DNA from: Paracoccaceae bacterium
Lineage (GTDB): Bacteria; Pseudomonadota; Alphaproteobacteria; Rhodobacterales; Rhodobacteraceae
DNA length: 64,000 nt
NCBI GenBank assembly: GCA_947476475.1
Contig: CANJQT010000001.1
Location: 84,597 to 148,596, forward strand
Direction of reading: 5' to 3'
Positions 1 through 64,000 of this stretch are shown here, piece after piece (within the stretch, counting starts at the first letter, position 1; each line of letters begins with the position of its first letter). The translations under genes and the position numbers were made by a program. The notes beneath the pieces were generated by a model that was given only the letters and a program-made list of their open reading frames with translations, was not told the DNA's origin and did no database searches.

Positions 1-32
1 ACCCTCATCAACCGTAGAAGAAGGACAAAAGC

Positions 33-992
33 ATGAAAATGAACGCACTATTGACCGCTGGCCTGTTTTTTGCCGCGGTGTCATCGGCCGCCGCTGATCC
101 GGTAAAACTGGGGCTTCAGCCGTGGCTGGGCTATGGTCCGCTTTGGATCGCCGAAGAAAAGGGCTTTTTTGAAGCACGCGGCGTGGATGTCGAACTGACG
201 ACGTTCAACTGGGATCAGGATATGACTGCAGCTTTGGCCAGCGGCAATCTCAACGTGATTGCCTCGGCCACCAACGGCATGATCTCAAACCTTTTGCACG
301 ATGTTGATCAGAAGGGTTTTCTGATCATGGATGTGTCTTTCGAAGCCGATGCCGTCATGTCGAAAGGCGATGTGACAAGCATCGCCGACCTGAAGGGTAA
401 GCAGATCGCTTTTGAATCGGGCACGACCAGCGATCTGCTGTTCAATTACGCGCTGAGCCAGAATGGCATGACCATCGCCGATGTGACCCATGTTCCGATG
501 GGCGCGTCCGAAGCCGGCCTTGCGCTAATTGCAGGGCGTGTCGACGCCGCCGTCTCCTACGAGCCCTATATTTCGGCGGCCCTTGGACAAGCCGACGGCT
601 TCAAGGTGCTTTACACGGCTGCCGAAAAGCCCGGTCTGATCAGCGACATGTTGACGGCAAATTCCGAATGGATCGCGGCCAATCCGGATGCCGTGCGCGG
701 TTTGATCCTTGCTTGGGATGATGCGGTCAAGTTCATGCGTGAAAACCCCGAGGCCGGCGCAGAAATCATCGCAACGGCAGTTAGCAGCCCGATGGAAGAG
801 TTCCTGCCTGCATTCGAAGGCGTGAAGTTCTACAGCCTGGCCGAAAATGCCGAAGCACTGAACGGAAGCTTCCAGGCAACGCTGACCGAAATCGGCCAGG
901 TCATGAATGCCACGAACCCAGCCGAAATCACCCGTGTCCCGGCCCCGGAAGAGATTCTGAGCCTCGATGTGCTGACCGAGTTGTCCAAGTAA
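33..992 (+). CDS. ABC transporter substrate-binding protein, NitT/TauT (SsuA/ThiY-like) family
   Basis: Signal peptide then 'LGLQPWLGYGPLWIAEEKGFFEARGVDVELTTFNWDQD'; followed by permease and ATPase. Confidence 0.9.
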   Translation: MKMNALLTAGLFFAAVSSAAADPVKLGLQPWLGYGPLWIAEEKGFFEARGVDVELTTFNWDQDMTAALASGNLNVIASATNGMISNLLHDVDQKGFLIMDVSFEADAVMSKGDVTSIADLKGKQIAFESGTTSDLLFNYALSQNGMTIADVTHVPMGASEAGLALIAGRVDAAVSYEPYISAALGQADGFKVLYTAAEKPGLISDMLTANSEWIAANPDAVRGLILAWDDAVKFMRENPEAGAEIIATAVSSPMEEFLPAFEGVKFYSLAENAEALNGSFQATLTEIGQVMNATNPAEITRVPAPEEILSLDVLTELSK

Positions 993-1052
993 TCCCCCAA
1001 AAGCGCGGCAGGCACCTTACGCTTGCCGCGCACCACTTCCAAAGGGCGTCTC

Positions 1053-1874
1053 ATGACATCTGCCACCTCTCTCTACACCCGTTTGGCGCGACTGTTTCGC
1101 CTGCGAAAAGACATCCACCCAACGCTGTTCACGTTAAGCGGGCTGTTCGTGCCACTGGTATTGTTGGCCGCGTGGTGGGGTGCGACGGCTTTTGGTCTGG
1201 TCAAACCACTGTTCCTGCCCAGCCCCGGAGACGTCATTGCCGAAGGCTGGAGACAGCTGACCGAAGGCATCTTGTTCACGGATGCCAAAATCAGCACCTA
1301 TCGCATTCTGATCGGGTGGTTGGTGGCAACAGTTGTCGCGGTGCCCGTCGGCGTTTTGATGGGGAACTTTCGGATCATCGAGGGCGCATTGGAGCCATTG
1401 ATTTCGACCATTCGCTATATGCCCGTTGTAGCCCTGATCCCCTTGTCGATCCTTTGGGCCGGAATTGGCGACCTGCAGAAAGTTTTGATCCTTTTTCTCG
1501 GAACGTTCTTCCAGCAAGCACTGATGATCATGGACAACGTGAAAAATATTGATGCCAACCTCATCCGCGCTGGCCAGACACTGGGGTTCAGCAATCAGGA
1601 AATCCTGCGCCGCATCATTCTCCCCGCAGCAATGCCGGGAATTTGGGACACCTTCCGCATCACGATCGGGTGGACCTGGACTTACCTTGTCGTTGCCGAA
1701 CTGGTTGCGGCCAGCGACGGGCTGGGTCGGCGCATCATGGACGCGCAGCGCTATCTTGCAACGGATACGATCCTGTTCGGAACGCTGCTGATCGGTCTTC
1801 TCGGATTGATCACTGACTATTGTTTCAAAAAAACTGGGCAGGTTTTGTTCCGGTGGAACAAGGCGGGAAGGTGA
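1053..1874 (+). CDS. ABC transporter permease, NitT/TauT family
   Basis: ORF 1023..1874; ATG at 1053 (MTSATSLYTRL) likely start; BPD-transp-1 features 'GFSNQEILRRIILPAAMPGIWDTFRITIGWTWTYLVVAELVAASDGLGRRI'. Confidence 0.88.
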   Translation: MTSATSLYTRLARLFRLRKDIHPTLFTLSGLFVPLVLLAAWWGATAFGLVKPLFLPSPGDVIAEGWRQLTEGILFTDAKISTYRILIGWLVATVVAVPVGVLMGNFRIIEGALEPLISTIRYMPVVALIPLSILWAGIGDLQKVLILFLGTFFQQALMIMDNVKNIDANLIRAGQTLGFSNQEILRRIILPAAMPGIWDTFRITIGWTWTYLVVAELVAASDGLGRRIMDAQRYLATDTILFGTLLIGLLGLITDYCFKKTGQVLFRWNKAGR

Positions 1875-1878
1875 TCAC

Positions 1879-2682
1879 ATGACAAGATCTTCATCTGAAC
1901 CCATGCTGGTCTTGGACGGCGTTGGAAAGAACTTCTTGGTCGACAAAAAGTCAATCGTTGCTATCGACAGCATTGACCTGACCCTGCGGAAAAATGAATT
2001 CGTGTCAGTTGTCGGCACGTCGGGCTGCGGCAAATCAACCCTGCTGAACATCGTTGGAGGGCTGGAGGAAGCGACCTCGGGCGAAGTGCGCATCAATGGC
2101 GTGCCGGTCACCGGGCCGGGGCGTGATCGCGGGTTTGTCTTTCAGTCCTACAGCCTGTTTGAATGGATGACGGTCGAGGGCAATATCCGCTTTGCGCTGG
2201 AGAAATCCAATCATACCAAGGCGGAAAAAAGCGAACTCGTTGCTCATTTCGTAAAGGTCGTCGGCCTTGCGGGTTTCGAGAAGGCGTTTCCGCGCCAGTT
2301 GTCCGGCGGCATGCGCCAGCGCGTCGCCATTGCACGAGCGCTCGTTTATAAACCATCGATCTTGTTGATGGACGAGCCGTTTGGTGCGCTGGACGCCCAG
2401 ACACGCGGGATGATGCAAGAACTGCTCTTGCAGGTATGGGAAGACCATAAGGTCACCGTAATGTTCGTCACGCACGACGTGGACGAGGCCATTTTTCTTG
2501 CTGATCGCGTCATTGTTTTGGCCAGCCGCCCCGGCAGGCTCAAACGCGATATCCAGATTGACCTGCCGCGCCCCCGCGCCTTTGACATCGTGACCCGGCC
2601 GGAATTCGCGGAGTACAAACGCCAGATATTGTCCGACATCCGCGAGGAAACGCTCAAGGTCATGGCAATGGAACAGCCGTGA
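1879..2682 (+). CDS. ABC transporter ATP-binding protein, NitT/TauT family
   Basis: Walker A 'GTSGCGKST', signature 'LSGGMRQR', Walker B 'ILLMDEPFGALD'. Confidence 0.93.
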   Translation: MTRSSSEPMLVLDGVGKNFLVDKKSIVAIDSIDLTLRKNEFVSVVGTSGCGKSTLLNIVGGLEEATSGEVRINGVPVTGPGRDRGFVFQSYSLFEWMTVEGNIRFALEKSNHTKAEKSELVAHFVKVVGLAGFEKAFPRQLSGGMRQRVAIARALVYKPSILLMDEPFGALDAQTRGMMQELLLQVWEDHKVTVMFVTHDVDEAIFLADRVIVLASRPGRLKRDIQIDLPRPRAFDIVTRPEFAEYKRQILSDIREETLKVMAMEQP

Positions 2683-2717
2683 CCGGTAGTCCACCTTCTC
2701 CTATTGAAAGACATCCC

Positions 2718-4049
2718 ATGTTGACCGCTGAGCCAAACCCAAACGCTGTTGCCTTTCATGAATTGGCCGGCCTGTCGCCTGCAGCCCGCAACCGTCTGAT
2801 GCAGCGGACCGAGGGCGACATGACAAAATTTCTGCAAGGCGCCGCACCCATTATCGAGGCGGTTCGGACCGAGGCCGATGCCGCGCTGGTGCGTTTTGCG
2901 GAGGCATTCGATGGGGCCAAGATCACGGAAGCGACGATTGCCGCCACCCCGGCCGAGATGGATGCAGCCTTTGATCAGTTGGATAGGCCGTTGATCACAG
3001 CGATGGAATATGCCGCAGACAATATCCGCAGATTCCATGAGGCGCAGATGCCTTCTCAAATGTGGATGAAAGAGATTCGCCCCGGCGTTCTGGTCGGTGA
3101 GCGCGTGTCGCCGATCGATTCAGCCGCGCTTTATTCACCGCGCGGAAAAGGGTCCTTTCCGTCGATGACACTGATGACAGCGATCCCCGCAGTGGTGGCC
3201 GGTGTGCCCAGACCCGTCATACTGACGCCAGCCGGGCCCGACGGTCAGATCGACCCCGCAACGCTGGTCGCCGCGAGGCTGGCGGGTGTAAGTGATGTTT
3301 TCAAGGCAGGTGGCGCGGTTGCCGTCGCCGCTGCGGCATTTGGCACCCGAACCGTCCCGCGCTGTTGTGTGTTCGAAGGGCCGGGAAGCCCTTGGGTGAT
3401 CGCCGCCAAGCGGCTTTTGCAGCATCACATCGGCTCAAGCGTGTCGGCAGGCCCCAGTGAAAGCATCGTCCTTGCTGATGACAGCCTTGATCCTCGCCTG
3501 ATCGCACTTGATCTGTTGATCGAATCTGAACATGGATCGGACAGCTCAACCTTTCTTGTGACGTGGTCCCGCAGTACGGCATTGGCCGTACAACAGGCAG
3601 TTCCGGGACTTTGGGCCAAGATGTCCGCGCAGCGGCGCAGGTTTTCGGCCGATGTGCTTTGCGGTGAGAAAGGCGGAATTATCCTGACCGACAGCCCTGC
3701 CGCCGCCTATGATTTCATCAACGCGTATGCGCCTGAACACTTGCAGATCATGACAAAGGCGCCGTTTGACCATTTGCCGTTCATTCGCAATGCGGGCGAG
3801 ATTCTTTTGGGTGAACACGCGCCCAGTTCTGTCGCCAATTATATGATGGGGCCAAATGCTGTCCTTCCGACCGCCGGAGCGGCAAAATACAGTTCGGCAC
3901 TTGGCGTGCATACCTTCCTGAAGTCGTCGTCACTGGCGCATCTGACTGCATCAGGCCTTAGGGAAATGGCACCGCATACACACCGTTTCGCGACGTATGA
4001 AGGCTTTGACGCCCATGCAAATGCAGTCGCTCCGGGGGCCAGAGGATAG
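2718..4049 (+). CDS. Histidinol dehydrogenase family protein (HisD paralog)
   Basis: 'AALYSPRGKGSFPSMTLMTAIPAVVAGVPRPVILTPAGPDG', 'GPSESIVLADDSLDP', 'YAPEHLQIMTK'; catabolic context rather than his operon. Confidence 0.85.
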   Translation: MLTAEPNPNAVAFHELAGLSPAARNRLMQRTEGDMTKFLQGAAPIIEAVRTEADAALVRFAEAFDGAKITEATIAATPAEMDAAFDQLDRPLITAMEYAADNIRRFHEAQMPSQMWMKEIRPGVLVGERVSPIDSAALYSPRGKGSFPSMTLMTAIPAVVAGVPRPVILTPAGPDGQIDPATLVAARLAGVSDVFKAGGAVAVAAAAFGTRTVPRCCVFEGPGSPWVIAAKRLLQHHIGSSVSAGPSESIVLADDSLDPRLIALDLLIESEHGSDSSTFLVTWSRSTALAVQQAVPGLWAKMSAQRRRFSADVLCGEKGGIILTDSPAAAYDFINAYAPEHLQIMTKAPFDHLPFIRNAGEILLGEHAPSSVANYMMGPNAVLPTAGAAKYSSALGVHTFLKSSSLAHLTASGLREMAPHTHRFATYEGFDAHANAVAPGARG

Positions 4050-4347
4050 TCAAGGGCCATTCCCTGCCACGCAAAGACGCCTCATTATCGCTGACCACCA
4101 TGGTGAACGGCGGCCCTCCAAGACCACCGACGTATTTCGGTTCCACATTCAGTTTGAAGGTTTCGCAAGTTGCCGAATGGCTTGCCGCAGGATTCCGGGG
4201 CAAGTGAAACGCCATCTGAGAGTCAGCTTGGGGCGAAAAAAAGTCTCCATTTACGAACGCAGGATTCTCCTTCAGGTTTCCCGGCGAGACTGTCGGTGCA
4301 GGTGCCTGCCCTTGTCAGCGCTCGTCTGACTGCACAGGAACCTGCAC

Positions 4348-5646
4348 GTGACAGAGTTGAACCCGTTTTCACACTGCCGCCCAGCCCCTTTCTGGCTGGA
4401 GGACGCTCCGCTGCGCGTCGGGGATGCGGGAGCTTTGCCAAAAGCGGCGGACCTTGTGGTCATAGGTTCCGGCTACACCGGTTTGGCTGCGGGGATTGAA
4501 GCGGCGCGGGGCGGAATGTCTGTGCTGGTGCTGGACCGCGGTGTGATCGGCGCGGGCTGTTCCACACGGAACGGCGGGCAAGTCGGGTCAAGCATCAGGC
4601 CGGAACTGGGCAAACTGACCACACGTCACGGCGAGGCGCTGGCAAAGCGGATTCGGGACGAAGGCTATGCGGCTCTGGCCCATGTTCAGGACCTGATCAC
4701 TGCGAACCGGATCGACTGCGATTGGCGCAGGACAGGGCGCTACATGGCGGCGCATAGCCCCAAGCAGTACGAAGGTCTTGAACGTCTGGCCGAAGCACGC
4801 CGCCGCGCGGGGGAGCCTGAGATCACCCCGGTGCCGCAGTCCGATCAACTGCGCGAATTGGGGTCTGACCGCTATTTTGGCGGCGCGGTCTCGCCCTTCA
4901 ACGGGGCTGTGCATCCGGCCAAGCTGCATGCGGGGTTGTTGCGGGTGGCCGAGGCGCTGGGCGTGACCGTTCAGGGCGGGCGCGAAGTGACGGGCATCCG
5001 CCGCGACGGGGTCGGGTTCACGGTGGCGGTTGGCAGCGCGACCGTCGCCGCACGGCAGGTCCTGATCGCCACGAATGGCTATACCGGGCCCTTGTCGCCG
5101 TGGTTACAGCGGCGGGTGATTCCCATCGGCAGCTACATGCTGGCAACCGAACCGCTTGCCCCGGATGTCGCGGCCAGGCTGATCCCGCAGGGCCGGATGG
5201 TGGTCGATACCCGCCGCGTGGTGATCTATTTCCGCATGTCTCCGGATGGACGGCGGCTGATCTTTGGCGGGCGGGCCGCGCTGTCTGAAACCGACCCGAC
5301 CCGCAGCCTGCCGCGGCTGTACCAGATGATGCTGGAGGTCTTTCCGCACCTGGCCGGAACCCCCGTCACCCACAGCTGGAACGGCTTTGTTGCATATACC
5401 TTTGACGAGCTTCCCCATATCGGCGTACAGGACGGCCTGCACTATGCCATGGGCTACTGCGGATCGGGGATATCGCTGTCGCTCTATTACGGCATGCGGG
5501 CGGGGCAGCAGATCCTTGGCCGGGCCGAAGGGGCGACGGCCCTCGATGGTCTGCAGTTCCAGACCCGGCCCCTGTATTACGGTACGCCGTGGTTTCTTGC
5601 CTCGTCGGTTGCCTGGTACCGATTTGCCGACCGGTTCTTCGCTTGA
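4348..5646 (+). CDS. FAD-dependent oxidoreductase (DAO family, PuuB-like)
   Basis: GTG start; 'DLVVIGSGYTGLAAGIEAARGG', 'STRNGGQVGSSIRPE', C-terminal 'HYAMGYCGSGISLSLYYGMRAGQQILG'. Confidence 0.85.
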   Translation: MTELNPFSHCRPAPFWLEDAPLRVGDAGALPKAADLVVIGSGYTGLAAGIEAARGGMSVLVLDRGVIGAGCSTRNGGQVGSSIRPELGKLTTRHGEALAKRIRDEGYAALAHVQDLITANRIDCDWRRTGRYMAAHSPKQYEGLERLAEARRRAGEPEITPVPQSDQLRELGSDRYFGGAVSPFNGAVHPAKLHAGLLRVAEALGVTVQGGREVTGIRRDGVGFTVAVGSATVAARQVLIATNGYTGPLSPWLQRRVIPIGSYMLATEPLAPDVAARLIPQGRMVVDTRRVVIYFRMSPDGRRLIFGGRAALSETDPTRSLPRLYQMMLEVFPHLAGTPVTHSWNGFVAYTFDELPHIGVQDGLHYAMGYCGSGISLSLYYGMRAGQQILGRAEGATALDGLQFQTRPLYYGTPWFLASSVAWYRFADRFFA

Positions 5647-5663
5647 TCCGAAGAAAGCACCCC

Positions 5664-6275
5664 ATGACAAAATCCGATCTTGCTTCGCCCGTTTTGCCGC
5701 CACTGGCGTCCGGCCCGATGGCAGCCACCACGTCTCACCAGATTGGCCCGATGCTGCGCCAGCGCCGCAAGGAGCTGAACCTAACATTGGCGCAGGTGCC
5801 CGAGAAGGTTGGGATCGCGCAAGGTTTCCTGAGTGAGATTGAGCGCGATCAGGCCTCGCCTTCCGTTTCCACGCTGATCCGCCTTTGTGACACTTTGGGC
5901 ATTTCGGTGGGGTCGCTCTTCACCAGCAGCCAGCCCTTGCTGGTGCGCGCGGGATCGCGCGAACATATGCGCTATGGCGGCCAGTTGATCACTTACGAGC
6001 TTCTGACCTCGCGCACTGCCAACCAGATGGCCGCGATCATGAGCCAGCTTTTGCCGGGCGGCATGTCGGGGCCGGAGCAGCACACGCTGAACGCCGAGGA
6101 GGAGTTCGTACTGGTTTTGCAAGGCGAAATGATCATGGAAATCGGTGACCGGGAATTTCATCTTTTAGAGGGCGATGCGCTGACTTTCGATCCGCGCCAA
6201 AAGCACCGCTATCTGAATCCAAGCAAGACCGGGCTTTGCCAAACCCCGCGCGTGATCACTCCTCAGCCAAGATAA
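5664..6275 (+). CDS. XRE family transcriptional regulator with C-terminal cupin domain
   Basis: HTH 'IGPMLRQRRKELNLTLAQVPEKVGIAQGFLSEIERDQASPSVSTL' plus cupin 'EEEFVLVLQGEMIMEIGDREFHLLEGDALTFDPRQKHRY'. Confidence 0.88.
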   Translation: MTKSDLASPVLPPLASGPMAATTSHQIGPMLRQRRKELNLTLAQVPEKVGIAQGFLSEIERDQASPSVSTLIRLCDTLGISVGSLFTSSQPLLVRAGSREHMRYGGQLITYELLTSRTANQMAAIMSQLLPGGMSGPEQHTLNAEEEFVLVLQGEMIMEIGDREFHLLEGDALTFDPRQKHRYLNPSKTGLCQTPRVITPQPR

Positions 6276-6330
6276 GGCCTTCCCCGGATAAGACTTTACA
6301 GCGATGCACCCCCTCCTCAGTTTTCATAAT

Positions 6331-6349
6331 TGACGAATAATCTTCGTCA
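6331..6349. promoter_or_regulatory. Inverted repeat TGACGAA-N5-TTCGTCA, candidate operator
   Basis: Perfect 7-bp arms in the intergenic region between the XRE-cupin gene and the ArgE-like gene. Confidence 0.35.
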
Positions 6350-6720
6350 TAAAGGAAAACATGACGGGCCCACGCGCGAGGTTTGGCGCGATCGTGGCGA
6401 GCGGCTGGGGTAGACAAGTGCCGAAGAAGGCGCGGGCCAAGTCGGATGCCGCCCTGCGCCGCTAGATCGCCGCAGCTTGGCGGTAAAGCCGCAGACTCTA
6501 CGGCGCGCTCAGGATTTGTCACTTTCTGCTGCGGGTGGGTGGCGGAACATGACACGACCACCAACAGCGTTTTTTCTGATGGTCTTGGTTGCGCATTGCG
6601 TTACAGGCCGACATGATCCTGGCTCTGGGGGTGAACAGCCCTTGTTTGCCGCCGGCGGCTGCCGGGGTGATCAGGGCCACTGGTGCCGGGCGTGTGATAT
6701 GTCAGACGGGAGGGAACAAG

Positions 6721-7863
6721 GTGTCGACCTCGCGTGAGATTCTAGAGCGGCTGATCGCCTTCGCCTCGGTAAGCGTAGACACCAATTTGCCGATCCTTGG
6801 CTGGATAGAGGACTATCTTCTTGGGCTTGGGTTTACCTGCCACCGCCTTCCGGATGCATCTGGGCAAAAGGCCGGGTTGTTCGCACGCATAGGGCCTGCG
6901 GGCGACGGCGGAGTGTTGCTTTCGGCCCATTGCGACGTGGTGCCAGTGACCGGGCAGGTCTGGACGCACGACCCCTTCCGGCTGACCGAGCAGGACGGTC
7001 GGTTCTATGGTCGGGGTACAACCGACATGAAAGGGTTTCTGGCGGCGGCCCTGGCGGCAGCGGCCTTGGCCGCAAGGGCGGATCTGACCGCGCCACTCAT
7101 GCTTGCGATTTCCTATGACGAAGAACTGGGCTGCCTGGGCATCCGCGCGATGATTGACCGGTTTTTGCCGCTTATGGGGCGGCCTGACTATTGCATTGTC
7201 GGCGAGCCCACGGAAATGCAGATTGCCATCGGCCATAAGGGCAAGGCCGCTTACCGCGCCACTTGTCACGGGATGGCTGGTCATTCGGCAATGGCGCCGC
7301 GCTTTATCAATGCGCTGCATCTGGCGGCAGACCTGATCGGGGTCTTGCGTGCCGAGCAGGATCGGTTGTTGGCTGAAGGCGCGCAGGATCTCGCCTATGA
7401 TGTGCCATCTGCGACGGTTCACGCGGGCAGACTGTCCGGGGGGGTTGCGCTGAACATCGTGCCGGACCGCGCCGTCCTGGATTTCGAGATACGCCATCTT
7501 CCGGCCGAGCCTGCCGCAGGAATTCTCGCGCGCATTCAAGCCGGCGCAAGGGCGGTTGTGGCTGCGGCGGCGAACCCGGAGGCGCGGATCGAGATCGCGG
7601 AGGTCAATGCCTATCCTGGCCTGGAAACAGCACCTGATGCGGTGGTGGTGGCCAAGGTCGCGGCGTTGCTGGATGCCCCGCAGAAAACCAAGGTGGCCTA
7701 TGGCACCGAAGCCGGGTTCTTTGCCGCACTGGGCATTGCGACGGTCGTTTGTGGGCCGGGGTCAATGAACCAAGGTCATCAGCCGGACGAATTTCTTGAG
7801 GTGGCGCAATTGGACAGATGCGATGCGATGCTGTGGCGGCTTGTCCAAAGCCTGTCACGCTAG
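6721..7863 (+). CDS. Acetylornithine deacetylase (ArgE-like) M20 family
   Basis: GTG start preceded by GGGAGG; 'LLSAHCDVVPVTGQVWTHDPFRLTEQDGRFYGRGTTDMKGFLA', 'CIVGEPTEMQIAIGHKGK'. Confidence 0.88.
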   Translation: MSTSREILERLIAFASVSVDTNLPILGWIEDYLLGLGFTCHRLPDASGQKAGLFARIGPAGDGGVLLSAHCDVVPVTGQVWTHDPFRLTEQDGRFYGRGTTDMKGFLAAALAAAALAARADLTAPLMLAISYDEELGCLGIRAMIDRFLPLMGRPDYCIVGEPTEMQIAIGHKGKAAYRATCHGMAGHSAMAPRFINALHLAADLIGVLRAEQDRLLAEGAQDLAYDVPSATVHAGRLSGGVALNIVPDRAVLDFEIRHLPAEPAAGILARIQAGARAVVAAAANPEARIEIAEVNAYPGLETAPDAVVVAKVAALLDAPQKTKVAYGTEAGFFAALGIATVVCGPGSMNQGHQPDEFLEVAQLDRCDAMLWRLVQSLSR

Positions 7864-7971
7864 AAAGAAACCCACGTCGATCATGCGCTGTCAGGGGTTC
7901 ACCACCCATCAAAACTTGCAGCCTGGGGATGCTTTCAGAATAAAGAGAGCGTACGTCAAAAACTGGCAAGT

Positions 7972-7990
7972 GCCGCCTGTTGAAGGCGGC
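7972..7990 (+). terminator. Putative Rho-independent terminator
   Basis: GCCGCCT-GTTGA-AGGCGGC followed by TGTTTT, about 110 bp downstream of the ArgE-like gene. Confidence 0.5.
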
Positions 7991-8330
7991 TGTTTTCGGT
8001 GTGCCGCAGGGTTGATTCAGCCAGATCGTTTCAATAGCCTGCCTGTGATCCGGCAATCGCCGCGGCAGTGGAATGCAACCAAAGCGACATGGCCCGGCTT
8101 GGTTAGGGCTGAACAAGGATTTCTTTTGACGTTGGCAATTCGTCGTTCCGTTTCGTTCCAAGGCGTCGGTCTTTAATCGCCACTGAAAGTCTAACTGAGG
8201 AACCGGATGAACCGCGAAGCGAACGAATGTTGCTGGTCGTTGTGCGGCGGGGCGGTTGATAGCAGACCTCATTCCATCCCAATCCGTTGCCACCTCTGAA
8301 CCGCCCGGAACGCGCGAAAAGGACCCAGGA

Positions 8331-9596
8331 ATGCCAGTTGAAATCGTCGAGACACTCGTTATTGGCGCAGGCCAGGCCGGAGTCGCCATGAGTGAGCATC
8401 TCAGCAAAAGCAGAGTGCCCCACCTTGTTCTTGAGCGCAGCCGCATCGCTGAACGTTGGCGCACGGCAAGGTGGGATTCACTGGTGGCAAATGGCCCGGC
8501 CTGGCATGATCGCTTTCCGGGGCAGGAGTTTTCCGGAATCGACCCTGATGCCTTTCCATCTAAAGAAAGCATCGCGGACTATTTCGTGTCTTATGCAGAT
8601 AAGATTGACGCCCCCATCCGCTGCGGCGTCGAGGTGAAAGATCTGCGGCGAAATGCCGGTCGTCCGGGCTTCCGTGTCGAGACATCGGAAGGCGTGATCG
8701 AGGCGACCTATGTGGTTGCCGCCACCGGGCCTTTTCAACGCCCTGTCGTGCCGCCCGTCGTTCCGGAAGACATGGGCATCGTACAGATTCACTCAAGTGC
8801 CTACCGAAATCCAGGCCAACTGCCAGATGGCACCGTGCTGGTGGTTGGCGCAGGGTCATCGGGCGCGCAGATTGCCGACGAACTGCAGCGTGCGGGAAAG
8901 AAGGTTTACCTTTCGGTCGGAGCCCATGACCGCCCGCCGCGGCGCTATCGGGGGCGTGACTTCGTGTGGTGGTTGGGGGTTCTGGGCAAATGGGATGTGG
9001 CGGCCCCCACGCCGGGAACCGAGCATGTCCCAATCGCGGTCAGCGGTGCCCGTGGCGGGGAAACCATAGATTTCCGGCGCTTCGCGGCACAAGGGATGAC
9101 ACTGGTTGGCCGGACCGAGAACTTCAGGGACGGGGTGATGACTTTCGCCGGGGATCTTGCAGGGAATATCCTGCGGGGCGACGCCAACTATCTTTCCGTT
9201 CTGGATGAAGCCGATGCCTATGTCGCGCGCAATGGGCTTGACCTTCCGCTAGAGCCAGAGGCGCGGGTGATCGATCCGGACCCGCCTTGCGTGACACACC
9301 CGATCCTTGATCTCGATCTGGCAAAGGCAGGGGTGACGTCGATCGTTTGGGCAACTGGCTTTGCGCTTGATTTCAGCTGGATGAACGTTGACGCTTTCGA
9401 CGAAACCGGCAAGCCGAAGCATCAACGCGGCGTGTCGGCGGAACCTGGGGTGTATTTTCTGGGGCTGCCGTGGCTGTCAAGGCGCGGGTCCAGCTTCATC
9501 TGGGGCGTCTGGCATGACGCCAAGTACATTGCGGATCACATCGAAATCCAGCGCGGATATCGTGCCTACAAGGCAGGTACAGACCACAAGGCCTGA
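8331..9596 (+). CDS. NAD(P)/FAD-dependent flavin monooxygenase-like oxidoreductase (CzcO/FMO type)
   Basis: 'VETLVIGAGQAGVAMSEHL' and second Rossmann 'GTVLVVGAGSSGAQIADEL', 'HSSAYRNPGQL'. Confidence 0.85.
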   Translation: MPVEIVETLVIGAGQAGVAMSEHLSKSRVPHLVLERSRIAERWRTARWDSLVANGPAWHDRFPGQEFSGIDPDAFPSKESIADYFVSYADKIDAPIRCGVEVKDLRRNAGRPGFRVETSEGVIEATYVVAATGPFQRPVVPPVVPEDMGIVQIHSSAYRNPGQLPDGTVLVVGAGSSGAQIADELQRAGKKVYLSVGAHDRPPRRYRGRDFVWWLGVLGKWDVAAPTPGTEHVPIAVSGARGGETIDFRRFAAQGMTLVGRTENFRDGVMTFAGDLAGNILRGDANYLSVLDEADAYVARNGLDLPLEPEARVIDPDPPCVTHPILDLDLAKAGVTSIVWATGFALDFSWMNVDAFDETGKPKHQRGVSAEPGVYFLGLPWLSRRGSSFIWGVWHDAKYIADHIEIQRGYRAYKAGTDHKA

Positions 9597-9688
9597 GGCA
9601 GATCACAAGACAGCAACGGCAGCCGGGCAAGAACTGTTTGGCTTTCGCGGTTTCATCGCCCCTGACAATCACCAAACCGGAGACCGAA

Positions 9689-10102
9689 ATGGCACATTAC
9701 CGTCACCGCAAGTTCAACACCAAAGACACCTACCCCGAGCAGAAGCTGGACAATGATCTTTGTCAGGCCGTTGTGGCGCGCGGCACCACGATCTTTCTGC
9801 GCGGGCAATGTCCGCAGGATCTGGACACTGCTAAGAACATCGACAGCCATGATCCTGTGGAACAGACCCACAAGGTCATGCAGAACATCAAGCAGTTGGT
9901 CGAAGAGTGCGGCGGCAAGATGGAGCATGTGTGCAAGGTGGTTGTCTATGTCACTGACGTGCGCCACCGCGAGGCGATCTACCGCACGATGGGTGAATAT
10001 ATCAAAGGTGTATTCCCGGTATCGACCGGCATCTGTGTCACTGCATTGGCACGCCCCGACTGGCTTGTCGAAATTGACGCCACGGCCGTCATCCCGGACT
10101 GA
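9689..10102 (+). CDS. RidA family protein
   Basis: ATG at 9689 'MAHYRHRKFNTKDTYPEQ'; 'FLRGQCPQDLDT', 'QTHKVMQNIKQLVEECGGKMEHVCKVVVYVTDVRHREAIY'. Confidence 0.85.
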   Translation: MAHYRHRKFNTKDTYPEQKLDNDLCQAVVARGTTIFLRGQCPQDLDTAKNIDSHDPVEQTHKVMQNIKQLVEECGGKMEHVCKVVVYVTDVRHREAIYRTMGEYIKGVFPVSTGICVTALARPDWLVEIDATAVIPD

Positions 10103-10154
10103 AATCGCCAAAATGCCGGCCCCCCCCTTGGGCCCACGTTGAATAGGACCGCAC

Positions 10155-10829
10155 ATGACGTTTTCCCTTGTCGCCCACTGCAAGAATACCGGGCAGTTCG
10201 GTGTCGCGATCAGTTCGTCTTCGCCCGCCGTCGGCGCACGCTGCGCCCATGCGCGGGCGGGTGTCGGGGCGGTTGCCAGCCAGAACATCACCGATCCCGC
10301 GCTTGGGCCGATCGTGCTGAACGCTTTGCAGTCTGGGCAATCCGCGCCAGAGGCCATCGCGGCAATCGTGGCGGCCACGCCATATATCGATTACCGCCAG
10401 CTTTTGGCGGTAGACGCTCAGGGCCGCACGGCCATTCATTCGGGCCGCCAAGTGCTGGGCGTGTGGGGGGCCGCGCAAGCAACGCATGTTGCAGCGGGCG
10501 GCAATCTTCTGGCCAACGACCGGGTGCCGCAAGCGTTGGTTGATGGGTTCAATGCTGCGGTCGGCCACTTGGGTGACCGGCTTCTGGCCGCGATGCAGGC
10601 CGGGTTGGCGGCAGGCGGCGAGGCCGGCCCGGTGCATTCCGCCGCGTTGCTGGTCGTTGACAGGCTAAGTTGGCCCATTGTCGATTTGCGCTGCGACTGG
10701 ACCGAATCCTGCCCCATCGAAGCTGTCAATCAGGCATGGCAGGTCTATCGCCCACAGATCGCAGCCTATGTTCAACGTGCCGAAAACCCCACCATTGCGC
10801 CCTCGTATGGCGTGCCGGGCGACGAATAG
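10155..10829 (+). CDS. DUF1028 domain-containing protein (putative Ntn-type hydrolase)
   Basis: 'MTFSLVAHCKNTGQFGVAISSSSPAVGARCAHARAGVGAVASQNITDPALG'. Confidence 0.85.
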   Translation: MTFSLVAHCKNTGQFGVAISSSSPAVGARCAHARAGVGAVASQNITDPALGPIVLNALQSGQSAPEAIAAIVAATPYIDYRQLLAVDAQGRTAIHSGRQVLGVWGAAQATHVAAGGNLLANDRVPQALVDGFNAAVGHLGDRLLAAMQAGLAAGGEAGPVHSAALLVVDRLSWPIVDLRCDWTESCPIEAVNQAWQVYRPQIAAYVQRAENPTIAPSYGVPGDE

Positions 10830-10853
10830 CGACTGGGCAGAGGGACCGCCCTG

Positions 10854-11459
10854 CTACTTCTGGCCGATTTTTGGTTCAGTCCGCGCCAGAAGCCGTTCGA
10901 TATTGGGCCTGTGGCGGTAAAAGACCAGCGTCGCCAGAATGAGGCTTAGCCAGGTTATCTGCGGATAGCCCAGAAACCCCGCCCAGACCGCCGCCAAAGC
11001 CGCCGCGACCAGTGCTGAAAGCGAGGAGATGCGGCTGACCAGTGCGGTCACAAACCAGGTCAGGCAGGCGGCAATCCCGACCGGCCATGCCAGTGCCAGA
11101 AGTATGCCAAGGAAGGTCGCCACCCCCTTGCCGCCCTTGAATCCCAGCCAGACCGGGAACAGGTGCCCGATGAAGGCCGCCCCGCCCGCCAATTGCGCAG
11201 CATCCTCGCCCGTACAGGCTCGCGCGATCAGCACCGCCAGCGCCCCCTTGCCTCCGTCCAAAAGCAGGGTGGCCAATGCCGCCCCCTTGTTGCCTGTCCG
11301 TAGCACATTGGTCGCCCCAATGTTGCCGGACCCGATGTTGCGCAGATCACCCAGCCCCATCACGCGGGTCACCAGCACCCCGAAGGGCACCGATCCCATC
11401 AGATAGCCCAGCACCGCCGTCAGGATCAGCCCCAGCACGCCTGTCTCAATCTCTGGCAT
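10854..11459 (-). CDS. plsY: Glycerol-3-phosphate acyltransferase PlsY
   Basis: 'GYLMGSVPFGVLVTR', 'GSGNIGATNVLRTGNKGAA', 'FKGGKGVAT'. Confidence 0.93.
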   Translation of the reverse strand: MPEIETGVLGLILTAVLGYLMGSVPFGVLVTRVMGLGDLRNIGSGNIGATNVLRTGNKGAALATLLLDGGKGALAVLIARACTGEDAAQLAGGAAFIGHLFPVWLGFKGGKGVATFLGILLALAWPVGIAACLTWFVTALVSRISSLSALVAAALAAVWAGFLGYPQITWLSLILATLVFYRHRPNIERLLARTEPKIGQK

Positions 11460-11461
11460 TC

Positions 11462-12736
11462 TCAGCCCTCCGCCCCGAAAACCTGCACTCCGCCGACGAA
11501 AGTGCGCAGAACCCGCCCCTCCATCCGATGCCCGTCAAACGGCGTGTTCTTCGACTTGGATTTCAGCTTGAAACGGTCCAGCACGAAGGGCGCATCGGGG
11601 TCAAACAGCACCAGATCGGCGGGGCTGCCTATCGCCAGCCGCCCCTGCGGCAGGCCCAGCCGCTTCGCCGGGTTCAGCGCCATAGCGCGGAAAAGCTGCG
11701 GCAGCGTCAGTTGCCCCGCATGATAAAGCCGCATCGCGGCGGGCAGGAAGGTTTCCAGCGCCACCGCCCCGCTGGCGGCCTCCTCATAGGGCAGGCGCTT
11801 GCTTTCCTCGTCCTGCGGCGTGTGCATCGAACTGATGATGTCGATCAGCCCCAATCCCACCGCTTCGACCATCGCCAGCCGGTCGGTTTCCGACCGGAGC
11901 GGCGGCTTGACCTTGAAGAAGGTCCGGTAATCGCCCACGTCGAATTCGTTCAGCGTCAGGTGATGGATGGATGTGCCCGCCGTCACGTCGAAGCCATTCT
12001 TCTTGGCGCGCTCCAGGGGCGGCAGGGCGCGGGCAGTGGTGATCTGGTCGAAGTGATAGCGCACACCGGTCATCTCGATCAGCGACAGATCGCGGTCCAG
12101 CCCCATCCGCTCGGCCATCGGCGATACACCGGGCAAGCCGCGCAAGCTTGCGAACTTGCCGCTGGTCGCCGCCGCCCCCGAAGACAGGCCCGGGTCCTGC
12201 GGGTGGCCCATGATCAGCGCGCCAAGCGACTTGGCGTAAACCATGGCGCGCGACAGCACCTTGGTGTCGGTCACCACATGGTCGCAGTCGGTAAAGGCGA
12301 TGGCACCGGCATCCAGAAGAAACCCCACCTCTACCATCTCGCGCCCGGCGCGGCCCTTGGTCAGGGCAGCCATGTGGCGGATGCGCACGGGGCTGGCTTC
12401 GGCGGCGCGGCGGGTGACGAATTCCAACCCCTCGGGCGTGTCGATGGCGGGCAGGGTATCGGGCCGGGCGATGAGGGTGGTCACACCCCCGGCAGCGGCG
12501 GCCAGACCGGCCGAGCGGAAGGATTCCTTATGCCGCTCGCCGGGTTCACCGACCTTGACGCCCAGATCGACGATGCCGGGGGCCAGGCAGTGGCCCTGGC
12601 AGTCGAGGATGGTGGCACCCTTGGGGGCGGGGCCGTTCAGGGCGGCGATCTGGCCGTTTTCGATGGTCAGGGAGCCTTCGGAGTCCGTGAGGTTTTCCGG
12701 GTCGATCAGGCGGGCGTTGATGAGGTGAAGGGTCAC
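11462..12736 (-). CDS. pyrC: Dihydroorotase
   Basis: 'LAPGIVDLGVKVGEPGERHKESFRSAGLAAAAGGVTTLIARPDT', amidohydrolase family; downstream of pyrB; GTG start at 12736 would give a 4-bp overlap with the upstream ORF. Confidence 0.88.
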   Translation of the reverse strand: MTLHLINARLIDPENLTDSEGSLTIENGQIAALNGPAPKGATILDCQGHCLAPGIVDLGVKVGEPGERHKESFRSAGLAAAAGGVTTLIARPDTLPAIDTPEGLEFVTRRAAEASPVRIRHMAALTKGRAGREMVEVGFLLDAGAIAFTDCDHVVTDTKVLSRAMVYAKSLGALIMGHPQDPGLSSGAAATSGKFASLRGLPGVSPMAERMGLDRDLSLIEMTGVRYHFDQITTARALPPLERAKKNGFDVTAGTSIHHLTLNEFDVGDYRTFFKVKPPLRSETDRLAMVEAVGLGLIDIISSMHTPQDEESKRLPYEEAASGAVALETFLPAAMRLYHAGQLTLPQLFRAMALNPAKRLGLPQGRLAIGSPADLVLFDPDAPFVLDRFKLKSKSKNTPFDGHRMEGRVLRTFVGGVQVFGAEG

Positions 12737-13299
12737 GATTTTCCTGCTATCCAAAGCGGGAGCCATCGCAAGAACGCGCGGCTTGATTTGTGGTTCAGTT
12801 CTGCTGTCAGGGCTTCAATGAGGTGCTTGGTATTAGCTCTAATTGTGTCTCTTATTTGACCCGCTTTATCTCTGTCCCCACTTAAGCCGTCCATCTCGTT
12901 GTCGTGTGCGAGCAGGTTTTCTTCCATAATTGTATAGTGCCGCCAGACCTGCACTGCTACGTCTGCTCCAACGATGCCCAGCCGGTCTTTCAACGAGTCA
13001 AATGCGGCGTGGTAAGGTTTCAATTCTTCAGCGTAATTGAATGTGACACCACTTTTGCCTCGGTTTATCCGCTTCACAATGTCGCCCATTTGGGTGTCGC
13101 CGGACAAATCAACATCGGCGTATCTATTCATTAGTATGCCGTAGCGATGTTCGACTTCAGTGAGCAAGATTTTCAGCAGCGTTCTAGTCTCAGCCCGTGA
13201 CTTTTCATCTTCACGCCATCGGGCGACGACGCTTAGGAGCCAAGCTCCGCAGAATCCGATCACGCCCCCGATGATGCCGGGGAGGAGGCGTTCCATCAC
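12733..13299 (-). CDS. Hypothetical protein with N-terminal TM helix, inserted between pyrB and pyrC
   Basis: ORF of 188 aa '[53 protein letters not shown]'; overlaps pyrB stop and pyrC start by 4 bp each. Confidence 0.7.
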
Positions 13300-14258
13300 A
13301 CCATCACCCCCACCGCCTTCGCCCCGCGTTCCGCCCGCAGGTTCCGCGCCAGAAGGTCCATGCAGGCCATGCGCACCGCCACACCCATCTCGACCTGATC
13401 CTGAATGACCGAGCGGTTGATGTCGTCGGCCAGATCGCCGTCGATTTCGACCCCGCGGTTCATCGGGCCGGGGTGCATGACGATTGCGTCCTCTTTCGCA
13501 AAGGCCAGCTTTTCGGCGTCTAGCCCGTAGCGGTGGTAATATTCGCGCTCGGATGGGATGAACCCGCCGTCCATCCGTTCGCGTTGAAGCCGCAGCATCA
13601 TCACCACATCGGCGCCCTTCAGCCCTTCGCGCATATCGTCGAACAGCTCACAGCCAAACTCACCCACGCCTGCGGGCATCAGCGTCGGGGGGGCGATCAG
13701 CCGCACGCGGTTTTCCATCTTGCCCAGCAGGATCAGGTTCGACCGCGCCACGCGGGAATGCGCGATGTCGCCGCAGATCGCCACCGTCAGCCGCTGGATC
13801 CGCCCCTTGGCGCGGCGGATGGTCAGCGCGTCCAGCAATGCCTGTGTGGGGTGTTCATGTCGCCCGTCACCGGCATTCAGGACCGCGCAATTCACCTTTG
13901 ACGCCAAAAGGTTGACCGCCCCGGACGAGGGATGCCGCACCACCAGAAGGTCTGGGTGCATGGCATTCAGCGTCAAGGCGGTGTCGATCAGCGTTTCGCC
14001 CTTCTTCACCGATGAATGGGCCACCGACATGTTCATCACATCGGCGCCCAGCCGCTTTCCAGCCAGCTCGAAACTTGCCTGCGTGCGGGTGGAATTCTCG
14101 AAGAACATGTTGATCTGGGTCAGACCCTGCAACGCATCGCCCTGCTTCACCGTGCGCCGGTTCAGATCAACGTATTTTTCCGACAGGTCCAGAACCGCCC
14201 TGATTTCTTCTGGGGCAAGATGTTCGATCCCCAGAAGGTGGCGCGCGCGGAATGTCAT
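13296..14258 (-). CDS. pyrB: Aspartate carbamoyltransferase catalytic subunit
   Basis: '[22 protein letters not shown]', '[14 protein letters not shown]', '[13 protein letters not shown]'. Confidence 0.95.
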
Positions 14259-14365
14259 GGCTGGCAGCTCCCGGTTCCGGTTTCCCGTGCTTATGGCAAA
14301 AGCCGGCAGTTCGGGCAACCGTCCTTGCGCTTTACCTTGCGCGCCGGGGGGCATAACCTTGGCCC

Positions 14366-15166
14366 ATGTTGACCGATGCATCCCAGATGGATTTCCACCT
14401 TGCCCGCGCGCTTCTGGCCTGGCAGCTGGAACTTGGCGCAGATGAGCCTGTCGGCGATCATCCCGTCAACCGCTATGAGCTTGCCGCAGAAGCCCCGAAG
14501 CCTGCGGCACTAATGCCCGCCGCGCCGGTTGCAGCGGCGGCCCCGCAAGTGGCTTCGTTAGACCCGGTGGCCGTGGCCAAGGCCGCCGCTGCTGCGGCAG
14601 GCGATCTTGCGGCGTTGGCCGAAGCGCAGGCGGCCTATGACCTGTGTGACCTGAAGAAGGGCGCACGCAACTTCGTCTTTGCCGATGGCAACCCTGCGGC
14701 CCGGGTGATGGTCATTGGCGAGGCCCCGGGCCGGGATGAGGATATGGAGGGCCGCCCCTTCGTGGGCCGCGCCGGTCAGCTTCTCGACCGGATGTTCGCG
14801 GCGATCGGCCTTGCCCGCACCTCGCCCGATCCGGCGGGCGCGCTTTACATCACCAATGTCCTGCCCTGGCGGCCCCCGTCGAATCGCGACCCCGAACCGG
14901 AAGAGATTGCGATGATGCTGCCCTTCCTCGCCCGCCATGTCGAACTGGCCGACCCCGACCTGATCGTCCTGATGGGCAACACGCCCTGCGCCGCCGCCCT
15001 TGGCCAGCGCGGCATCCTGCGGCTGCGTGGCACATGGACGAATGCCTTCGGCAAACCTACCCTTCCGATGACTCATCCGGCCTACCTTCTGCGCACCCCC
15101 GCCGCCAAGCGCGAGGCTTGGGCGGATCTGCTGGAAGTGAAGGCAAGGCTTGCAGGAACCGCATGA
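14366..15166 (+). CDS. Uracil-DNA glycosylase (family 4-like)
   Basis: '[36 protein letters not shown]', '[20 protein letters not shown]', '[17 protein letters not shown]'. Confidence 0.92.
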
Positions 15167-15705
15167 ACCGCATCGACGAAACCAAATCCTTCATCCCGGT
15201 CCGCATTGCTGTGCTGACCGTATCGGACACCCGCAGTCTGGCCGATGACAAATCCGGCGATACGCTGGTCGAACGGCTGACCGGGGCCGGGCATCATCTG
15301 GCCGCCCGCGCGATCCTGCCGGACGAGCGGGCGCAAATTGCCGCCAAGCTGCGGCAGTGGGTGGCAGACCCCGCCATCGACGTGGTGATTTCGACCGGCG
15401 GCACTGGCCTGACCGGCCGCGACGTGTCGGTCGAGGCCCACCGCGACGTCTATGAGAAAGAGATCGAGGCTTTCGCCACCGTCTTCACCATCGTTTCTAT
15501 GCAGAAGATCGGCACCAGTGCCGTGCAGTCGCGGGCGACGGGCGGCGTGGCGGGGGGCACCTATCTGTTCGCGCTGCCCGGCAGCCCCGGCGCTTGCCGC
15601 GATGCCTGGGACGAGATCCTGAAATGGCAACTCGACTACCGCCACCAGCCCTGCAATTTTGTCGAGATCATGCCAAGGCTCGACGAACACCGCCGGCGGA
15701 AATAG
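15163..15705 (+). CDS. moaB: Molybdenum cofactor biosynthesis protein B
   Basis: 'IAVLTVSDTRSLADDKSGDTLVERL', 'STGGTGLTGRDVSVEA', 'LFALPGSPGACRDAWDEIL'; ATGA overlap with UDG. Confidence 0.92.
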   Translation: MNRIDETKSFIPVRIAVLTVSDTRSLADDKSGDTLVERLTGAGHHLAARAILPDERAQIAAKLRQWVADPAIDVVISTGGTGLTGRDVSVEAHRDVYEKEIEAFATVFTIVSMQKIGTSAVQSRATGGVAGGTYLFALPGSPGACRDAWDEILKWQLDYRHQPCNFVEIMPRLDEHRRRK

Positions 15706-15719
15706 CCGCGCGACAGGTG

Positions 15720-16547
15720 TTATGGCCGCTTGGCTCCCAGCCAGACATCGCCTTCCTGCGCGCGGATCCGGGCCTTTGCTTCGCTGATCCCCTCGCGGGT
15801 CACGGCCATGCGGAATGCGTTGGCATGGATCATCACTTCGCCATCCAGCGCCATCGCTACATGGCCCTTCCAGAACAGCAGATCCCCCCGCCGCAAGGCT
15901 GCCCCTTCAGGCAGAGGCTGGCCGAGGTCGGTCCATTGCTGATCGCTGTCACCGGGGCATGGCAGGCCACAGGCCAGAAATGCCACCTGCACCAGACCGG
16001 AACAATCCAGCCCCGCCCGCGAATTGCCGCCCCACAGGTAGGGCGTGCCCAGAAACCCCTCGGCCACACTTGCCGGGTCAGTCAGCCGCTGCCCGATGGG
16101 CAGAAGATGGACGCGCGGCAGGAACAGCCCATCAGCGGTTTCGGCAAAGCGGCCCTCTTCGGCGACGATCCGTACTTGCGCGCCCATCGTCAGACTGGCA
16201 AGTTCGTGCAGCTTGATCGATGGGGTGGCGTAAAGGTGGCTGGCCGGGGCCGAAACCCAATGGGTCACCGCCTGATCCGGTCCGAGCGCCGCCACCGCCA
16301 CGTAGCCGCAATAGCCGTCCTTTTCCGCTTGCACGAATGCGTGCCGGTCCAGCCGTTCCAGCACCAGAAGCCGGTCGCCCATGATCATCTGCCGGTCGCG
16401 CGGTCCGTCCGGGCGGCGCAGCAGATCGGCAAGCGGGTCTGTGACGCGCGCCCAGTCGCCCGCGACATGGCGGTCGGCTTTCACCTTGCCTTGTAAGGAC
16501 AGATGGGCAACGCGGCCATTGGCCGGGGTCAGGCGCGGATCGGTCAC
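15720..16547 (-). CDS. NlpC/P60 family peptidase with SH3-like N-terminus
   Basis: 'FLGTPYLWGGNSRAGLDCSGLVQVAF', 'GDLLFWKGHVAMAL'. Confidence 0.88.
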   Translation of the reverse strand: MTDPRLTPANGRVAHLSLQGKVKADRHVAGDWARVTDPLADLLRRPDGPRDRQMIMGDRLLVLERLDRHAFVQAEKDGYCGYVAVAALGPDQAVTHWVSAPASHLYATPSIKLHELASLTMGAQVRIVAEEGRFAETADGLFLPRVHLLPIGQRLTDPASVAEGFLGTPYLWGGNSRAGLDCSGLVQVAFLACGLPCPGDSDQQWTDLGQPLPEGAALRRGDLLFWKGHVAMALDGEVMIHANAFRMAVTREGISEAKARIRAQEGDVWLGAKRP

Positions 16548-17926
16548 AGGCCCAGCACCTTCGGCAGGGCTGCCAGCAGCGCCCGCGCGCCTTGCCCGAC
16601 CCCGCCTTTCGGGCGGGCAGGGGCGGCGGTGGGTTGCCAGCCGTAGATGTCGAAATGCGCATAAGCCGGGCTGTGGGTCACGAAGCGGCGCAGGAACAGC
16701 GCTGCCGTGATCGACCCGGCAAAGCCAAAGCCGGGCGCATTGTCCAGATCGGCCACGTCCGGTTCGATCACGCTTTCATATGGGGTCCAGAAGGGCAGCC
16801 GCCAGACCGGATCGGCCACCGCCACACCCGCGTCAGTCAATGCCGCGGCAAAGCCTTCGTCATCGCTGTAAAAGGGGACCAGATCCGGCCCCACCGCCAC
16901 CCGCGCCGCCCCGGTCAAAGTGGCCATCGAGATCACCAGATCCGGCTTTTCCTCATCGGCAAGGGCCAGCGCATCGGCCAGCACCAGCCGCCCTTCCGCA
17001 TCGGTATCATTCACCTCGACCGTCAGACCCTTGCGGCTGGTCAGGATATCCTTTGGGCGCATCGCATCGCCCGCGATCACGTTTTCCACCGCCGGGATCA
17101 GCACGCGCAGCCGCAACTTCAGCCCCAAAGCCATGATCATATGTGCCAGCCCCAACACCGTCGCCGCCCCGCCCATGTCTTTCTTCATCAGGCTCATTGA
17201 ACCGCCGGTCTTGATGTTCAGCCCGCCCGTGTCAAAACAAACGCCCTTGCCAACCAGCGTCAGGTTCGGGCCCGCGTCGCCCCACCGCATCTCGATCAGC
17301 CGCGGCGCGCGGGTCGAAGCGCGCCCAACCGCGTGGATCATCGGGAAACCTTCAGAGAGCAGGTGTTCACCCACAACCGTCCGGATGGTGGCGTGGTGCC
17401 GGCTGGCCAGCCGCCGCGCGGCGGTTTCCAGCTCTTCCGGCCCCATGTCGGATGCGGGGGTGTTGATCAGATCGCGGGTCAGATATTCGCCCTCGGCAAT
17501 CGCCATCACCTGCGTCGCATCGACGCCCGATGGGCATTTCAGCCGCGCCTTCTGGCCCTTGGCGCTTTTGTAACGATCGAACCGATAGGCCGACAGAAGC
17601 CAGCCCAGCGCGGCTTCCGACGACTCTGGCCCGGTCAAATCGCCCTCCAGATGCCAGTCCCCTTCCGGCAGGCCTGCCGCCGCTTGCGCGATATGGAATC
17701 GCCCGCGCTGGCGGGCTTTGGCAGCGCCTCGCCCGAAAGCCGCACCCTCTACCGCGCCGTCCGGCCCCGGCAAAAGCACCAACTGCCCCAGCGCGCCGGT
17801 GAAAGCGGCGGCCTTCAACCAGACCTGTTGGGCAGCGGGACGGGTGGCGATGAACGCCGCTGCCCCCGCTTCGTCGGTCAGGAACAGAGGGGTCGAGGCG
17901 GCGTGCGGATCGGCGAAGGCGGGCAT
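16544..17926 (-). CDS. Leucyl aminopeptidase family (M17) protein
   Basis: 'VGKGVCFDTGGLNIKTGGSMSLMKKDMGGAA', 'EVNDTDAEGRLVLADAL'. Confidence 0.93.
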   Translation of the reverse strand: MPAFADPHAASTPLFLTDEAGAAAFIATRPAAQQVWLKAAAFTGALGQLVLLPGPDGAVEGAAFGRGAAKARQRGRFHIAQAAAGLPEGDWHLEGDLTGPESSEAALGWLLSAYRFDRYKSAKGQKARLKCPSGVDATQVMAIAEGEYLTRDLINTPASDMGPEELETAARRLASRHHATIRTVVGEHLLSEGFPMIHAVGRASTRAPRLIEMRWGDAGPNLTLVGKGVCFDTGGLNIKTGGSMSLMKKDMGGAATVLGLAHMIMALGLKLRLRVLIPAVENVIAGDAMRPKDILTSRKGLTVEVNDTDAEGRLVLADALALADEEKPDLVISMATLTGAARVAVGPDLVPFYSDDEGFAAALTDAGVAVADPVWRLPFWTPYESVIEPDVADLDNAPGFGFAGSITAALFLRRFVTHSPAYAHFDIYGWQPTAAPARPKGGVGQGARALLAALPKVLGL

Positions 17927-17998
17927 GGCGGTCCTGTTTGTGTGAACTGTCCCTTACCCTAAGGTTTCGCGCCGCCCCCGCAAGCCCCGGGCGCCGGT

Positions 17999-18379
17999 CT
18001 AATGCGTCATGTCGCGCAAATCCCAGACGGCGGTCAGCGACCGCTCTCCCACCCGCACCAGCCGCGCGAGTGTTGCGGCCTGGGCGGTATGATCGCGGGC
18101 ATCGGCGGAATCTGCCACATCGCCTGCCACCCGCGCCAGACTGGCCAGACCGACGACCGCGGCCTGTGCGGCCATCTGCCGGGCCTCCTGTACCACCGCC
18201 GCAGACCGGCCTTCATCGGCAAAGCGCTGCAACAGCGCAAGCCGGGTTGCCAGATCCTCCATCGCGCGGCAGATCACCCGTTCTGCTGCCCCTTCGCCCA
18301 GTTCCGAAAACAGCGCGACCAATGGATCAGGGTTCAACCTGATCCCTTCCTCATGCCGCAAAATAGCCAGTAGAGCCAT
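17999..18379 (-). CDS. Conserved hypothetical protein
   Basis: Open frame in ORF 17999..18406; MALLAILRHEEGIRLNPDPLVALFSELGEGAAERVICRAMEDLATRL; helical, no motif recognised. Confidence 0.55.
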   Translation of the reverse strand: MALLAILRHEEGIRLNPDPLVALFSELGEGAAERVICRAMEDLATRLALLQRFADEGRSAAVVQEARQMAAQAAVVGLASLARVAGDVADSADARDHTAQAATLARLVRVGERSLTAVWDLRDMTH

Positions 18380-18514
18380 CTTGACCCATCCCTTCCCGCA
18401 CCCCAAATGCGGCTTAAGCTTGGCTGCAACCGATCAAGAAAGGGTTGATGGTCCGGGGAAAAAACCGCTCGAATTTGTGCGGACGACCCCCTAAAGAGGG
18501 GCGGACAATGAGGG

Positions 18515-19171
18515 ATGACCATGAATAGCGCGCGGCCTTTGCCTTCTTATCTGGTGCAGCGGTATCACGGCTGGAAAGCCACGACCTGGCAAGAGAACAA
18601 GGCCTGGTACCGACGCCTTGCCCATGGGGGCCAGCATCCGCGCGCCATGGTGATTTCCTGCTGTGACAGCCGTGTGCATGTCACCTCGATCTTTGGGGCG
18701 GATCAGGGTGAATTCTTCATCCACCGCAATATTGCGAACCTTGTCCCGCCGCACAATCCGGACGGGGAACATCACGGCACGTCGGCTGCGGTGGAATTCG
18801 GGGTAACGGCGCTGCAGGTCGCGCATCTTATCGTTCTGGGCCATTCCGGCTGCGGCGGGGTGCGGGGTTGCCATGATATGTGCTGCGGTCAGGCCCCCGA
18901 GCTGGAAGAAAAGTCCAGTTATGTCGGCCGGTGGATGGATATCCTGCGCCCTGGATATGAGCGGGTGAAGGATCTGTCCGACGAAACGGCGCGCGTTGCC
19001 GCGCTGGAACAGCAGGCGGTGCTGGTCAGTCTGGAAAACCTGATGACCTTCCCCTTCGTGCGCACCGCCGTCGAGGCGGGCGAACTGTCGATCCATGGCC
19101 TATGGAACGACATCGGTGAAGGCGGGCTTTTGCAGTATGACGGGGCCAGCGGCAGTTTTGTGCCGCTGTAA
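18515..19171 (+). CDS. Beta-class carbonic anhydrase
   Basis: Zn ligands 'CCDSRV' and 'HSGCGGV'; 'FFIHRNIANLVPP'. Confidence 0.93.
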   Translation: MTMNSARPLPSYLVQRYHGWKATTWQENKAWYRRLAHGGQHPRAMVISCCDSRVHVTSIFGADQGEFFIHRNIANLVPPHNPDGEHHGTSAAVEFGVTALQVAHLIVLGHSGCGGVRGCHDMCCGQAPELEEKSSYVGRWMDILRPGYERVKDLSDETARVAALEQQAVLVSLENLMTFPFVRTAVEAGELSIHGLWNDIGEGGLLQYDGASGSFVPL

Positions 19172-19223
19172 CCTGCCGGGGGCGGGAAACCCTTAATTAA
19201 GCAGAATCGTCGAACCTTTGCCT

Positions 19224-19664
19224 ATGGCACAGGATATTCCCATCTCTGTCGATCTGCCGCGCGATCTGTTGCTGATGCTCGGGCGTGCGGCAACGCGGGC
19301 GGGCTGCGCGCCCGCCGACTATTTGTGTGGCCTTCTGACGGTTGCGCTGAAACCCACGCCCCCTATCCCCGATGATCCGGGTCGCGCCGTTCGTCTGGCC
19401 CTGTGTCTGGCCACCGACTGGCCGGATCTTCAGCACCGGCTCAGGATGACCGGCCATGTCCTGCGCCCGCTTGGCGCGCAGGATGGCGAACTGTCACTTT
19501 GTTTCTGGCCACTGGAACGCCCGCTGATGCCCTTGAAGGCGCTGGGGGTCAGTCGGGCGGATCTGGTTCTGCGACTAGGGGCAGACTTTCCCCCGAATGG
19601 CGATCTGTACAGGGCGCGTAAGGCGCAGGCGGTGATCAGCCCGTATCACGGCCGCCTAGCCTGA
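19224..19664 (+). CDS. Hypothetical protein between carbonic anhydrase and SbtA-like gene
   Basis: 146-aa open frame 'MAQDIPISVDLPRDLLLMLGRAATRAGCAPADYLCGLL'. Confidence 0.5.
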   Translation: MAQDIPISVDLPRDLLLMLGRAATRAGCAPADYLCGLLTVALKPTPPIPDDPGRAVRLALCLATDWPDLQHRLRMTGHVLRPLGAQDGELSLCFWPLERPLMPLKALGVSRADLVLRLGADFPPNGDLYRARKAQAVISPYHGRLA

Positions 19665-19762
19665 GGGTCACACGACGGGCGTTTCAATGAATTCTCCCGT
19701 GCGCCCGACTTGCGCAGGGTGCTACCCACGCCCATATCACACCCGCGTGAACGGAGGGGAAA

Positions 19763-20740
19763 ATGCAGGATCTGATGGCCAGCGGCATGGCAAGTCTTCT
19801 GTCGCCGATGGTTCTGTCCTTTGCCCTCGGCCTTGTCGCGGCGCTCGCCCGCTCTAGCCTGTCCTTCCCCGACGCGGTGGCAAAGGGCATGTCGCTTTAT
19901 CTGCTGTTCGCCATCGGCTTCAAAGGCGGGGTAAGCGTATCGACCCACGGGCTGGAAGGTACGCTGATCGGTAGTATCATCGGGGGTGTGCTGCTCAGTT
20001 TTATCATTCCCTTCGTTGCCTATGGGCTTTTGCGCAGCATCACCCGGCTTTCGGCACTGGATGCGGCGGCGGTGGCGGGCCACTATGGCTCGATCTCGAT
20101 CGTGACCTTTGTAACGGCGATATCGGTTCTGGTCAGTGCGGGTATCACCTCCGAAGGCTATATGGTCGCCGTCGCCGCAGCGATGGAGGCGCCGGCCATC
20201 CTTTCGGCGCTCTGGCTTGCCGCGCGCAGCGGCGGGGCCGGGCAGATGGACGGAGAGCTGTGGCGCGAGGTGCTGCTGAACGGTTCTATCGTCCTGCTTC
20301 TGGGGGCTTTTGCCATCGGGACGGTGACCGGCGAAAAGGGCATGGCCGATATCGAAAGCTTCATCGTTTCGCCCTTCAAGGGGGTGCTGTGCCTGTTTCT
20401 TCTGGATATGGGGCTGGTGGCCGGGCGCGGCTTGCGTCAGGCGCGCGGGCTGATCACGGCGCCGCTGCTCCTGTTTGCCATCGCCATGCCGCTGATTGGC
20501 GCGGCGCTGGCCCTGCCCATCGCCATGATGCTGGGCCTGTCGGTCGGCGGCGTGACGCTGTTCATGGTTCTGGCAGCCTCGGCGTCCTATATCGCGGTGC
20601 CCGCCGCCATGCGGGTGGCCCTGCCAGAGGCGAACCCCACGATCTACCTGACACTTGCGTTGGGTCTGACCTTTCCCTTCAACCTGACGCTTGGCATCCC
20701 GCTCTATCTTGCTGCCGCCCAGTTCGCGGCCGGAGGCTGA
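19763..20740 (+). CDS. Sodium-dependent bicarbonate transport family permease (SbtA-like, former DUF897)
   Basis: 'GMSLYLLFAIGFKGGVSVSTHGLEG', 'AAAVAGHYGSISIVTFVTAISVL', 'YMVAVAAAMEAPAILSALWL'. Confidence 0.88.
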   Translation: MQDLMASGMASLLSPMVLSFALGLVAALARSSLSFPDAVAKGMSLYLLFAIGFKGGVSVSTHGLEGTLIGSIIGGVLLSFIIPFVAYGLLRSITRLSALDAAAVAGHYGSISIVTFVTAISVLVSAGITSEGYMVAVAAAMEAPAILSALWLAARSGGAGQMDGELWREVLLNGSIVLLLGAFAIGTVTGEKGMADIESFIVSPFKGVLCLFLLDMGLVAGRGLRQARGLITAPLLLFAIAMPLIGAALALPIAMMLGLSVGGVTLFMVLAASASYIAVPAAMRVALPEANPTIYLTLALGLTFPFNLTLGIPLYLAAAQFAAGG

Positions 20741-20743
20741 CCC

Positions 20744-21055
20744 ATGCAGACCCATCGCGCCAAACGGGTTGAAATCATCATCGAACTGCCGATGGAACGG
20801 CGACTGACCGATGCTCTGACAGCGGCGGGGGTGACCGGCTTCACCGTCTTGCCGGTGTTGGGCGGGTCGGGCCGGTCCGGCCGTTGGAGCCGTGAAGGAC
20901 AGGTGTCGGCGGCGGTTGGCATGGTGGCGGTCATCTGCATCGTGCGGCCTGACAAGGTGGACGGCCTTCTAGAGGCCGCCTTCCGGGTTCTGGAAAAGCA
21001 TATCGGCGTGGTCAGCGTAAGCGATTGCGACGTGCTGAGGGCGGAACGGTTCTGA
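20744..21055 (+). CDS. PII-like (SbtB-like) signalling protein
   Basis: 103 aa, 'KRVEIIIELPMERRLTDALTAAGVTGFTVLPVLGGSGRSGRW' directly after the SbtA-like gene. Confidence 0.82.
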   Translation: MQTHRAKRVEIIIELPMERRLTDALTAAGVTGFTVLPVLGGSGRSGRWSREGQVSAAVGMVAVICIVRPDKVDGLLEAAFRVLEKHIGVVSVSDCDVLRAERF

Positions 21056-21161
21056 AGAGCCAGCCACCGCGAAGCCCAGTGCAGCAGCCTTAGAAAGAAC
21101 GTGAAAAACCGTGATGGCCGCATCGTGATACCCTGCGCCGATCCAGCACAGAAAAAACATC

Positions 21162-21647
21162 ATGATAGGATTCCCAAAACGCGCAGGGTTTCTGGTGCTG
21201 ATGCTTGCTCTGGCCGCCAGTCCGGGCCTGACAGCAAGCGGTGGTGGCAGCGGTGATGGCAGCACGTCGGGCAACAGCCAGAAAAATGCCGCCGTGGCGA
21301 CCCATGCCGACGCACAGCCGCTGGTGGATCAGGGCAAATATCGCAAGGCGCTTAAAGTCTTGCAGGCTATGACCAGAGCCAACCCTTCGGACGCGGATGC
21401 CTGGAACCTGATGGGCTGTTCCAGCCGCAAGCTGTAGAAGTACGATGACGCTTCGGTCTATTATGCCAAGGCGCTGAAACTTGATCTCAAGTATCTGGGC
21501 GCGTTGGAATATCAGGGCGAACTTTTCCTTGAAACAGGGTCTTACGATCAGGCCAAGGCGAATCTTAGGCTTCTGAAAGTATCTTGCGGCACTTGCGAGC
21601 AATGTTCGCAACTGAAAACCGCTCTGAGCGCCGCGGGGCAGAGCTGA
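21162..21647 (+). pseudogene. TPR-repeat secreted protein interrupted by in-frame TAG at 21435-21437
   Basis: ORF 21162..21437 ends '..NPSDADAWNLMGCSSRKL*'; same frame continues 'KYDDASVYYAKALKLDLKYLGALEYQGELFLETGSYDQAKANLRLLKVSCGTCEQCSQLKTALSAAGQS*' (two TPR-like units). Confidence 0.8.
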
Positions 21648-21654
21648 CAAAAAG

Positions 21655-21674
21655 GGCGGCCCGCTGGGGCCGCC
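21655..21674. terminator. Bidirectional Rho-independent terminator
   Basis: GGCGGCCC-GCTG-GGGCCGCC flanked by A5 upstream and TTT downstream, between convergent TPR gene and asd. Confidence 0.75.
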
Positions 21675-21699
21675 TTTCTGAATAGCCAAAAGGGCGCGT

Positions 21700-22722
21700 T
21701 CAGCCCTTCTTTAGGCAGCGGCTTCCCAGAAGTTCGGCGATCTGCACGGCGTTCAGTGCCGCACCCTTGCGCAAGTTGTCGCTGACACACCACAGGTTAA
21801 GCCCGTTGTCGATGGTGCTGTCCTGACGCACACGCGAAACATAGGTCGCATATTCGCCGACGCACTCGACCGGGGTGATGTAACCCCCGTTCTCGCGCTT
21901 GTCGATCAGCATCACGCCAGGTGCTTCGCGCAGGATGTCCTGCGCCTCTTCCCAATCCAGGAATTCTTCCGTCTCGATGTTGATCGCCTCGGAATGGCCG
22001 ACGAACACGGGAACGCGCACGCAGGTCGCGGTGACCTTGATCGACTTATCAAGGATCTTCTTCGTCTCTGCCACCATCTTCCATTCTTCCTTGGTCGAAC
22101 CATCATCCAGGAAAACGTCGATATGCGGGATCACGTTGAAGGCGATCTGCTTGGTGAATTTCTTAGGCGCGCGCTCCTGACCCGGCACATAGATGCCCTT
22201 GGTCTGGTCCCACAGCTCGTCAATGCCTTCCTTGCCGGCACCTGAAACCGACTGATAGGTCGCCACCACAACGCGCTTGATCTTGGCGCGGTCGTGCAGC
22301 GGCTTCAGTGCCACCACCATCTGCGCGGTCGAACAGTTCGGGTTGGCGATGATGTTCTTTTTCTTATAGCCGTCGATTGCGTCGGCATTCACTTCCGGGA
22401 CGATCAGCGGCACATCGGCGTCATAGCGGTACAGCGACGAATTATCGATGACCACGCAGCCTGCGGCCGCCGCCTTTGGCGCATAGATCTTCGTCGCGTC
22501 GGATCCCACGGCGAACAAGGCAATGTCCCAGCTGGTGAAATCGAATTTGTCCAGATCCTGGGTCTTGAGTGTCTTGTCGCCAAAGCTGACTTCGGTGCCA
22601 AGCGACTTGCGGCTGGCAAGCGCGGCGATTTCATCCACCGGGAACTCACGCTCCGCGAGGATATTCAGCATTTCACGGCCCACATTCCCCGTGGCGCCGG
22701 CGACAACGACCTTGTAGCCCAT
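21700..22722 (-). CDS. asd: Aspartate-semialdehyde dehydrogenase
   Basis: 'YKVVVAGATGNVGREMLNILAEREFPVDEIAALASRKS', 'NPNCSTAQMVVALKPLHD', 'TYQSVSGAGKEGIDEL'. Confidence 0.95.
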   Translation of the reverse strand: MGYKVVVAGATGNVGREMLNILAEREFPVDEIAALASRKSLGTEVSFGDKTLKTQDLDKFDFTSWDIALFAVGSDATKIYAPKAAAAGCVVIDNSSLYRYDADVPLIVPEVNADAIDGYKKKNIIANPNCSTAQMVVALKPLHDRAKIKRVVVATYQSVSGAGKEGIDELWDQTKGIYVPGQERAPKKFTKQIAFNVIPHIDVFLDDGSTKEEWKMVAETKKILDKSIKVTATCVRVPVFVGHSEAINIETEEFLDWEEAQDILREAPGVMLIDKRENGGYITPVECVGEYATYVSRVRQDSTIDNGLNLWCVSDNLRKGAALNAVQIAELLGSRCLKKG

Positions 22723-22854
22723 CTGGGGGTCTCCTCTTTCATCGGACGAGGTCCAATATCGTATCGCACCGGGCAATAAAAGCGAAAGATGCGGCGCTGC
22801 GGCATTTGGGAAATTGCCTGTGGCGCACGCGCGCGCATCAAATCTTTCTGGGGC

Positions 22855-24036
22855 TTAGCGGGCCTCGTCGCGGCTGAACAGATAGATCACCAGTCCGGCG
22901 ACCAATGGCAACAGAAAGAACAGGAACAAAGAACCGAACGTATGGCCGGGCTGCACGGGATCTTGCAGCGCGCGGTAGACCGGCCGCGAGGCAAACTGCA
23001 TGATGCCCGCCCCGCCGATAGAGAACATGTTGATGAAGCTGACCCCGCGCCCAATCAGATGCGGCGGCAGAAAGCTGCGCCCATGTGCCATGATCGCCGG
23101 ATAGCTGGCCCCGAAGAACCCGTGCGCCGCCAACAGCGTGGCCGACGACCAGAAACCCGGCTGCGGAACCGCGACCAGCGCAGCAAGGCTTGCCGCGGAC
23201 AGCGCCACACAGCCCGCCACACCCCATTTGCGCGACCCGGTGATCCGGTCGATCGGTCCCAGCAAAAAGTTTCCGGCAACCATCGCCAGCCCCATCAGCA
23301 GCGTCGCTTGACCGATCCCGGCGGCATTGGCGCCGTACACATCGTGCAGGTATGGCCCGGCCCACAGCCCGCGGATGACCGCCGCCGGGGCATAGGCCAC
23401 CAGCATCAGCGCCAGCACCGGCCATAGCGCCCGCAGGGCCAGAAGTTCGGCAAAACTGCCGGTTTCGGCGCCATTTGCTGTTGTACGCTCGGGGTCGCGC
23501 ACGAACAGGGCCAAGGCCCCGGCCACAAGCAGGGTCAGCGCTGCAAGCCCCCAAAGTGTCGGACGCCAGCCTGCGGCTTCGATCAGCCAGGCCAGCGGTG
23601 TGGCCCCGGCGATATTGCCAAGCGATCCCACCCCCACCATCACACCCGCAAGCGTGCCGAATTTCGCCGGCGAAAAGCTGCGGGCAAAGATGAAATAGGC
23701 TGCCATCAACACCGGCGAACAGCCGATCCCGATCAGCACCATCGCCAGATGCAGCGTCATCGGCCCCTGTGCCGCAGCAAAGATTGCCGCCCCGCCACCG
23801 CCGCCAACCGCCAGCAGCGCCGCTGCGGTGCGCCGCGGCCCAAAACGGTCCAGTCCGGTTCCGACCGCAAGCTGCATCAGCGCGAAGGATACGAAAAACA
23901 GCCCCGACGACACCGCCAGATCATCCGGCCCGGCGCCGATCTCGACCCCCAGCACCGGGGTCAGAACCGCCAGAAACGCCCGGTAAAACTGGCTGAGCAC
24001 ATAGGCCGCCAACAAAAACAACATTCCAAGGCGCAT
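22855..24036 (-). CDS. MFS transporter
   Basis: About 12 TM hydrophobic stretches, 'GTGLDRFGPRRTAAALLAVGG'. Confidence 0.87.
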   Translation of the reverse strand: MRLGMLFLLAAYVLSQFYRAFLAVLTPVLGVEIGAGPDDLAVSSGLFFVSFALMQLAVGTGLDRFGPRRTAAALLAVGGGGGAAIFAAAQGPMTLHLAMVLIGIGCSPVLMAAYFIFARSFSPAKFGTLAGVMVGVGSLGNIAGATPLAWLIEAAGWRPTLWGLAALTLLVAGALALFVRDPERTTANGAETGSFAELLALRALWPVLALMLVAYAPAAVIRGLWAGPYLHDVYGANAAGIGQATLLMGLAMVAGNFLLGPIDRITGSRKWGVAGCVALSAASLAALVAVPQPGFWSSATLLAAHGFFGASYPAIMAHGRSFLPPHLIGRGVSFINMFSIGGAGIMQFASRPVYRALQDPVQPGHTFGSLFLFFLLPLVAGLVIYLFSRDEAR

Positions 24037-24272
24037 TCCGGCTCTCGTGTGCAAGGTGCGCGCACCCTGCGTCAGGCAGCAGGCAGGAACAAGGGCAGGG
24101 CTGACCTGGTTCCATGAAAAGTCGGAAACTGCCGGCGGACCAAAGCCGTCAGCCCGTCCGGCGGCTGGTTTGCGCTGCATTTGTCCAGGATACGGAGGTT
24201 TTGCGCATGAACCACCTTTCCTTCCCCAGGGATTTGCGCTGAAACAGGCCGACGGATCACCGAAGGCCCAGA

Positions 24273-25310
24273 ATGACCGACACCCCTTCAACCGTGGGCG
24301 CGCTTCTTGTTTCAACCCCGCCCGAGTTTTCCGAAAGCGCTGTGGCAGGCATGGCGCGCAAGCATTTTGGGCGCGAGGGGCAACTCAGGCGGCTGACCTC
24401 GGAACGCGATCTGAATTTCCAGCTTTCGGCCGCCAGTGGAGAAAGCCATGTGCTGAAGATCGCCAATCTGGCCGAGCCGATCGAAAGCACACATTTCCAG
24501 ACCGAGGCGCTTTTGCATCTGGCACGCGCTGCCCCCGAACTGCCCGTGCCCCGCGTCGTCCGCACCCTGACCGGGGCGACCGAGGCGACCCTGCCGGAAG
24601 GCAATATCCTGCGGCTTTTGACCTTTCTGGAAGGCGAGCCTCTGCACCGTGCCCAGTCCAGCGCCGCGCAAAGCCGCTCGATGGCCGGCATCGGGGCCAC
24701 GCTGGCGCGGGCCTTGCGCGGCTTTGACCATCCCGCAGCCGACCATGATCTTTTGTGGGACATCAAGCAGGCTTCCCGCCTGCGCGCCTTGCTGCCTGCC
24801 ATGACCGACAAGGACCTGCGCAGCCTGATTTCGGCGCGCCTTGACCTGTTCGAAATGCGTGTGAGCCCTGCCTTGCCTGCCTTGCGCTGGCAGGTGGTCC
24901 ACAACGACCTTAACCCCCACAACGTGCTGGTCGATCCCGCCGATCACGCCCGCGTTTCCGGCATTCTCGACTTTGGCGACATGGTGCGCACACCGCTGAT
25001 CTGCGATGTGGCAGTGACCGCGTCTTACCAGGTCGACGCGGCCGACCCATTGGCCTCGCTGGTCAACTTCGCCGGGGCTTGGCACGCCGCTGACCCGCTG
25101 GAGGAGGCCGAGCTTGATCTGCTGTTCGATCTGGTCGCCACCCGGATGATCACGACCATCGCCATCGCGGGTTGGCGCGCCGCCCGCTACCCGGAAAATG
25201 CCCCCTATATCCTGCGCAACGTTCCCCGGGCGCTGGCCGGGTTTCAGGCCTTCGAACGCCTGTCGCCTGCTGAAGTCCGCCGCGAGCTTGCCGCAGCCTG
25301 TCCCCCGTGA
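24273..25310 (+). CDS. Aminoglycoside phosphotransferase (APH)-fold kinase, hydroxylysine kinase-like
   Basis: 'QVVHNDLNPHNVLVD' and 'VSGILDFGDMVRTPLICDVAV'; immediately upstream of a class-III PLP enzyme. Confidence 0.82.
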   Translation: MTDTPSTVGALLVSTPPEFSESAVAGMARKHFGREGQLRRLTSERDLNFQLSAASGESHVLKIANLAEPIESTHFQTEALLHLARAAPELPVPRVVRTLTGATEATLPEGNILRLLTFLEGEPLHRAQSSAAQSRSMAGIGATLARALRGFDHPAADHDLLWDIKQASRLRALLPAMTDKDLRSLISARLDLFEMRVSPALPALRWQVVHNDLNPHNVLVDPADHARVSGILDFGDMVRTPLICDVAVTASYQVDAADPLASLVNFAGAWHAADPLEEAELDLLFDLVATRMITTIAIAGWRAARYPENAPYILRNVPRALAGFQAFERLSPAEVRRELAAACPP

Positions 25311-25320
25311 AGGATCCGAC

Positions 25321-26649
25321 ATGAAACCCAAGGACTCCATGGTCAACGCCTTCGTGCCCGGGGCCGCGATGCTTTCGCCTGAAGATGCGGCGCTGGTCGC
25401 CCGCCGCGAGGCCGCCCTTGGCCCCGCCTACCGGCTTTTCTACGCCAACCCCGTGCATTTGGTGCGCGGCGAAGGTGTCTGGCTTTATGACAAGGACGGC
25501 AACGCCTATCTTGATACCTATAACAACGTGGCATCGATCGGCCATTGCCACCCGCATGTGGTGGCGGCCACGGCGCGCCAGTCGGCGATCCTGTCCAGCC
25601 ATACGCGCTATCTGCATGAAGGTGTGCTCGACTATGCCGAAAAGCTGCTTGCAACGTTCCCGGCCCCGCTTTCGCATGTGATGTTCACCTGCACTGGTTC
25701 CGAGGCGAACGATCTGGCGATGCGTATCGCCCGTGAACACACCAGCGGCACAGGCATCATCGTCAGCGAAAATGCCTATCACGGGGTGACAGCGGGGGTG
25801 GCCGAATTTTCGCCCGCGCTTGGCCCCGGCGTGCCGCTTGGCGTGCATGTGCGCGCCGTTCCCGCCCCCGACCCCCACCGCGCGGCCGCAGGGGATGTGG
25901 CGGCCAGCTTCACCGCAGCCGTGCAGGCTGCCATCGACGATCTGATCCGCCACGGCATCAGACCCGCGGCCCTGATCGTCGATACGGTCTTTTCCTCGGA
26001 CGGGGTCTTTTGCGATCCGCCGGGCTTCCTGAAAGGTGCTGTCGCGGGCATCCGCGCCGCCGGCGGCCTGTTCATCGCCGATGAGGTCCAGCCCGGCTTT
26101 GGCCGCACCGGCGATGCAATGTGGGGCTTTCAACGGCACGGGATCGTGCCCGACATGGCCTCGCTCGGCAAACCGATGGGCAATGGCTATCCGGTGGCGG
26201 GTTTGGTGCTGCGCCCCGAGGTGGTGGCCGAGTTCGGCGCAAAGGGGCGTTACTTCAACACCTTCGGCGGTAATGGCACGGCGGTCGCCACCGCGATGGC
26301 AGTGCTAGAGGTGGTCGAGGGCGAGGGGCTTCAGGCCAATGCCGCCGCCGTAGGCCGTTATTTCCGCGACGGGCTGCGCGATCTGGCCACCCGCCACGAG
26401 GCCATCGGCGACGTGCGCGGCGCGGGCCTATTCCTTGGGGTCGAACTGGTCAGCGACCGCGCAGCGATGACGCCCGACGCCGCCCGCACCGCCCGAATCG
26501 TCAACGCCCTGCGCGAGGCACGCATCCTGATCAGCGCCACCGGCCCGCGCGCCAATATCCTGAAGATCCGCCCGCCGCTGGTCTTTTCCCACGCCAATGT
26601 CGATCTGTTCATCGACCGGCTGGATCAGGTGATGCAGGCCGAACGCTGA
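25321..26649 (+). CDS. Class-III aminotransferase fold protein (AGXT2L / ethanolamine-P or 5-phosphohydroxylysine phospho-lyase-like)
   Basis: 'YLDTYNNVASIGHCHPHVV', 'FTCTGSEANDLAMRIAREHT', 'FIADEVQPGFGRTGDAMWGF', 'LGKPMGNGYPVAG'. Confidence 0.85.
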   Translation: MKPKDSMVNAFVPGAAMLSPEDAALVARREAALGPAYRLFYANPVHLVRGEGVWLYDKDGNAYLDTYNNVASIGHCHPHVVAATARQSAILSSHTRYLHEGVLDYAEKLLATFPAPLSHVMFTCTGSEANDLAMRIAREHTSGTGIIVSENAYHGVTAGVAEFSPALGPGVPLGVHVRAVPAPDPHRAAAGDVAASFTAAVQAAIDDLIRHGIRPAALIVDTVFSSDGVFCDPPGFLKGAVAGIRAAGGLFIADEVQPGFGRTGDAMWGFQRHGIVPDMASLGKPMGNGYPVAGLVLRPEVVAEFGAKGRYFNTFGGNGTAVATAMAVLEVVEGEGLQANAAAVGRYFRDGLRDLATRHEAIGDVRGAGLFLGVELVSDRAAMTPDAARTARIVNALREARILISATGPRANILKIRPPLVFSHANVDLFIDRLDQVMQAER

Positions 26650-26775
26650 TCGGGGCGAGGGGCTATCGCGAAGACACCACGGTGGGGCTTCTGCCGACTT
26701 GGCAGGCTTCTCGCGCTGACCCAAGGTATCGTTGCAACGATGCCCCGACGGCAACCAGATGCCCATGGTCGCTGG

Positions 26776-27426
26776 CTACTTCAGCGCCGCACTCAAGTCC
26801 GTCTGGTGCGGGAATTGGCCCTTGGCAATATAGTCCATTTCTTCTGCCGTCGACGTTCGGCCAAGAACCGCATTGCGGTGGGGGTGGCGCCCGAATTCGG
26901 CAATGACTGCACGTTGCAGCCTCGGCTGCCGGGCAGCGAACGCATAGGCTTGCCTCAGATTGTCCGGTGCTTCTTTCGCGAGTTGGTCTGCGATCATGAC
27001 GGCGCGATCAAGATTGGCCAGATGGTTCGGGCATTCGCAATGCTCCAGCGGCAGCTTGAAGGCCGATTTTTGCCAGACATTTTCAAGCGCCTCGAAATGC
27101 CCGTTTTCCAGACCTTCAATGCAAAGGGCGAGCGCCTTGGGGTCTTGGGAATAGGCCCCCGCACTTCCAGCCCAGACGGTTCTGGGAAATTGGTCAAGAA
27201 GGATGATCAGCGCAAGTCGCCCATGCGGCGTTTCAGCCCAACGATCAAACTCGCCAAGCGCGGCGCGCTCTGTCACTTCGGAATATCTTGCAAGAATTTC
27301 GCCATTGGCCCCACCCCGCATCCGCCATGTCCAAAGGTCCATATGGCGTTTCGGTTCCGGACTGGGGCCATCGGGGAACCAAAAAGTGATGATTTCCTGC
27401 GGTTTGGTTACGGGTTGGTCCGCCAT
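26776..27426 (-). CDS. DUF924 family protein
   Basis: 'EIITFWFPDG', 'GRLALIILLDQFPRTVWAGSAGAYSQDPKALAL', 'RQPRLQRAVIAEFGRHPHRNAVLGR'. Confidence 0.88.
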   Translation of the reverse strand: MADQPVTKPQEIITFWFPDGPSPEPKRHMDLWTWRMRGGANGEILARYSEVTERAALGEFDRWAETPHGRLALIILLDQFPRTVWAGSAGAYSQDPKALALCIEGLENGHFEALENVWQKSAFKLPLEHCECPNHLANLDRAVMIADQLAKEAPDNLRQAYAFAARQPRLQRAVIAEFGRHPHRNAVLGRTSTAEEMDYIAKGQFPHQTDLSAALK

Positions 27427-27685
27427 TATTCTTTCCCCCAGAAGAGCCAGAAGTTTGACCGCCACGTTTTCACTTTCAACCGCATCGTAAGCACAGCCAG
27501 GTCGCAAATCGAAAGCAAACGGACAGGCTGCGTTCAAAGGGCCAGATGGCTGTGGGTCGGTTTGGATTGCCACGCGTTATCCATCGGCGACAGGCTTTCA
27601 GGATGCTCCCAGCCACCATCCCGATCCCCATTGACTGCCGCTCGGAAATCGTCTTACTATACAACCGTTCAGTAAGGAGGCGGCG

Positions 27686-29719
27686 ATGGATCCAGACCAC
27701 GCGATCCTGTTTGATCCGGTCCGCATTGGGCCGGTTACGGCGCCCAACCGCTTTTACCAGACCCCTCATGCGACCGGCCTTGGCTGGCAGCGACCGCAGG
27801 CCGGGGCGGCGCTGCGCGGTGTGAAGGCCGAGGGTGGCTGGGGCGTGGTCTGCACCGAATACTGCTCGATCCATCCCAGTTCGGACGACAGCCCTTATGG
27901 TTTCCTCACCCTGTGGGACGACGCCGATGAATGCGCGCTTGCCCGCACTGCCGAGGCGATCCATGCCCATGGCGCGCTTGCAGGGATCGAACTGTGGCAC
28001 GGCGGCGCCCATGCCTCGAACCGGATGACGCGCACCCCCGGCATTGCCCCCGCGACACAACCCGCGCTTTACCATCTGCCTACCACCGCCCGCGCGATGG
28101 ACATGGCAGACATCCGCGCCTTTCGCGGCTGGCAGCGCACGGCGGCCCTGCGGGCCAAACGCGCGGGTTTTGACATCATCTATGTCTATGCGGGCCATGA
28201 TTACCTGCCCTTCCAGTTCCTGTCGGCGCGCAGCAATGACCGGGGCGACGCTTATGGCGGCCCCCTGGAAAACCGCGCCCGCCTTTTGCGCGAGATGATC
28301 GAGGACACCAAGGACGCGGTGGGCGACCGCTCAGCCGTGGCGCTGCGGCTGGCGGTGGATGAACTTCACGGCCCGCGCGGCATCACCTCGGAGGGCGAGG
28401 GGCGCGATGTGGTGGCGATGCTGGCGGAATTGCCGGACCTGTGGGATGTGAACGTCGCGGGGGCGCTGGGCAACGACAGCAAGTCGGCCCGCTTTTCGCC
28501 CGAAGGATTTCAGGAACCCTATGTGGCATTCGTCAAAAGTCTGACCAGCAAACCCGTTGTGTCGGTCGGCCGCTTTACCAGCCCCGACCGGATGGTCAGC
28601 CAGATAAAGCGCGGTATCCAGGATTTCATCGGCGCGGCGCGGCCTTCAATTGCCGATCCGTTCCTGCCCGCCAAGATCCGCGAAGGCCGGGCGGACGAGA
28701 TCCGTGAATGCATTGGTTGCAACATCTGCCGGGCGGCCAACAATGAAGGCGTGCATCTGCGTTGCACCCAGAATCCGACGATTGCCGAGGAATGGCGGCA
28801 GGGCTGGCACCCCGAGCGGGTGACGATCCATCCCCGCCGCGACAAGGTTCTGGTGGTGGGGGCGGGGCCCTCGGGGCTGGAGGCCGCGCTGACTCTGGGC
28901 CGGCGCGGGCTTGAGGTGACTCTGGCCGAGGAACAGGGCCAGCTTGGCGGCAGGCTTTTGCGTGAAGCGACCCTGCCGGGCCTTGCCACCTGGATGCGTG
29001 TGCGCGATTGGCGCGCCCATATGATCGGAAAGCTGGCAAATGTAGAGGTTTTTCGTGGCAGTGCCATGACGGCCGCGGACGTCGCCGCATTCGCAGCGGA
29101 TCATGTGGTTCTGGCCACCGGGTCACGCTGGCGGCGTGACGGGGTCGGTGTGGTGGGGATGGAGCCGCGCGGTTTTCCGGGTGCGCTGACGCCGGACGAT
29201 ATTTTTGCGGGCGCGACGGTGACCGGCCCGGTGGTGATCCATGATGACGAACACTATTTCATGGGGGGCGCGCTGGCTGAACGTCTGGCGGGGCAGGGCC
29301 ACCGGGTCGCGCTGGTGACACCGCACACGATGGCATCTAGCTGGACGGTGATGACGAATGAGCAGGATTTCATTCAGGCGCGCCTGATTGAAGCCGGGGT
29401 GACATTGATCACCGCGCAAAGCGTCACCGCCCGGTCGGACGGTGAAGCCCGTCTGGAGTGCGCCTATACCGGCCGTGAAAGCCGCATCCCGTGTGGCACG
29501 CTGATCCTTGTTACCGGACGTCTGCCCGACGATCAGCTTTACCGCAACCTGCTGGCCCTGCACGGCCTGCCCCCCGTCAGCCGGGTCGGTGATTGCCTGC
29601 AACCCTCGTCCATCGCCGATGCGGTCTATTCCGCCCACCGTTTCGCCCGGGCCTATGGCCAGACGGACGAGGGCCCACTGGCCCGCGAACGCCCGCCCTT
29701 TCAGGAGGTTCGCCCATGA
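27686..29719 (+). CDS. Trimethylamine/dimethylglycine dehydrogenase-like FMN/FAD/4Fe-4S oxidoreductase
   Basis: 'HAILFDPVRIGPVTAPNRFYQTPHATGLG', 'VKAEGGWGVVCTEYCSIHPSSDD', 4Fe-4S 'CIGCNICRAANNEGVHLRCTQNPT', 'GAGPSGLEAAL'. Confidence 0.87.
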   Translation: MDPDHAILFDPVRIGPVTAPNRFYQTPHATGLGWQRPQAGAALRGVKAEGGWGVVCTEYCSIHPSSDDSPYGFLTLWDDADECALARTAEAIHAHGALAGIELWHGGAHASNRMTRTPGIAPATQPALYHLPTTARAMDMADIRAFRGWQRTAALRAKRAGFDIIYVYAGHDYLPFQFLSARSNDRGDAYGGPLENRARLLREMIEDTKDAVGDRSAVALRLAVDELHGPRGITSEGEGRDVVAMLAELPDLWDVNVAGALGNDSKSARFSPEGFQEPYVAFVKSLTSKPVVSVGRFTSPDRMVSQIKRGIQDFIGAARPSIADPFLPAKIREGRADEIRECIGCNICRAANNEGVHLRCTQNPTIAEEWRQGWHPERVTIHPRRDKVLVVGAGPSGLEAALTLGRRGLEVTLAEEQGQLGGRLLREATLPGLATWMRVRDWRAHMIGKLANVEVFRGSAMTAADVAAFAADHVVLATGSRWRRDGVGVVGMEPRGFPGALTPDDIFAGATVTGPVVIHDDEHYFMGGALAERLAGQGHRVALVTPHTMASSWTVMTNEQDFIQARLIEAGVTLITAQSVTARSDGEARLECAYTGRESRIPCGTLILVTGRLPDDQLYRNLLALHGLPPVSRVGDCLQPSSIADAVYSAHRFARAYGQTDEGPLARERPPFQEVRP

Positions 29720-31245
29720 GCGACGCAGCCCATGGCCGCCGTGACCGCCGCGCGCCGCGCGCCACTGGCGGGCTGATCCAGCAGCCTTTCGGTCAGGTCC
29801 AGCGCCCCTATGCGCCAATTGAGGTGATCAGCGCCGATCAGACCGAGGCGATCCACCAATCCGCGCTGCGGGTTCTGGCCGAAATCGGCATGAAGGTGCT
29901 TGAGCCGCGCGCCCGCGACCTGTTCCGGCAGGCCGGGGCTACGGTGCAGGGCGAAACCGTCCGGCTGGATCCCGCGCTTGTCACCACCCTTCTGGCCCGC
30001 GTACCCGCGCGCTTTACCCTTGCCGCCCGCAACCCAGGCCGCAGCCTGCGCTTTGGTGGGCAGGACAGCGTTTTCGCCTCGGTCGGCGGGCCTGCCTATG
30101 TGATGGACAATGACCGGGGCCGTCGCGACGGCACCTTTGCCGAAATGTGCGACTATCTGCGGCTGATCCAGACCCTGAACGTGATCCATCAGGAAGGCGG
30201 CGGCCCGTTCGAACCTTTGGACCTGCCTGCCGATACCCGGCACCTTGATATCTATCACGCGCAGATCACGCTTCTGGACAAGAATTGGCAGACCCAGACC
30301 CTTGGCCATGCCCGCACGATGGACGGAATCGAGATGGCAGCCCTTGCCATGGGCACCACGCCCGAAGGGCTGAAGGAAAGGCCAACCTTGCTGGGCATCA
30401 TCAACACCAACTCGCCCCTGCAACTGGACATCCCGATGGCCGAAGGGCTGATCGCCATGGCCGAACACGGGCAGGTGCTGGTCATCACCCCCTTCACGCT
30501 GGCGGGCGCCATGAGCCCGGTGACGCTGGCCGGGGCATTGGTGATGCAGCATGCCGAGGCGATGGCGGGCATCGCCCTGACCCAGATCGTCCGCCCCGGC
30601 GTGCCGGTGATGTATGGCGGCTTCACCTCGAACGTCGATATGCGTTCGGGTGCGCCTGCCTTTGGGACGCCCGAATATACCAAGGCCGCACAGGCGTCGG
30701 GCCAGCTTGCCCGCCATATCGGCGTGCCGTTCCGGTCGTCGAACGTCAATGCCGCGAACGAGGTCGATGCTCAGGCCGCCTACGAATCCCAGATGGCGCT
30801 TTGGGGTTCTCTCATGGGCGGCGCGCATCTGATCGAACATGCGGCGGGCTGGCTGCATGGCGGGCTGACCGCCAGCTTCGAGAAACTGATCCTTGATGCA
30901 GAGATGCTGCAGATGATGCAGGCCTATTTCACCCCTATCCAGGTTGATGAGGCCACTTTGGCCTTCGACGCGATCCGCGAAGTGGGGGCCGGCGGCCATT
31001 TCTTCGGTTCAGACCATACGATGACGCGGTATGAAACCGCCTTCTACACGCCGCTTCTGTCGAACTGGGACAATCATCCCAACTGGCTTGAACGCGGCGC
31101 GGTCCAGACCCGTGAACGTGCAAACGTGATCTGGAAGCAGATGCTGCGCGACTATGAACAGCCGCCCCTCGATCCCGCCATCAACGAAGCGCTGCTGGCC
31201 TACGTGGCCCGGCGAAAAGCCGAAGGCGGCGCCCCGATGAACTGA
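29716..31245 (+). CDS. Trimethylamine methyltransferase (MttB) family protein, non-pyrrolysine
   Basis: 'SALRVLAEIGMKVLEPRARDLFRQAGA', 'GSLMGGAHLIEHAAGWLHGGLTASFEKLILDAEMLQMMQAY'; uninterrupted frame; ATGA overlap with preceding gene. Confidence 0.85.
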   Translation: MSDAAHGRRDRRAPRATGGLIQQPFGQVQRPYAPIEVISADQTEAIHQSALRVLAEIGMKVLEPRARDLFRQAGATVQGETVRLDPALVTTLLARVPARFTLAARNPGRSLRFGGQDSVFASVGGPAYVMDNDRGRRDGTFAEMCDYLRLIQTLNVIHQEGGGPFEPLDLPADTRHLDIYHAQITLLDKNWQTQTLGHARTMDGIEMAALAMGTTPEGLKERPTLLGIINTNSPLQLDIPMAEGLIAMAEHGQVLVITPFTLAGAMSPVTLAGALVMQHAEAMAGIALTQIVRPGVPVMYGGFTSNVDMRSGAPAFGTPEYTKAAQASGQLARHIGVPFRSSNVNAANEVDAQAAYESQMALWGSLMGGAHLIEHAAGWLHGGLTASFEKLILDAEMLQMMQAYFTPIQVDEATLAFDAIREVGAGGHFFGSDHTMTRYETAFYTPLLSNWDNHPNWLERGAVQTRERANVIWKQMLRDYEQPPLDPAINEALLAYVARRKAEGGAPMN

Positions 31246-31285
31246 CAGGCTAACCTCCGTACTGCATCGTTTTTTTTCAGAAGAG

Positions 31286-33322
31286 ATGCCCATGCCCACG
31301 ACCCGCACCGACTTCCCCCACAAGGTCGAGATCATCGAAAACCTGATGATCCTGCTACCCGACGGCACCCGCCTTGCGGCCAAGGTCTGGCGGCCGGAAG
31401 GGGCAGGGGTCACCGGCCCGGCGGTGCCCGCGATCCTTGAATACCTGCCCTACCGCAAACGTGAAGGCACCCGTGGCCGCGATCAGGGGCTGCATATGTA
31501 TTTCGCCGGTCACGGCTATGCCTCGATCCGGCTGGATATCCGCGGTACCGGCGACAGCGAAGGTGTGATCACCGACGAATATACGGTGCAGGAACAGATC
31601 GACGGCTGCGATGCGATCGACTGGATTTCGCGCCAGCCCTGGTGCGACGGCCAGGTGGCGATGATCGGCATTTCATGGGGCGGCTTCAATGCGCTTCAGA
31701 TTGCGGCCCGCCAGCCGACTGCGCTGAAGACCATCATCCCGGTCGGCTTCACCGACGACCGCTATGCAACCGACATCCATTTCGTTGGCGGGTGCCTGTC
31801 CAAAGACAATTTCGACTGGTCCGCCACCATGATGGCGCACAACGACCTGCCGCCCGACCCCGAAATTGTCGGCGAAAACTGGCGGGCCTTGTGGCAGGCG
31901 CGGATCGAAGCAAACAGCCCCTGGGCCCATATCTGGATGCGCCACCAGCGCCGGGACGACTATTGGAAGCAGGGCTCGGTCTGCGAGGATTTTTCCGCCA
32001 TCACCATTCCGGTCTATGCCATATCCGGCTGGGCCGACAATTATTCCGAAGCGGTGCCGCGGTTGCTTGCAGGTCTTTCCGGCCCGCGCCTGGGTCTGAT
32101 CGGCCCGTGGGCCCATTCCTTCCCCCATTCCGTCACGGTCGAACCCGCCATCGGCTGGCTGCAAGAGGTGGTGCGCTGGTGCGACCACTGGATGAAGGGC
32201 CGCGATACCGGGATGATGACAGAACCCATGTACCGGGTCTGGATGCAGGAGGGCCTGCCGCCCCGCACCTGCTATCTGGAACGCCCCGGCCGCTGGGTGG
32301 CCGAAGAAAGCTGGCCTTCGCCCCGCATCGACTGGCGCCGCCTGCACATGAACGCCGGGGCCGCGCTGGCCCCTGTGCCGACCCGCGACACCCCCGCAAG
32401 TATCTGCTCGCCTCTCTGGGTTGGTCTCGCGGCGGGCGAGGTCGGGCGTTACGGCGAAGATGCCGAATGGCCCACCGACCAGCGCGAGGATGACGGCGGA
32501 TCGCTGGTGTTCCTGTCCGATCCCTTGCCCGAACGGCTGGAGATCCTTGGGGCGCCACAGCTGCACCTGACCTTCAGCAGCGACAAGCCGCAGGCCTTGG
32601 TCTCGGTGCGGCTTAACGATGTGGCCCCGGGTGGCGCGTCAACCCGCGTGACGGTCGGCCTGTTAAACCTGACCCACCGTGACGGCCACGAACATCCCAC
32701 GGCGTTGACGCCGGGCCGGACCTATCAGGCGGTGGTCGACCTGGATGACATTGCCCATGCCTTCGCCCCCGGCCATCGCATTGCCGTTTCGCTGTCCACG
32801 ACCTACTGGCCGATCGCCTGGCCCTCGCCGGAACTGGCCACGCTGACAGTCACCTGCGGGGCAAGCCATCTGGCGCTTCCCGTCCGCCCGCCGCGCCCCG
32901 AAGACGCTGCCCTGCGCCCGTTTGGAGCACCGGAACAGGCGCCTCAAACCCCCGTAACCCACCGCAGCATCGCGCCAGCCCATCACCGCCGCGTTGTGCG
33001 CGACCTGTTGTCGGGCAAGATGACCGTCGATTTCCCGCGCTGGACCTATACCAGCGTGATGGAGGATATCGCCGTCACCCAAACTTCCGAAGGCTTTGCC
33101 CGCTATGAGATCACCGACAATGATCCCCTGTCAGCGGCGCTGATCACCGATTACCGCGTTGAAATCGAACGCAAAGATACCACCATCGGCCACCACAGCA
33201 CCGGGCGGCTGACTTGCGACACCAGCCATTTTATCCTCGAAAGCACGCTTACCGTTTCCGAACGCGGCAAGGACATATTTCACCGCAACTGGCACGAAAG
33301 GATCCCCCGTGACATGCTGTAG
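31286..33322 (+). CDS. CocE/NonD family hydrolase (X-Pro dipeptidyl-peptidase S15 type)
   Basis: 'PAILEYLPYRKREGTRGRDQ', 'DIRGTGDSEG', 'GQVAMIGISWGGFNALQIAARQP', C-terminal jelly-roll domain. Confidence 0.9.
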   Translation: MPMPTTRTDFPHKVEIIENLMILLPDGTRLAAKVWRPEGAGVTGPAVPAILEYLPYRKREGTRGRDQGLHMYFAGHGYASIRLDIRGTGDSEGVITDEYTVQEQIDGCDAIDWISRQPWCDGQVAMIGISWGGFNALQIAARQPTALKTIIPVGFTDDRYATDIHFVGGCLSKDNFDWSATMMAHNDLPPDPEIVGENWRALWQARIEANSPWAHIWMRHQRRDDYWKQGSVCEDFSAITIPVYAISGWADNYSEAVPRLLAGLSGPRLGLIGPWAHSFPHSVTVEPAIGWLQEVVRWCDHWMKGRDTGMMTEPMYRVWMQEGLPPRTCYLERPGRWVAEESWPSPRIDWRRLHMNAGAALAPVPTRDTPASICSPLWVGLAAGEVGRYGEDAEWPTDQREDDGGSLVFLSDPLPERLEILGAPQLHLTFSSDKPQALVSVRLNDVAPGGASTRVTVGLLNLTHRDGHEHPTALTPGRTYQAVVDLDDIAHAFAPGHRIAVSLSTTYWPIAWPSPELATLTVTCGASHLALPVRPPRPEDAALRPFGAPEQAPQTPVTHRSIAPAHHRRVVRDLLSGKMTVDFPRWTYTSVMEDIAVTQTSEGFARYEITDNDPLSAALITDYRVEIERKDTTIGHHSTGRLTCDTSHFILESTLTVSERGKDIFHRNWHERIPRDML

Positions 33323-33343
33323 GCGAAAGGTGGGGGGCGGCAG

Positions 33344-34294
33344 ATGCTGACCTACACGATCAAACGTATCGGCCTTGCCGTGTTGATCCTGTTTCTGGTC
33401 ATGCTGGCCATGTACGCAATGGTTTTTGTCGTACCGGGCGATCCGGCCGCAGTGGCCCTTGGTCCCCGCGCCACCCCCGCACTGAAGGCCGAACTGATCA
33501 CCCGCATGGGTCTTGACCAGCCGCTTTACGCGCAGGTCTGGAACTTTTTTCGCAACGCGGCCACCGGCGATCTTGGCTTTGATGTCTGGTCCAAGCGCCC
33601 GGTCCTGTCGATGATCCTTGAAGTGTTCCCCAACACGCTGATCCTCGGCGCGGTGGCTCTGGGCGTGGCGCTGGTTCTGGGCGTGTCGCTGGGCTGCCTG
33701 TCGGTCATCTGGCGCGGCAGTCTGATCGACCGGGTTCTGGCGATCCTGTCGGTTTCCATGATCTCGGTGCCGTCTTTCGTCATCGCCATCTACGGGCTGC
33801 TGATCTTTTCGGTTTGGCTGGGCTGGCTACCCGCCATCGGTGCGGGCGAAAAAGGCGATCTCGGCAGTCAGGCCCGCGCAGTGATCCTTCCGGCCTTTGC
33901 GGTAGGGATCAGCTGGGTGGGCTACCTTGCCCGTCTTGTCCGCGCATCGATGCTTGAAGTGATGGGGGCCAATCATATCCGCACCGCCCGCGCCTTTGGT
34001 CTGCCCGAAGGGCGCATCGTCGCCCGCTATGCTTTGCGCATCGCCATCATCCCGACCATTGCCATCCTTGCCGTGGGGTTTGGGTCGATCTTGTCGTCGG
34101 CGGTCTTTGTCGAAACTGTCTTTTCCCGCCCCGGCATCGGATCGCTGATCACGCAGGCGGTAGCCAAGCGCAACTATCCGCTGGTGATGGGTACGGTGCT
34201 GTTCATGACCGCCTTCTACCTTGTCGTCGTCACTGCCGCCGATCTGCTGATCGCCCGGCTGGATCCAAGGGTGCGCGATGTCTACCGTAGCTGA
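33344..34294 (+). CDS. Dipeptide/oligopeptide-type ABC transporter permease (DppB-like)
   Basis: 'MLTYTIKRIGLAVLILFLVM', 'TARAFGLPEGRIVARYALRIAIIPTIAILAVGFGSILSSAVFVETVFSRPGIG'. Confidence 0.92.
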   Translation: MLTYTIKRIGLAVLILFLVMLAMYAMVFVVPGDPAAVALGPRATPALKAELITRMGLDQPLYAQVWNFFRNAATGDLGFDVWSKRPVLSMILEVFPNTLILGAVALGVALVLGVSLGCLSVIWRGSLIDRVLAILSVSMISVPSFVIAIYGLLIFSVWLGWLPAIGAGEKGDLGSQARAVILPAFAVGISWVGYLARLVRASMLEVMGANHIRTARAFGLPEGRIVARYALRIAIIPTIAILAVGFGSILSSAVFVETVFSRPGIGSLITQAVAKRNYPLVMGTVLFMTAFYLVVVTAADLLIARLDPRVRDVYRS

Positions 34295-35150
34295 AATAAA
34301 TCCCCGGCGGCGCACCGCCCTTGCGGCACTTCGGCGCGATCCGATGGGCCTGTTGGGTGCCATTCTGGTGGCAGGTTTCGTCACGATGGCGATCTTCGCG
34401 CCACTTCTTGCGCCCTACGACCCGATCAAGATCGACGTGGCCCACAAATTCGCACCCGCCGACTTTGCGCATTGGGCCGGAACCGATCAGCTTGGCCGCG
34501 ATATCCTGAGCCGCATCATCTGGGGCGCGCGCACAGCACTGGGCATCGCGCTGACCGCCACCGGGCTTGCCGGGGTGATTGGTCTTCTTCTGGGCCTTGT
34601 CGCCGGATACGGGCCGCGCTGGCTGGACGGGATCTTGGTGCTGCTGTTCGACTCCGTTTCCTCGCTGCCGATGGTGATGTTCGCGCTGGCGGTGATCACT
34701 GTCCTTGGCCCCGGCACCTCGACCCTGCTTCTGGTGATCATTATCATCTCGATCCCCGGATACGCGCGGCTGATCCGCGCCCAGACCCTGACGCTGCAGC
34801 AGGCCGATTTCATTCAGGCCGAACGTACGATCGGCGCGTCGCCCGCCCGCATCATCCTGCGCCACCTGCTGCCCAATGTGGTGGGCCCGCTGGTCATCGT
34901 CCTGTCGATGGATGTGCCGGTCGTTATCATGCTTGAAGCGGGGCTGAGCTACCTTAACCTTGGGGTCAGGCCGCCTACGCCAAGCTGGGGCAACATCCTC
35001 TACGATGGCTATACCTCGCTGCGGCAAGCCCCCGGCATGGTCATCGCCGCCGGCCTGCCACTGGTGCTGGCCACCCTCGGCTTTACCTTCCTTGGCGAAG
35101 GCCTGCGCGACGCGCTGGACCCGAAACTGCAGTTGAGGGTGCCTAAATGA
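34278..35150 (+). CDS. Dipeptide/oligopeptide-type ABC transporter permease (DppC-like)
   Basis: 'HWAGTDQLGRDILSRIIWGARTAL', 'GLSYLNLGVRPPTPSWGNILYDG'. Confidence 0.92.
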   Translation: MSTVAEINPRRRTALAALRRDPMGLLGAILVAGFVTMAIFAPLLAPYDPIKIDVAHKFAPADFAHWAGTDQLGRDILSRIIWGARTALGIALTATGLAGVIGLLLGLVAGYGPRWLDGILVLLFDSVSSLPMVMFALAVITVLGPGTSTLLLVIIIISIPGYARLIRAQTLTLQQADFIQAERTIGASPARIILRHLLPNVVGPLVIVLSMDVPVVIMLEAGLSYLNLGVRPPTPSWGNILYDGYTSLRQAPGMVIAAGLPLVLATLGFTFLGEGLRDALDPKLQLRVPK

Positions 35151-36121
35151 CCGCGCCTGTCCCGCTTCTGTCGGTCGAAAATCTGACAATCACCTATGCC
35201 AGTGACGCGGGCCCCGTGCAGGCGCTGAGGGCCGCCCACCTGACCGCACGGGCGGGCGAGGTGATCGGCATTGTCGGTGAAAGCGGCTGCGGCAAATCCA
35301 CGCTCGCCTCGGCGCTGATCAACCTGCTGGCGGCCAATGCAAGGGTAACATCCGGGGCGGTGCGCCTGCGCGGCCAAGATATCCTGACCCTGCCCGAAGA
35401 CGCCAAACGCGCCATCCGGGGCCGCCATATTGCCATGGTCTTTCAGGATCCGATGACCTCTTTCAATCCTGTTCTGCCGCTTGGTGCCCAGTTGACCGAC
35501 TTTCAGCATCACCTGCCCCAGACCCGCGCCGAAAAACGCACGCGCGCCCGCGCCATGCTGGCCCGCGTAGGCATTCCCGATCCCGATCTGGTGCTGACCC
35601 GCTTCATCCACGAACTTTCAGGCGGCATGCGCCAGCGGGCCGCCATCGCCGCAGCCTTGCTGATGACCCCCGATGTGCTGGTGGCGGACGAACCCACCAC
35701 TGCCCTTGACGTGACGATGGAGGCGCAGATCATCCACCTTCTGCGCGCCCTGCGCGCCGACCATCAGGGTACGATCCTGATCGTCACCCATCATCTGGGG
35801 GTCATCGGCGAACTTTGCGACCGCGTCTATGTGATGTACGCGGGCCAGGTGGTCGAAGAGGCAACGGTCGATGATCTTTATCACGCGCCCCGCCACCCCT
35901 ACACCCGCGCGCTGATCGCCTGCGACCCCGCGCACCTTGAAACCCACACGCCGGTCTTGCCCACCATCCCCGGCCATCTGCCCGACCTGACTGCCCCACC
36001 GCCCGGCTGCAGCTTTGCCAACCGCTGTCCGCTTGTCACATCGCGTTGCCACACGGCACCCCCGCCCTGGGTGCGCCTGTCGGATACGCAGGCCGCCCTC
36101 TGCCATGAGGTTGCGCCATGA
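35147..36121 (+). CDS. Dipeptide-type ABC transporter ATP-binding protein (DppD-like)
   Basis: 'GIVGESGCGKSTLASAL', 'ELSGGMRQRAAIAAALLMTPDVLVADEPTTALD', C-terminal 'GCSFANRCPLVTSRC'. Confidence 0.92.
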   Translation: MTAPVPLLSVENLTITYASDAGPVQALRAAHLTARAGEVIGIVGESGCGKSTLASALINLLAANARVTSGAVRLRGQDILTLPEDAKRAIRGRHIAMVFQDPMTSFNPVLPLGAQLTDFQHHLPQTRAEKRTRARAMLARVGIPDPDLVLTRFIHELSGGMRQRAAIAAALLMTPDVLVADEPTTALDVTMEAQIIHLLRALRADHQGTILIVTHHLGVIGELCDRVYVMYAGQVVEEATVDDLYHAPRHPYTRALIACDPAHLETHTPVLPTIPGHLPDLTAPPPGCSFANRCPLVTSRCHTAPPPWVRLSDTQAALCHEVAP

Positions 36122-37092
36122 CCGCACTTTACGATGTGAAGAACCTGTCGGTTGACCTGACGCTTCCCCAAGGCCTTGTGGGGATGCTGCTGCCCGGCTC
36201 CAAACCGAAGCTGAACCTGCTGAAAGCCATTTCCCTGACCCTGAACCAGAGTGAAACCTTTGGGCTGGTCGGTGAAAGCGGGTCGGGCAAGACCACGCTC
36301 GCCCGCGCCATGCTGGGTCTTTTGCCCATCTCTGGCGGGCAACTGGCGTTCGAGGGGCAGCCTCTGACCAGTTCCCGCAGCTTCACCCCATTGCGCCGCC
36401 GGGCGGCGATGATGTTTCAGGATGCCACCGCCTCGCTTTCACCGCGGATGACGGTGGGCGCGCTGCTGGCTGAACCTTTCCACATCCACCGCCAGCCCTT
36501 GCCAGACCCGAACGCCATGGCCGCATCCCTTCTGGCACGCGTCGGCCTTCCCGCCGCCATCGCCGGCCGCTTTCCGCATGAACTGTCGGGCGGTCAGGCC
36601 CGCCGCGTCGGCGTCGCCCGTGCCCTTGCGCTGAACCCCGCGCTGGTCATTGCAGACGAGCCGACGGCGGGGCTTGATGTCTCGGTGCAGGGCGAGGTGC
36701 TGAACCTGATGACCGCCCTTAAAGCCGACCTCGGGCTTTCGCTGATGATCATCACCCACAATTTGGCAATGGTGCGCCATGTGTCGGACCGTATCGCCAT
36801 CCTTTACCTTGGCCGGCTTATGGAAACCGGTCCCACCCGCGCGGTCTTTGCCCGCCCTGCCCATCCCTACACCCAAAGCCTGATCGCCTCTGAACCTCAG
36901 CCTGATCCCCGCAAGCGCCGCACCGGCCCGGCGATCAGCGGAGAGATCCCTTCGGTGTTGAACCGCCCCGCGGGCTGTGCATTCCACAGCCGCTGCCCGC
37001 GCGCGGCAGCCCTTTGCCGCCATACCACGCCCGAATTGCGTGATCTGGGGCAGGGCCGCGCCGCTGCCTGCCATTTTGCTGAACTGACCTGA
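36118..37092 (+). CDS. Dipeptide-type ABC transporter ATP-binding protein (DppF-like)
   Basis: 'GLVGESGSGKTTLARAMLG', 'LSGGQARRVGVARALALNPALVIADEPTAGLD', 'GCAFHSRCPRAAALC'. Confidence 0.92.
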   Translation: MTALYDVKNLSVDLTLPQGLVGMLLPGSKPKLNLLKAISLTLNQSETFGLVGESGSGKTTLARAMLGLLPISGGQLAFEGQPLTSSRSFTPLRRRAAMMFQDATASLSPRMTVGALLAEPFHIHRQPLPDPNAMAASLLARVGLPAAIAGRFPHELSGGQARRVGVARALALNPALVIADEPTAGLDVSVQGEVLNLMTALKADLGLSLMIITHNLAMVRHVSDRIAILYLGRLMETGPTRAVFARPAHPYTQSLIASEPQPDPRKRRTGPAISGEIPSVLNRPAGCAFHSRCPRAAALCRHTTPELRDLGQGRAAACHFAELT

Positions 37093-37117
37093 TGAAACCA
37101 CCCATGGAGGACTGACG

Positions 37118-38662
37118 ATGGACTGGAATACCGACCGGCGCGGCCTGCTGAAGGCCGCAGGCGCCCTTGCAGGGCTGATGACTGTCCCCAATATCGCCTG
37201 GGCGGTCGAAGGCGATACGTTGCGCGTGCGCGTAGACGGCGATCTTCAGGTGCTTGATCCCTGGGGCAATCTTGGTGGCATCGACGAAATGATCCCCCGC
37301 TGCACCACCGTAGCCCTGATCCGCTTCGGCGACACCCGCGAAGGCAACCCGCTTTTCAACTGGGGCGCCGAGAAATACGAATGGACTGACGACAAGACCA
37401 TCGCCTTCACGCTGCGCGAAGGCCTTGTCTGGAACAAGGGCTTCGGGCCGGTGACCGCGGATGACGTGAAATACTCGTTCGAACGGATCGCCAATTCCGA
37501 CAGCCCCTGGGCCTATCAGTTCGAAAAGCTGGATCATGTCGAAGTGGTCGATGCCCGGTCCGGCATCATCCACCTGAAAGAGGCTTTCCGCCCGTTCGAA
37601 ATCATCGCGCTGCCCTATTACGGCGGCCATATCGTCTGCAAAGCGGCGGTCGAGGCCGTGGGCGGCAAGTACACCACGGAAATCCCAGCGGAATGCGGCC
37701 CCTTCCTGATGGAAAGCTGGGAACAGGGCCAAAAGGCTACCCTTGTCGCCAACCCTGACTGGACCGGCCCGAAACCGGATTTCAGCAAGATTGAAATCTA
37801 TATCGTCGTCGATGATCAGGCCGCCCAACTGGCCTACGAGGCAGATGCGTTCGACTATACACGCCTTGCCGTTTCCGCATCAAAGCAGGTCAAGGAAAAC
37901 CTGCCTGCCGGGGCGACGCTTCTGGAAATGGCCTCTTCGCGCTATGCGTGGCTGACCATCAACATCGCCTCACCGCAACTGCAGGACATCCGCGTTCGTC
38001 AGGCCATCCAGTATGCGTACGACGGCGATGCGGTTCTGCTGGGTGCCTATGACGGGTTGACCGGACGGTCCGCCGGCGTCGTTCTGCCCTCGACCCCCTA
38101 TGCGCGCGAAAAGAACCTGATCGACCGCGACGTTGAAAAGGCCAAGGCGCTTCTGGCCGAAGCCGGCGTCAGCGATCTGACTCTGACGCTGAATGTGCAG
38201 ACCGACAGCACCAGTCAGGCCGTGGCACAGATCATTCAGGCCAGCATGGCCGAAGCCGGCATCACCATCGAAATCGCGCCCACCGAAGATGCCGCCTATT
38301 GGGTGTTGGGCGACAAGACCCAGGGCGACGGCTACAAGACCATCGAACTGGTGCTCATGTCCTTCGCAGGCGGGATCGAGCCTACCGAAAACCTCGTCTG
38401 GTTCCGCCCGGATCAGATCGGCGCATGGAACTGGTCCAGCTTCGACAGCCCGGAATATGAGGAACTGTACCAGAAGGCCCAGATCGAGACCGACACCGCC
38501 AAACGCAAGGAATTGTGCAACCGGATGGAAGACCTCATGGAACAGTCCGGCGGCTTCATCTTCATCTGCTTCGAACCGTTTGTTGCTTTGCATGATGACA
38601 ACCTCAAGCCGGTGATCCTGTCGGATGGCTACCTTGACCCCGTGATGTTCAAGAAACTATGA
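37118..38662 (+). CDS. ABC transporter substrate-binding protein, family 5 (DppA-like), Tat-type signal
   Basis: 'DRRGLLKAAGALAGLMTVP' signal; 'IAFTLREGLVWNKGFGPVTADDVKYSFERIAN'. Confidence 0.92.
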   Translation: MDWNTDRRGLLKAAGALAGLMTVPNIAWAVEGDTLRVRVDGDLQVLDPWGNLGGIDEMIPRCTTVALIRFGDTREGNPLFNWGAEKYEWTDDKTIAFTLREGLVWNKGFGPVTADDVKYSFERIANSDSPWAYQFEKLDHVEVVDARSGIIHLKEAFRPFEIIALPYYGGHIVCKAAVEAVGGKYTTEIPAECGPFLMESWEQGQKATLVANPDWTGPKPDFSKIEIYIVVDDQAAQLAYEADAFDYTRLAVSASKQVKENLPAGATLLEMASSRYAWLTINIASPQLQDIRVRQAIQYAYDGDAVLLGAYDGLTGRSAGVVLPSTPYAREKNLIDRDVEKAKALLAEAGVSDLTLTLNVQTDSTSQAVAQIIQASMAEAGITIEIAPTEDAAYWVLGDKTQGDGYKTIELVLMSFAGGIEPTENLVWFRPDQIGAWNWSSFDSPEYEELYQKAQIETDTAKRKELCNRMEDLMEQSGGFIFICFEPFVALHDDNLKPVILSDGYLDPVMFKKL

Positions 38663-38672
38663 CCTGACGAAA

Positions 38673-38697
38673 GGTGCCGCGCCTCGTGCGCGGCACC
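38673..38697. promoter_or_regulatory. Strong hairpin GGTGCCGCGC-CTCGT-GCGCGGCACC between SBP gene and TetR gene
   Basis: Perfect 10-bp inverted repeat; no T-tract follows. Confidence 0.5.
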
Positions 38698-38721
38698 ATC
38701 CCCACCCTGAAGGGAACCGCG

Positions 38722-39333
38722 ATGCCTGAACCGCGCTTTCGCCGCTATTCGTCCGAAGTGCGCGCCGCCATGCTGGTCGATGCGGGCCTTGCCTGCCTTG
38801 CGCGTGGCGGCATCACCGCCTTCACCACCGACAACATCTGCCGCGAAGCGGGGGCCTCGCGCGGGTTGATTACCCATCACTTCGGCTCGATCGACGGGCT
38901 TCTGGCCGCCGTCTACGCCGCAGCCTACCAGCCGATGCTCGATAGTCTGGCGCCGGAAGGCGAAACGTCACCCTCCCTCATGCAGATCATTGAACGGGTT
39001 TTTGGCACCTACAATTTCACCCGCGACAGCCTGAATGTATGGTTGGCGCTTTGGGGCGAGATTGCCACCAACCCGGCGCTTCAGGCCGAACACCGCCGAC
39101 ACTATGCCCGTTATCGCGCCACGGTGGCCCGCGCCATCGACGACCTGGCCCGCGCGCGCGGGCTTTCCGTCGATTCGCAGGACCTTGCGATATCGGTCAT
39201 TGCCCTTATCGACGGGCTTTGGCTCGAACAGGGTATTGACCCCGAACTTCTCTCGCCTACCCGCTCAATTGATGCTTGCCGACGGATGCTGGAGCCGATC
39301 TTTGGCCCCTTGGCGGGATCGCTCGCACCATGA
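38722..39333 (+). CDS. TetR family transcriptional regulator (BetI-like)
   Basis: 'RYSSEVRAAMLVDAGLACLARGGITAFTTDNICREAGASRGLITHHFGSIDGLLAAVY'. Confidence 0.9.
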   Translation: MPEPRFRRYSSEVRAAMLVDAGLACLARGGITAFTTDNICREAGASRGLITHHFGSIDGLLAAVYAAAYQPMLDSLAPEGETSPSLMQIIERVFGTYNFTRDSLNVWLALWGEIATNPALQAEHRRHYARYRATVARAIDDLARARGLSVDSQDLAISVIALIDGLWLEQGIDPELLSPTRSIDACRRMLEPIFGPLAGSLAP

Positions 39334-40577
39334 CCCTTTTCTCTGATCCCCGCAAACGCGCCTTTCTCAACCCCGACGGCGCGGACAAACCGCTCAAAAG
39401 CCCTGTTTCCCATTCCACACTTGATCGCGCACGAACCTTTCGTAAGGCGCGGATGGTCGCGCAGGTGGTCAAACACGATTGCGCTGCGATCCTCTTGTTT
39501 GATGCGGTCAGCATCCGCCACGCGCTCGATGTGGCAAACATGCAGGTCTGGGCGCTTCACAACGCCTTTCACTACGCCCTGATCTTTGCCGACGGCTACG
39601 CGATAGATTTCCAGTATGCTGGAGCAGAGCACCTGTCTGCGGGCCTGCCCGGCATAGACGAGGTTCGTACAACCAAAGCCTGGTTCTACCAGTATTCCGG
39701 TGAAAACCTGAGTTCTGCGGTCGAATCCTGGGCCGCCGAAATTGCCGACTGTTTGGCGACCTATGGCGGCGGCAATACCCGACTCGCGGTCGACAAGCTG
39801 GATGCGCCGGGTGTGGATGCCCTGCGCCGCCGCGGCCTGACACTCGTCGAAGGGCAGGAACTGACCGAACACGCACGCATGATCAAAGGCCCGGACGAGC
39901 TGGATCTGATGCAATGGACCATCCGTGTGGCCGAAGCGGGCATGGCCCGAATGTATGAGCATTCCGTCGCGGGCAAGACCGAGCAGGAAATCTGGGCCGA
40001 ACTGCATTTTGAAAATATCCGCTCTGGCGGGGAATGGATCGAGACGCGGCTTTTGGCCGTCGGTCAAAGGACAAATCCATGGTTTCAGGAATGCTCGGAC
40101 CATGTTGCCCAGACCGGGGATATGCTTGCATTTGATACTGACATGGTCGGGCCATACGGCTATTGCGCTGACCTTTCGCGCAGCTGGACAATTGATCACA
40201 CACCAATGAACGATCGGCAAAAAAGGCTCTACGCTGATGCGCTGGCCCAGATAGAGCACAACACCGCTCTGATCCAGCCAGGCATGGATTTCCGGGAGTA
40301 TATGGAAAAGTCCTGGCCAATCCCGGAACCCTATGTGGCCAACCGCTACTCTTGCGCGTTGCATGGTGTGGGCATGGTCGATGAATACCCCTGGGTGCCC
40401 TTCGCCAATGATGCGGCCTCGTTGCTGGCCGGGTGGTTTGAGCCGGGCATGGTGCTTTGTGTGGAAAGCCTGATTGCCGAGACGGGCGGGTATGAATCGA
40501 TAAAGTTGGAAACCCAGGTGGTCGTAACAGCGACAGGTGCACGCCGGATGGACAGTTTCCCATGGGAAGACATTTAG
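39330..40577 (+). CDS. M24 family metalloprotein, DddP (DMSP lyase)-like
   Basis: 'GGEWIETRLLAVGQRTNPWFQECSDHVAQTGDMLAFDTDMVGPYGYCADLSRSW', 'CALHGVGMVDEYPW', 'CVESLIAETGG', 'KLETQVVVT'; M24 metal ligands D,D,D,H,E,E present. Confidence 0.75.
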   Translation: MTLFSDPRKRAFLNPDGADKPLKSPVSHSTLDRARTFRKARMVAQVVKHDCAAILLFDAVSIRHALDVANMQVWALHNAFHYALIFADGYAIDFQYAGAEHLSAGLPGIDEVRTTKAWFYQYSGENLSSAVESWAAEIADCLATYGGGNTRLAVDKLDAPGVDALRRRGLTLVEGQELTEHARMIKGPDELDLMQWTIRVAEAGMARMYEHSVAGKTEQEIWAELHFENIRSGGEWIETRLLAVGQRTNPWFQECSDHVAQTGDMLAFDTDMVGPYGYCADLSRSWTIDHTPMNDRQKRLYADALAQIEHNTALIQPGMDFREYMEKSWPIPEPYVANRYSCALHGVGMVDEYPWVPFANDAASLLAGWFEPGMVLCVESLIAETGGYESIKLETQVVVTATGARRMDSFPWEDI

Positions 40578-40804
40578 GGCCGCCAGGGCTGCTCGTCCCC
40601 CTTCACCCGCGCGTGCACGCTGTGATGGGCGGGCCTTGGCCCTCACCCCGAGCGAAAGCCCGCTCTCCCATAGGCTGCACCATAGCACCGTCTTTACAAG
40701 CCGCGCGGAATGGCGGATATGCAGCGCGAGCATAGGCTTACGGCTGGAAAACTTCCGGCGGGTATGTGAAAGAGTGCCTCTGGCGCCAGAATGAAGTCCA
40801 CCAA

Positions 40805-42404
40805 ATGACCGAACAAAACGACCTTGGCCGCAGTCCTGTCTCGCGGCGCTATCTTCTGGCCTACGGGGCAGCCCTCGGGGCACTTCTGTCCACGACGGCC
40901 GTGCCGACGATTCTGCGCGCCCAGACGGCGGCAGTTCCGGCATCGACGCCCTTCAGTTTCGACATCCTGTCGGAAACCATGCGCACCCGCGCCCAGGGCG
41001 ATGATCCCGTCGCCCCGCCACTGTCAGATTTCCTCGCCTCGCTGGATTACGACAAATACCAGATGATCCAGTTCTGGCCCAAGCGCGCGCTGGTCGGAAA
41101 AAGCCAGCGACTGGCGTGTTCTGCCCTTCCATGTCGGCTGGCTGTTCAAGGAACCGGTGAAGATCCACGAGGTTGTGGCAGGCCAGGCAACCGAAATGAC
41201 CTTCACCACTGCCGATTTTGAATATCGCGGCAAGCTGAAGGCCGAAGTGCCTGCCGACTTCACCTTGCCCGGCGTGGCGGGCTTCAAGCTCAACCATCCG
41301 GTCAACCGCCCCGACCTGTTCGACGAGGTGATCTCTTTCGTCGGCGCCAGTTATTTCCGTGCACTCGGGCAGGGCAATGCCTACGGCCTTTCTTCACGCG
41401 GGCTGGCGATCAACACTGGCCTGTCCAAAGCCGAGGAATTCCCCCGCTTCACCGGTTTCTGGTTGGAAAAGCCCGCACCCGGGGCGGCCAGCACCACCAT
41501 CTATGGCGCGCTGGACAGCGCCAGCGTGACCGGTGCCTACCGCTTTGTAATTACCGCTGGCATCGAAACCACCGTCGATGTCACTGCGCGCCTGTTCTTC
41601 CGCGCCCCGGTAGACGAACTGGGTATCGGCCCGCTCACCTCGATGTTCCTGTTCGCTGCAGTAAACCGTTCGCAGTTCGACGACTACCGCCCGCAGGTCC
41701 ATGACAGCGACGGTCTGCGCATCGTGCGCGCCGATGGCGACGTTATCTGGCGCGCGCTGAACAATCCCAAGCAGCTTGCCTCGTCCTATTTCGCCGAAAC
41801 CCGGCCGCAGCGCTTCGGCCTTCATCAGCGCGCCCGTGATTTCGCAGATTACCAGGATGCCGAGGCACATTACCAACAGCGCCCGTCGGTTGATATCGAA
41901 CCGCAGGGCGATTGGGGCGCTGGCCGCATCCGGCTGGTCGAAATCCCCTCTGACCTAGAAGTGCATGACAATATCGTCGCCTACTGGGTGCCCGAAAAGA
42001 AACCGGCAGCGGGTGACAGTCTGGAACTGTCTTACCGTATGCACTGGGGCCGGCTTGAACTGCCGGATACCGAGGACCGCGCCTTCGTTGCGGAAACCAG
42101 CAGCGGCGTCGGTGGTGCCGCCGGCCTTTCCACCCCGCCCGACACGCGCAAATTTGTGATCGATTTCAAGGGTGGCATGCTTGGGCGCCTTCCCGCCGAA
42201 GATGGCGAAGTTATGCCAGTCGTTACCGTCACCAACGGCAAGGCAGACATCACAACCTTGCACAAGATCGACGGGACGGATATCTGGCGGCTGGTTGTCG
42301 ATATCGCCTCGGAATCAGGGGCGGTCTGTGAATTGTCTGCCCATGTTGCGGGCTACGGAAAGAAACTCTCGGAAATCTGGATGTTCCAGTGGGTAAAGCC
42401 ATGA
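40805..42404 (+). pseudogene. opgG: Glucan biosynthesis protein OpgG/MdoG, frameshifted
   Basis: Frame 1 'SRRYLLAYGAALGALLSTTAVPTILRAQ...LDYDKYQMIQFWPKRALVGK' joins another frame 'ASDWRVLPFHVGWLFKEPVKIHEVVAGQ...' if one A is removed from A5 run at 41098-41102. Confidence 0.82.
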
Positions 42405-42601
42405 CCATGACTGCCGTCGTCTCCATTCACAGCCCGGACGGCACCGCCGCGCCGGTGCCGGATGTTGCGCGCGCAATGGTGCTGGGCCGCCTGCCCGATG
42501 CGCCAACTCAAATGCCGACCCAGCGCCTCGTGCGCGATGCCGCGCCTGTCTCTTTTCTTCGGGCGCTGTTCTTCGGGCCGCTGGGGCCGGTCGGCACCTG
42601 A
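42401..42601 (+). CDS. Small ORF (66 aa) between opgG and opgH, in frame with opgH
   Basis: 'MTMTAVVSIHSPDGTAAPVPDVARAMVLGRLPDAPTQMPTQRLVRDAAPVSFLRALFFGPLGPVGT'; overlaps opgG 3' end; TGA then TAC ATG of opgH in the same frame. Confidence 0.45.
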   Translation: MTMTAVVSIHSPDGTAAPVPDVARAMVLGRLPDAPTQMPTQRLVRDAAPVSFLRALFFGPLGPVGT

Positions 42602-42604
42602 TAC

Positions 42605-44428
42605 ATGTCTGCTACCGCGCCACGCATCCAGGTGAAGGCACCCCGCCGCGTGCGCCTGGTTCGGGCGGTTGCCGTGGCCCTGTCTCTGACAACGGGGGGC
42701 GGGGCGGCCGCGATCTTCGTTCAGTATTCCGCCGTCAACGGCCTTACGCCGCTCGGTCTGGTCAGCGCCGTCTTCCTGTTCTTCTCGACCACATGGCTGG
42801 CCTGGGGCGCCTGCCTCGGGGTGGTGGGGCTGAAGCCATTCCACCTGCGCCGCCCCTTCACCCATCTGCCGCCCAATGGCCGCACGGTGGTTCTTGTCCC
42901 TGTTTTTAACGAAGACCCGCAAGTAACCTTCGCTCGTGTGGCGGCCATGTATCTTTCGGTGAACAAGGCCACCGCTTTGCCCGTCCATTTCGCCATCTTG
43001 TCAGATACCCGCGACGCCGCCATCGCCAAGGCCGAGGATCTGTGGTTCGCCCGCCTTCTTGATGAAACCGGCGGCGCCGGGCGCATCTTCTACCGCCGAC
43101 GCGCCCAGAACACCGGGCGCAAGGCCGGCAACATCGAGGATTTCTTTGCCCGTTCCGGCGCCGCCTATGATTTCGCCCTGATCCTTGATGCTGACAGCCT
43201 CATGGAAGGCGACACCATCGTCGAAATGATCCGCCGGATGGAAGCCGACCCCGATCTTGGCCTGTTGCAATCCCTGCCTGCTGTAGTGCGCGCCCAGTCG
43301 GTCTTTGGCCGCGTCATGCAGTTCGCCGCGGCCTTCTTTTCGCCGGTCTTCTCGCGCGGGCTGGCGCGGATGCAGGGCCATACTGGCCCATTCTGGGGCC
43401 ACAACGCCATGGTCCGGGTGCCCGCTTTCGTCGCTTCGTGCGGCCTGCCCGTCCTGTCCGGCCCGCCGCCGTTCGGCGGCCACATCCTCAGCCATGATTA
43501 CGTCGAGGCCGCGCTGCTGGCGCGCGCGGGCTGGAAGGTCCGGCTCGATACCGACCTGAAGGGCTCCTACGAAGAAGGCCCCGAAAGCATCGTCGAACAT
43601 GCCAAGCGTGACCGCCGCTGGTGTCAGGGCAACCTTCAACACCTGCGCATCATCGCAGCCCCCGGCTTGCGCAAATGGAGCCGCTTCGTCTTTTTGCAAG
43701 GCGTCTTTTCCTATATCGCCCCGGTCCTGTGGGCGGGTTTCCTGATCACTGTGGTGACCGACCGTGTCACCGCCCCGCCGCCCGATTACTTCCCTGATCC
43801 GCACCAGTTCTTCCCCGTCTTTCCCAGCGACGAAACCGCCAAGGCGATCGGTCTGGCCATCGGCATCTTCGGCCTTCTGATAATGCCCAAACTGCTGACC
43901 GCGACCGAGGCGATCGTGACCCGCCGCACCCGCCAGTTCGGTGGCACCTTCAACGCCCTGCTGTCGGTGCTGGCCGATTTCATCCTGCTCAGCATCATGG
44001 CCCCGGTCCTGATGGCCTACCAGACCCGCTCGGTGTTTCAGGTGTTGATGGGGCGCGATGGCGGCTGGCCGCCGAACCGGCGTGGCGGTGCCACCCTGAC
44101 CGTGGCCGAAGCCTGGGAAGCAAGCCGCTTCATCGTCTTTTCAGGGGTTGTCGGCCTTGTCGTCGCCCATTTCCTGACCGTCCATATCATCCTTTGGGTG
44201 TTGCCGGTTCTGGTGCCGATGATCTTTTCACCACTGATCATCTCCTGGACCTCGCGCCTTGTCGCGCCGTCCAGCCACCGCGCCCGGCTGTTCACCACCC
44301 CCGAAGAAATCCACACCCCGCCGATTCTGGCCCTGCATGACGAAATCCTCGCGCGCTGGGAAAAGATCGCCCGCACACCCGAAGCCGGCGCAGATACGCC
44401 CGGCCTGATGGAGCCAGCCCGTGCCTGA
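42605..44428 (+). CDS. opgH: Glucans biosynthesis glucosyltransferase OpgH/MdoH
   Basis: 'VVLVPVFNEDPQVTFARVAAMYLSV', 'ILDADSLMEGDTIVEMIRRME', 'GGHILSHDYVEAALLARAGWKV', 'KRDRRWCQGNLQHLRI'. Confidence 0.93.
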   Translation: MSATAPRIQVKAPRRVRLVRAVAVALSLTTGGGAAAIFVQYSAVNGLTPLGLVSAVFLFFSTTWLAWGACLGVVGLKPFHLRRPFTHLPPNGRTVVLVPVFNEDPQVTFARVAAMYLSVNKATALPVHFAILSDTRDAAIAKAEDLWFARLLDETGGAGRIFYRRRAQNTGRKAGNIEDFFARSGAAYDFALILDADSLMEGDTIVEMIRRMEADPDLGLLQSLPAVVRAQSVFGRVMQFAAAFFSPVFSRGLARMQGHTGPFWGHNAMVRVPAFVASCGLPVLSGPPPFGGHILSHDYVEAALLARAGWKVRLDTDLKGSYEEGPESIVEHAKRDRRWCQGNLQHLRIIAAPGLRKWSRFVFLQGVFSYIAPVLWAGFLITVVTDRVTAPPPDYFPDPHQFFPVFPSDETAKAIGLAIGIFGLLIMPKLLTATEAIVTRRTRQFGGTFNALLSVLADFILLSIMAPVLMAYQTRSVFQVLMGRDGGWPPNRRGGATLTVAEAWEASRFIVFSGVVGLVVAHFLTVHIILWVLPVLVPMIFSPLIISWTSRLVAPSSHRARLFTTPEEIHTPPILALHDEILARWEKIARTPEAGADTPGLMEPARA

Positions 44429-45662
44429 CAGAACCATGACCGCTGCCGCGCCGCCCATGGCCGCGCGCGCCGATGCTGCACCCGACAATGTGGTCACGAT
44501 CCATCCCGCCGTGCCTGCGCCCACCCGTAAGGCCCGCGACCGGCGCATCGATTTCTTCCGTGGCCTCGCGCTGGCGATGATCTTCATCAACCATGTGCCT
44601 GGCACGATTTATGAAACCCTGACCAGCCGTAATTTCGGCTTTTCCGACGCGGCCGAGGCTTTTGTCTTCATCTCGGGCACCTCGGCGGCGCTGGCCTATG
44701 CCGGGGTCATGGCCGGGCCGAAACTCTGGCCCGGCGTTGCCCGCATCTGGGCGCGCGCCTGGACGCTCTACCTTGTGCATCTGCTGGTGACGGTCTGGGT
44801 GATCGGCATCACCGCAGCCACTTTCCGCTGGGGTGGCGACACCACGCTGATGCTGCGCGACAACGTGCAGTATCTGTTCAAGGATCTGTCCGGCTTCCTG
44901 ACCGGATTGCCGCTGATGACCCATCAGGTCGGCTATGTGAACATCCTGCCGATGTATGCGGTGCTGCTGCTGGCTTGCCCTGCGCTGATCATTGCCGGGC
45001 GCAGCTACCCGCGGCTGACGCTGGCCGCATCAGTGGCCCTTTGGCTCGTCTCGGGCACGATCCGGCTTGATCTGCCGAATTTCCCGACCCCCGGCGGATG
45101 GTTTCTCAACCCGCTCTCCTGGCAACTTCTGTTTGTCCTTGGCCTTCTGACCGGTCTGGCGCTGCGCAAGGGCGAACGGTTCGTGCCGCGCCACCCGGTC
45201 TTGATAGCCCTGTCGGCTGGTATCCTGATCCTGTCGCTGGTCTGGCTGAAAGTGCCAGCTTTCGGTGTCCACGCCAATGCGGTGTTGGGCAAGCTTGCCA
45301 CCCTCGGCTTTCCGATGGTGATCCGCGATTTCGACAAGACCTATCTTGCGGTCCCTCGGCTTTTTCACGCGCTGGCTCTGGTCTACCTGATGTCGGCCCT
45401 TCCCGCCGTGCGCAGCCTGTCGAACAGCCGCTGGGTCGAACCCGTCGCCCTTCTTGGCCGTCAGGCCCTGCCGGTTTTTGCACTGGGCTCGATCCTTTCG
45501 TTCGCAGCGCGTTCGGGCAAACTTCTGATTGGCGACAGTTTGGCGCTGGACAGCGCCCTCATCCTTGCCGGCCTGGTCCTCATGTATGTCTTTGCCTGGC
45601 TGCGCGAGAAATCCCGCGCGGTCATCGCCGCTGCAGGCGCCCCCAGCACGCGCGCAATCTGA
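44421..45662 (+). CDS. opgC: OpgC-like glucan succinyltransferase / acyltransferase
   Basis: 'RDRRIDFFRGLALAMIFINHVPGTIYETLTSRNFGFSDAAEAFVFISG', multi-TM; follows opgH with overlap. Confidence 0.87.
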   Translation: MPDRTMTAAAPPMAARADAAPDNVVTIHPAVPAPTRKARDRRIDFFRGLALAMIFINHVPGTIYETLTSRNFGFSDAAEAFVFISGTSAALAYAGVMAGPKLWPGVARIWARAWTLYLVHLLVTVWVIGITAATFRWGGDTTLMLRDNVQYLFKDLSGFLTGLPLMTHQVGYVNILPMYAVLLLACPALIIAGRSYPRLTLAASVALWLVSGTIRLDLPNFPTPGGWFLNPLSWQLLFVLGLLTGLALRKGERFVPRHPVLIALSAGILILSLVWLKVPAFGVHANAVLGKLATLGFPMVIRDFDKTYLAVPRLFHALALVYLMSALPAVRSLSNSRWVEPVALLGRQALPVFALGSILSFAARSGKLLIGDSLALDSALILAGLVLMYVFAWLREKSRAVIAAAGAPSTRAI

Positions 45663-45775
45663 GTGCCATGGGCCAGACGTTTTTGGCCGGGCAAAGGCCT
45701 TCTGGGTCCGTTTTGAGCCAAAGGCCAACCTTCGCCGCAACATGACAACGGCTGCGATGGATCACGCGTGGAGGG

Positions 45776-46255
45776 TCAACCGCGCCGCGCGGCCTCGATC
45801 GCGGCAACGTCGATTTTCGTCATTTCCATCATCGCCGCAAACGCGCGTCTTGCTTCATCGCCGCCTGCGTCCAGCGCCTCGATCAGCACGCGCGGCGTGA
45901 TTTGCCAGTTGACGCCCCATTTGTCCTTGCACCAGCCGCAGGCGCTTTCCTGACCACCATTGCCGACGATGGCGTTCCAGTAGCGATCCGTCTCCTGTTG
46001 GTCGTCTGTGGCGATCTGGAACGAGAAGGCTTCGTTGTGTTTGAACGCAGGCCCGCCATTGAGGCCCAGGCACGGGATGCCGGAGACGGTGAACGCGACG
46101 GTCAGCACGTCACCCGTCTTGCCGGACGGGTAGCCACCGGGTGCGCGCGTGACGGCACCTACCCAGCTATCCGGAAAAGTCTCGGCGTAGAAGCTGGCTG
46201 CCGCCTCGGCGTCTGTGTCATACCATAGGCAGATCGTGTTCTTGGCAGTTGCCAT
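45776..46255 (-). CDS. VOC family protein (PhnB / 3-demethylubiquinone methyltransferase-like)
   Basis: 'MATAKNTICLWYDTDAEAAASFYAETFPDSWVGAVTRAPGGYPSGKTGDVLTVAFTV', 'CGWCKDKWGVNWQITPRVL'. Confidence 0.9.
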   Translation of the reverse strand: MATAKNTICLWYDTDAEAAASFYAETFPDSWVGAVTRAPGGYPSGKTGDVLTVAFTVSGIPCLGLNGGPAFKHNEAFSFQIATDDQQETDRYWNAIVGNGGQESACGWCKDKWGVNWQITPRVLIEALDAGGDEARRAFAAMMEMTKIDVAAIEAARRG

Positions 46256-46585
46256 GGCTTGCCTTTTCGCCTTTCGCAGCCAATCCAGCCCCGGTTTCCC
46301 GCGTGCTCCAGCACGCCCATATTTGGCTTCAAGGGCATGTGACAAACTTTGTACGCGCCCGTCCACACACATTTCGCGGCAATGCCCTGAAAACAGTCGT
46401 CGCCGGTTCCAGTTTGGGCCTGCCGCTCATCCAGGACGATGTTCCGCTTGCGTCAAGAACAGCGGCTGCCCAACCTCGGCCTCGCCCAGCCGAGCGGACT
46501 TCATGCCTTGGCGCCTTGATTGGCGCAGGCCGCCGACAGCCCGAAAATCCCTCGCAACAGCCGCCCCTTTTGTGCCATCCTTCCC

Positions 46586-46607
46586 CCGACCGACCGACCG
46601 ACCGACC
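46586..46607. repeat. Tetranucleotide tandem repeat (CCGA)5 plus CC
   Basis: ...CCCCCGACCGACCGACCGACCGACCAAG..., 28 bp upstream of the ATG of the Rieske gene. Confidence 0.85.
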
Positions 46608-46635
46608 AAGCGCCGTCCGCGATACAGAGGATGCC

Positions 46636-47769
46636 ATGACCCGCCACACCGCCCTCAGTCCCGCCGCCGAACTTCACGCCAACGTTTCGGTGCCCTTCAA
46701 TCAGGCGCGCGCCATGCCGAAGTCGGTCTATACCTCGCCCGATTTCCTGGCGCTGGAGCAAAAGCACATCTTCGCCCATGACTGGCTGTCGGCGGGCCGC
46801 GCCGATGCGCTGCCCAATCCCGGCGACTATCTGACAATGCAGATCGCGGGCGAACCGATCATCGTGCTGCGTGACCGCGACGGGCAGTTGCGCGCGATGT
46901 CGAACGTCTGCCGCCACCGCATGTCCACCCTGCTGGAAGGGCGCGGCAATGTCCGCTCGATCGTCTGCCCCTATCACGCCTGGACCTACAACCTTGACGG
47001 CAGCTTGCGCGGCGCCCCCGCGATGGCCCTGAACGAAGGCTTCTGCAAGGACCAGATCGCCCTGCCCACCGTGCGCTGTGCCGAATGGCTGGGCTGGATC
47101 ATGGTTACGCTGAACCCAGACGCCCCCGACCCGCAAGTGGCACTGAAGGATGTCGAAAACCTGGTTGGCTACCTCGACATGGCCAGCTACCGCGAAACCT
47201 TCCGTGAAAGCTTCCGCTGGGCCACCAACTGGAAAGTGCTGGCCGAGAATTTCATGGAAAGCTACCATCTTCCGGTCTGCCATCAGGGCACGATCGGCGG
47301 CGCGGTCGATCTGCTTAAAATGACCTGCCCTAAAGGGTCTCCGGCCTTCAACTATCACTACATCGTCAAGAACGACACGATTCCCCTGTCGCTAGCGCAT
47401 CCCTCCAACACTCGCCTGCAAGGCGACCAGCGCCGCATCACCTGGCTTCTGTCGATCTACCCATCGCTGCTGATCACGCTCACGCCGGGCTATTTCTGGT
47501 ATCTCTGCCTGACCCCCGACGGGCCGGGCCATGTCAATGTTCTCTTCGGTGGCGGGATGAGCACCGACTGGTGCGCCGACCCGCAGGCCGAAAGCCACCT
47601 CGCGGCGGTCAAGGCGCTGCTGGATGACGTGAATGACGAGGACAAGGGCTGCACCGAAAAGGTCTATCGGGGTCTTTGTTCCGCACTCGCCACACCGGGG
47701 CCGCTTTCGCATCTCGAACGACCGAACTTCGAGTTCGCCCAATATCTTGCCAGTCGGGTTCCGGTCTGA
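46636..47769 (+). CDS. Rieske aromatic ring-hydroxylating dioxygenase / quaternary amine monooxygenase alpha subunit
   Basis: Rieske 'CRHRMSTLLEGRGNVRSIVCPYHAW'; mononuclear Fe site 'NWKVLAENFMESYHLPVCH'. Confidence 0.88.
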   Translation: MTRHTALSPAAELHANVSVPFNQARAMPKSVYTSPDFLALEQKHIFAHDWLSAGRADALPNPGDYLTMQIAGEPIIVLRDRDGQLRAMSNVCRHRMSTLLEGRGNVRSIVCPYHAWTYNLDGSLRGAPAMALNEGFCKDQIALPTVRCAEWLGWIMVTLNPDAPDPQVALKDVENLVGYLDMASYRETFRESFRWATNWKVLAENFMESYHLPVCHQGTIGGAVDLLKMTCPKGSPAFNYHYIVKNDTIPLSLAHPSNTRLQGDQRRITWLLSIYPSLLITLTPGYFWYLCLTPDGPGHVNVLFGGGMSTDWCADPQAESHLAAVKALLDDVNDEDKGCTEKVYRGLCSALATPGPLSHLERPNFEFAQYLASRVPV

Positions 47770-47993
47770 ACCGCCCCTATCTGCAAGAAGTCGGCATCCC
47801 GCCTGAAATCCGTCACTTTAGCGGCTGGGGCGGTCACTTTCACGGTTGGGCAAGCGCGGATCGGCAGGATTGCCCCTTGCGGCGGCGGTTTTCAGGCTCC
47901 AAACTAAACGAAATGGGGCTGTTTCGCATGAGTTGTGCAGCGGACCGAATGCTCACCGGCCCTCTTGCGCCGACAACTGGAATATACGCCTGA

Positions 47994-48872
47994 ATGTGCC
48001 CCGCACCCATCACCGCCAATCAGAACCGAGGTTTCATTATCCCGATCGGTGGAGGGGAGGACCGGGTCAAAGAACGGCACATCCATCGCCGCTTCGTCGA
48101 ACTTTCGGGCGGCGCGGGCGCTGACATAGTCGTGATCCCCACCGCCTCCGAACTGGAAACCACCGGGCAGGACTATAACCGGATCTTCCGCGATCTGGGC
48201 GCGGCGCAGGTGGATTTCCTTCCCATCACCCAGCGCGCCGACTGCGACAATCCCCGCTATCTGGAGATGCTGGACCGCGCCACCGGCATCTTCCTGACCG
48301 GCGGCAACCAGTTGCGCCTGTCGACGATCCTTGGTGGCACCGGCATTGCCCAGAAGATCCGCCGTCGCAATGCCGCAGGCGCTGCGGTTGCCGGCACTTC
48401 GGCCGGGGCCTCGATCATGTCGGAACATATGATCGCGGGCGGCGACAGCAATTCCGCACCCGCCGAAGGTGCGGTCAGCCTGGCACCCGGCCTTGGCCTG
48501 ACCAACGCCGTGATCATCGACCAGCACTTCACCCAGCGCAACCGGCTGGGGCGCCTGCTGGCGGCATCAAGCTACAATCCTTTCCTCATCGGTCTTGGCA
48601 TCGACGAGGATACCGCCGCCTTCATCGGCCCCGACGGGGTGTTCGAAGTGGTGGGGTCTGGCACCGTCACGGTGGTTGACGCCTCTGGCCTTACCCATTC
48701 CTCAATGTGGGATGCGAGCCCCGGACAGGCGTTGACTCTTCTCGGCCTCAAAGTCGATGTGATGGGCGAAGGATGCCGCTATGATCTGGAAAACCGTCAC
48801 GCATTTCCGCCCGATGAACATGCCGCCTTCTGCGCCTTGCCTGGCGCACCGGGGTACGACAAGCCACACTAG
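47994..48872 (+). CDS. cphB: Cyanophycinase
   Basis: 'GFIIPIGGGEDRVKERHIHRRFVELSGGAGADIVVIPTAS', 'IFLTGGNQLRLSTILGGT', 'AGTSAGASIMSEHMI'; upstream of cphA. Confidence 0.9.
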   Translation: MCPAPITANQNRGFIIPIGGGEDRVKERHIHRRFVELSGGAGADIVVIPTASELETTGQDYNRIFRDLGAAQVDFLPITQRADCDNPRYLEMLDRATGIFLTGGNQLRLSTILGGTGIAQKIRRRNAAGAAVAGTSAGASIMSEHMIAGGDSNSAPAEGAVSLAPGLGLTNAVIIDQHFTQRNRLGRLLAASSYNPFLIGLGIDEDTAAFIGPDGVFEVVGSGTVTVVDASGLTHSSMWDASPGQALTLLGLKVDVMGEGCRYDLENRHAFPPDEHAAFCALPGAPGYDKPH

Positions 48873-48900
48873 ACTTACCTGACAGGAAGGAGACCCGCCC

Positions 48901-51702
48901 ATGAAGATTGTCTCGACCAACGTTTTTGTCGGTCCGAATATCTGGGCGGGGTTTCCCGTCATCCGCCATGTCGTTGATCTTGGGGTGCTGGAAGACTGGC
49001 CCTCTGCAAAGATTGGCGATGCCTGGATCGAAGCCTTGGTCGAAGCCCTTCCCGGCCTGCGCGATCACGGGTGTTCCTACCGCGAGGCGGGCGGGCTGAT
49101 CCGGCGCCTGCGCGAAGGCGAGGGCACCTGGCTGGGCCATATTGCCGAACATGTGGCGCTGGAAATTCAGGGGGTGGCCGGGTCCGAAGTGACCTTCGGG
49201 CGCACACGCGGAACCGGCGTGAAGGGGCAATACAACCTTGTCTATGAATACCGCCAGCGCGATGTGGGGCTTGATGCGGGGCGGCTCGCCATCCGGCTGT
49301 TGATGCATCTGCTGCCCGCCGATCTGAAGAACAAGACCGACTATGACTATGACCCTGAATTTGACTTCCCGGCAGAACTGAAAAGCTTCGTTCTGTCTGC
49401 ACAGCGCCGCGAATTCGGCCCATCGACCGGCTCCTTGGTCAAGGCTGCTGAAGAACGCGACATTCCCTGGATCCGCCTGAACAGCAATTCGCTGGTTCAG
49501 TTCGGCCATGGCAAGTACCAGCAGCGTATTCAGGCCACCATCACCAGCCAGACCAAACATATCGCGGTCGAGATTTCCTGTGACAAGGAAGATACTCACA
49601 ATATGCTGAATGACCTTGGCCTGCCGGTTCCCCAGCAGCGTCTGGTCTATTCCCCCCGCGATGCGGTGCGCGCCGCCCACCGCATCGGCTTTCCGGTTGT
49701 GGTCAAGCCGCTTGATGGCAACCACGGGCGCGGCGTGTCGATCAATCTGATGACCGACGCGCAGGTTGAAGTGGCTTTTGGCGAGGCCAAGGAACAATCG
49801 AAAAGCCGCGGCATACTGGTCGAACAGTTCGTGACAGGCATGGATCACCGCATGCTGGTGGTGAACGGCGAACTGGTGGCGGTAGCCAAGCGCGTGCCCG
49901 GCCATGTGATGGGTGACGGCAAACATACCATCGCCGAACTGATCGACATCGTGAACAGCGACCCGCGCCGCGGTATCGGCCACGAAAAGGTGCTGACCAA
50001 TCTGGAACTGGACAATCAGGCCGAACGGCTTCTGGCAGATGCGGGCCATACCGCCCAGACGGTCCTGCCGAAGGGCGAGGTGTTCTACCTGCGCTCGACC
50101 GCGAACCTTTCCACCGGCGGTACCGCGATCGACATGACCGATGTCTGCCACCCCGACAACAAGGATATGGCGGAACGCACGATCAAGGCCGTGGGCCTTG
50201 ACGTGGGCGGCGTCGATTTTCTGACCGCCGACATCACCAAAAGCTACAAGGACATCGGCGGCGCGATTGTCGAGGTGAACGCGGCCCCCGGTTTCCGCAT
50301 GCATGTGGCCCCGTCCGAAGGCAAGCCGCGCGACGTGTCGGGCAAGGTCATCGACATGCTCTTCCCGCCGGGCACTCAGGCGCGCATCCCGATAGCGGCG
50401 ATCACCGGCACCAACGGCAAGACGACAACCAGCCGGATGATGGCCCACATCATGAAGTCCTCGGGCCGGATCGTTGGCATGACCTCGACCGACGGGGTCT
50501 ATGTGGACGGCAAGCTGACGGTGAAGGGCGACATGACCGGACCCGCGTCGGCGCAGATGGTGCTGCGTGATCCGTCCGTCGATTTCGCCGTGATGGAAAC
50601 CGCGCGCGGTGGCCTTGTGCGATCTGGCCTGGGCTATCAGCGCAGCGATGTGGCGGCCTGCCTGAACGTGACGTCCGACCATCTGGGCATGGGCGGCATC
50701 AACACCGTCGAGGAACTGGCGGTCGTCAAGCGCGTGGTGGTGGAAACCGCCACCGATACAGTGGTGCTGAATGCCGACGATCTGCACTGCCTTCGCATGG
50801 CCGATTTCAGCCACGCGACCCACATCTGTTATGTGACGATGAATTCCGATCACCCGCTGGTCAAGGAACACATCCGCGCGGGCGGCCGCGCTGTTGTTCT
50901 GGAAAAGGCGATGAACGGCGATATGATCACCATCTATTCCAAGGGCCTGCATCTGCCGGTTCTATGGTCGCACCTGATCCCCGCGACGCTGGAAGGCAAA
51001 GCGCTTTACAACGTCCAGAACGCCATGTTCGCTACTGCCATGGCCTTCAGCTTCGGCCTTGATCTGGACAATATCCGCCATGGCCTGCGGACCTTCGACA
51101 CCAGCTTCTTCCAGGCCCCGGGCCGCACGAACGTGTTCGACGAACATCCGTTCAAGGTCATCCTCGATTACGGCCACAACCCCGCCGCCATCGCCGCGAT
51201 GAGCGATCTGGCCGACCGGCTGGATGTAAAGGGCCGCCGTCTGGTTGTGGCTGCCATGCCCGGCGACCGCCGGGACGAAGACATCATCGCCGCGGCAAAA
51301 GAACTGGCGGGCCATTTCGATCATTACTACCTCAAGCCCGACGATGACCGTCGCGGCAGGGGCGAAATGGAAGTGCCGAAGATGATCCGCGAGGCGCTGC
51401 TGCAAAGTGGCGTCAAGGACGACCAGATCACCCTTGTTCCAAGCGAGGTGGAAGGCATCGAGCGCGGCCTGTCGGCAGCTCAGGCCGGCGATCTTCTGGT
51501 GGTCTTTGCCGACGAACTTGCCCGGTCCTGGAAGCAGATCATCTATTTCAAGAAGGCCGAGCGTGAAGCGGAAGCGCCCGCCACGGCCAAGCCTGAAAAA
51601 CCGGCTGTGGCGTTCGAAGAACTGCTGGCTGGCGGCGATACGCTCATCCGCGACGAACGCGGGGTGCGTCTGGCCAAAGGCGTGAACGAAGAAGCAGACT
51701 GA
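48901..51702 (+). CDS. cphA: Cyanophycin synthetase
   Basis: ATP-grasp 'GFPVVVKPLDGNHGRGVSINL' plus Mur ligase 'IAAITGTNGKTTTSRMMAHIM', 'GYGHNPAAIAAM'-type region; 933 aa. Confidence 0.94.
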   Translation: MKIVSTNVFVGPNIWAGFPVIRHVVDLGVLEDWPSAKIGDAWIEALVEALPGLRDHGCSYREAGGLIRRLREGEGTWLGHIAEHVALEIQGVAGSEVTFGRTRGTGVKGQYNLVYEYRQRDVGLDAGRLAIRLLMHLLPADLKNKTDYDYDPEFDFPAELKSFVLSAQRREFGPSTGSLVKAAEERDIPWIRLNSNSLVQFGHGKYQQRIQATITSQTKHIAVEISCDKEDTHNMLNDLGLPVPQQRLVYSPRDAVRAAHRIGFPVVVKPLDGNHGRGVSINLMTDAQVEVAFGEAKEQSKSRGILVEQFVTGMDHRMLVVNGELVAVAKRVPGHVMGDGKHTIAELIDIVNSDPRRGIGHEKVLTNLELDNQAERLLADAGHTAQTVLPKGEVFYLRSTANLSTGGTAIDMTDVCHPDNKDMAERTIKAVGLDVGGVDFLTADITKSYKDIGGAIVEVNAAPGFRMHVAPSEGKPRDVSGKVIDMLFPPGTQARIPIAAITGTNGKTTTSRMMAHIMKSSGRIVGMTSTDGVYVDGKLTVKGDMTGPASAQMVLRDPSVDFAVMETARGGLVRSGLGYQRSDVAACLNVTSDHLGMGGINTVEELAVVKRVVVETATDTVVLNADDLHCLRMADFSHATHICYVTMNSDHPLVKEHIRAGGRAVVLEKAMNGDMITIYSKGLHLPVLWSHLIPATLEGKALYNVQNAMFATAMAFSFGLDLDNIRHGLRTFDTSFFQAPGRTNVFDEHPFKVILDYGHNPAAIAAMSDLADRLDVKGRRLVVAAMPGDRRDEDIIAAAKELAGHFDHYYLKPDDDRRGRGEMEVPKMIREALLQSGVKDDQITLVPSEVEGIERGLSAAQAGDLLVVFADELARSWKQIIYFKKAEREAEAPATAKPEKPAVAFEELLAGGDTLIRDERGVRLAKGVNEEAD

Positions 51703-51715
51703 TCGGACAAACAAC

Positions 51716-53449
51716 GTGGCGCAGTCGGAAGAATTGCAAGAAGCACTGGTAATCCCGGTGCCGGACGATCCGGCACTGGCGCTGGACAGCTGCCGCCGTC
51801 TGCTGGGGCCAAACCTTTACGGCCCCGACACTGGGGCGGTGGGTGATGGTCTGTCGCCCGGATTTGATCCGGCGCGGATGCTGGCGCTTTGGTCCCTTCA
51901 TGCGCGCGCGCTGCTTGACGCCCTGGGCTGGCCCCGCCCGGTCAGCACCCGGCCCTTTGCCGGGGGGGGCAGCCTCTATGTTCCCGCCCCCGTGGATCAA
52001 CTGTTCACGGCGGCCTACCTGATCGAGGCGGCCTGGCACTATGCTGCCTGCGAACTGCTGGGCCTGCCGACCGTGCCGCAAGCGCAGATGCAGGCCGATC
52101 TGGCCCGCGTCAGCGCGGCCGAGACGAACCCGGCCTTGTGCGCGCTGACCGATCAGGCCCGCACAAGGGGCATCGACCGGCTGCTGGACGATGACGCGCT
52201 GACCCTTGGCCATGGGGCCGGGTCGGCCACTTGGCCCACCGATGCCCTGCCCGAAACACCCGACTGGACGGCATTGCACGACATCCCGCTGGCGCTGGTC
52301 ACCGGCACCAATGGCAAAACCACCACCACCCGGCTGATTGCCGCGATGGGGCAGGCGGCGGGCCTGACCGCGGGGCTTTCCTCGACCGAATTCGTCAAGG
52401 TGGGCGACGAGGTTCTGGACAAGGGCGATTACTCCGGCCCTGCCGGCGCGCGGCTTCTTCTGCGCGACAAAAGGCTGGGCCTTGCAGTGCTGGAGGTGGC
52501 GCGCGGTGGCATCCTGCGCCGGGGCCTGCCGATCACAAGGGCGCGGGCGGCGGTGGTGACCAACGTGGCCGCCGACCATTTGGGCCAATACGGGATCATG
52601 ACCGTGCCAGAACTGGCGCGCGTCAAGCTTGCCGTCCACCGCGCACTGGCACCAGGCGGCCTCTTGGTGCTGAATGCCGATGACGGGCCAGTGGTAACGG
52701 CGGCGGCCGAAGTAGTGGCCCGGATCGCCTGGTTCTCGCTTGACCCCGGCACCCAGCAGATTGCTGCGGCCCGCGTCGCAGGCCAGCCCTGCTGCTGGCT
52801 GGAAAGCGGAATGATCCGCCTGTCTGACGGGCGGCAGACAACAGACCTGATTGCCGCCGCCGACGTGCCGCTGACCCTCGGCGGTGCGGCGCGCTACAAT
52901 ATCGAAAACGCGTTGGGCGCGGCGCTGGCGGCGCGGGCGCTGGGCCTGCCAGATGCGGCGATCCGCGCCACGCTTTCCCGCTTTCGCTCTGATGCGAAGG
53001 ACAATCCGGGACGGGCCAACGAATTCGCCTGGAACGGCGCGCGGGTCTTTGTGGATTTTGCCCACAACCCCCATTCGATCGCCGCCGTCACTTCGGCGCT
53101 GGCAGCACTTCCGGCGCGCGAACGCCATGTGCTGCTGACCCATGCGGGCGACCGGTCCGATCAGGACATAAGCGACCTGACAACCGGGGCATTCGCGCTA
53201 CGCCCAGATCATGTGGTTGCCGCTGAAAACCCGAAATATCTGCGCGGACGCGCGCCCGGCGAAGTGTCGGGCCTGATCCGCAAGGCCAGCCTTTCCTGCG
53301 GTCTGCCGCCCGATCATATCCTTACCGCTGCCAGCCCCGCCGCAGGCGCACGCCTGATCCTCGACCGGCTTCAGCCCGGCGATCTGGCGCTGCTGCTTGT
53401 GCATGATGAACGCGACCAGATCTTCGCCATGCTGGAGGCGGGCACTTAA
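51716..53449 (+). CDS. Stand-alone Mur ligase family protein (CphA/MurE-like) without ATP-grasp domain
   Basis: 'ALVTGTNGKTTTTRLIAAMGQAAGLTAGLSSTEFVKVGDEVLDKGDYSGPAGARLLLRDKRLGLAVLEVARGGILRRGL', 'VFVDFAHNPHSIAAV'; 577 aa. Confidence 0.88.
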   Translation: MAQSEELQEALVIPVPDDPALALDSCRRLLGPNLYGPDTGAVGDGLSPGFDPARMLALWSLHARALLDALGWPRPVSTRPFAGGGSLYVPAPVDQLFTAAYLIEAAWHYAACELLGLPTVPQAQMQADLARVSAAETNPALCALTDQARTRGIDRLLDDDALTLGHGAGSATWPTDALPETPDWTALHDIPLALVTGTNGKTTTTRLIAAMGQAAGLTAGLSSTEFVKVGDEVLDKGDYSGPAGARLLLRDKRLGLAVLEVARGGILRRGLPITRARAAVVTNVAADHLGQYGIMTVPELARVKLAVHRALAPGGLLVLNADDGPVVTAAAEVVARIAWFSLDPGTQQIAAARVAGQPCCWLESGMIRLSDGRQTTDLIAAADVPLTLGGAARYNIENALGAALAARALGLPDAAIRATLSRFRSDAKDNPGRANEFAWNGARVFVDFAHNPHSIAAVTSALAALPARERHVLLTHAGDRSDQDISDLTTGAFALRPDHVVAAENPKYLRGRAPGEVSGLIRKASLSCGLPPDHILTAASPAAGARLILDRLQPGDLALLLVHDERDQIFAMLEAGT

Positions 53450-53467
53450 GCCCGCCGCCCCGAACGG

Positions 53468-54820
53468 CTACAAGGATGCGAACCCCGCCTCCAGCGCCTT
53501 CAGGATCACCTGCACATCGGCGCTGGTCAGGATCAGGGGCGGCGACAGGATGATGTTGTTGCCCGACACCCGCACCATCGCCCCTTCCTGATAGGTCTTG
53601 GCCTGCACCTTGCCGGGCGTGGCCTTGTCGGCGGGTTTCTTGCTGGCGCGGTCGGCCACCAGTTCGACCGCATTCATCAGCCCATGCCCGCCACGCACAT
53701 CGCCGATCACCTCGTGCCGTTCCTTCAGCGCCTGAAGCCCCGCGAACAGTTCTGCCCCGCGCGCGGCGGCATTTTCATTTATCTTCAGCCGCTGGGTTTC
53801 GGCCAAGGTCGCCAGCGCCGCCGCCGCCCCGACCGGATGACCCGAATAGGTATAGCCGTGCCCGATGGCCGCCATGCCGGTTTCATCGCTTTCAAACACC
53901 TCGGCCACGGCTTCGGCGATCATCACCGCTCCAAAGGGGAAGTAGGCGTTGGTGATGGCCTTGGCGGTGCAGGTGAAATCAGGCTTCACCCCCCAAAGCC
54001 TGCTTCCCGTCCAGGCCCCGGTGCGGCCAAAGGCGGTAATGACCTCATCCGCGATCAGCAGGATGCCATTGCGCCGGCAGATTTCGGCCACGCCCGGCAT
54101 GAAGCTGGAATGCGGCGGGATTACCCCGCCCGCGCCCAGAATCGGTTCCATGATGAAGGCGGCAACAGTGCTGGCCCCCTGAAAGGCGATCTCATCTTCC
54201 AAAGCCTGCAGGCAAAGTGCCGCCAGCTTGGCCGGGTCGCTCTCGTTGAACGGGTTGCGATAGGGGAAGGGGGCGGGGATGTGGTAGCAGCCGGGCAGCA
54301 ACGGTTCATACTGGGTGCGGAAATTGGCGTTGCCGTTGACCGAGGCTCCGCCGGTATGGGTGCCGTGGTAACCCTTCTTCAGGCTCAGGTATTTCACCCG
54401 GCCCGGCTCATTCCTGATCTTGTGATACTGCCGAGCCAGCCGCAGGGCGGTTTCCACACTGTCGGACCCGCCCGAGGTGAAGAAGGCCCGCGTCAGCCCA
54501 TCGGGCTCAAAGAATTTACGCAGCTCTTCGGCCAATTCGATGACCTGATCGTTGGTGGTGCCGCGGAAGATGGAATAATAGGGCAGGCGGTCCAGTTGTG
54601 CTGCAATCGCATCCTTTACCGGCTGGCAGGAATAGCCAAGGTTGACATTCCACAGCCCCCCCACGCCGTCGACCACCTCATGCCCGTCCACATCCCGGAT
54701 ACGTACGCCATGCCCGCCAGTGATGATCGCGGGCGGGTTCTTCAAACTGTCCGAAGGCGCGGTCATCGGGTGCCAAAGGCTGCGGGCATTGTTGGCTTTC
54801 AGGAAATTCTCGTCTTTCAT
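53468..54820 (-). CDS. Class-III aminotransferase (omega-amino acid--pyruvate type)
   Basis: 'LWHPMTAPSDSLKNPPAIITGGHGVRIRDVDGHEVVDGVGGLWNVNLGYS', 'FFTSGGSDSVETALRLARQYH', 'LLIADEVITAFGRTG'. Confidence 0.9.
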   Translation of the reverse strand: MKDENFLKANNARSLWHPMTAPSDSLKNPPAIITGGHGVRIRDVDGHEVVDGVGGLWNVNLGYSCQPVKDAIAAQLDRLPYYSIFRGTTNDQVIELAEELRKFFEPDGLTRAFFTSGGSDSVETALRLARQYHKIRNEPGRVKYLSLKKGYHGTHTGGASVNGNANFRTQYEPLLPGCYHIPAPFPYRNPFNESDPAKLAALCLQALEDEIAFQGASTVAAFIMEPILGAGGVIPPHSSFMPGVAEICRRNGILLIADEVITAFGRTGAWTGSRLWGVKPDFTCTAKAITNAYFPFGAVMIAEAVAEVFESDETGMAAIGHGYTYSGHPVGAAAALATLAETQRLKINENAAARGAELFAGLQALKERHEVIGDVRGGHGLMNAVELVADRASKKPADKATPGKVQAKTYQEGAMVRVSGNNIILSPPLILTSADVQVILKALEAGFASL

Positions 54821-54840
54821 CGGTTCGGTCCTTTCCCGGC

Positions 54841-55626
54841 TCAGGCGGCAGTGCGCCAGAGGGTTGCGATGGCGGGCGGCAGGCTGCCGCCCCACAATGT
54901 GGTTATCTCGTTCCCCGCACGGGCAAGGGCAGCACGGATCTGGGCGCGTGACCGGTCGGTCACCCGCCCCTTGGGGGCCGCAACCGCCAGTCCGCCGGAA
55001 CAGCGCCCCAGTGCATCAAACAGCGGCACCGCCAGCGAATGCACATCCGCCTCGAAGCCGCCTGTGCTTTCGGCGAAACCTTCCGTCCGGACGGTGGCCA
55101 GGCGTGCGCGTATCTCGGCGGGGTCGGTGATGGTATGGGGTGTCAGGCGTGGCAGAGCCTGACCAAGGATGATTTCGCGGATCGAATCGGGCTGAAAGGC
55201 CAGAACTGCCTGTCCCGACGACGTGGCGTGAAAGGGCAGGATCTCAGTGTCTTCCATCATCACGCGGGTGGCGTGTGCAGATGAATAGGCCAGTGCAATC
55301 GCCTTCAGATCACGGCCGATCAGCAAGGAAAGATGGGCCGTTTCACCCGTTTCATCGGCAAGAGCCTGCAAGACCGGCATTGCTGCATCGCGGGTCGGCA
55401 CATGAAATTCCCGCAGCGCGGCCAACCGCAGGACGGCAGGACCAAGCCGATATTCCTTAGTCGATCCAACCTGTTCGATCAGCCCGTAGTCGGTCAGTTC
55501 CGTGGCTAACCGGTAGCAGGTCGCCTTGTTCAGATCTGCAAGCCGCGCCAGATCCGACAGGCCGATCACCGGCCTTGCCCGGGTGAACAGGTCCAACAGT
55601 TCAAGCGCCTTGGTGACGGTTCCCAT
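54841..55626 (-). CDS. IclR family transcriptional regulator
   Basis: 'MGTVTKALELLDLFTRARPVIGLSDLARLADLNKATCYRLATELTDYGLIEQ', 'SSGQAVLAF'. Confidence 0.92.
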   Translation of the reverse strand: MGTVTKALELLDLFTRARPVIGLSDLARLADLNKATCYRLATELTDYGLIEQVGSTKEYRLGPAVLRLAALREFHVPTRDAAMPVLQALADETGETAHLSLLIGRDLKAIALAYSSAHATRVMMEDTEILPFHATSSGQAVLAFQPDSIREIILGQALPRLTPHTITDPAEIRARLATVRTEGFAESTGGFEADVHSLAVPLFDALGRCSGGLAVAAPKGRVTDRSRAQIRAALARAGNEITTLWGGSLPPAIATLWRTAA

Positions 55627-55689
55627 GAAACTAAACCCGCTATCGAACACAACACTTGCCCGGTCGCCCGGTCCCGCGTTTCATTTCAG

Positions 55690-55738
55690 TTGACAGATTG
55701 CCGCAGGGCCTGTCAAATTGATTTTGAACCATCGGTTC
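55690..55738. promoter_or_regulatory. Candidate operator region: TTGACAG-N13-CTGTCAA and GAACC-ATC-GGTTC
   Basis: Two perfect inverted repeats in the divergent IclR / APC permease intergenic region. Confidence 0.45.
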
Positions 55739-55835
55739 GAATAATGAACCAGCCAAGAGCCGCCAAACGGCCATGCAACAGACGACAGGAGGGGAAATCC
55801 TATGAAGAGACGGTCCCATGTGCTGGAGGTGCGTC

Positions 55836-57272
55836 ATGTCTGATCAGACCTCAACCAGCAACCAGCTGAAGAAGAATTCGCTTGGCGTCGGCGCAATTAC
55901 ATTCCTGGTCGTGTCAGCGGCCGCGCCCCTGACCGGCGCAGGGGGCGGCATTCCGCCCTCGATGCTGTTTGGCAATGGCGCGGGTATCGCCGGAAGTTTT
56001 CTGATCGTGACACTGATCCTTCTGGCGTTTTCGGTCGGTTATGTCGCCATGTCGCGCCATGTGAAAAACGCGGGCGCCTTTTATGCCTTTACCGCTCAGG
56101 GGCTGGGCGGGCGTGCCGGCGGGGCCGCGGCGATGATCGCAATCCTGTCCTACAATGCCATGCAGATCGGCCTGATGGGCCTCTTGGGCGCGGTCGCCTC
56201 TGGCACCTTCGCCCAGTGGGGCATCGACCTGCCTTGGTATGTCTGGACCTATGTGGCGATCGCGCTGGTGGCGGTTCTTGGCTACCGTCAGGTGGACCTG
56301 TCGGCCAAAGTGCTGATGGTTCTGGTTCTGGCCGAATTCGCCATTGTGGTTCTGCTGGACGCCTCGATCCTGGTTTCGGGCGGCGCGTCCGGCCTGAACC
56401 TCCAACCCTTCGCCTGGAGCCAGATCACCAGCGGTGTGCCGTCGATCGGAATCCTGTTCTGCTTTGCGGGGTTCATCGGGTTCGAAGCGACCACCATCTA
56501 CTCGGAAGAGGCAAAGAACCCGTCTGTGACCGTGCCTAAAGCTACCTATGTCTCGGTTCTGGCCATCGGTATCTTCTATACGATCACTGCCTGGCTAATG
56601 GTTATGGGCATCGGGATGGACAATCTTCTCCCCACCATCGGCGGTTTGCCGGATCCGTCGGCCTTCCTCTTCGTGCTGGGTGAAACCTATATCGGCGGAA
56701 CCCTGACCGCAGTCATGGGCGTCTTGTTCATGACCTCGATCTTCGCCGCCGTTCTGGCCTTCCACAATGCCGTGGCGCGCTACAAGTTCGTGGCCGGGCG
56801 CGAAGGGATCCTTCCCGATGCGATCGGCGTCACCCACGACACCCACAAAAGCCCGCATATGGGGTCGATGATCCAGACCGCGCTTGCGCTCTTGGTGGTG
56901 ACCCTGTTCGTGGCCAAGGGGCTGGACCCGGTGTTGAACCTGTTCGTCTGGCTGACCCAGATGGGCACTCTCGGTGTGCTGGGTTTGATGGCGCTGACCT
57001 CTTTCGCGGTCATCGCCTTCTTTTCGCGCGATGCGATGGGCGAAGGGGCCATGTCCACCAAGGTCCTGCCATTGATCACCGGGCTGATCATGGCCGGGCT
57101 GTTCGTGAAGATCTTCATGGACTTCGGCGCCTTGACCGGATCCGAAGGCATGTTGTCCTGGGCCTTGCCCGCCTTGGTCCCGGTTCTGGGCGTGGTTGGC
57201 TATCTCTTGGCATCTGGCCTCGCCAGCCGCGATCCGGCCCGCTTTGCAGACATGGGCAATACCAAGGCCTGA
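55836..57272 (+). CDS. APC family amino acid/polyamine permease
   Basis: 'NSLGVGAITFLVVSAAAPLTGAGGGIPPSMLFGNGAGIAG', 'GFIGFEATTIYSEEAKNPSVTVPKATYVSV'. Confidence 0.9.
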   Translation: MSDQTSTSNQLKKNSLGVGAITFLVVSAAAPLTGAGGGIPPSMLFGNGAGIAGSFLIVTLILLAFSVGYVAMSRHVKNAGAFYAFTAQGLGGRAGGAAAMIAILSYNAMQIGLMGLLGAVASGTFAQWGIDLPWYVWTYVAIALVAVLGYRQVDLSAKVLMVLVLAEFAIVVLLDASILVSGGASGLNLQPFAWSQITSGVPSIGILFCFAGFIGFEATTIYSEEAKNPSVTVPKATYVSVLAIGIFYTITAWLMVMGIGMDNLLPTIGGLPDPSAFLFVLGETYIGGTLTAVMGVLFMTSIFAAVLAFHNAVARYKFVAGREGILPDAIGVTHDTHKSPHMGSMIQTALALLVVTLFVAKGLDPVLNLFVWLTQMGTLGVLGLMALTSFAVIAFFSRDAMGEGAMSTKVLPLITGLIMAGLFVKIFMDFGALTGSEGMLSWALPALVPVLGVVGYLLASGLASRDPARFADMGNTKA

Positions 57273-57287
57273 TCACAAAAGACCGAC

Positions 57288-57311
57288 AGGGCGGCTGGCA
57301 ACGGCCGCCCT
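57288..57311 (+). terminator. Rho-independent terminator after APC permease
   Basis: AGGGCGGC-N8-GCCGCCCT followed by TTTC. Confidence 0.65.
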
Positions 57312-57333
57312 TTTCATGCCGAAAGGACGTTCC

Positions 57334-58824
57334 ATGCCCGCCCCCACCCAAGCCGACATCACCCGCCTTGCCGCCACCGCCCTTGCCCCGCAAAAGCTGC
57401 TGATCGAAGGCAAACGCATGGAGGGCGAGGGTGGCGAGACCGAAGTTTTCTCGCCCATCGACGGAAGCCGCCTGACCACGACCGCCTCCGCCTCTGCCGC
57501 CGACGTGGCGCGCGCCGTAGCCTCTGCCCGCGCCGCCTTCGAAGATGGGCGCTGGTCGCGCATGGCGCCTTCGGGCCGCAAGGCGGTGCTGCACCGGTTG
57601 GCTGACCTGATCGAAAGTCATGCGCTGGAACTCGCGGTCCTTGGCGTGCGCGACAATGGCACCGAAATTTCGATGGCGCTGAAGGCTGAACCCGGCAGTG
57701 CGGCGGGCACCTTCCGCTACTACGCCGAAGCGATCGACAAGTTGTATGGCGAAATCGCCCCCACCGCCCGCAACGTGCTGGCGCTGGTCCACCACGAACC
57801 GGTTGGCGTGGTGGCGGCAATCGTACCCTGGAACTTCCCGCTGATGATCGGCTCATGGAAGATCGCCCCTGCGCTTGCGGCAGGCAATTCCGTGGTGCTG
57901 AAACCCGCCGAAACCGCATCCCTGTCGCTGATCCGCCTGGCCGAACTGGCACTCGAAGCCGGTGTTCCCCCCGGGGTCTTCAACGTGGTCACCGGCCCCG
58001 GGCGGGTGACGGGCGAGGCGCTCGGTCTGTCGATGGATGTCGATATCATGGTCTTTACCGGATCGGGCGCCACCGGCCGCAGGCTTCTGGATTATTCCGC
58101 CCGTTCGAACCTGAAGCGTTGTTATCTGGAACTGGGCGGCAAAAGCCCCAACATCATCTTCGCCGACGCCCCCGATCTGGCCGCCGCGGCCAAGGCCGCC
58201 GCCACTGCCATTTTCCGCAATGCCGGTCAGGTCTGCGTGGCCGGATCGCGCCTGCTCGTCGAAGACAGTGTGCAGGACGAGGTGCTGAAGATCCTGCGCA
58301 AGACCACCGAAGGCATGAAACCCGGCAACCCGCTGGACCTCTCCACCCAGATCGGCGCGGTAAATTCACCCGCCCAACTTCAGGGCAACCTGGCCTTCGT
58401 TGCTGATGCCGTCCGCGACGGCGGGCAGATCCTGACCGGCGGCAAACAGGCACTGCAAGAAACCGGCGGCTGGTACATGGAACCAACCATCGTCACCGGC
58501 GTAGGGCCTTCCCACCGCCTGTTCCGCGAGGAAGTCTTCGGCCCGGTCCTTGCCGTGACCTCCTTTACCGACGAAACTGACGCCCTGCGGCTGGCAAATG
58601 CCACTGACTATGGCCTGGCCTCGGGCGTGTGGACTTCGAACCTCTCACGCGCCCACCGCATGGTGCGCGGCATCCGTGCGGGTGTGGTGCATGTGAACAC
58701 CTACGGCGGGTCAGACGTGACGGTGCCCTTGGGCGGCGTCAAACAATCGGGCAATGGCCATGACAAATCCTTGCATGCTCTTGCCAAATATTCCGATCTG
58801 AAAACCGCCTGGATCCAGCTTTAA
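57334..58824 (+). CDS. Aldehyde dehydrogenase family protein (PuuC-like)
   Basis: 'VGVVAAIVPWNFPLMIGSWKIAPALAAGNSVVLKPAE', 'LELGGKSPNIIFADAP', 'FRNAGQVCVAGSRLLV'. Confidence 0.92.
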   Translation: MPAPTQADITRLAATALAPQKLLIEGKRMEGEGGETEVFSPIDGSRLTTTASASAADVARAVASARAAFEDGRWSRMAPSGRKAVLHRLADLIESHALELAVLGVRDNGTEISMALKAEPGSAAGTFRYYAEAIDKLYGEIAPTARNVLALVHHEPVGVVAAIVPWNFPLMIGSWKIAPALAAGNSVVLKPAETASLSLIRLAELALEAGVPPGVFNVVTGPGRVTGEALGLSMDVDIMVFTGSGATGRRLLDYSARSNLKRCYLELGGKSPNIIFADAPDLAAAAKAAATAIFRNAGQVCVAGSRLLVEDSVQDEVLKILRKTTEGMKPGNPLDLSTQIGAVNSPAQLQGNLAFVADAVRDGGQILTGGKQALQETGGWYMEPTIVTGVGPSHRLFREEVFGPVLAVTSFTDETDALRLANATDYGLASGVWTSNLSRAHRMVRGIRAGVVHVNTYGGSDVTVPLGGVKQSGNGHDKSLHALAKYSDLKTAWIQL

Positions 58825-58836
58825 GGGGGCAACCGC

Positions 58837-60060
58837 ATGGGCAACCGCATTCTGGTCGTCGGCACCTATGACACCAAAGACGACGAACTGACCTACATCG
58901 CCAAGGTGATCCGCGCCCAGGGCGGCGAAGTGCTGACCATGGATGTGTCGGTTCTTGGTGACCCCAAAGGACAGACTGATTGGTCAAAGCATGATGTGGC
59001 GGCCGAGGCGGGATCATCAATCAAGGCCGCGATTGCCTTTGATAACGAAAATTCCGCCATGCAGATCATGGCCGAAGGTGCGTCCAAACTGGCCGCACGC
59101 CTGCACCGACATGGCCGGTTCGACGGGGTGATCGTGCTGGGCGGGTCAATGGGTACCGATCTGGCGCTTGACGTCTGCGCAGCCCTGCCGCTGGGCGTGC
59201 CGAAATATGTGGTTTCCACCATCAGCTTCTCGCCCCTGATCCCGCCAGGGCGGGTGGCAGCCGATATTCAGATGATCCTTTGGGCGGGCGGGCTTTACGG
59301 GCTGAACTCTGTCTGTCGGGCAACCCTGTCGCAGGCGGCGGGGGCAGTGCTTGGGGCGGCCCGGGCCGTTCAGATGCCAAAAGGGGATCAGCCGGTGATT
59401 GCGATGTCGGGCTTCAATTCAAAGGTCGTGAACTACATGGTAGCACTCAAGCCCGCGCTGGAAGAACGCGGCTATGAGGTGGCGGTGTTCCACGGAACCG
59501 GCATGGGGGGCAGGGCGCTTGAAAGCCTTGCCGCGCAGGGCGCCTTTGCGGCGGTCATGGATCTGGCGCCGCAAGAGGTGGCGAACCACCTTTTCGGTTC
59601 GCCGATCAGCGCGGGCGAAGACCGGATGACCAATGCCGGTCTGCGCGGCATCCCGCAGATCCTGTCGATCGGCTGCCTTGATCTTGTCGATCTGGTGGGC
59701 TGGCAGCCCCTGCCCGCGCTGTTCAAGGACACACCGGCACATGCGCACAACCGCCTGCTGACCACGGTGCTGCAAACGCCCTCGCAGCGGCGCGAAGTGG
59801 CGCGCGAGATTTGCAGAAAACTCTCCACCGCAGTGGGGCCGGTTGTCTTCATCTTGCCGGTAAAAGGCGGGCATTGCTGGGACCTGCCCGGTCAGCCCCT
59901 GTGCGATCCCGAAGGACTGGCGGCATTTTGCGACGAGTTGCGCCTGCATTGCCCGGCCAACGTCACGCTGGTTGAACTCGACGCCCATATCAACGATGTG
60001 GCTTTCAGCAACGCCGTTCTGGCCACCTTCGACGACTGGCGCGCCAAGGGCATTGTCTGA
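58837..60060 (+). CDS. Tm-1-like ATP-binding domain-containing protein (UPF0261)
   Basis: 'ILVVGTYDTKDDELTYIAKVIRAQGGEVLTMDVSVLGDP', 'FDGVIVLGGSMGTDLALDVCAALPLGVPKYVVSTISFSPLI'. Confidence 0.9.
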   Translation: MGNRILVVGTYDTKDDELTYIAKVIRAQGGEVLTMDVSVLGDPKGQTDWSKHDVAAEAGSSIKAAIAFDNENSAMQIMAEGASKLAARLHRHGRFDGVIVLGGSMGTDLALDVCAALPLGVPKYVVSTISFSPLIPPGRVAADIQMILWAGGLYGLNSVCRATLSQAAGAVLGAARAVQMPKGDQPVIAMSGFNSKVVNYMVALKPALEERGYEVAVFHGTGMGGRALESLAAQGAFAAVMDLAPQEVANHLFGSPISAGEDRMTNAGLRGIPQILSIGCLDLVDLVGWQPLPALFKDTPAHAHNRLLTTVLQTPSQRREVAREICRKLSTAVGPVVFILPVKGGHCWDLPGQPLCDPEGLAAFCDELRLHCPANVTLVELDAHINDVAFSNAVLATFDDWRAKGIV

Positions 60061-60076
60061 CGGCGGGCTGTGGATC

Positions 60077-60153
60077 TGGCGATCCCAGGAGGACTCGAAC
60101 CCCCAACCTGCTGATTAGAAGTCAGCTGCTCTATCCAGTTGAGCTATGGGACC
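60077..60153 (-). tRNA. tRNA-Arg (anticodon TCT), CCA encoded
   Basis: Reverse complement GGTCCCATAGCTCAACTGGATAGAGCAGCTGACTTCTAATCAGCAGGTTGGGGGTTCGAGTCCTCCTGGGATCGCCA; cloverleaf stems pair, anticodon loop CTTCTAA. Confidence 0.95.
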
Positions 60154-60236
60154 GCGCCCCTCCCTTTACCGGGCACTGGCGCCCTTAGGCAAGAGGAACC
60201 GCCTTGCGGGCCTGCCACTATGACCCCTGAAAACGT

Positions 60237-60266
60237 CAGACCGCCCGCTGTGCAGCGGGCGGTCTG
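60237..60266 (-). terminator. Rho-independent terminator downstream of GGN-repeat gene
   Basis: CAGACCGCCCGCTG-TG-CAGCGGGCGGTCTG (14-bp perfect arms), followed on the minus strand by ACGTTTTC. Confidence 0.8.
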
Positions 60267-60316
60267 GTTACACAGGGTCCGGCAATTCCCGGCCTAAATG
60301 GGCGCGTGGTTCGCGC

Positions 60317-61183
60317 CTATTGAACCGTTGTAATCGGTGTGCCGGTCGTGCCGCTGGCGTCGGCCAGCTCATCCTCGGCCACGGCCCGCGTCACGCCAAG
60401 CCGGTCTGCCAGCTCGTTCAGCAGATCCTCGGTCTGTTCGGGCGGCAGATCCTTGTTCGACTCATCGACGATGCGCGCTTCCGATTCGCTCAGAAATGCG
60501 TCCAGCGCCGCTTGCTCTGCCGCTTCCAGCAAGTCCGCCGCTGCGGCATCCGCCTCGGCCTGCGCCGCCACCAGATCCACGGTATCGCAGTTCGCGGTAC
60601 AGCTGACTACGCCGCCGTCGACAGCAAAGACCGGGTCGCCCTCGACCGCGCCGCTGTTCAGGGCATCAGCAAGCGCCTGATCGCTGACTTCCAAAGTCTC
60701 GTCACCCACGAAGGAATCAAGCGCCGCCTGTTCCTCTTCGGTCAGAACTTCGCCCGCTGCCGCCTTGGCCGCCAGTTGGTACTGTGCCAGCGCCCCGACC
60801 GTGCCTTTGAAATTCTGATTGCGGATATGCGCGTCCAGCGCGGCCTGATTTGCGTTCGACGCATTCCATTTGCCCAGGTCGCTGGGATGAAGCGATGCGC
60901 CGGGTTCGGTCTCAAGGCTTGCGTTCGTCGTTGTCTTCGCCGCATTGGTCTTTGCAGCACCGTTACCATTGGCGTTGCCGTTACCGCCGCCGTTGCCATT
61001 ACCGTTACCGCCGCCATTACCGTTACCGCCGCCATTGCCATTGCCGCCCTTCGCAAAGGCGGCCCCGGCGTCGGACTGGAACGGAACAATTGTCGGCACT
61101 GCGGCCAGCGCAAAGGCCAGGACCAGCGTCTGGGCCAATGCACCAGCCCGCTGGCTGCGGGCCTTCGGATCAAACTTTTGCAT
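60317..61183 (-). CDS. Secreted low-complexity GGN-repeat protein, hypothetical
   Basis: 'MQKFDPKARSQRAGALAQTLVLAFALAAVPTIV..AFAKGGNGNGGGNGNGGGNGNGNGGGNGNANGNG'; AAGGA RBS upstream of ATG. Confidence 0.75.
   Translation of the reverse strand: MQKFDPKARSQRAGALAQTLVLAFALAAVPTIVPFQSDAGAAFAKGGNGNGGGNGNGGGNGNGNGGGNGNANGNGAAKTNAAKTTTNASLETEPGASLHPSDLGKWNASNANQAALDAHIRNQNFKGTVGALAQYQLAAKAAAGEVLTEEEQAALDSFVGDETLEVSDQALADALNSGAVEGDPVFAVDGGVVSCTANCDTVDLVAAQAEADAAAADLLEAAEQAALDAFLSESEARIVDESNKDLPPEQTEDLLNELADRLGVTRAVAEDELADASGTTGTPITTVQ
60959..61048. repeat. Degenerate tandem repeat encoding Gly/Asn-rich tract
   Basis: Repeating ccgttaccgccgccattgcc-type units on plus strand. Confidence 0.8.
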
Positions 61184-61368
61184 CTGTGACATCCTTTTTT
61201 GCTGCGCGATCGGCTTCACCATCGCAGAAACGACGACTGGTATTTCGACTTGGATCATTTAGCCAACATTCTGGCGAATCTGTGGCGGCCCCGGCCTGAC
61301 GCAAGAATGCGCGGGCTTTTTTTCGCGATATGGCAACTTGGGCGCGCGGATTTTGTCACCTTGCAACC

Positions 61369-61836
61369 CTAGCGCAGCAGGCAGGTCATGAATGTGCTGT
61401 TTGGGTCGGGGCCATAGTCGGCAAAGGGCGCGCACTCTGTAAAACCCGCCGTCCGGTATAGCGTGCGCGCCGGTTCAAAGCTCGCCTGCGACCCTGTCTC
61501 AAGGCTCAGGCGCTGCAACCCTGCCGTCCGCGCTTCGATGATCAGATGGTTCAGCATTATCCGCGCCAGCCCGTGCCCGCGCGCCTCGGCCAGTATATGC
61601 ATCGACTTGATTTCGCCGCCGCCGTCGCCCAGATCCTTGACCGCCCCCATTCCAACGGCATGCCCGGCCCGCCGCATCACGAAAAAGCTGATCGACGGAT
61701 CGCACAGCCGCCCGGCGTCCATCATGTGAATGCTGCCGGGTGGCGTATCTTCATGCATCGCAGCCGTATGGCGTTCGAACAGCAGCGCAAGATCGGCCCC
61801 AAGCGGACTTTCCCGACCGATGATGATCTCATCCAT
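61369..61836 (-). CDS. GNAT family N-acetyltransferase
   Basis: 'AVGMGAVKDLGDGGGEIKSMHILAEARGHGLARIMLNHLIIEARTAGLQRLSLETGS'. Confidence 0.92.
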   Translation of the reverse strand: MDEIIIGRESPLGADLALLFERHTAAMHEDTPPGSIHMMDAGRLCDPSISFFVMRRAGHAVGMGAVKDLGDGGGEIKSMHILAEARGHGLARIMLNHLIIEARTAGLQRLSLETGSQASFEPARTLYRTAGFTECAPFADYGPDPNSTFMTCLLR

Positions 61837-61859
61837 GTAAAGCCGCCCCCCCTTGCCGC

Positions 61860-63335
61860 CTATTGGCCCATCATGGCGCCAAGCGCTGACAGATCCAGAT
61901 CGTTGACTTTCAGGGTGCCGGGCTGGGTGCCATCCAGCTTCCAGATCAGTTCGCCCACGCCGCCCTGCTTGGCGATGCCCCGCGCCATCGCCAGCACCGG
62001 GCCGGCACTCTGCGCCACCTCTGCCGGTCCCTTGTTCAGGGCTTCGATCACGGCATCCATGCCGATGGCCCTGACAGTGCCCTGTCCGGTGGGCGGGGCG
62101 CCATTCACGGTCACATTCACCGCGCCCTCGAAATCAAGTTGATAAAGCGGTGCTACTACCTGACCCGGCGCGAAGGTCACGTAGAAATTGCCCTTCGGTA
62201 GGAGGGCCGATACCAGAGTTGCCCCGACCTCGTCGGTCAGCGGTTTTTCGGCGGTCAGATCCAGCGCCGCCACGATGATCGCTGCAGGTTCGGCAAGGTT
62301 GAAACCCGATCCCGTCACGTCGAACGTGAAGTCGGTCGGCACCAGATCCTTGGCCCACCCCGGCACCAGCCCGTCCGTCAGCGCCAGCCCGCTGACGGTG
62401 ATCTTTTCACGCACTCGGCCGTCTGCCACCAGCCCGGCCATGTCGATGCCAGCCGCAATGCTGTCAGCCGTGCCGCCGCCATAGGGGGTGGTGACTGTCA
62501 GGCCCTCATAGGAAAAAGTCCCGTCCAGCGCATCGAATAAGGGCAGGGCAGCCTGCACCTGCCCCCGCAGCACCTCCTGGTCGGCCTTGATCGCCGCTTC
62601 AGACGGATGCGCCACCAAAAAGGCCACCAGATCAAGAATAGGCGCACTGCGCAGACCTTTGATTGTTCCAGACTGGCGCATCGTTTCAGCGGTGGCGTCG
62701 ATGGTCAGGCCAGCAGGCATCGCCTCGCTTCGGGCCATCGTGATGATTTCCCGGAAACCGGTTCCCGTTGCCGTAAAGGTTCCGTCGGTGCCGACCGATG
62801 TCGCCCTTTCACCGGCGAATTCGGAATGCATCGCAGCAATGCTCTGGGTCACGTCCTGACCGGGGGCTTCCGGCGTCGCCGCCACCTTCTGCGTCATCGC
62901 CATATCGGTCATGTCGGCAGTCCAGCTTTGGAAACCCGACAGGCTTTCGTCAAAGATGCCGTTCATCGACATGGAACCGATCTGCATCGACATCTCCATG
63001 GCCTTGGGCGCGGTCATGGAAAAACTCACAGGTTCGTTCTGTGCCACGGCCCACAGACCACCGCCCTGATCGGTCAGGGTCAGGTGTTGTGCGCTCAGGG
63101 TTATGGCCCCGCCATCGGCCGGGACCAGCGCCACAAGCGGGGCGGCATCCAGCGTCACCGCATAGCTTTCGCCATTGGGCATCACCGTCACCACGCCTTC
63201 GGTCTTGCCCAGATAGCGCTGCAGAACCTCGGTCAGATGGGCGGCCCCTTCGGCTGTCGCCGGGGCGGCAAAGGCCTGACCGGCGGCAACGGTCCAAAGG
63301 GCGGCGATCAATGCCAGACGGGAGTGGAACGACAT
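61860..63335 (-). CDS. DUF2125 domain-containing periplasmic protein
   Basis: Signal peptide 'MSFHSRLALIAALWTVAAGQAFAAPA'; long beta-rich sequence with 'VPTDFTFDVTGSGFNLAEPAAIIVAALDL'. Confidence 0.65.
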   Translation of the reverse strand: MSFHSRLALIAALWTVAAGQAFAAPATAEGAAHLTEVLQRYLGKTEGVVTVMPNGESYAVTLDAAPLVALVPADGGAITLSAQHLTLTDQGGGLWAVAQNEPVSFSMTAPKAMEMSMQIGSMSMNGIFDESLSGFQSWTADMTDMAMTQKVAATPEAPGQDVTQSIAAMHSEFAGERATSVGTDGTFTATGTGFREIITMARSEAMPAGLTIDATAETMRQSGTIKGLRSAPILDLVAFLVAHPSEAAIKADQEVLRGQVQAALPLFDALDGTFSYEGLTVTTPYGGGTADSIAAGIDMAGLVADGRVREKITVSGLALTDGLVPGWAKDLVPTDFTFDVTGSGFNLAEPAAIIVAALDLTAEKPLTDEVGATLVSALLPKGNFYVTFAPGQVVAPLYQLDFEGAVNVTVNGAPPTGQGTVRAIGMDAVIEALNKGPAEVAQSAGPVLAMARGIAKQGGVGELIWKLDGTQPGTLKVNDLDLSALGAMMGQ

Positions 63336-63431
63336 AAAACAGCTCCTGTGGGAAAATGGCCTGCGGTGCAAACAAGTCTGCTCACGCAAATGACAAGGCC
63401 GCCCGCAGGCGGCCCGTTCAGAAAGCTGGCC

Positions 63432-63743
63432 TCAGTGGGTCCAGACTTCCTTGCGGTCTGTCGCGAAATTTTCGCCGTAGCCGCGCGGGCGCACATTTAC
63501 CTTGCGGGCATGCGGTTCAGTCACGTCATAGACAATGCCCTTTGCCTGCGCATAGGCCTCTGCCGCGTCACGGCTTTCAAACCGCAGCCGCACCTGCGTC
63601 TGGGTGTCGCCCGATCCGGTCCAGCCCATCAAGGGATCAACCGCCCGGCTTTCACTGGGGGCGAATTCCAGAACCCATTGGTGGGTCTTGGCGGTTCCCG
63701 ACTGCATGGCGGTCTTGGCTGGCTGATAGATGCGGGCGCGCAT
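63432..63743 (-). CDS. ETC complex I subunit (NDUFS4-like) family protein
   Basis: '[70 protein letters not shown]'. Confidence 0.9.
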
Positions 63744-63916
63744 GGCATACTCCGTTGGCGTGCCCCCTTATCGAAAATGTCGCGCCGCCGCGCAAGGGGG
63801 CACAGCTGATATTGCGCGGCAGACCGCCTCCGACGGCAGGGCGTCAAGGTCCTTTGGTGCAATCACCTTGAACAAGAACAAAAACAGATCAAATGTGGGA
63901 TAGCCAAGGATTCGCC

Positions 63917-64000
63917 ATGCCCCACAACAACACCAACATCCCCGCCCCCCGCCCCGAAGTTCTGACCCGTCCCAAACTGGAAGGCGGCAGGCGGTTTGTG
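63917..64000 (+). CDS. uvrB: Probable excinuclease ABC subunit B, N-terminus (truncated by window end)
   Basis: 'MPHNNTNIPAPRPEVLTRPKLEGGRRFV' resembles the N-terminus of Rhodobacterales UvrB; only 28 codons visible. Confidence 0.55.
   Translation, partial: MPHNNTNIPAPRPEVLTRPKLEGGRRFV

Follow-up and report, generated by a model that had tools for sequence, protein, structure and literature searches.

Here we describe a ten-gene operon of a Paracoccaceae bacterium which, in the reading that we favour and to which we give about an even chance, is repressed by its own TetR protein and serves to import a quaternary ammonium (betaine-type) conjugate, hydrolyse it and demethylate the product by corrinoid and then flavin enzymes. 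We infer the reactions, the assignment of operator to repressor and the class of substrate from gene content, co-conservation, the operator, residue signatures and partner genes elsewhere in the genome. Nine of the genes form a conserved core, consisting of a TMADH-like dehydrogenase, an MttB methyltransferase, a TetR regulator, an S15/CocE hydrolase and a five-gene Dpp-type importer. This set co-occurs far beyond chance, in dozens of genomes and with a common operator. The gene combination of the operon was not found in the open-access literature.

Gene content and control region

The operon occupies positions 27686-40577 of the plus strand of the window, the whole 64,000-nucleotide stretch of DNA that was analysed (Table 1). 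Neighbouring genes overlap by 4-17 bp at five junctions, with ATGA overlaps joining the starts of mttB and of the DddP-like gene to the stops of the TMADH-like and TetR genes, respectively. Every part listed in a first-pass annotation was found in its place, but the genes number ten rather than nine, and the starts of mttB, tetR and the DddP-like gene were corrected to 29716, ~38722 and 39330. Profile matches across the operon comprise Oxidored_FMN and Pyr_redox_2 (TMADH family), MTTB PF06253, Peptidase_S15 and PepX_C, DppB/C/D/F, SBP_bac_5, TetR with a BetI-type C-terminal domain, and Peptidase_M24.

Table 1. Features of the operon and its control region, numbered from the first nucleotide of the window
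Feature	Position	Strand	Remarks
Sigma-70-like promoter	27631..27660	+	-35 TTGACT 27631-27636, 18-bp spacer, -10 TACTAT 27655-27660; consensus match only
Palindromic operator ACTATACAACCGTTCAGT	27656..27673	.	Probable (predicted) site of the operon's TetR; overlaps -10 box
TMADH-like FMN/4Fe-4S amine dehydrogenase, 677 aa, type A	27686..29719	+	Family match
Non-pyrrolysine MttB-superfamily methyltransferase, 509 aa	29716..31245	+	Pocket signature G-N-R-H-HGG
S15/CocE-NonD serine hydrolase, 678 aa, ~120-150-aa C-terminal beta extension	31286..33322	+	Without obvious signal peptide (by eye)
DppB-type permease	33344..34294	+	Family match
DppC-type permease	34278..35150	+	Family match
DppD-type ATPase	35147..36121	+	Family match
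DppF-type ATPase	36118..37092	+	Family match
Family-5 solute-binding protein (SBP)	37118..38662	+	Tat-like signal; Gly at DppA Asp408 position
TetR regulator, BetI-type C-terminal domain	38722..39333	+	Start re-assigned to ~38722
M24 DddP-like enzyme, 415 aa	39330..40577	+	Lineage-specific operon member, ATGA-coupled to tetR

The promoter, with 9 of 12 consensus matches, is the only promoter-like site in 27400-27800, and no Rfam element was found in 22000-46000. Two upstream candidates were rejected as operon members: the ORF at 26740-27675 (+), which lacks a family match and overlaps an ORF on the opposite strand (26776-27573), and the pair of APH and class-III aminotransferase genes at 24273-26649, which is not co-conserved at related loci. 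The opposite-strand ORF itself resembles DUF924 by eye.

Conservation of the gene set and its operator

The core unit is present in Rhodobacteraceae, Mesorhizobium (rhizobia), Aestuariivirga and Rhodospirillales. All five parts (TMADH-like, MttB, S15, Dpp and TetR) stand together at 39 of the 57 full-flank MttB loci, so that the neighbourhood comparison proposed in the first-pass annotation came out in favour of co-conservation across dozens of genomes. The TMADH-like-MttB pair is the most constant part, and 10 of 11 S15 orthologs adjoin it when the comparison is seeded with the hydrolase. Some conserved loci (L043, L056 and L065) hold TMADH-like, MttB and TetR but neither importer nor S15, so the conjugate step may be optional. 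Alternative importers considered at S15 loci without Dpp were rejected, the neighbours being a sulfate permease (L006) and DUF6476 genes or genes with no match (L009). The exception among the operon genes is the DddP-like one, which had been counted with the set; it is not kept at related loci and is a local addition.

The conserved loci also share a palindromic motif, which reached a log-likelihood of 619 in 69 non-redundant upstream regions against about 70 in shuffles. Sites of at least 16 bits number 109 in 80 loci against a median of 1 for column-permuted palindromic controls, a statistic inflated by shared descent since the loci are related to one another. The operator of Table 1 scores 22.9 bits and is the sole strong match in the window; the 3.9-Mb genome has a single copy of the consensus, and the operator is found at the corresponding promoters in 56 of 57 loci. 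A search of 19 other genomes returned sites at the cluster, and the outlying matches examined (L197, L198 and L209) had no recognisable pathway gene. A weak operator-like site near the mttB paralog on contig C98 lies ahead of a DUF6456 gene; we put it down to chance. The operator analysis bears out the earlier suggestion of a single regulon, and the protein that binds the site is probably the operon's TetR. This regulator does not qualify as BetI, scoring 81.5 bits against the choline repressor model TIGR03384, below the 201.3-bit cutoff.

Mesorhizobium has separate operator sites at the TMADH-like promoter and at the S15 promoter, with sarcosine-oxidase-like and DMGDH-like genes alongside. 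In two relatives (L049 and L052), which carry DMGDH and sarcosine oxidase genes at the locus, sites lie at the MttB/TetR promoter and at the SoxB promoter, and the MttB nests inside the clade of the present one (support 100/99). That the operator there also marks a SoxB-D-A-G/dimethylglycine-dehydrogenase operon points to the oxidation of N-methylated amino acids as the catabolic end. Two TMADH-like types occupy the same slot across loci and DMGDH takes their place in L049 and L052; judged from these replacements, the redox step of the pathway is interchangeable.

Enzymes, binding protein and corrinoid partners

The methyltransferase matches PF06253 at 652 bits (threshold 25) over positions 3-500 of 500. 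Its frame is open without an in-frame TAG, and its 287.6 bits do not reach the 525-bit cutoff of the Pyl equivalog TIGR02369, in agreement with its first description as non-Pyl. A glycine betaine pocket formed by Y94, N199, R309 and H345 has been predicted for MtgB by docking rather than from a ligand structure (PMC6855144). The clade of the operon's MttB keeps the equivalents of N199, R309 and H345 but has Gly throughout at the Tyr94 position, and therefore lacks the full MtgB pocket. Tyr94 is kept in DhMtgB, in S. meliloti 4yyc and in the paralog on contig C98, which fits MtgB; the operon's clade separates from 4yyc and C98 with 100/100 support in the tree.

Candidate corrinoid partners are encoded elsewhere in the genome: adjacent MtgE-like, MtgC-like and DUF1638 genes, a RACo-type activase and two pterin-binding proteins. 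The gene set of an aerobic MtgBCDE-type system (MtgC-like, MtgE, DUF1638, activase and pterin protein) is thus all present. In Ruegeria pomeroyi, PF06253 proteins act on glycine betaine via aerobic MtgBCDE and a split methionine synthase (PMC12478193). The likeness lies in a PF06253 methyltransferase of an aerobic Rhodobacteraceae genome with matching corrinoid partner genes; the present MttB, however, belongs to another clade with a changed pocket and is encoded together with an importer, hydrolase, flavoenzyme and TetR of its own.

The flavoenzyme resembles the trimethylamine/histamine dehydrogenase family (1DJN, 3K30, 6DE6; 6L6J) in its FMN barrel, 4Fe-4S cysteines and ADP-binding domain, at 44-49% identity. 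All four cluster cysteines and the equivalents of His172, Tyr174 and Asp267 are present. Cys30 of TMADH, which we take to carry 6-S-cysteinyl FMN, is replaced by Ala, leaving no Cys for covalent FMN. Of the residues that we take to form the trimethylamine bowl, Tyr60 is kept, whereas Trp264 falls in a gap and Trp355 is Asn. Neither the covalent-FMN Cys nor the bowl of TMADH is therefore retained.

The hydrolase scores 246.7 bits against CocE_NonD TIGR00976 (NCBIfam), above the 66.3-bit cutoff. It shares with CocE and the S15 family the fold and the Ser-Asp-His triad (S130-D251-H277, invariant in 29 homologs), and its closest folds are bacterial cocaine esterases. Unlike CocE, to which it is 22% identical, it has an added C-terminal beta extension, is predicted to be cytoplasmic and is set in a demethylation operon.

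The importer has the complete five-gene SBP5 and DppBCDF architecture of Dpp/Opp systems. Asp408 of DppA binds the amine of the peptide; in the SBPs of this operon's clade the position is Gly, a departure from the peptide type of moderate strength as the column rests on about 20% identity to DppA. The best-superposing solved fold is AapF (TM 0.84, rmsd 2.6), of the AapF-PipA/PipR system, in which an SBP5 importer and a proline-iminopeptidase-type hydrolase serve the ethanolamine derivative HEHEAA (PMC10134790). That system is a precedent for a Dpp-like importer working with an alpha/beta hydrolase on a small amine derivative (PMC10134790), but its regulator is a LuxR solo, demethylases are absent and SBP identity is just 22%.

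Proposed pathway and competing explanations

We propose that the SBP and DppBCDF would take up a compound whose alpha-amino terminus is not free, and that the cytoplasmic hydrolase would split its ester or amide to release a carboxylated N,N,N-trimethyl amine, bulkier than glycine betaine or of another shape. MttB would pass one methyl to a corrinoid protein of the MtgC/DUF1638/RACo-activase system in trans, from which a pterin-binding protein would hand it to tetrahydrofolate. The tertiary amine left behind would then lose a methyl by oxidation at the FMN/4Fe-4S enzyme, with electrons probably going to ETF; DMGDH and sarcosine oxidase would serve demethylation steps in some relatives. TetR would close the single promoter via the operator over the -10 box until substrate or product binds, and the DddP-like enzyme, a local acquisition, may contribute an optional side activity toward the same class of compounds. 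Import, hydrolysis and N-demethylation of a methylated amine, as first suggested, is the most economical reading. It has gained strength from the sarcosine-oxidase/DMGDH operon under the same operator in same-clade relatives, the SBP without Asp and the corrinoid partners in trans.

Alternatively, this could be another glycine betaine operon, with MttB as MtgB, the TMADH-like enzyme as dimethylglycine demethylase, Dpp as betaine importer and the hydrolase incidental. The control of DMGDH and SoxBDAG by the same regulator and MttB clade in L049 and L052, the Mesorhizobium neighbours and the activity of the R. pomeroyi proteins (PMC12478193) speak for it. We nevertheless find it doubtful given the Gly in place of Tyr94, the predicted methyl cage, the separation of the clade from 4yyc and C98, and an S15 hydrolase and family-5 importer that are conserved in most loci yet superfluous for glycine betaine.

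In some relatives S15 or MttB stands with an M19 dipeptidase and with a peptide-type SBP that retains the Asp (tested in L044, L054 and L062, the M19 identity having been established on the L062 homologue; judged by gene order in L078 and L160), so that a peptide-like substrate is possible, a point against the favoured reading. In a further version, which we hold to be unlikely, the operon would degrade amino-acid amides or short peptides whose N-terminus is N,N,N-trimethylated (or bears a betainyl group). The Dpp-like importer would be re-tuned to a quaternary N-terminus (Asp408 to Gly), the betaine would be freed by S15, a member of the X-Pro dipeptidyl-peptidase family, and MttB would have a new amino-acid-betaine specificity, with the M24 protein (X-Pro-peptidase fold) as helper. 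If true, it would be, to our knowledge, the first dedicated conjugated-betaine catabolic route in aerobic bacteria.

An ordinary peptide-utilisation operon, in which the demethylase genes hitchhike with a Dpp importer and an S15 peptidase, is improbable. Both families are peptide-associated, and at L078 and L160 an M19-dipeptidase-type gene and a further Dpp importer follow S15-TetR (by gene order only); TMADH-like-MttB, however, is the most constant part with an operator at its own promoter, and the Asp to which peptide N-termini bind is absent from the SBP. We rate as similarly improbable the degradation of N-methyl alkaloids or of drug-like esters that carry a tertiary or quaternary amine, opened by the CocE-like hydrolase and N-demethylated by the TMADH-like enzyme. 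The cocaine esterase folds fit this, as does a bowl that has lost two of three residues and may accept a larger amine, but at 22% identity the S15/CocE fold is weakly informative on substrate, the sarcosine/dimethylglycine linkage in L049 and L052 points to small N-methyl amino acids, and predicted carboxylate-binding residues are retained in MttB.

The M24 protein has the fold of the DMSP lyase DddP at about 40% identity. Residues that we take to be the DddP metal ligands (D295, D297, D307, H371, E406 and E421), together with Y366 and D377, are all kept in an alignment to 4rzy. DMSP or sulfonium catabolism centred on this enzyme, the acrylate-type branch of the first-pass annotation, is nonetheless very improbable, and such chemistry unlikely in this operon, because the protein scores 387.3 bits against the 600-bit equivalog cutoff of NCBIfam NF043017, the certified DddP of the genome is a separate gene on contig C28 (868.8 bits), the gene is outside the conserved unit and its orthologs adjoin LysR and HalD-like or MttB genes.

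Most PF06253 proteins are non-pyrrolysine and without known substrate. A physiological substrate has been defined for six members (PMC12155760), and marine bacteria hold up to seven uncharacterised paralogs predicted to act on other methylated compounds (PMC12478193). In this operon one PF06253 clade comes with an importer, a hydrolase, a flavoenzyme and a regulator of its own, which should allow the substrate to be found via one SBP and one repressor. With the favoured pathway, aerobic corrinoid demethylation in soil, aquatic and plant-associated bacteria would reach beyond free osmolytes to conjugated methylamines.

Operon structure

The ten genes of the operon lie behind a single promoter-like site. 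The first-pass annotation had counted nine; all its parts are present on one strand. Five junctions overlap by 4-17 bp and the remaining gaps are about 20-60 bp. A 311-aa ORF directly 5′ of the operon has no family match and is overlapped by an opposite-strand ORF.

Features of the window
Feature	Position	Strand	Remarks
APH-type kinase and class-III aminotransferase	24273-26649		Pair, split form of PRK06148-type fusion protein
-35 box	27631
-10 box	27655-27660
Operator site	27656-27673		22.9 bits; overlaps -10 box; only strong matrix site in window
Operon	27686-40577	+	Ten genes
TMADH-like		+	677 aa; first gene
MttB	ATG 29716	+	509 aa; overlaps preceding stop
S15/CocE hydrolase		+	678 aa; third gene
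DppB, DppC, DppD, DppF		+	Genes 4-7, in that order
Family-5 binding protein		+	Eighth gene
TetR	~38722	+	Start re-assigned
M24 DddP-like enzyme	ATG 39330	+	Overlaps tetR stop
Rieske oxygenase	46249-47769		N-terminal extension; distantly GbcA-like (glycine betaine monooxygenase), 147 vs cutoff of 670 bits
Cyanophycin synthetase, then second Mur-ligase-type protein (577 aa)	48901-53449		Nitrogen-storage polymer genes; synthetase 1130 bits vs cutoff of 850

A conserved unit with a shared operator

Window genes were mapped onto 80 named loci with flanks, the best 80 of 283 MttB matches from a genome scan. Among the 57 loci with full flanks, the TMADH-like gene adjoins mttB in 56, TetR is found in 51, the S15 gene in 48, the orthologous Dpp importer in 46 and all these parts together in 39. 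In most Rhodobacteraceae, TetR-Dpp-S15 and TMADH-like-MttB form two divergent blocks; the blocks converge in Mesorhizobium and run the same way in some loci, the window included. Such re-arranged order with content kept is a stronger sign of a functional unit than synteny alone. A Fuscovulum ytuae plasmid (NZ_CP124537) is colinear with the window operon, without the DddP-like gene. Reciprocal seeding from S15 in 298 family genomes gave 11 orthologs whose context was usable, and 10 of them lie beside TMADH-like-MttB; the eight remoter S15 loci looked at (41-50%) have other neighbours, mostly other importers.

A palindrome-constrained search of non-redundant sequence 5′ of the TMADH-like gene (69 regions) returned a motif of width 16, GTTGAACGATCGTTCAAC / ACTATACnnnnGTTCAAC, with a log-likelihood of 619 vs about 70 in shuffled regions, a score inflated by shared descent in a way that palindromy and second-promoter sites are not. 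The own genome as a whole contains the consensus just once. Across 2.46 Mb of loci, 132 of 138 matches of at least 13 bits fall at the starts of S15, TMADH-like, MttB or SoxB genes or of neighbouring Dpp, TetR and BKACE genes. At a threshold of 16 bits, matches in the 80 loci number 109 vs a median of 1 for column-permuted palindromic controls. A site of at least 16 bits is present in 56 of the 57 full-flank loci, and each of the two Mesorhizobium blocks has its own. With a shared operator and co-conserved content, the genes do form a regulon, as had been proposed; linkage suggests that the operon-encoded TetR binds this putative operator.

Two loci from other genomes (L049:9144-19123 and L052:1459-11292) hold a minimal version of the regulon, in which TetR-MttB adjoins DMGDH (dimethylglycine dehydrogenase) and sarcosine oxidase genes and S15, Dpp and TMADH-like genes were not seen beside mttB. 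Operator sites stand upstream of MttB/TetR and of soxB-soxD-soxA-soxG-dmgdh, and both MttB proteins nest within the window clade (support 100/99), which together connect the pathway with the step-by-step oxidation of N-methyl amino acids.

Enzymes and importer

In trimethylamine dehydrogenase (TMADH), a Cys carries covalent FMN and Tyr60, Trp264 and Trp355 form a bowl. The window protein, 44-49% identical to histamine dehydrogenases, 6L6J and TMADH, retains the 4Fe-4S cysteines and the His172/Tyr174/Asp267 set, has Ala in place of the flavin-bearing Cys and keeps only Tyr60 of the bowl. In most relatives the same slot is filled by a second TMADH-like type (46-52% identity), which is as far from the window type as histamine dehydrogenase or farther, and which shows the complementary pattern (Tyr60 to Ala, His172 to Met, Trp355 kept). 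Two exchangeable amine dehydrogenases, together with the DMGDH of L049 and L052, fit one role, tertiary amine demethylation.

The closest solved relatives of the window MttB are S. meliloti 4YYC and D. hafniense MtgB (2QNE/9YCE). The MtgB betaine-binding residues proposed from docking, Y94, N199, R309, H345 and F353 (PMC6855144), correspond to Gly, Asn, Arg, His and Gly. Gly at the Tyr94 position is invariant in the window clade; 4YYC and the own-genome paralog on contig C98 keep Tyr. We read this sequence pattern as pointing to a substrate that bears a carboxylate and sits in a larger pocket, rather than glycine betaine itself. Corrinoid partners are encoded in trans: contig C14 groups a homocysteine methyltransferase (MtgE-like), a B12 protein (MtgC-like) and DUF1638, while C177 has a RACo-type activase and C76 and C55 have pterin-binding proteins, a set matching the aerobic system of PMC12478193.

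The own genome has 13 PF06253 matches. One apparently broken gene accounts for two of these, one for each half, and contig ends cut some short. An mttB-family gene at G000:C2:83874-85114, split over two matches and interrupted by stops, appears to be a pseudogene. Another paralog (L181:4720-10661, contig C68; 54% to the window) adjoins an aromatic amino-acid lyase homolog and a DMGDH-like gene and may mark another betaine pathway. At four loci (L007, L013, L023, L025) mttB is followed by amidohydrolase, glutamine amidotransferase-like and glutamate-synthase-like genes, a set that resembles N-methylglutamate synthase and could offer methylamine, once released, a way onward.

Ser130, Asp251 and His277, the S15 triad, do not vary among 29 homologs. 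Cocaine esterases are the nearest structures to the predicted model (pLDDT 93.7), which adds a beta extension at the C-terminus. Since the hydrolase has no apparent signal peptide, the substrate probably enters the cell uncleaved. The binding protein carries a Tat-like leader. Asp408 of DppA, which contacts the peptide amine, is Gly in window-clade binding proteins and is kept in the M19-dipeptidase-type importers at L044, L054 and L062. At these loci and L048, TMADH-like-MttB has BKACE, GNAT and histone-deacetylase-like genes as neighbours, along with an M19 dipeptidase and its peptide-type Dpp importer. For the predicted binding-protein model (pLDDT 87), the best superposition is with AapF (TM 0.84), which binds HEHEAA and whose system is a precedent for a Dpp-like importer and hydrolase serving an amine derivative (PMC10134790).

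The DddP-like enzyme and the overall reading

The last gene had been described as DddP-like, DddP being an enzyme that cleaves DMSP. Identity with DddP is rejected at 387 vs a curated cutoff of 600 bits, and the gene is absent from the conserved MttB-locus unit; the own-genome DddP lies on contig C28 (869 bits). Metal ligands of the window enzyme are intact. Of its 17 orthologs in the family, 5 have an mttB gene within 10 kb, three of them (L147-L149) in the order LysR-DddP-like-MttB. In Parasedimentitalea and S. meliloti pSymA, remoter M24 homologs are neighbours of mttB and DMGDH genes. The enzyme therefore seems to be an accessory that recurs with MttB pathways, not a stray gene. Orthologs at L134-L146 share a separate conserved neighbourhood of LysR, HalD-like protein (PF23169) and DddP-like M24 enzyme, joined at L136 and L138 by an aromatic amino-acid lyase-type gene.

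The gene families of the operon are already known; no description of their combination was found in the open-access literature searched, in line with the first-pass annotation. In general terms, the operon probably serves to N-demethylate a conjugate that it imports.
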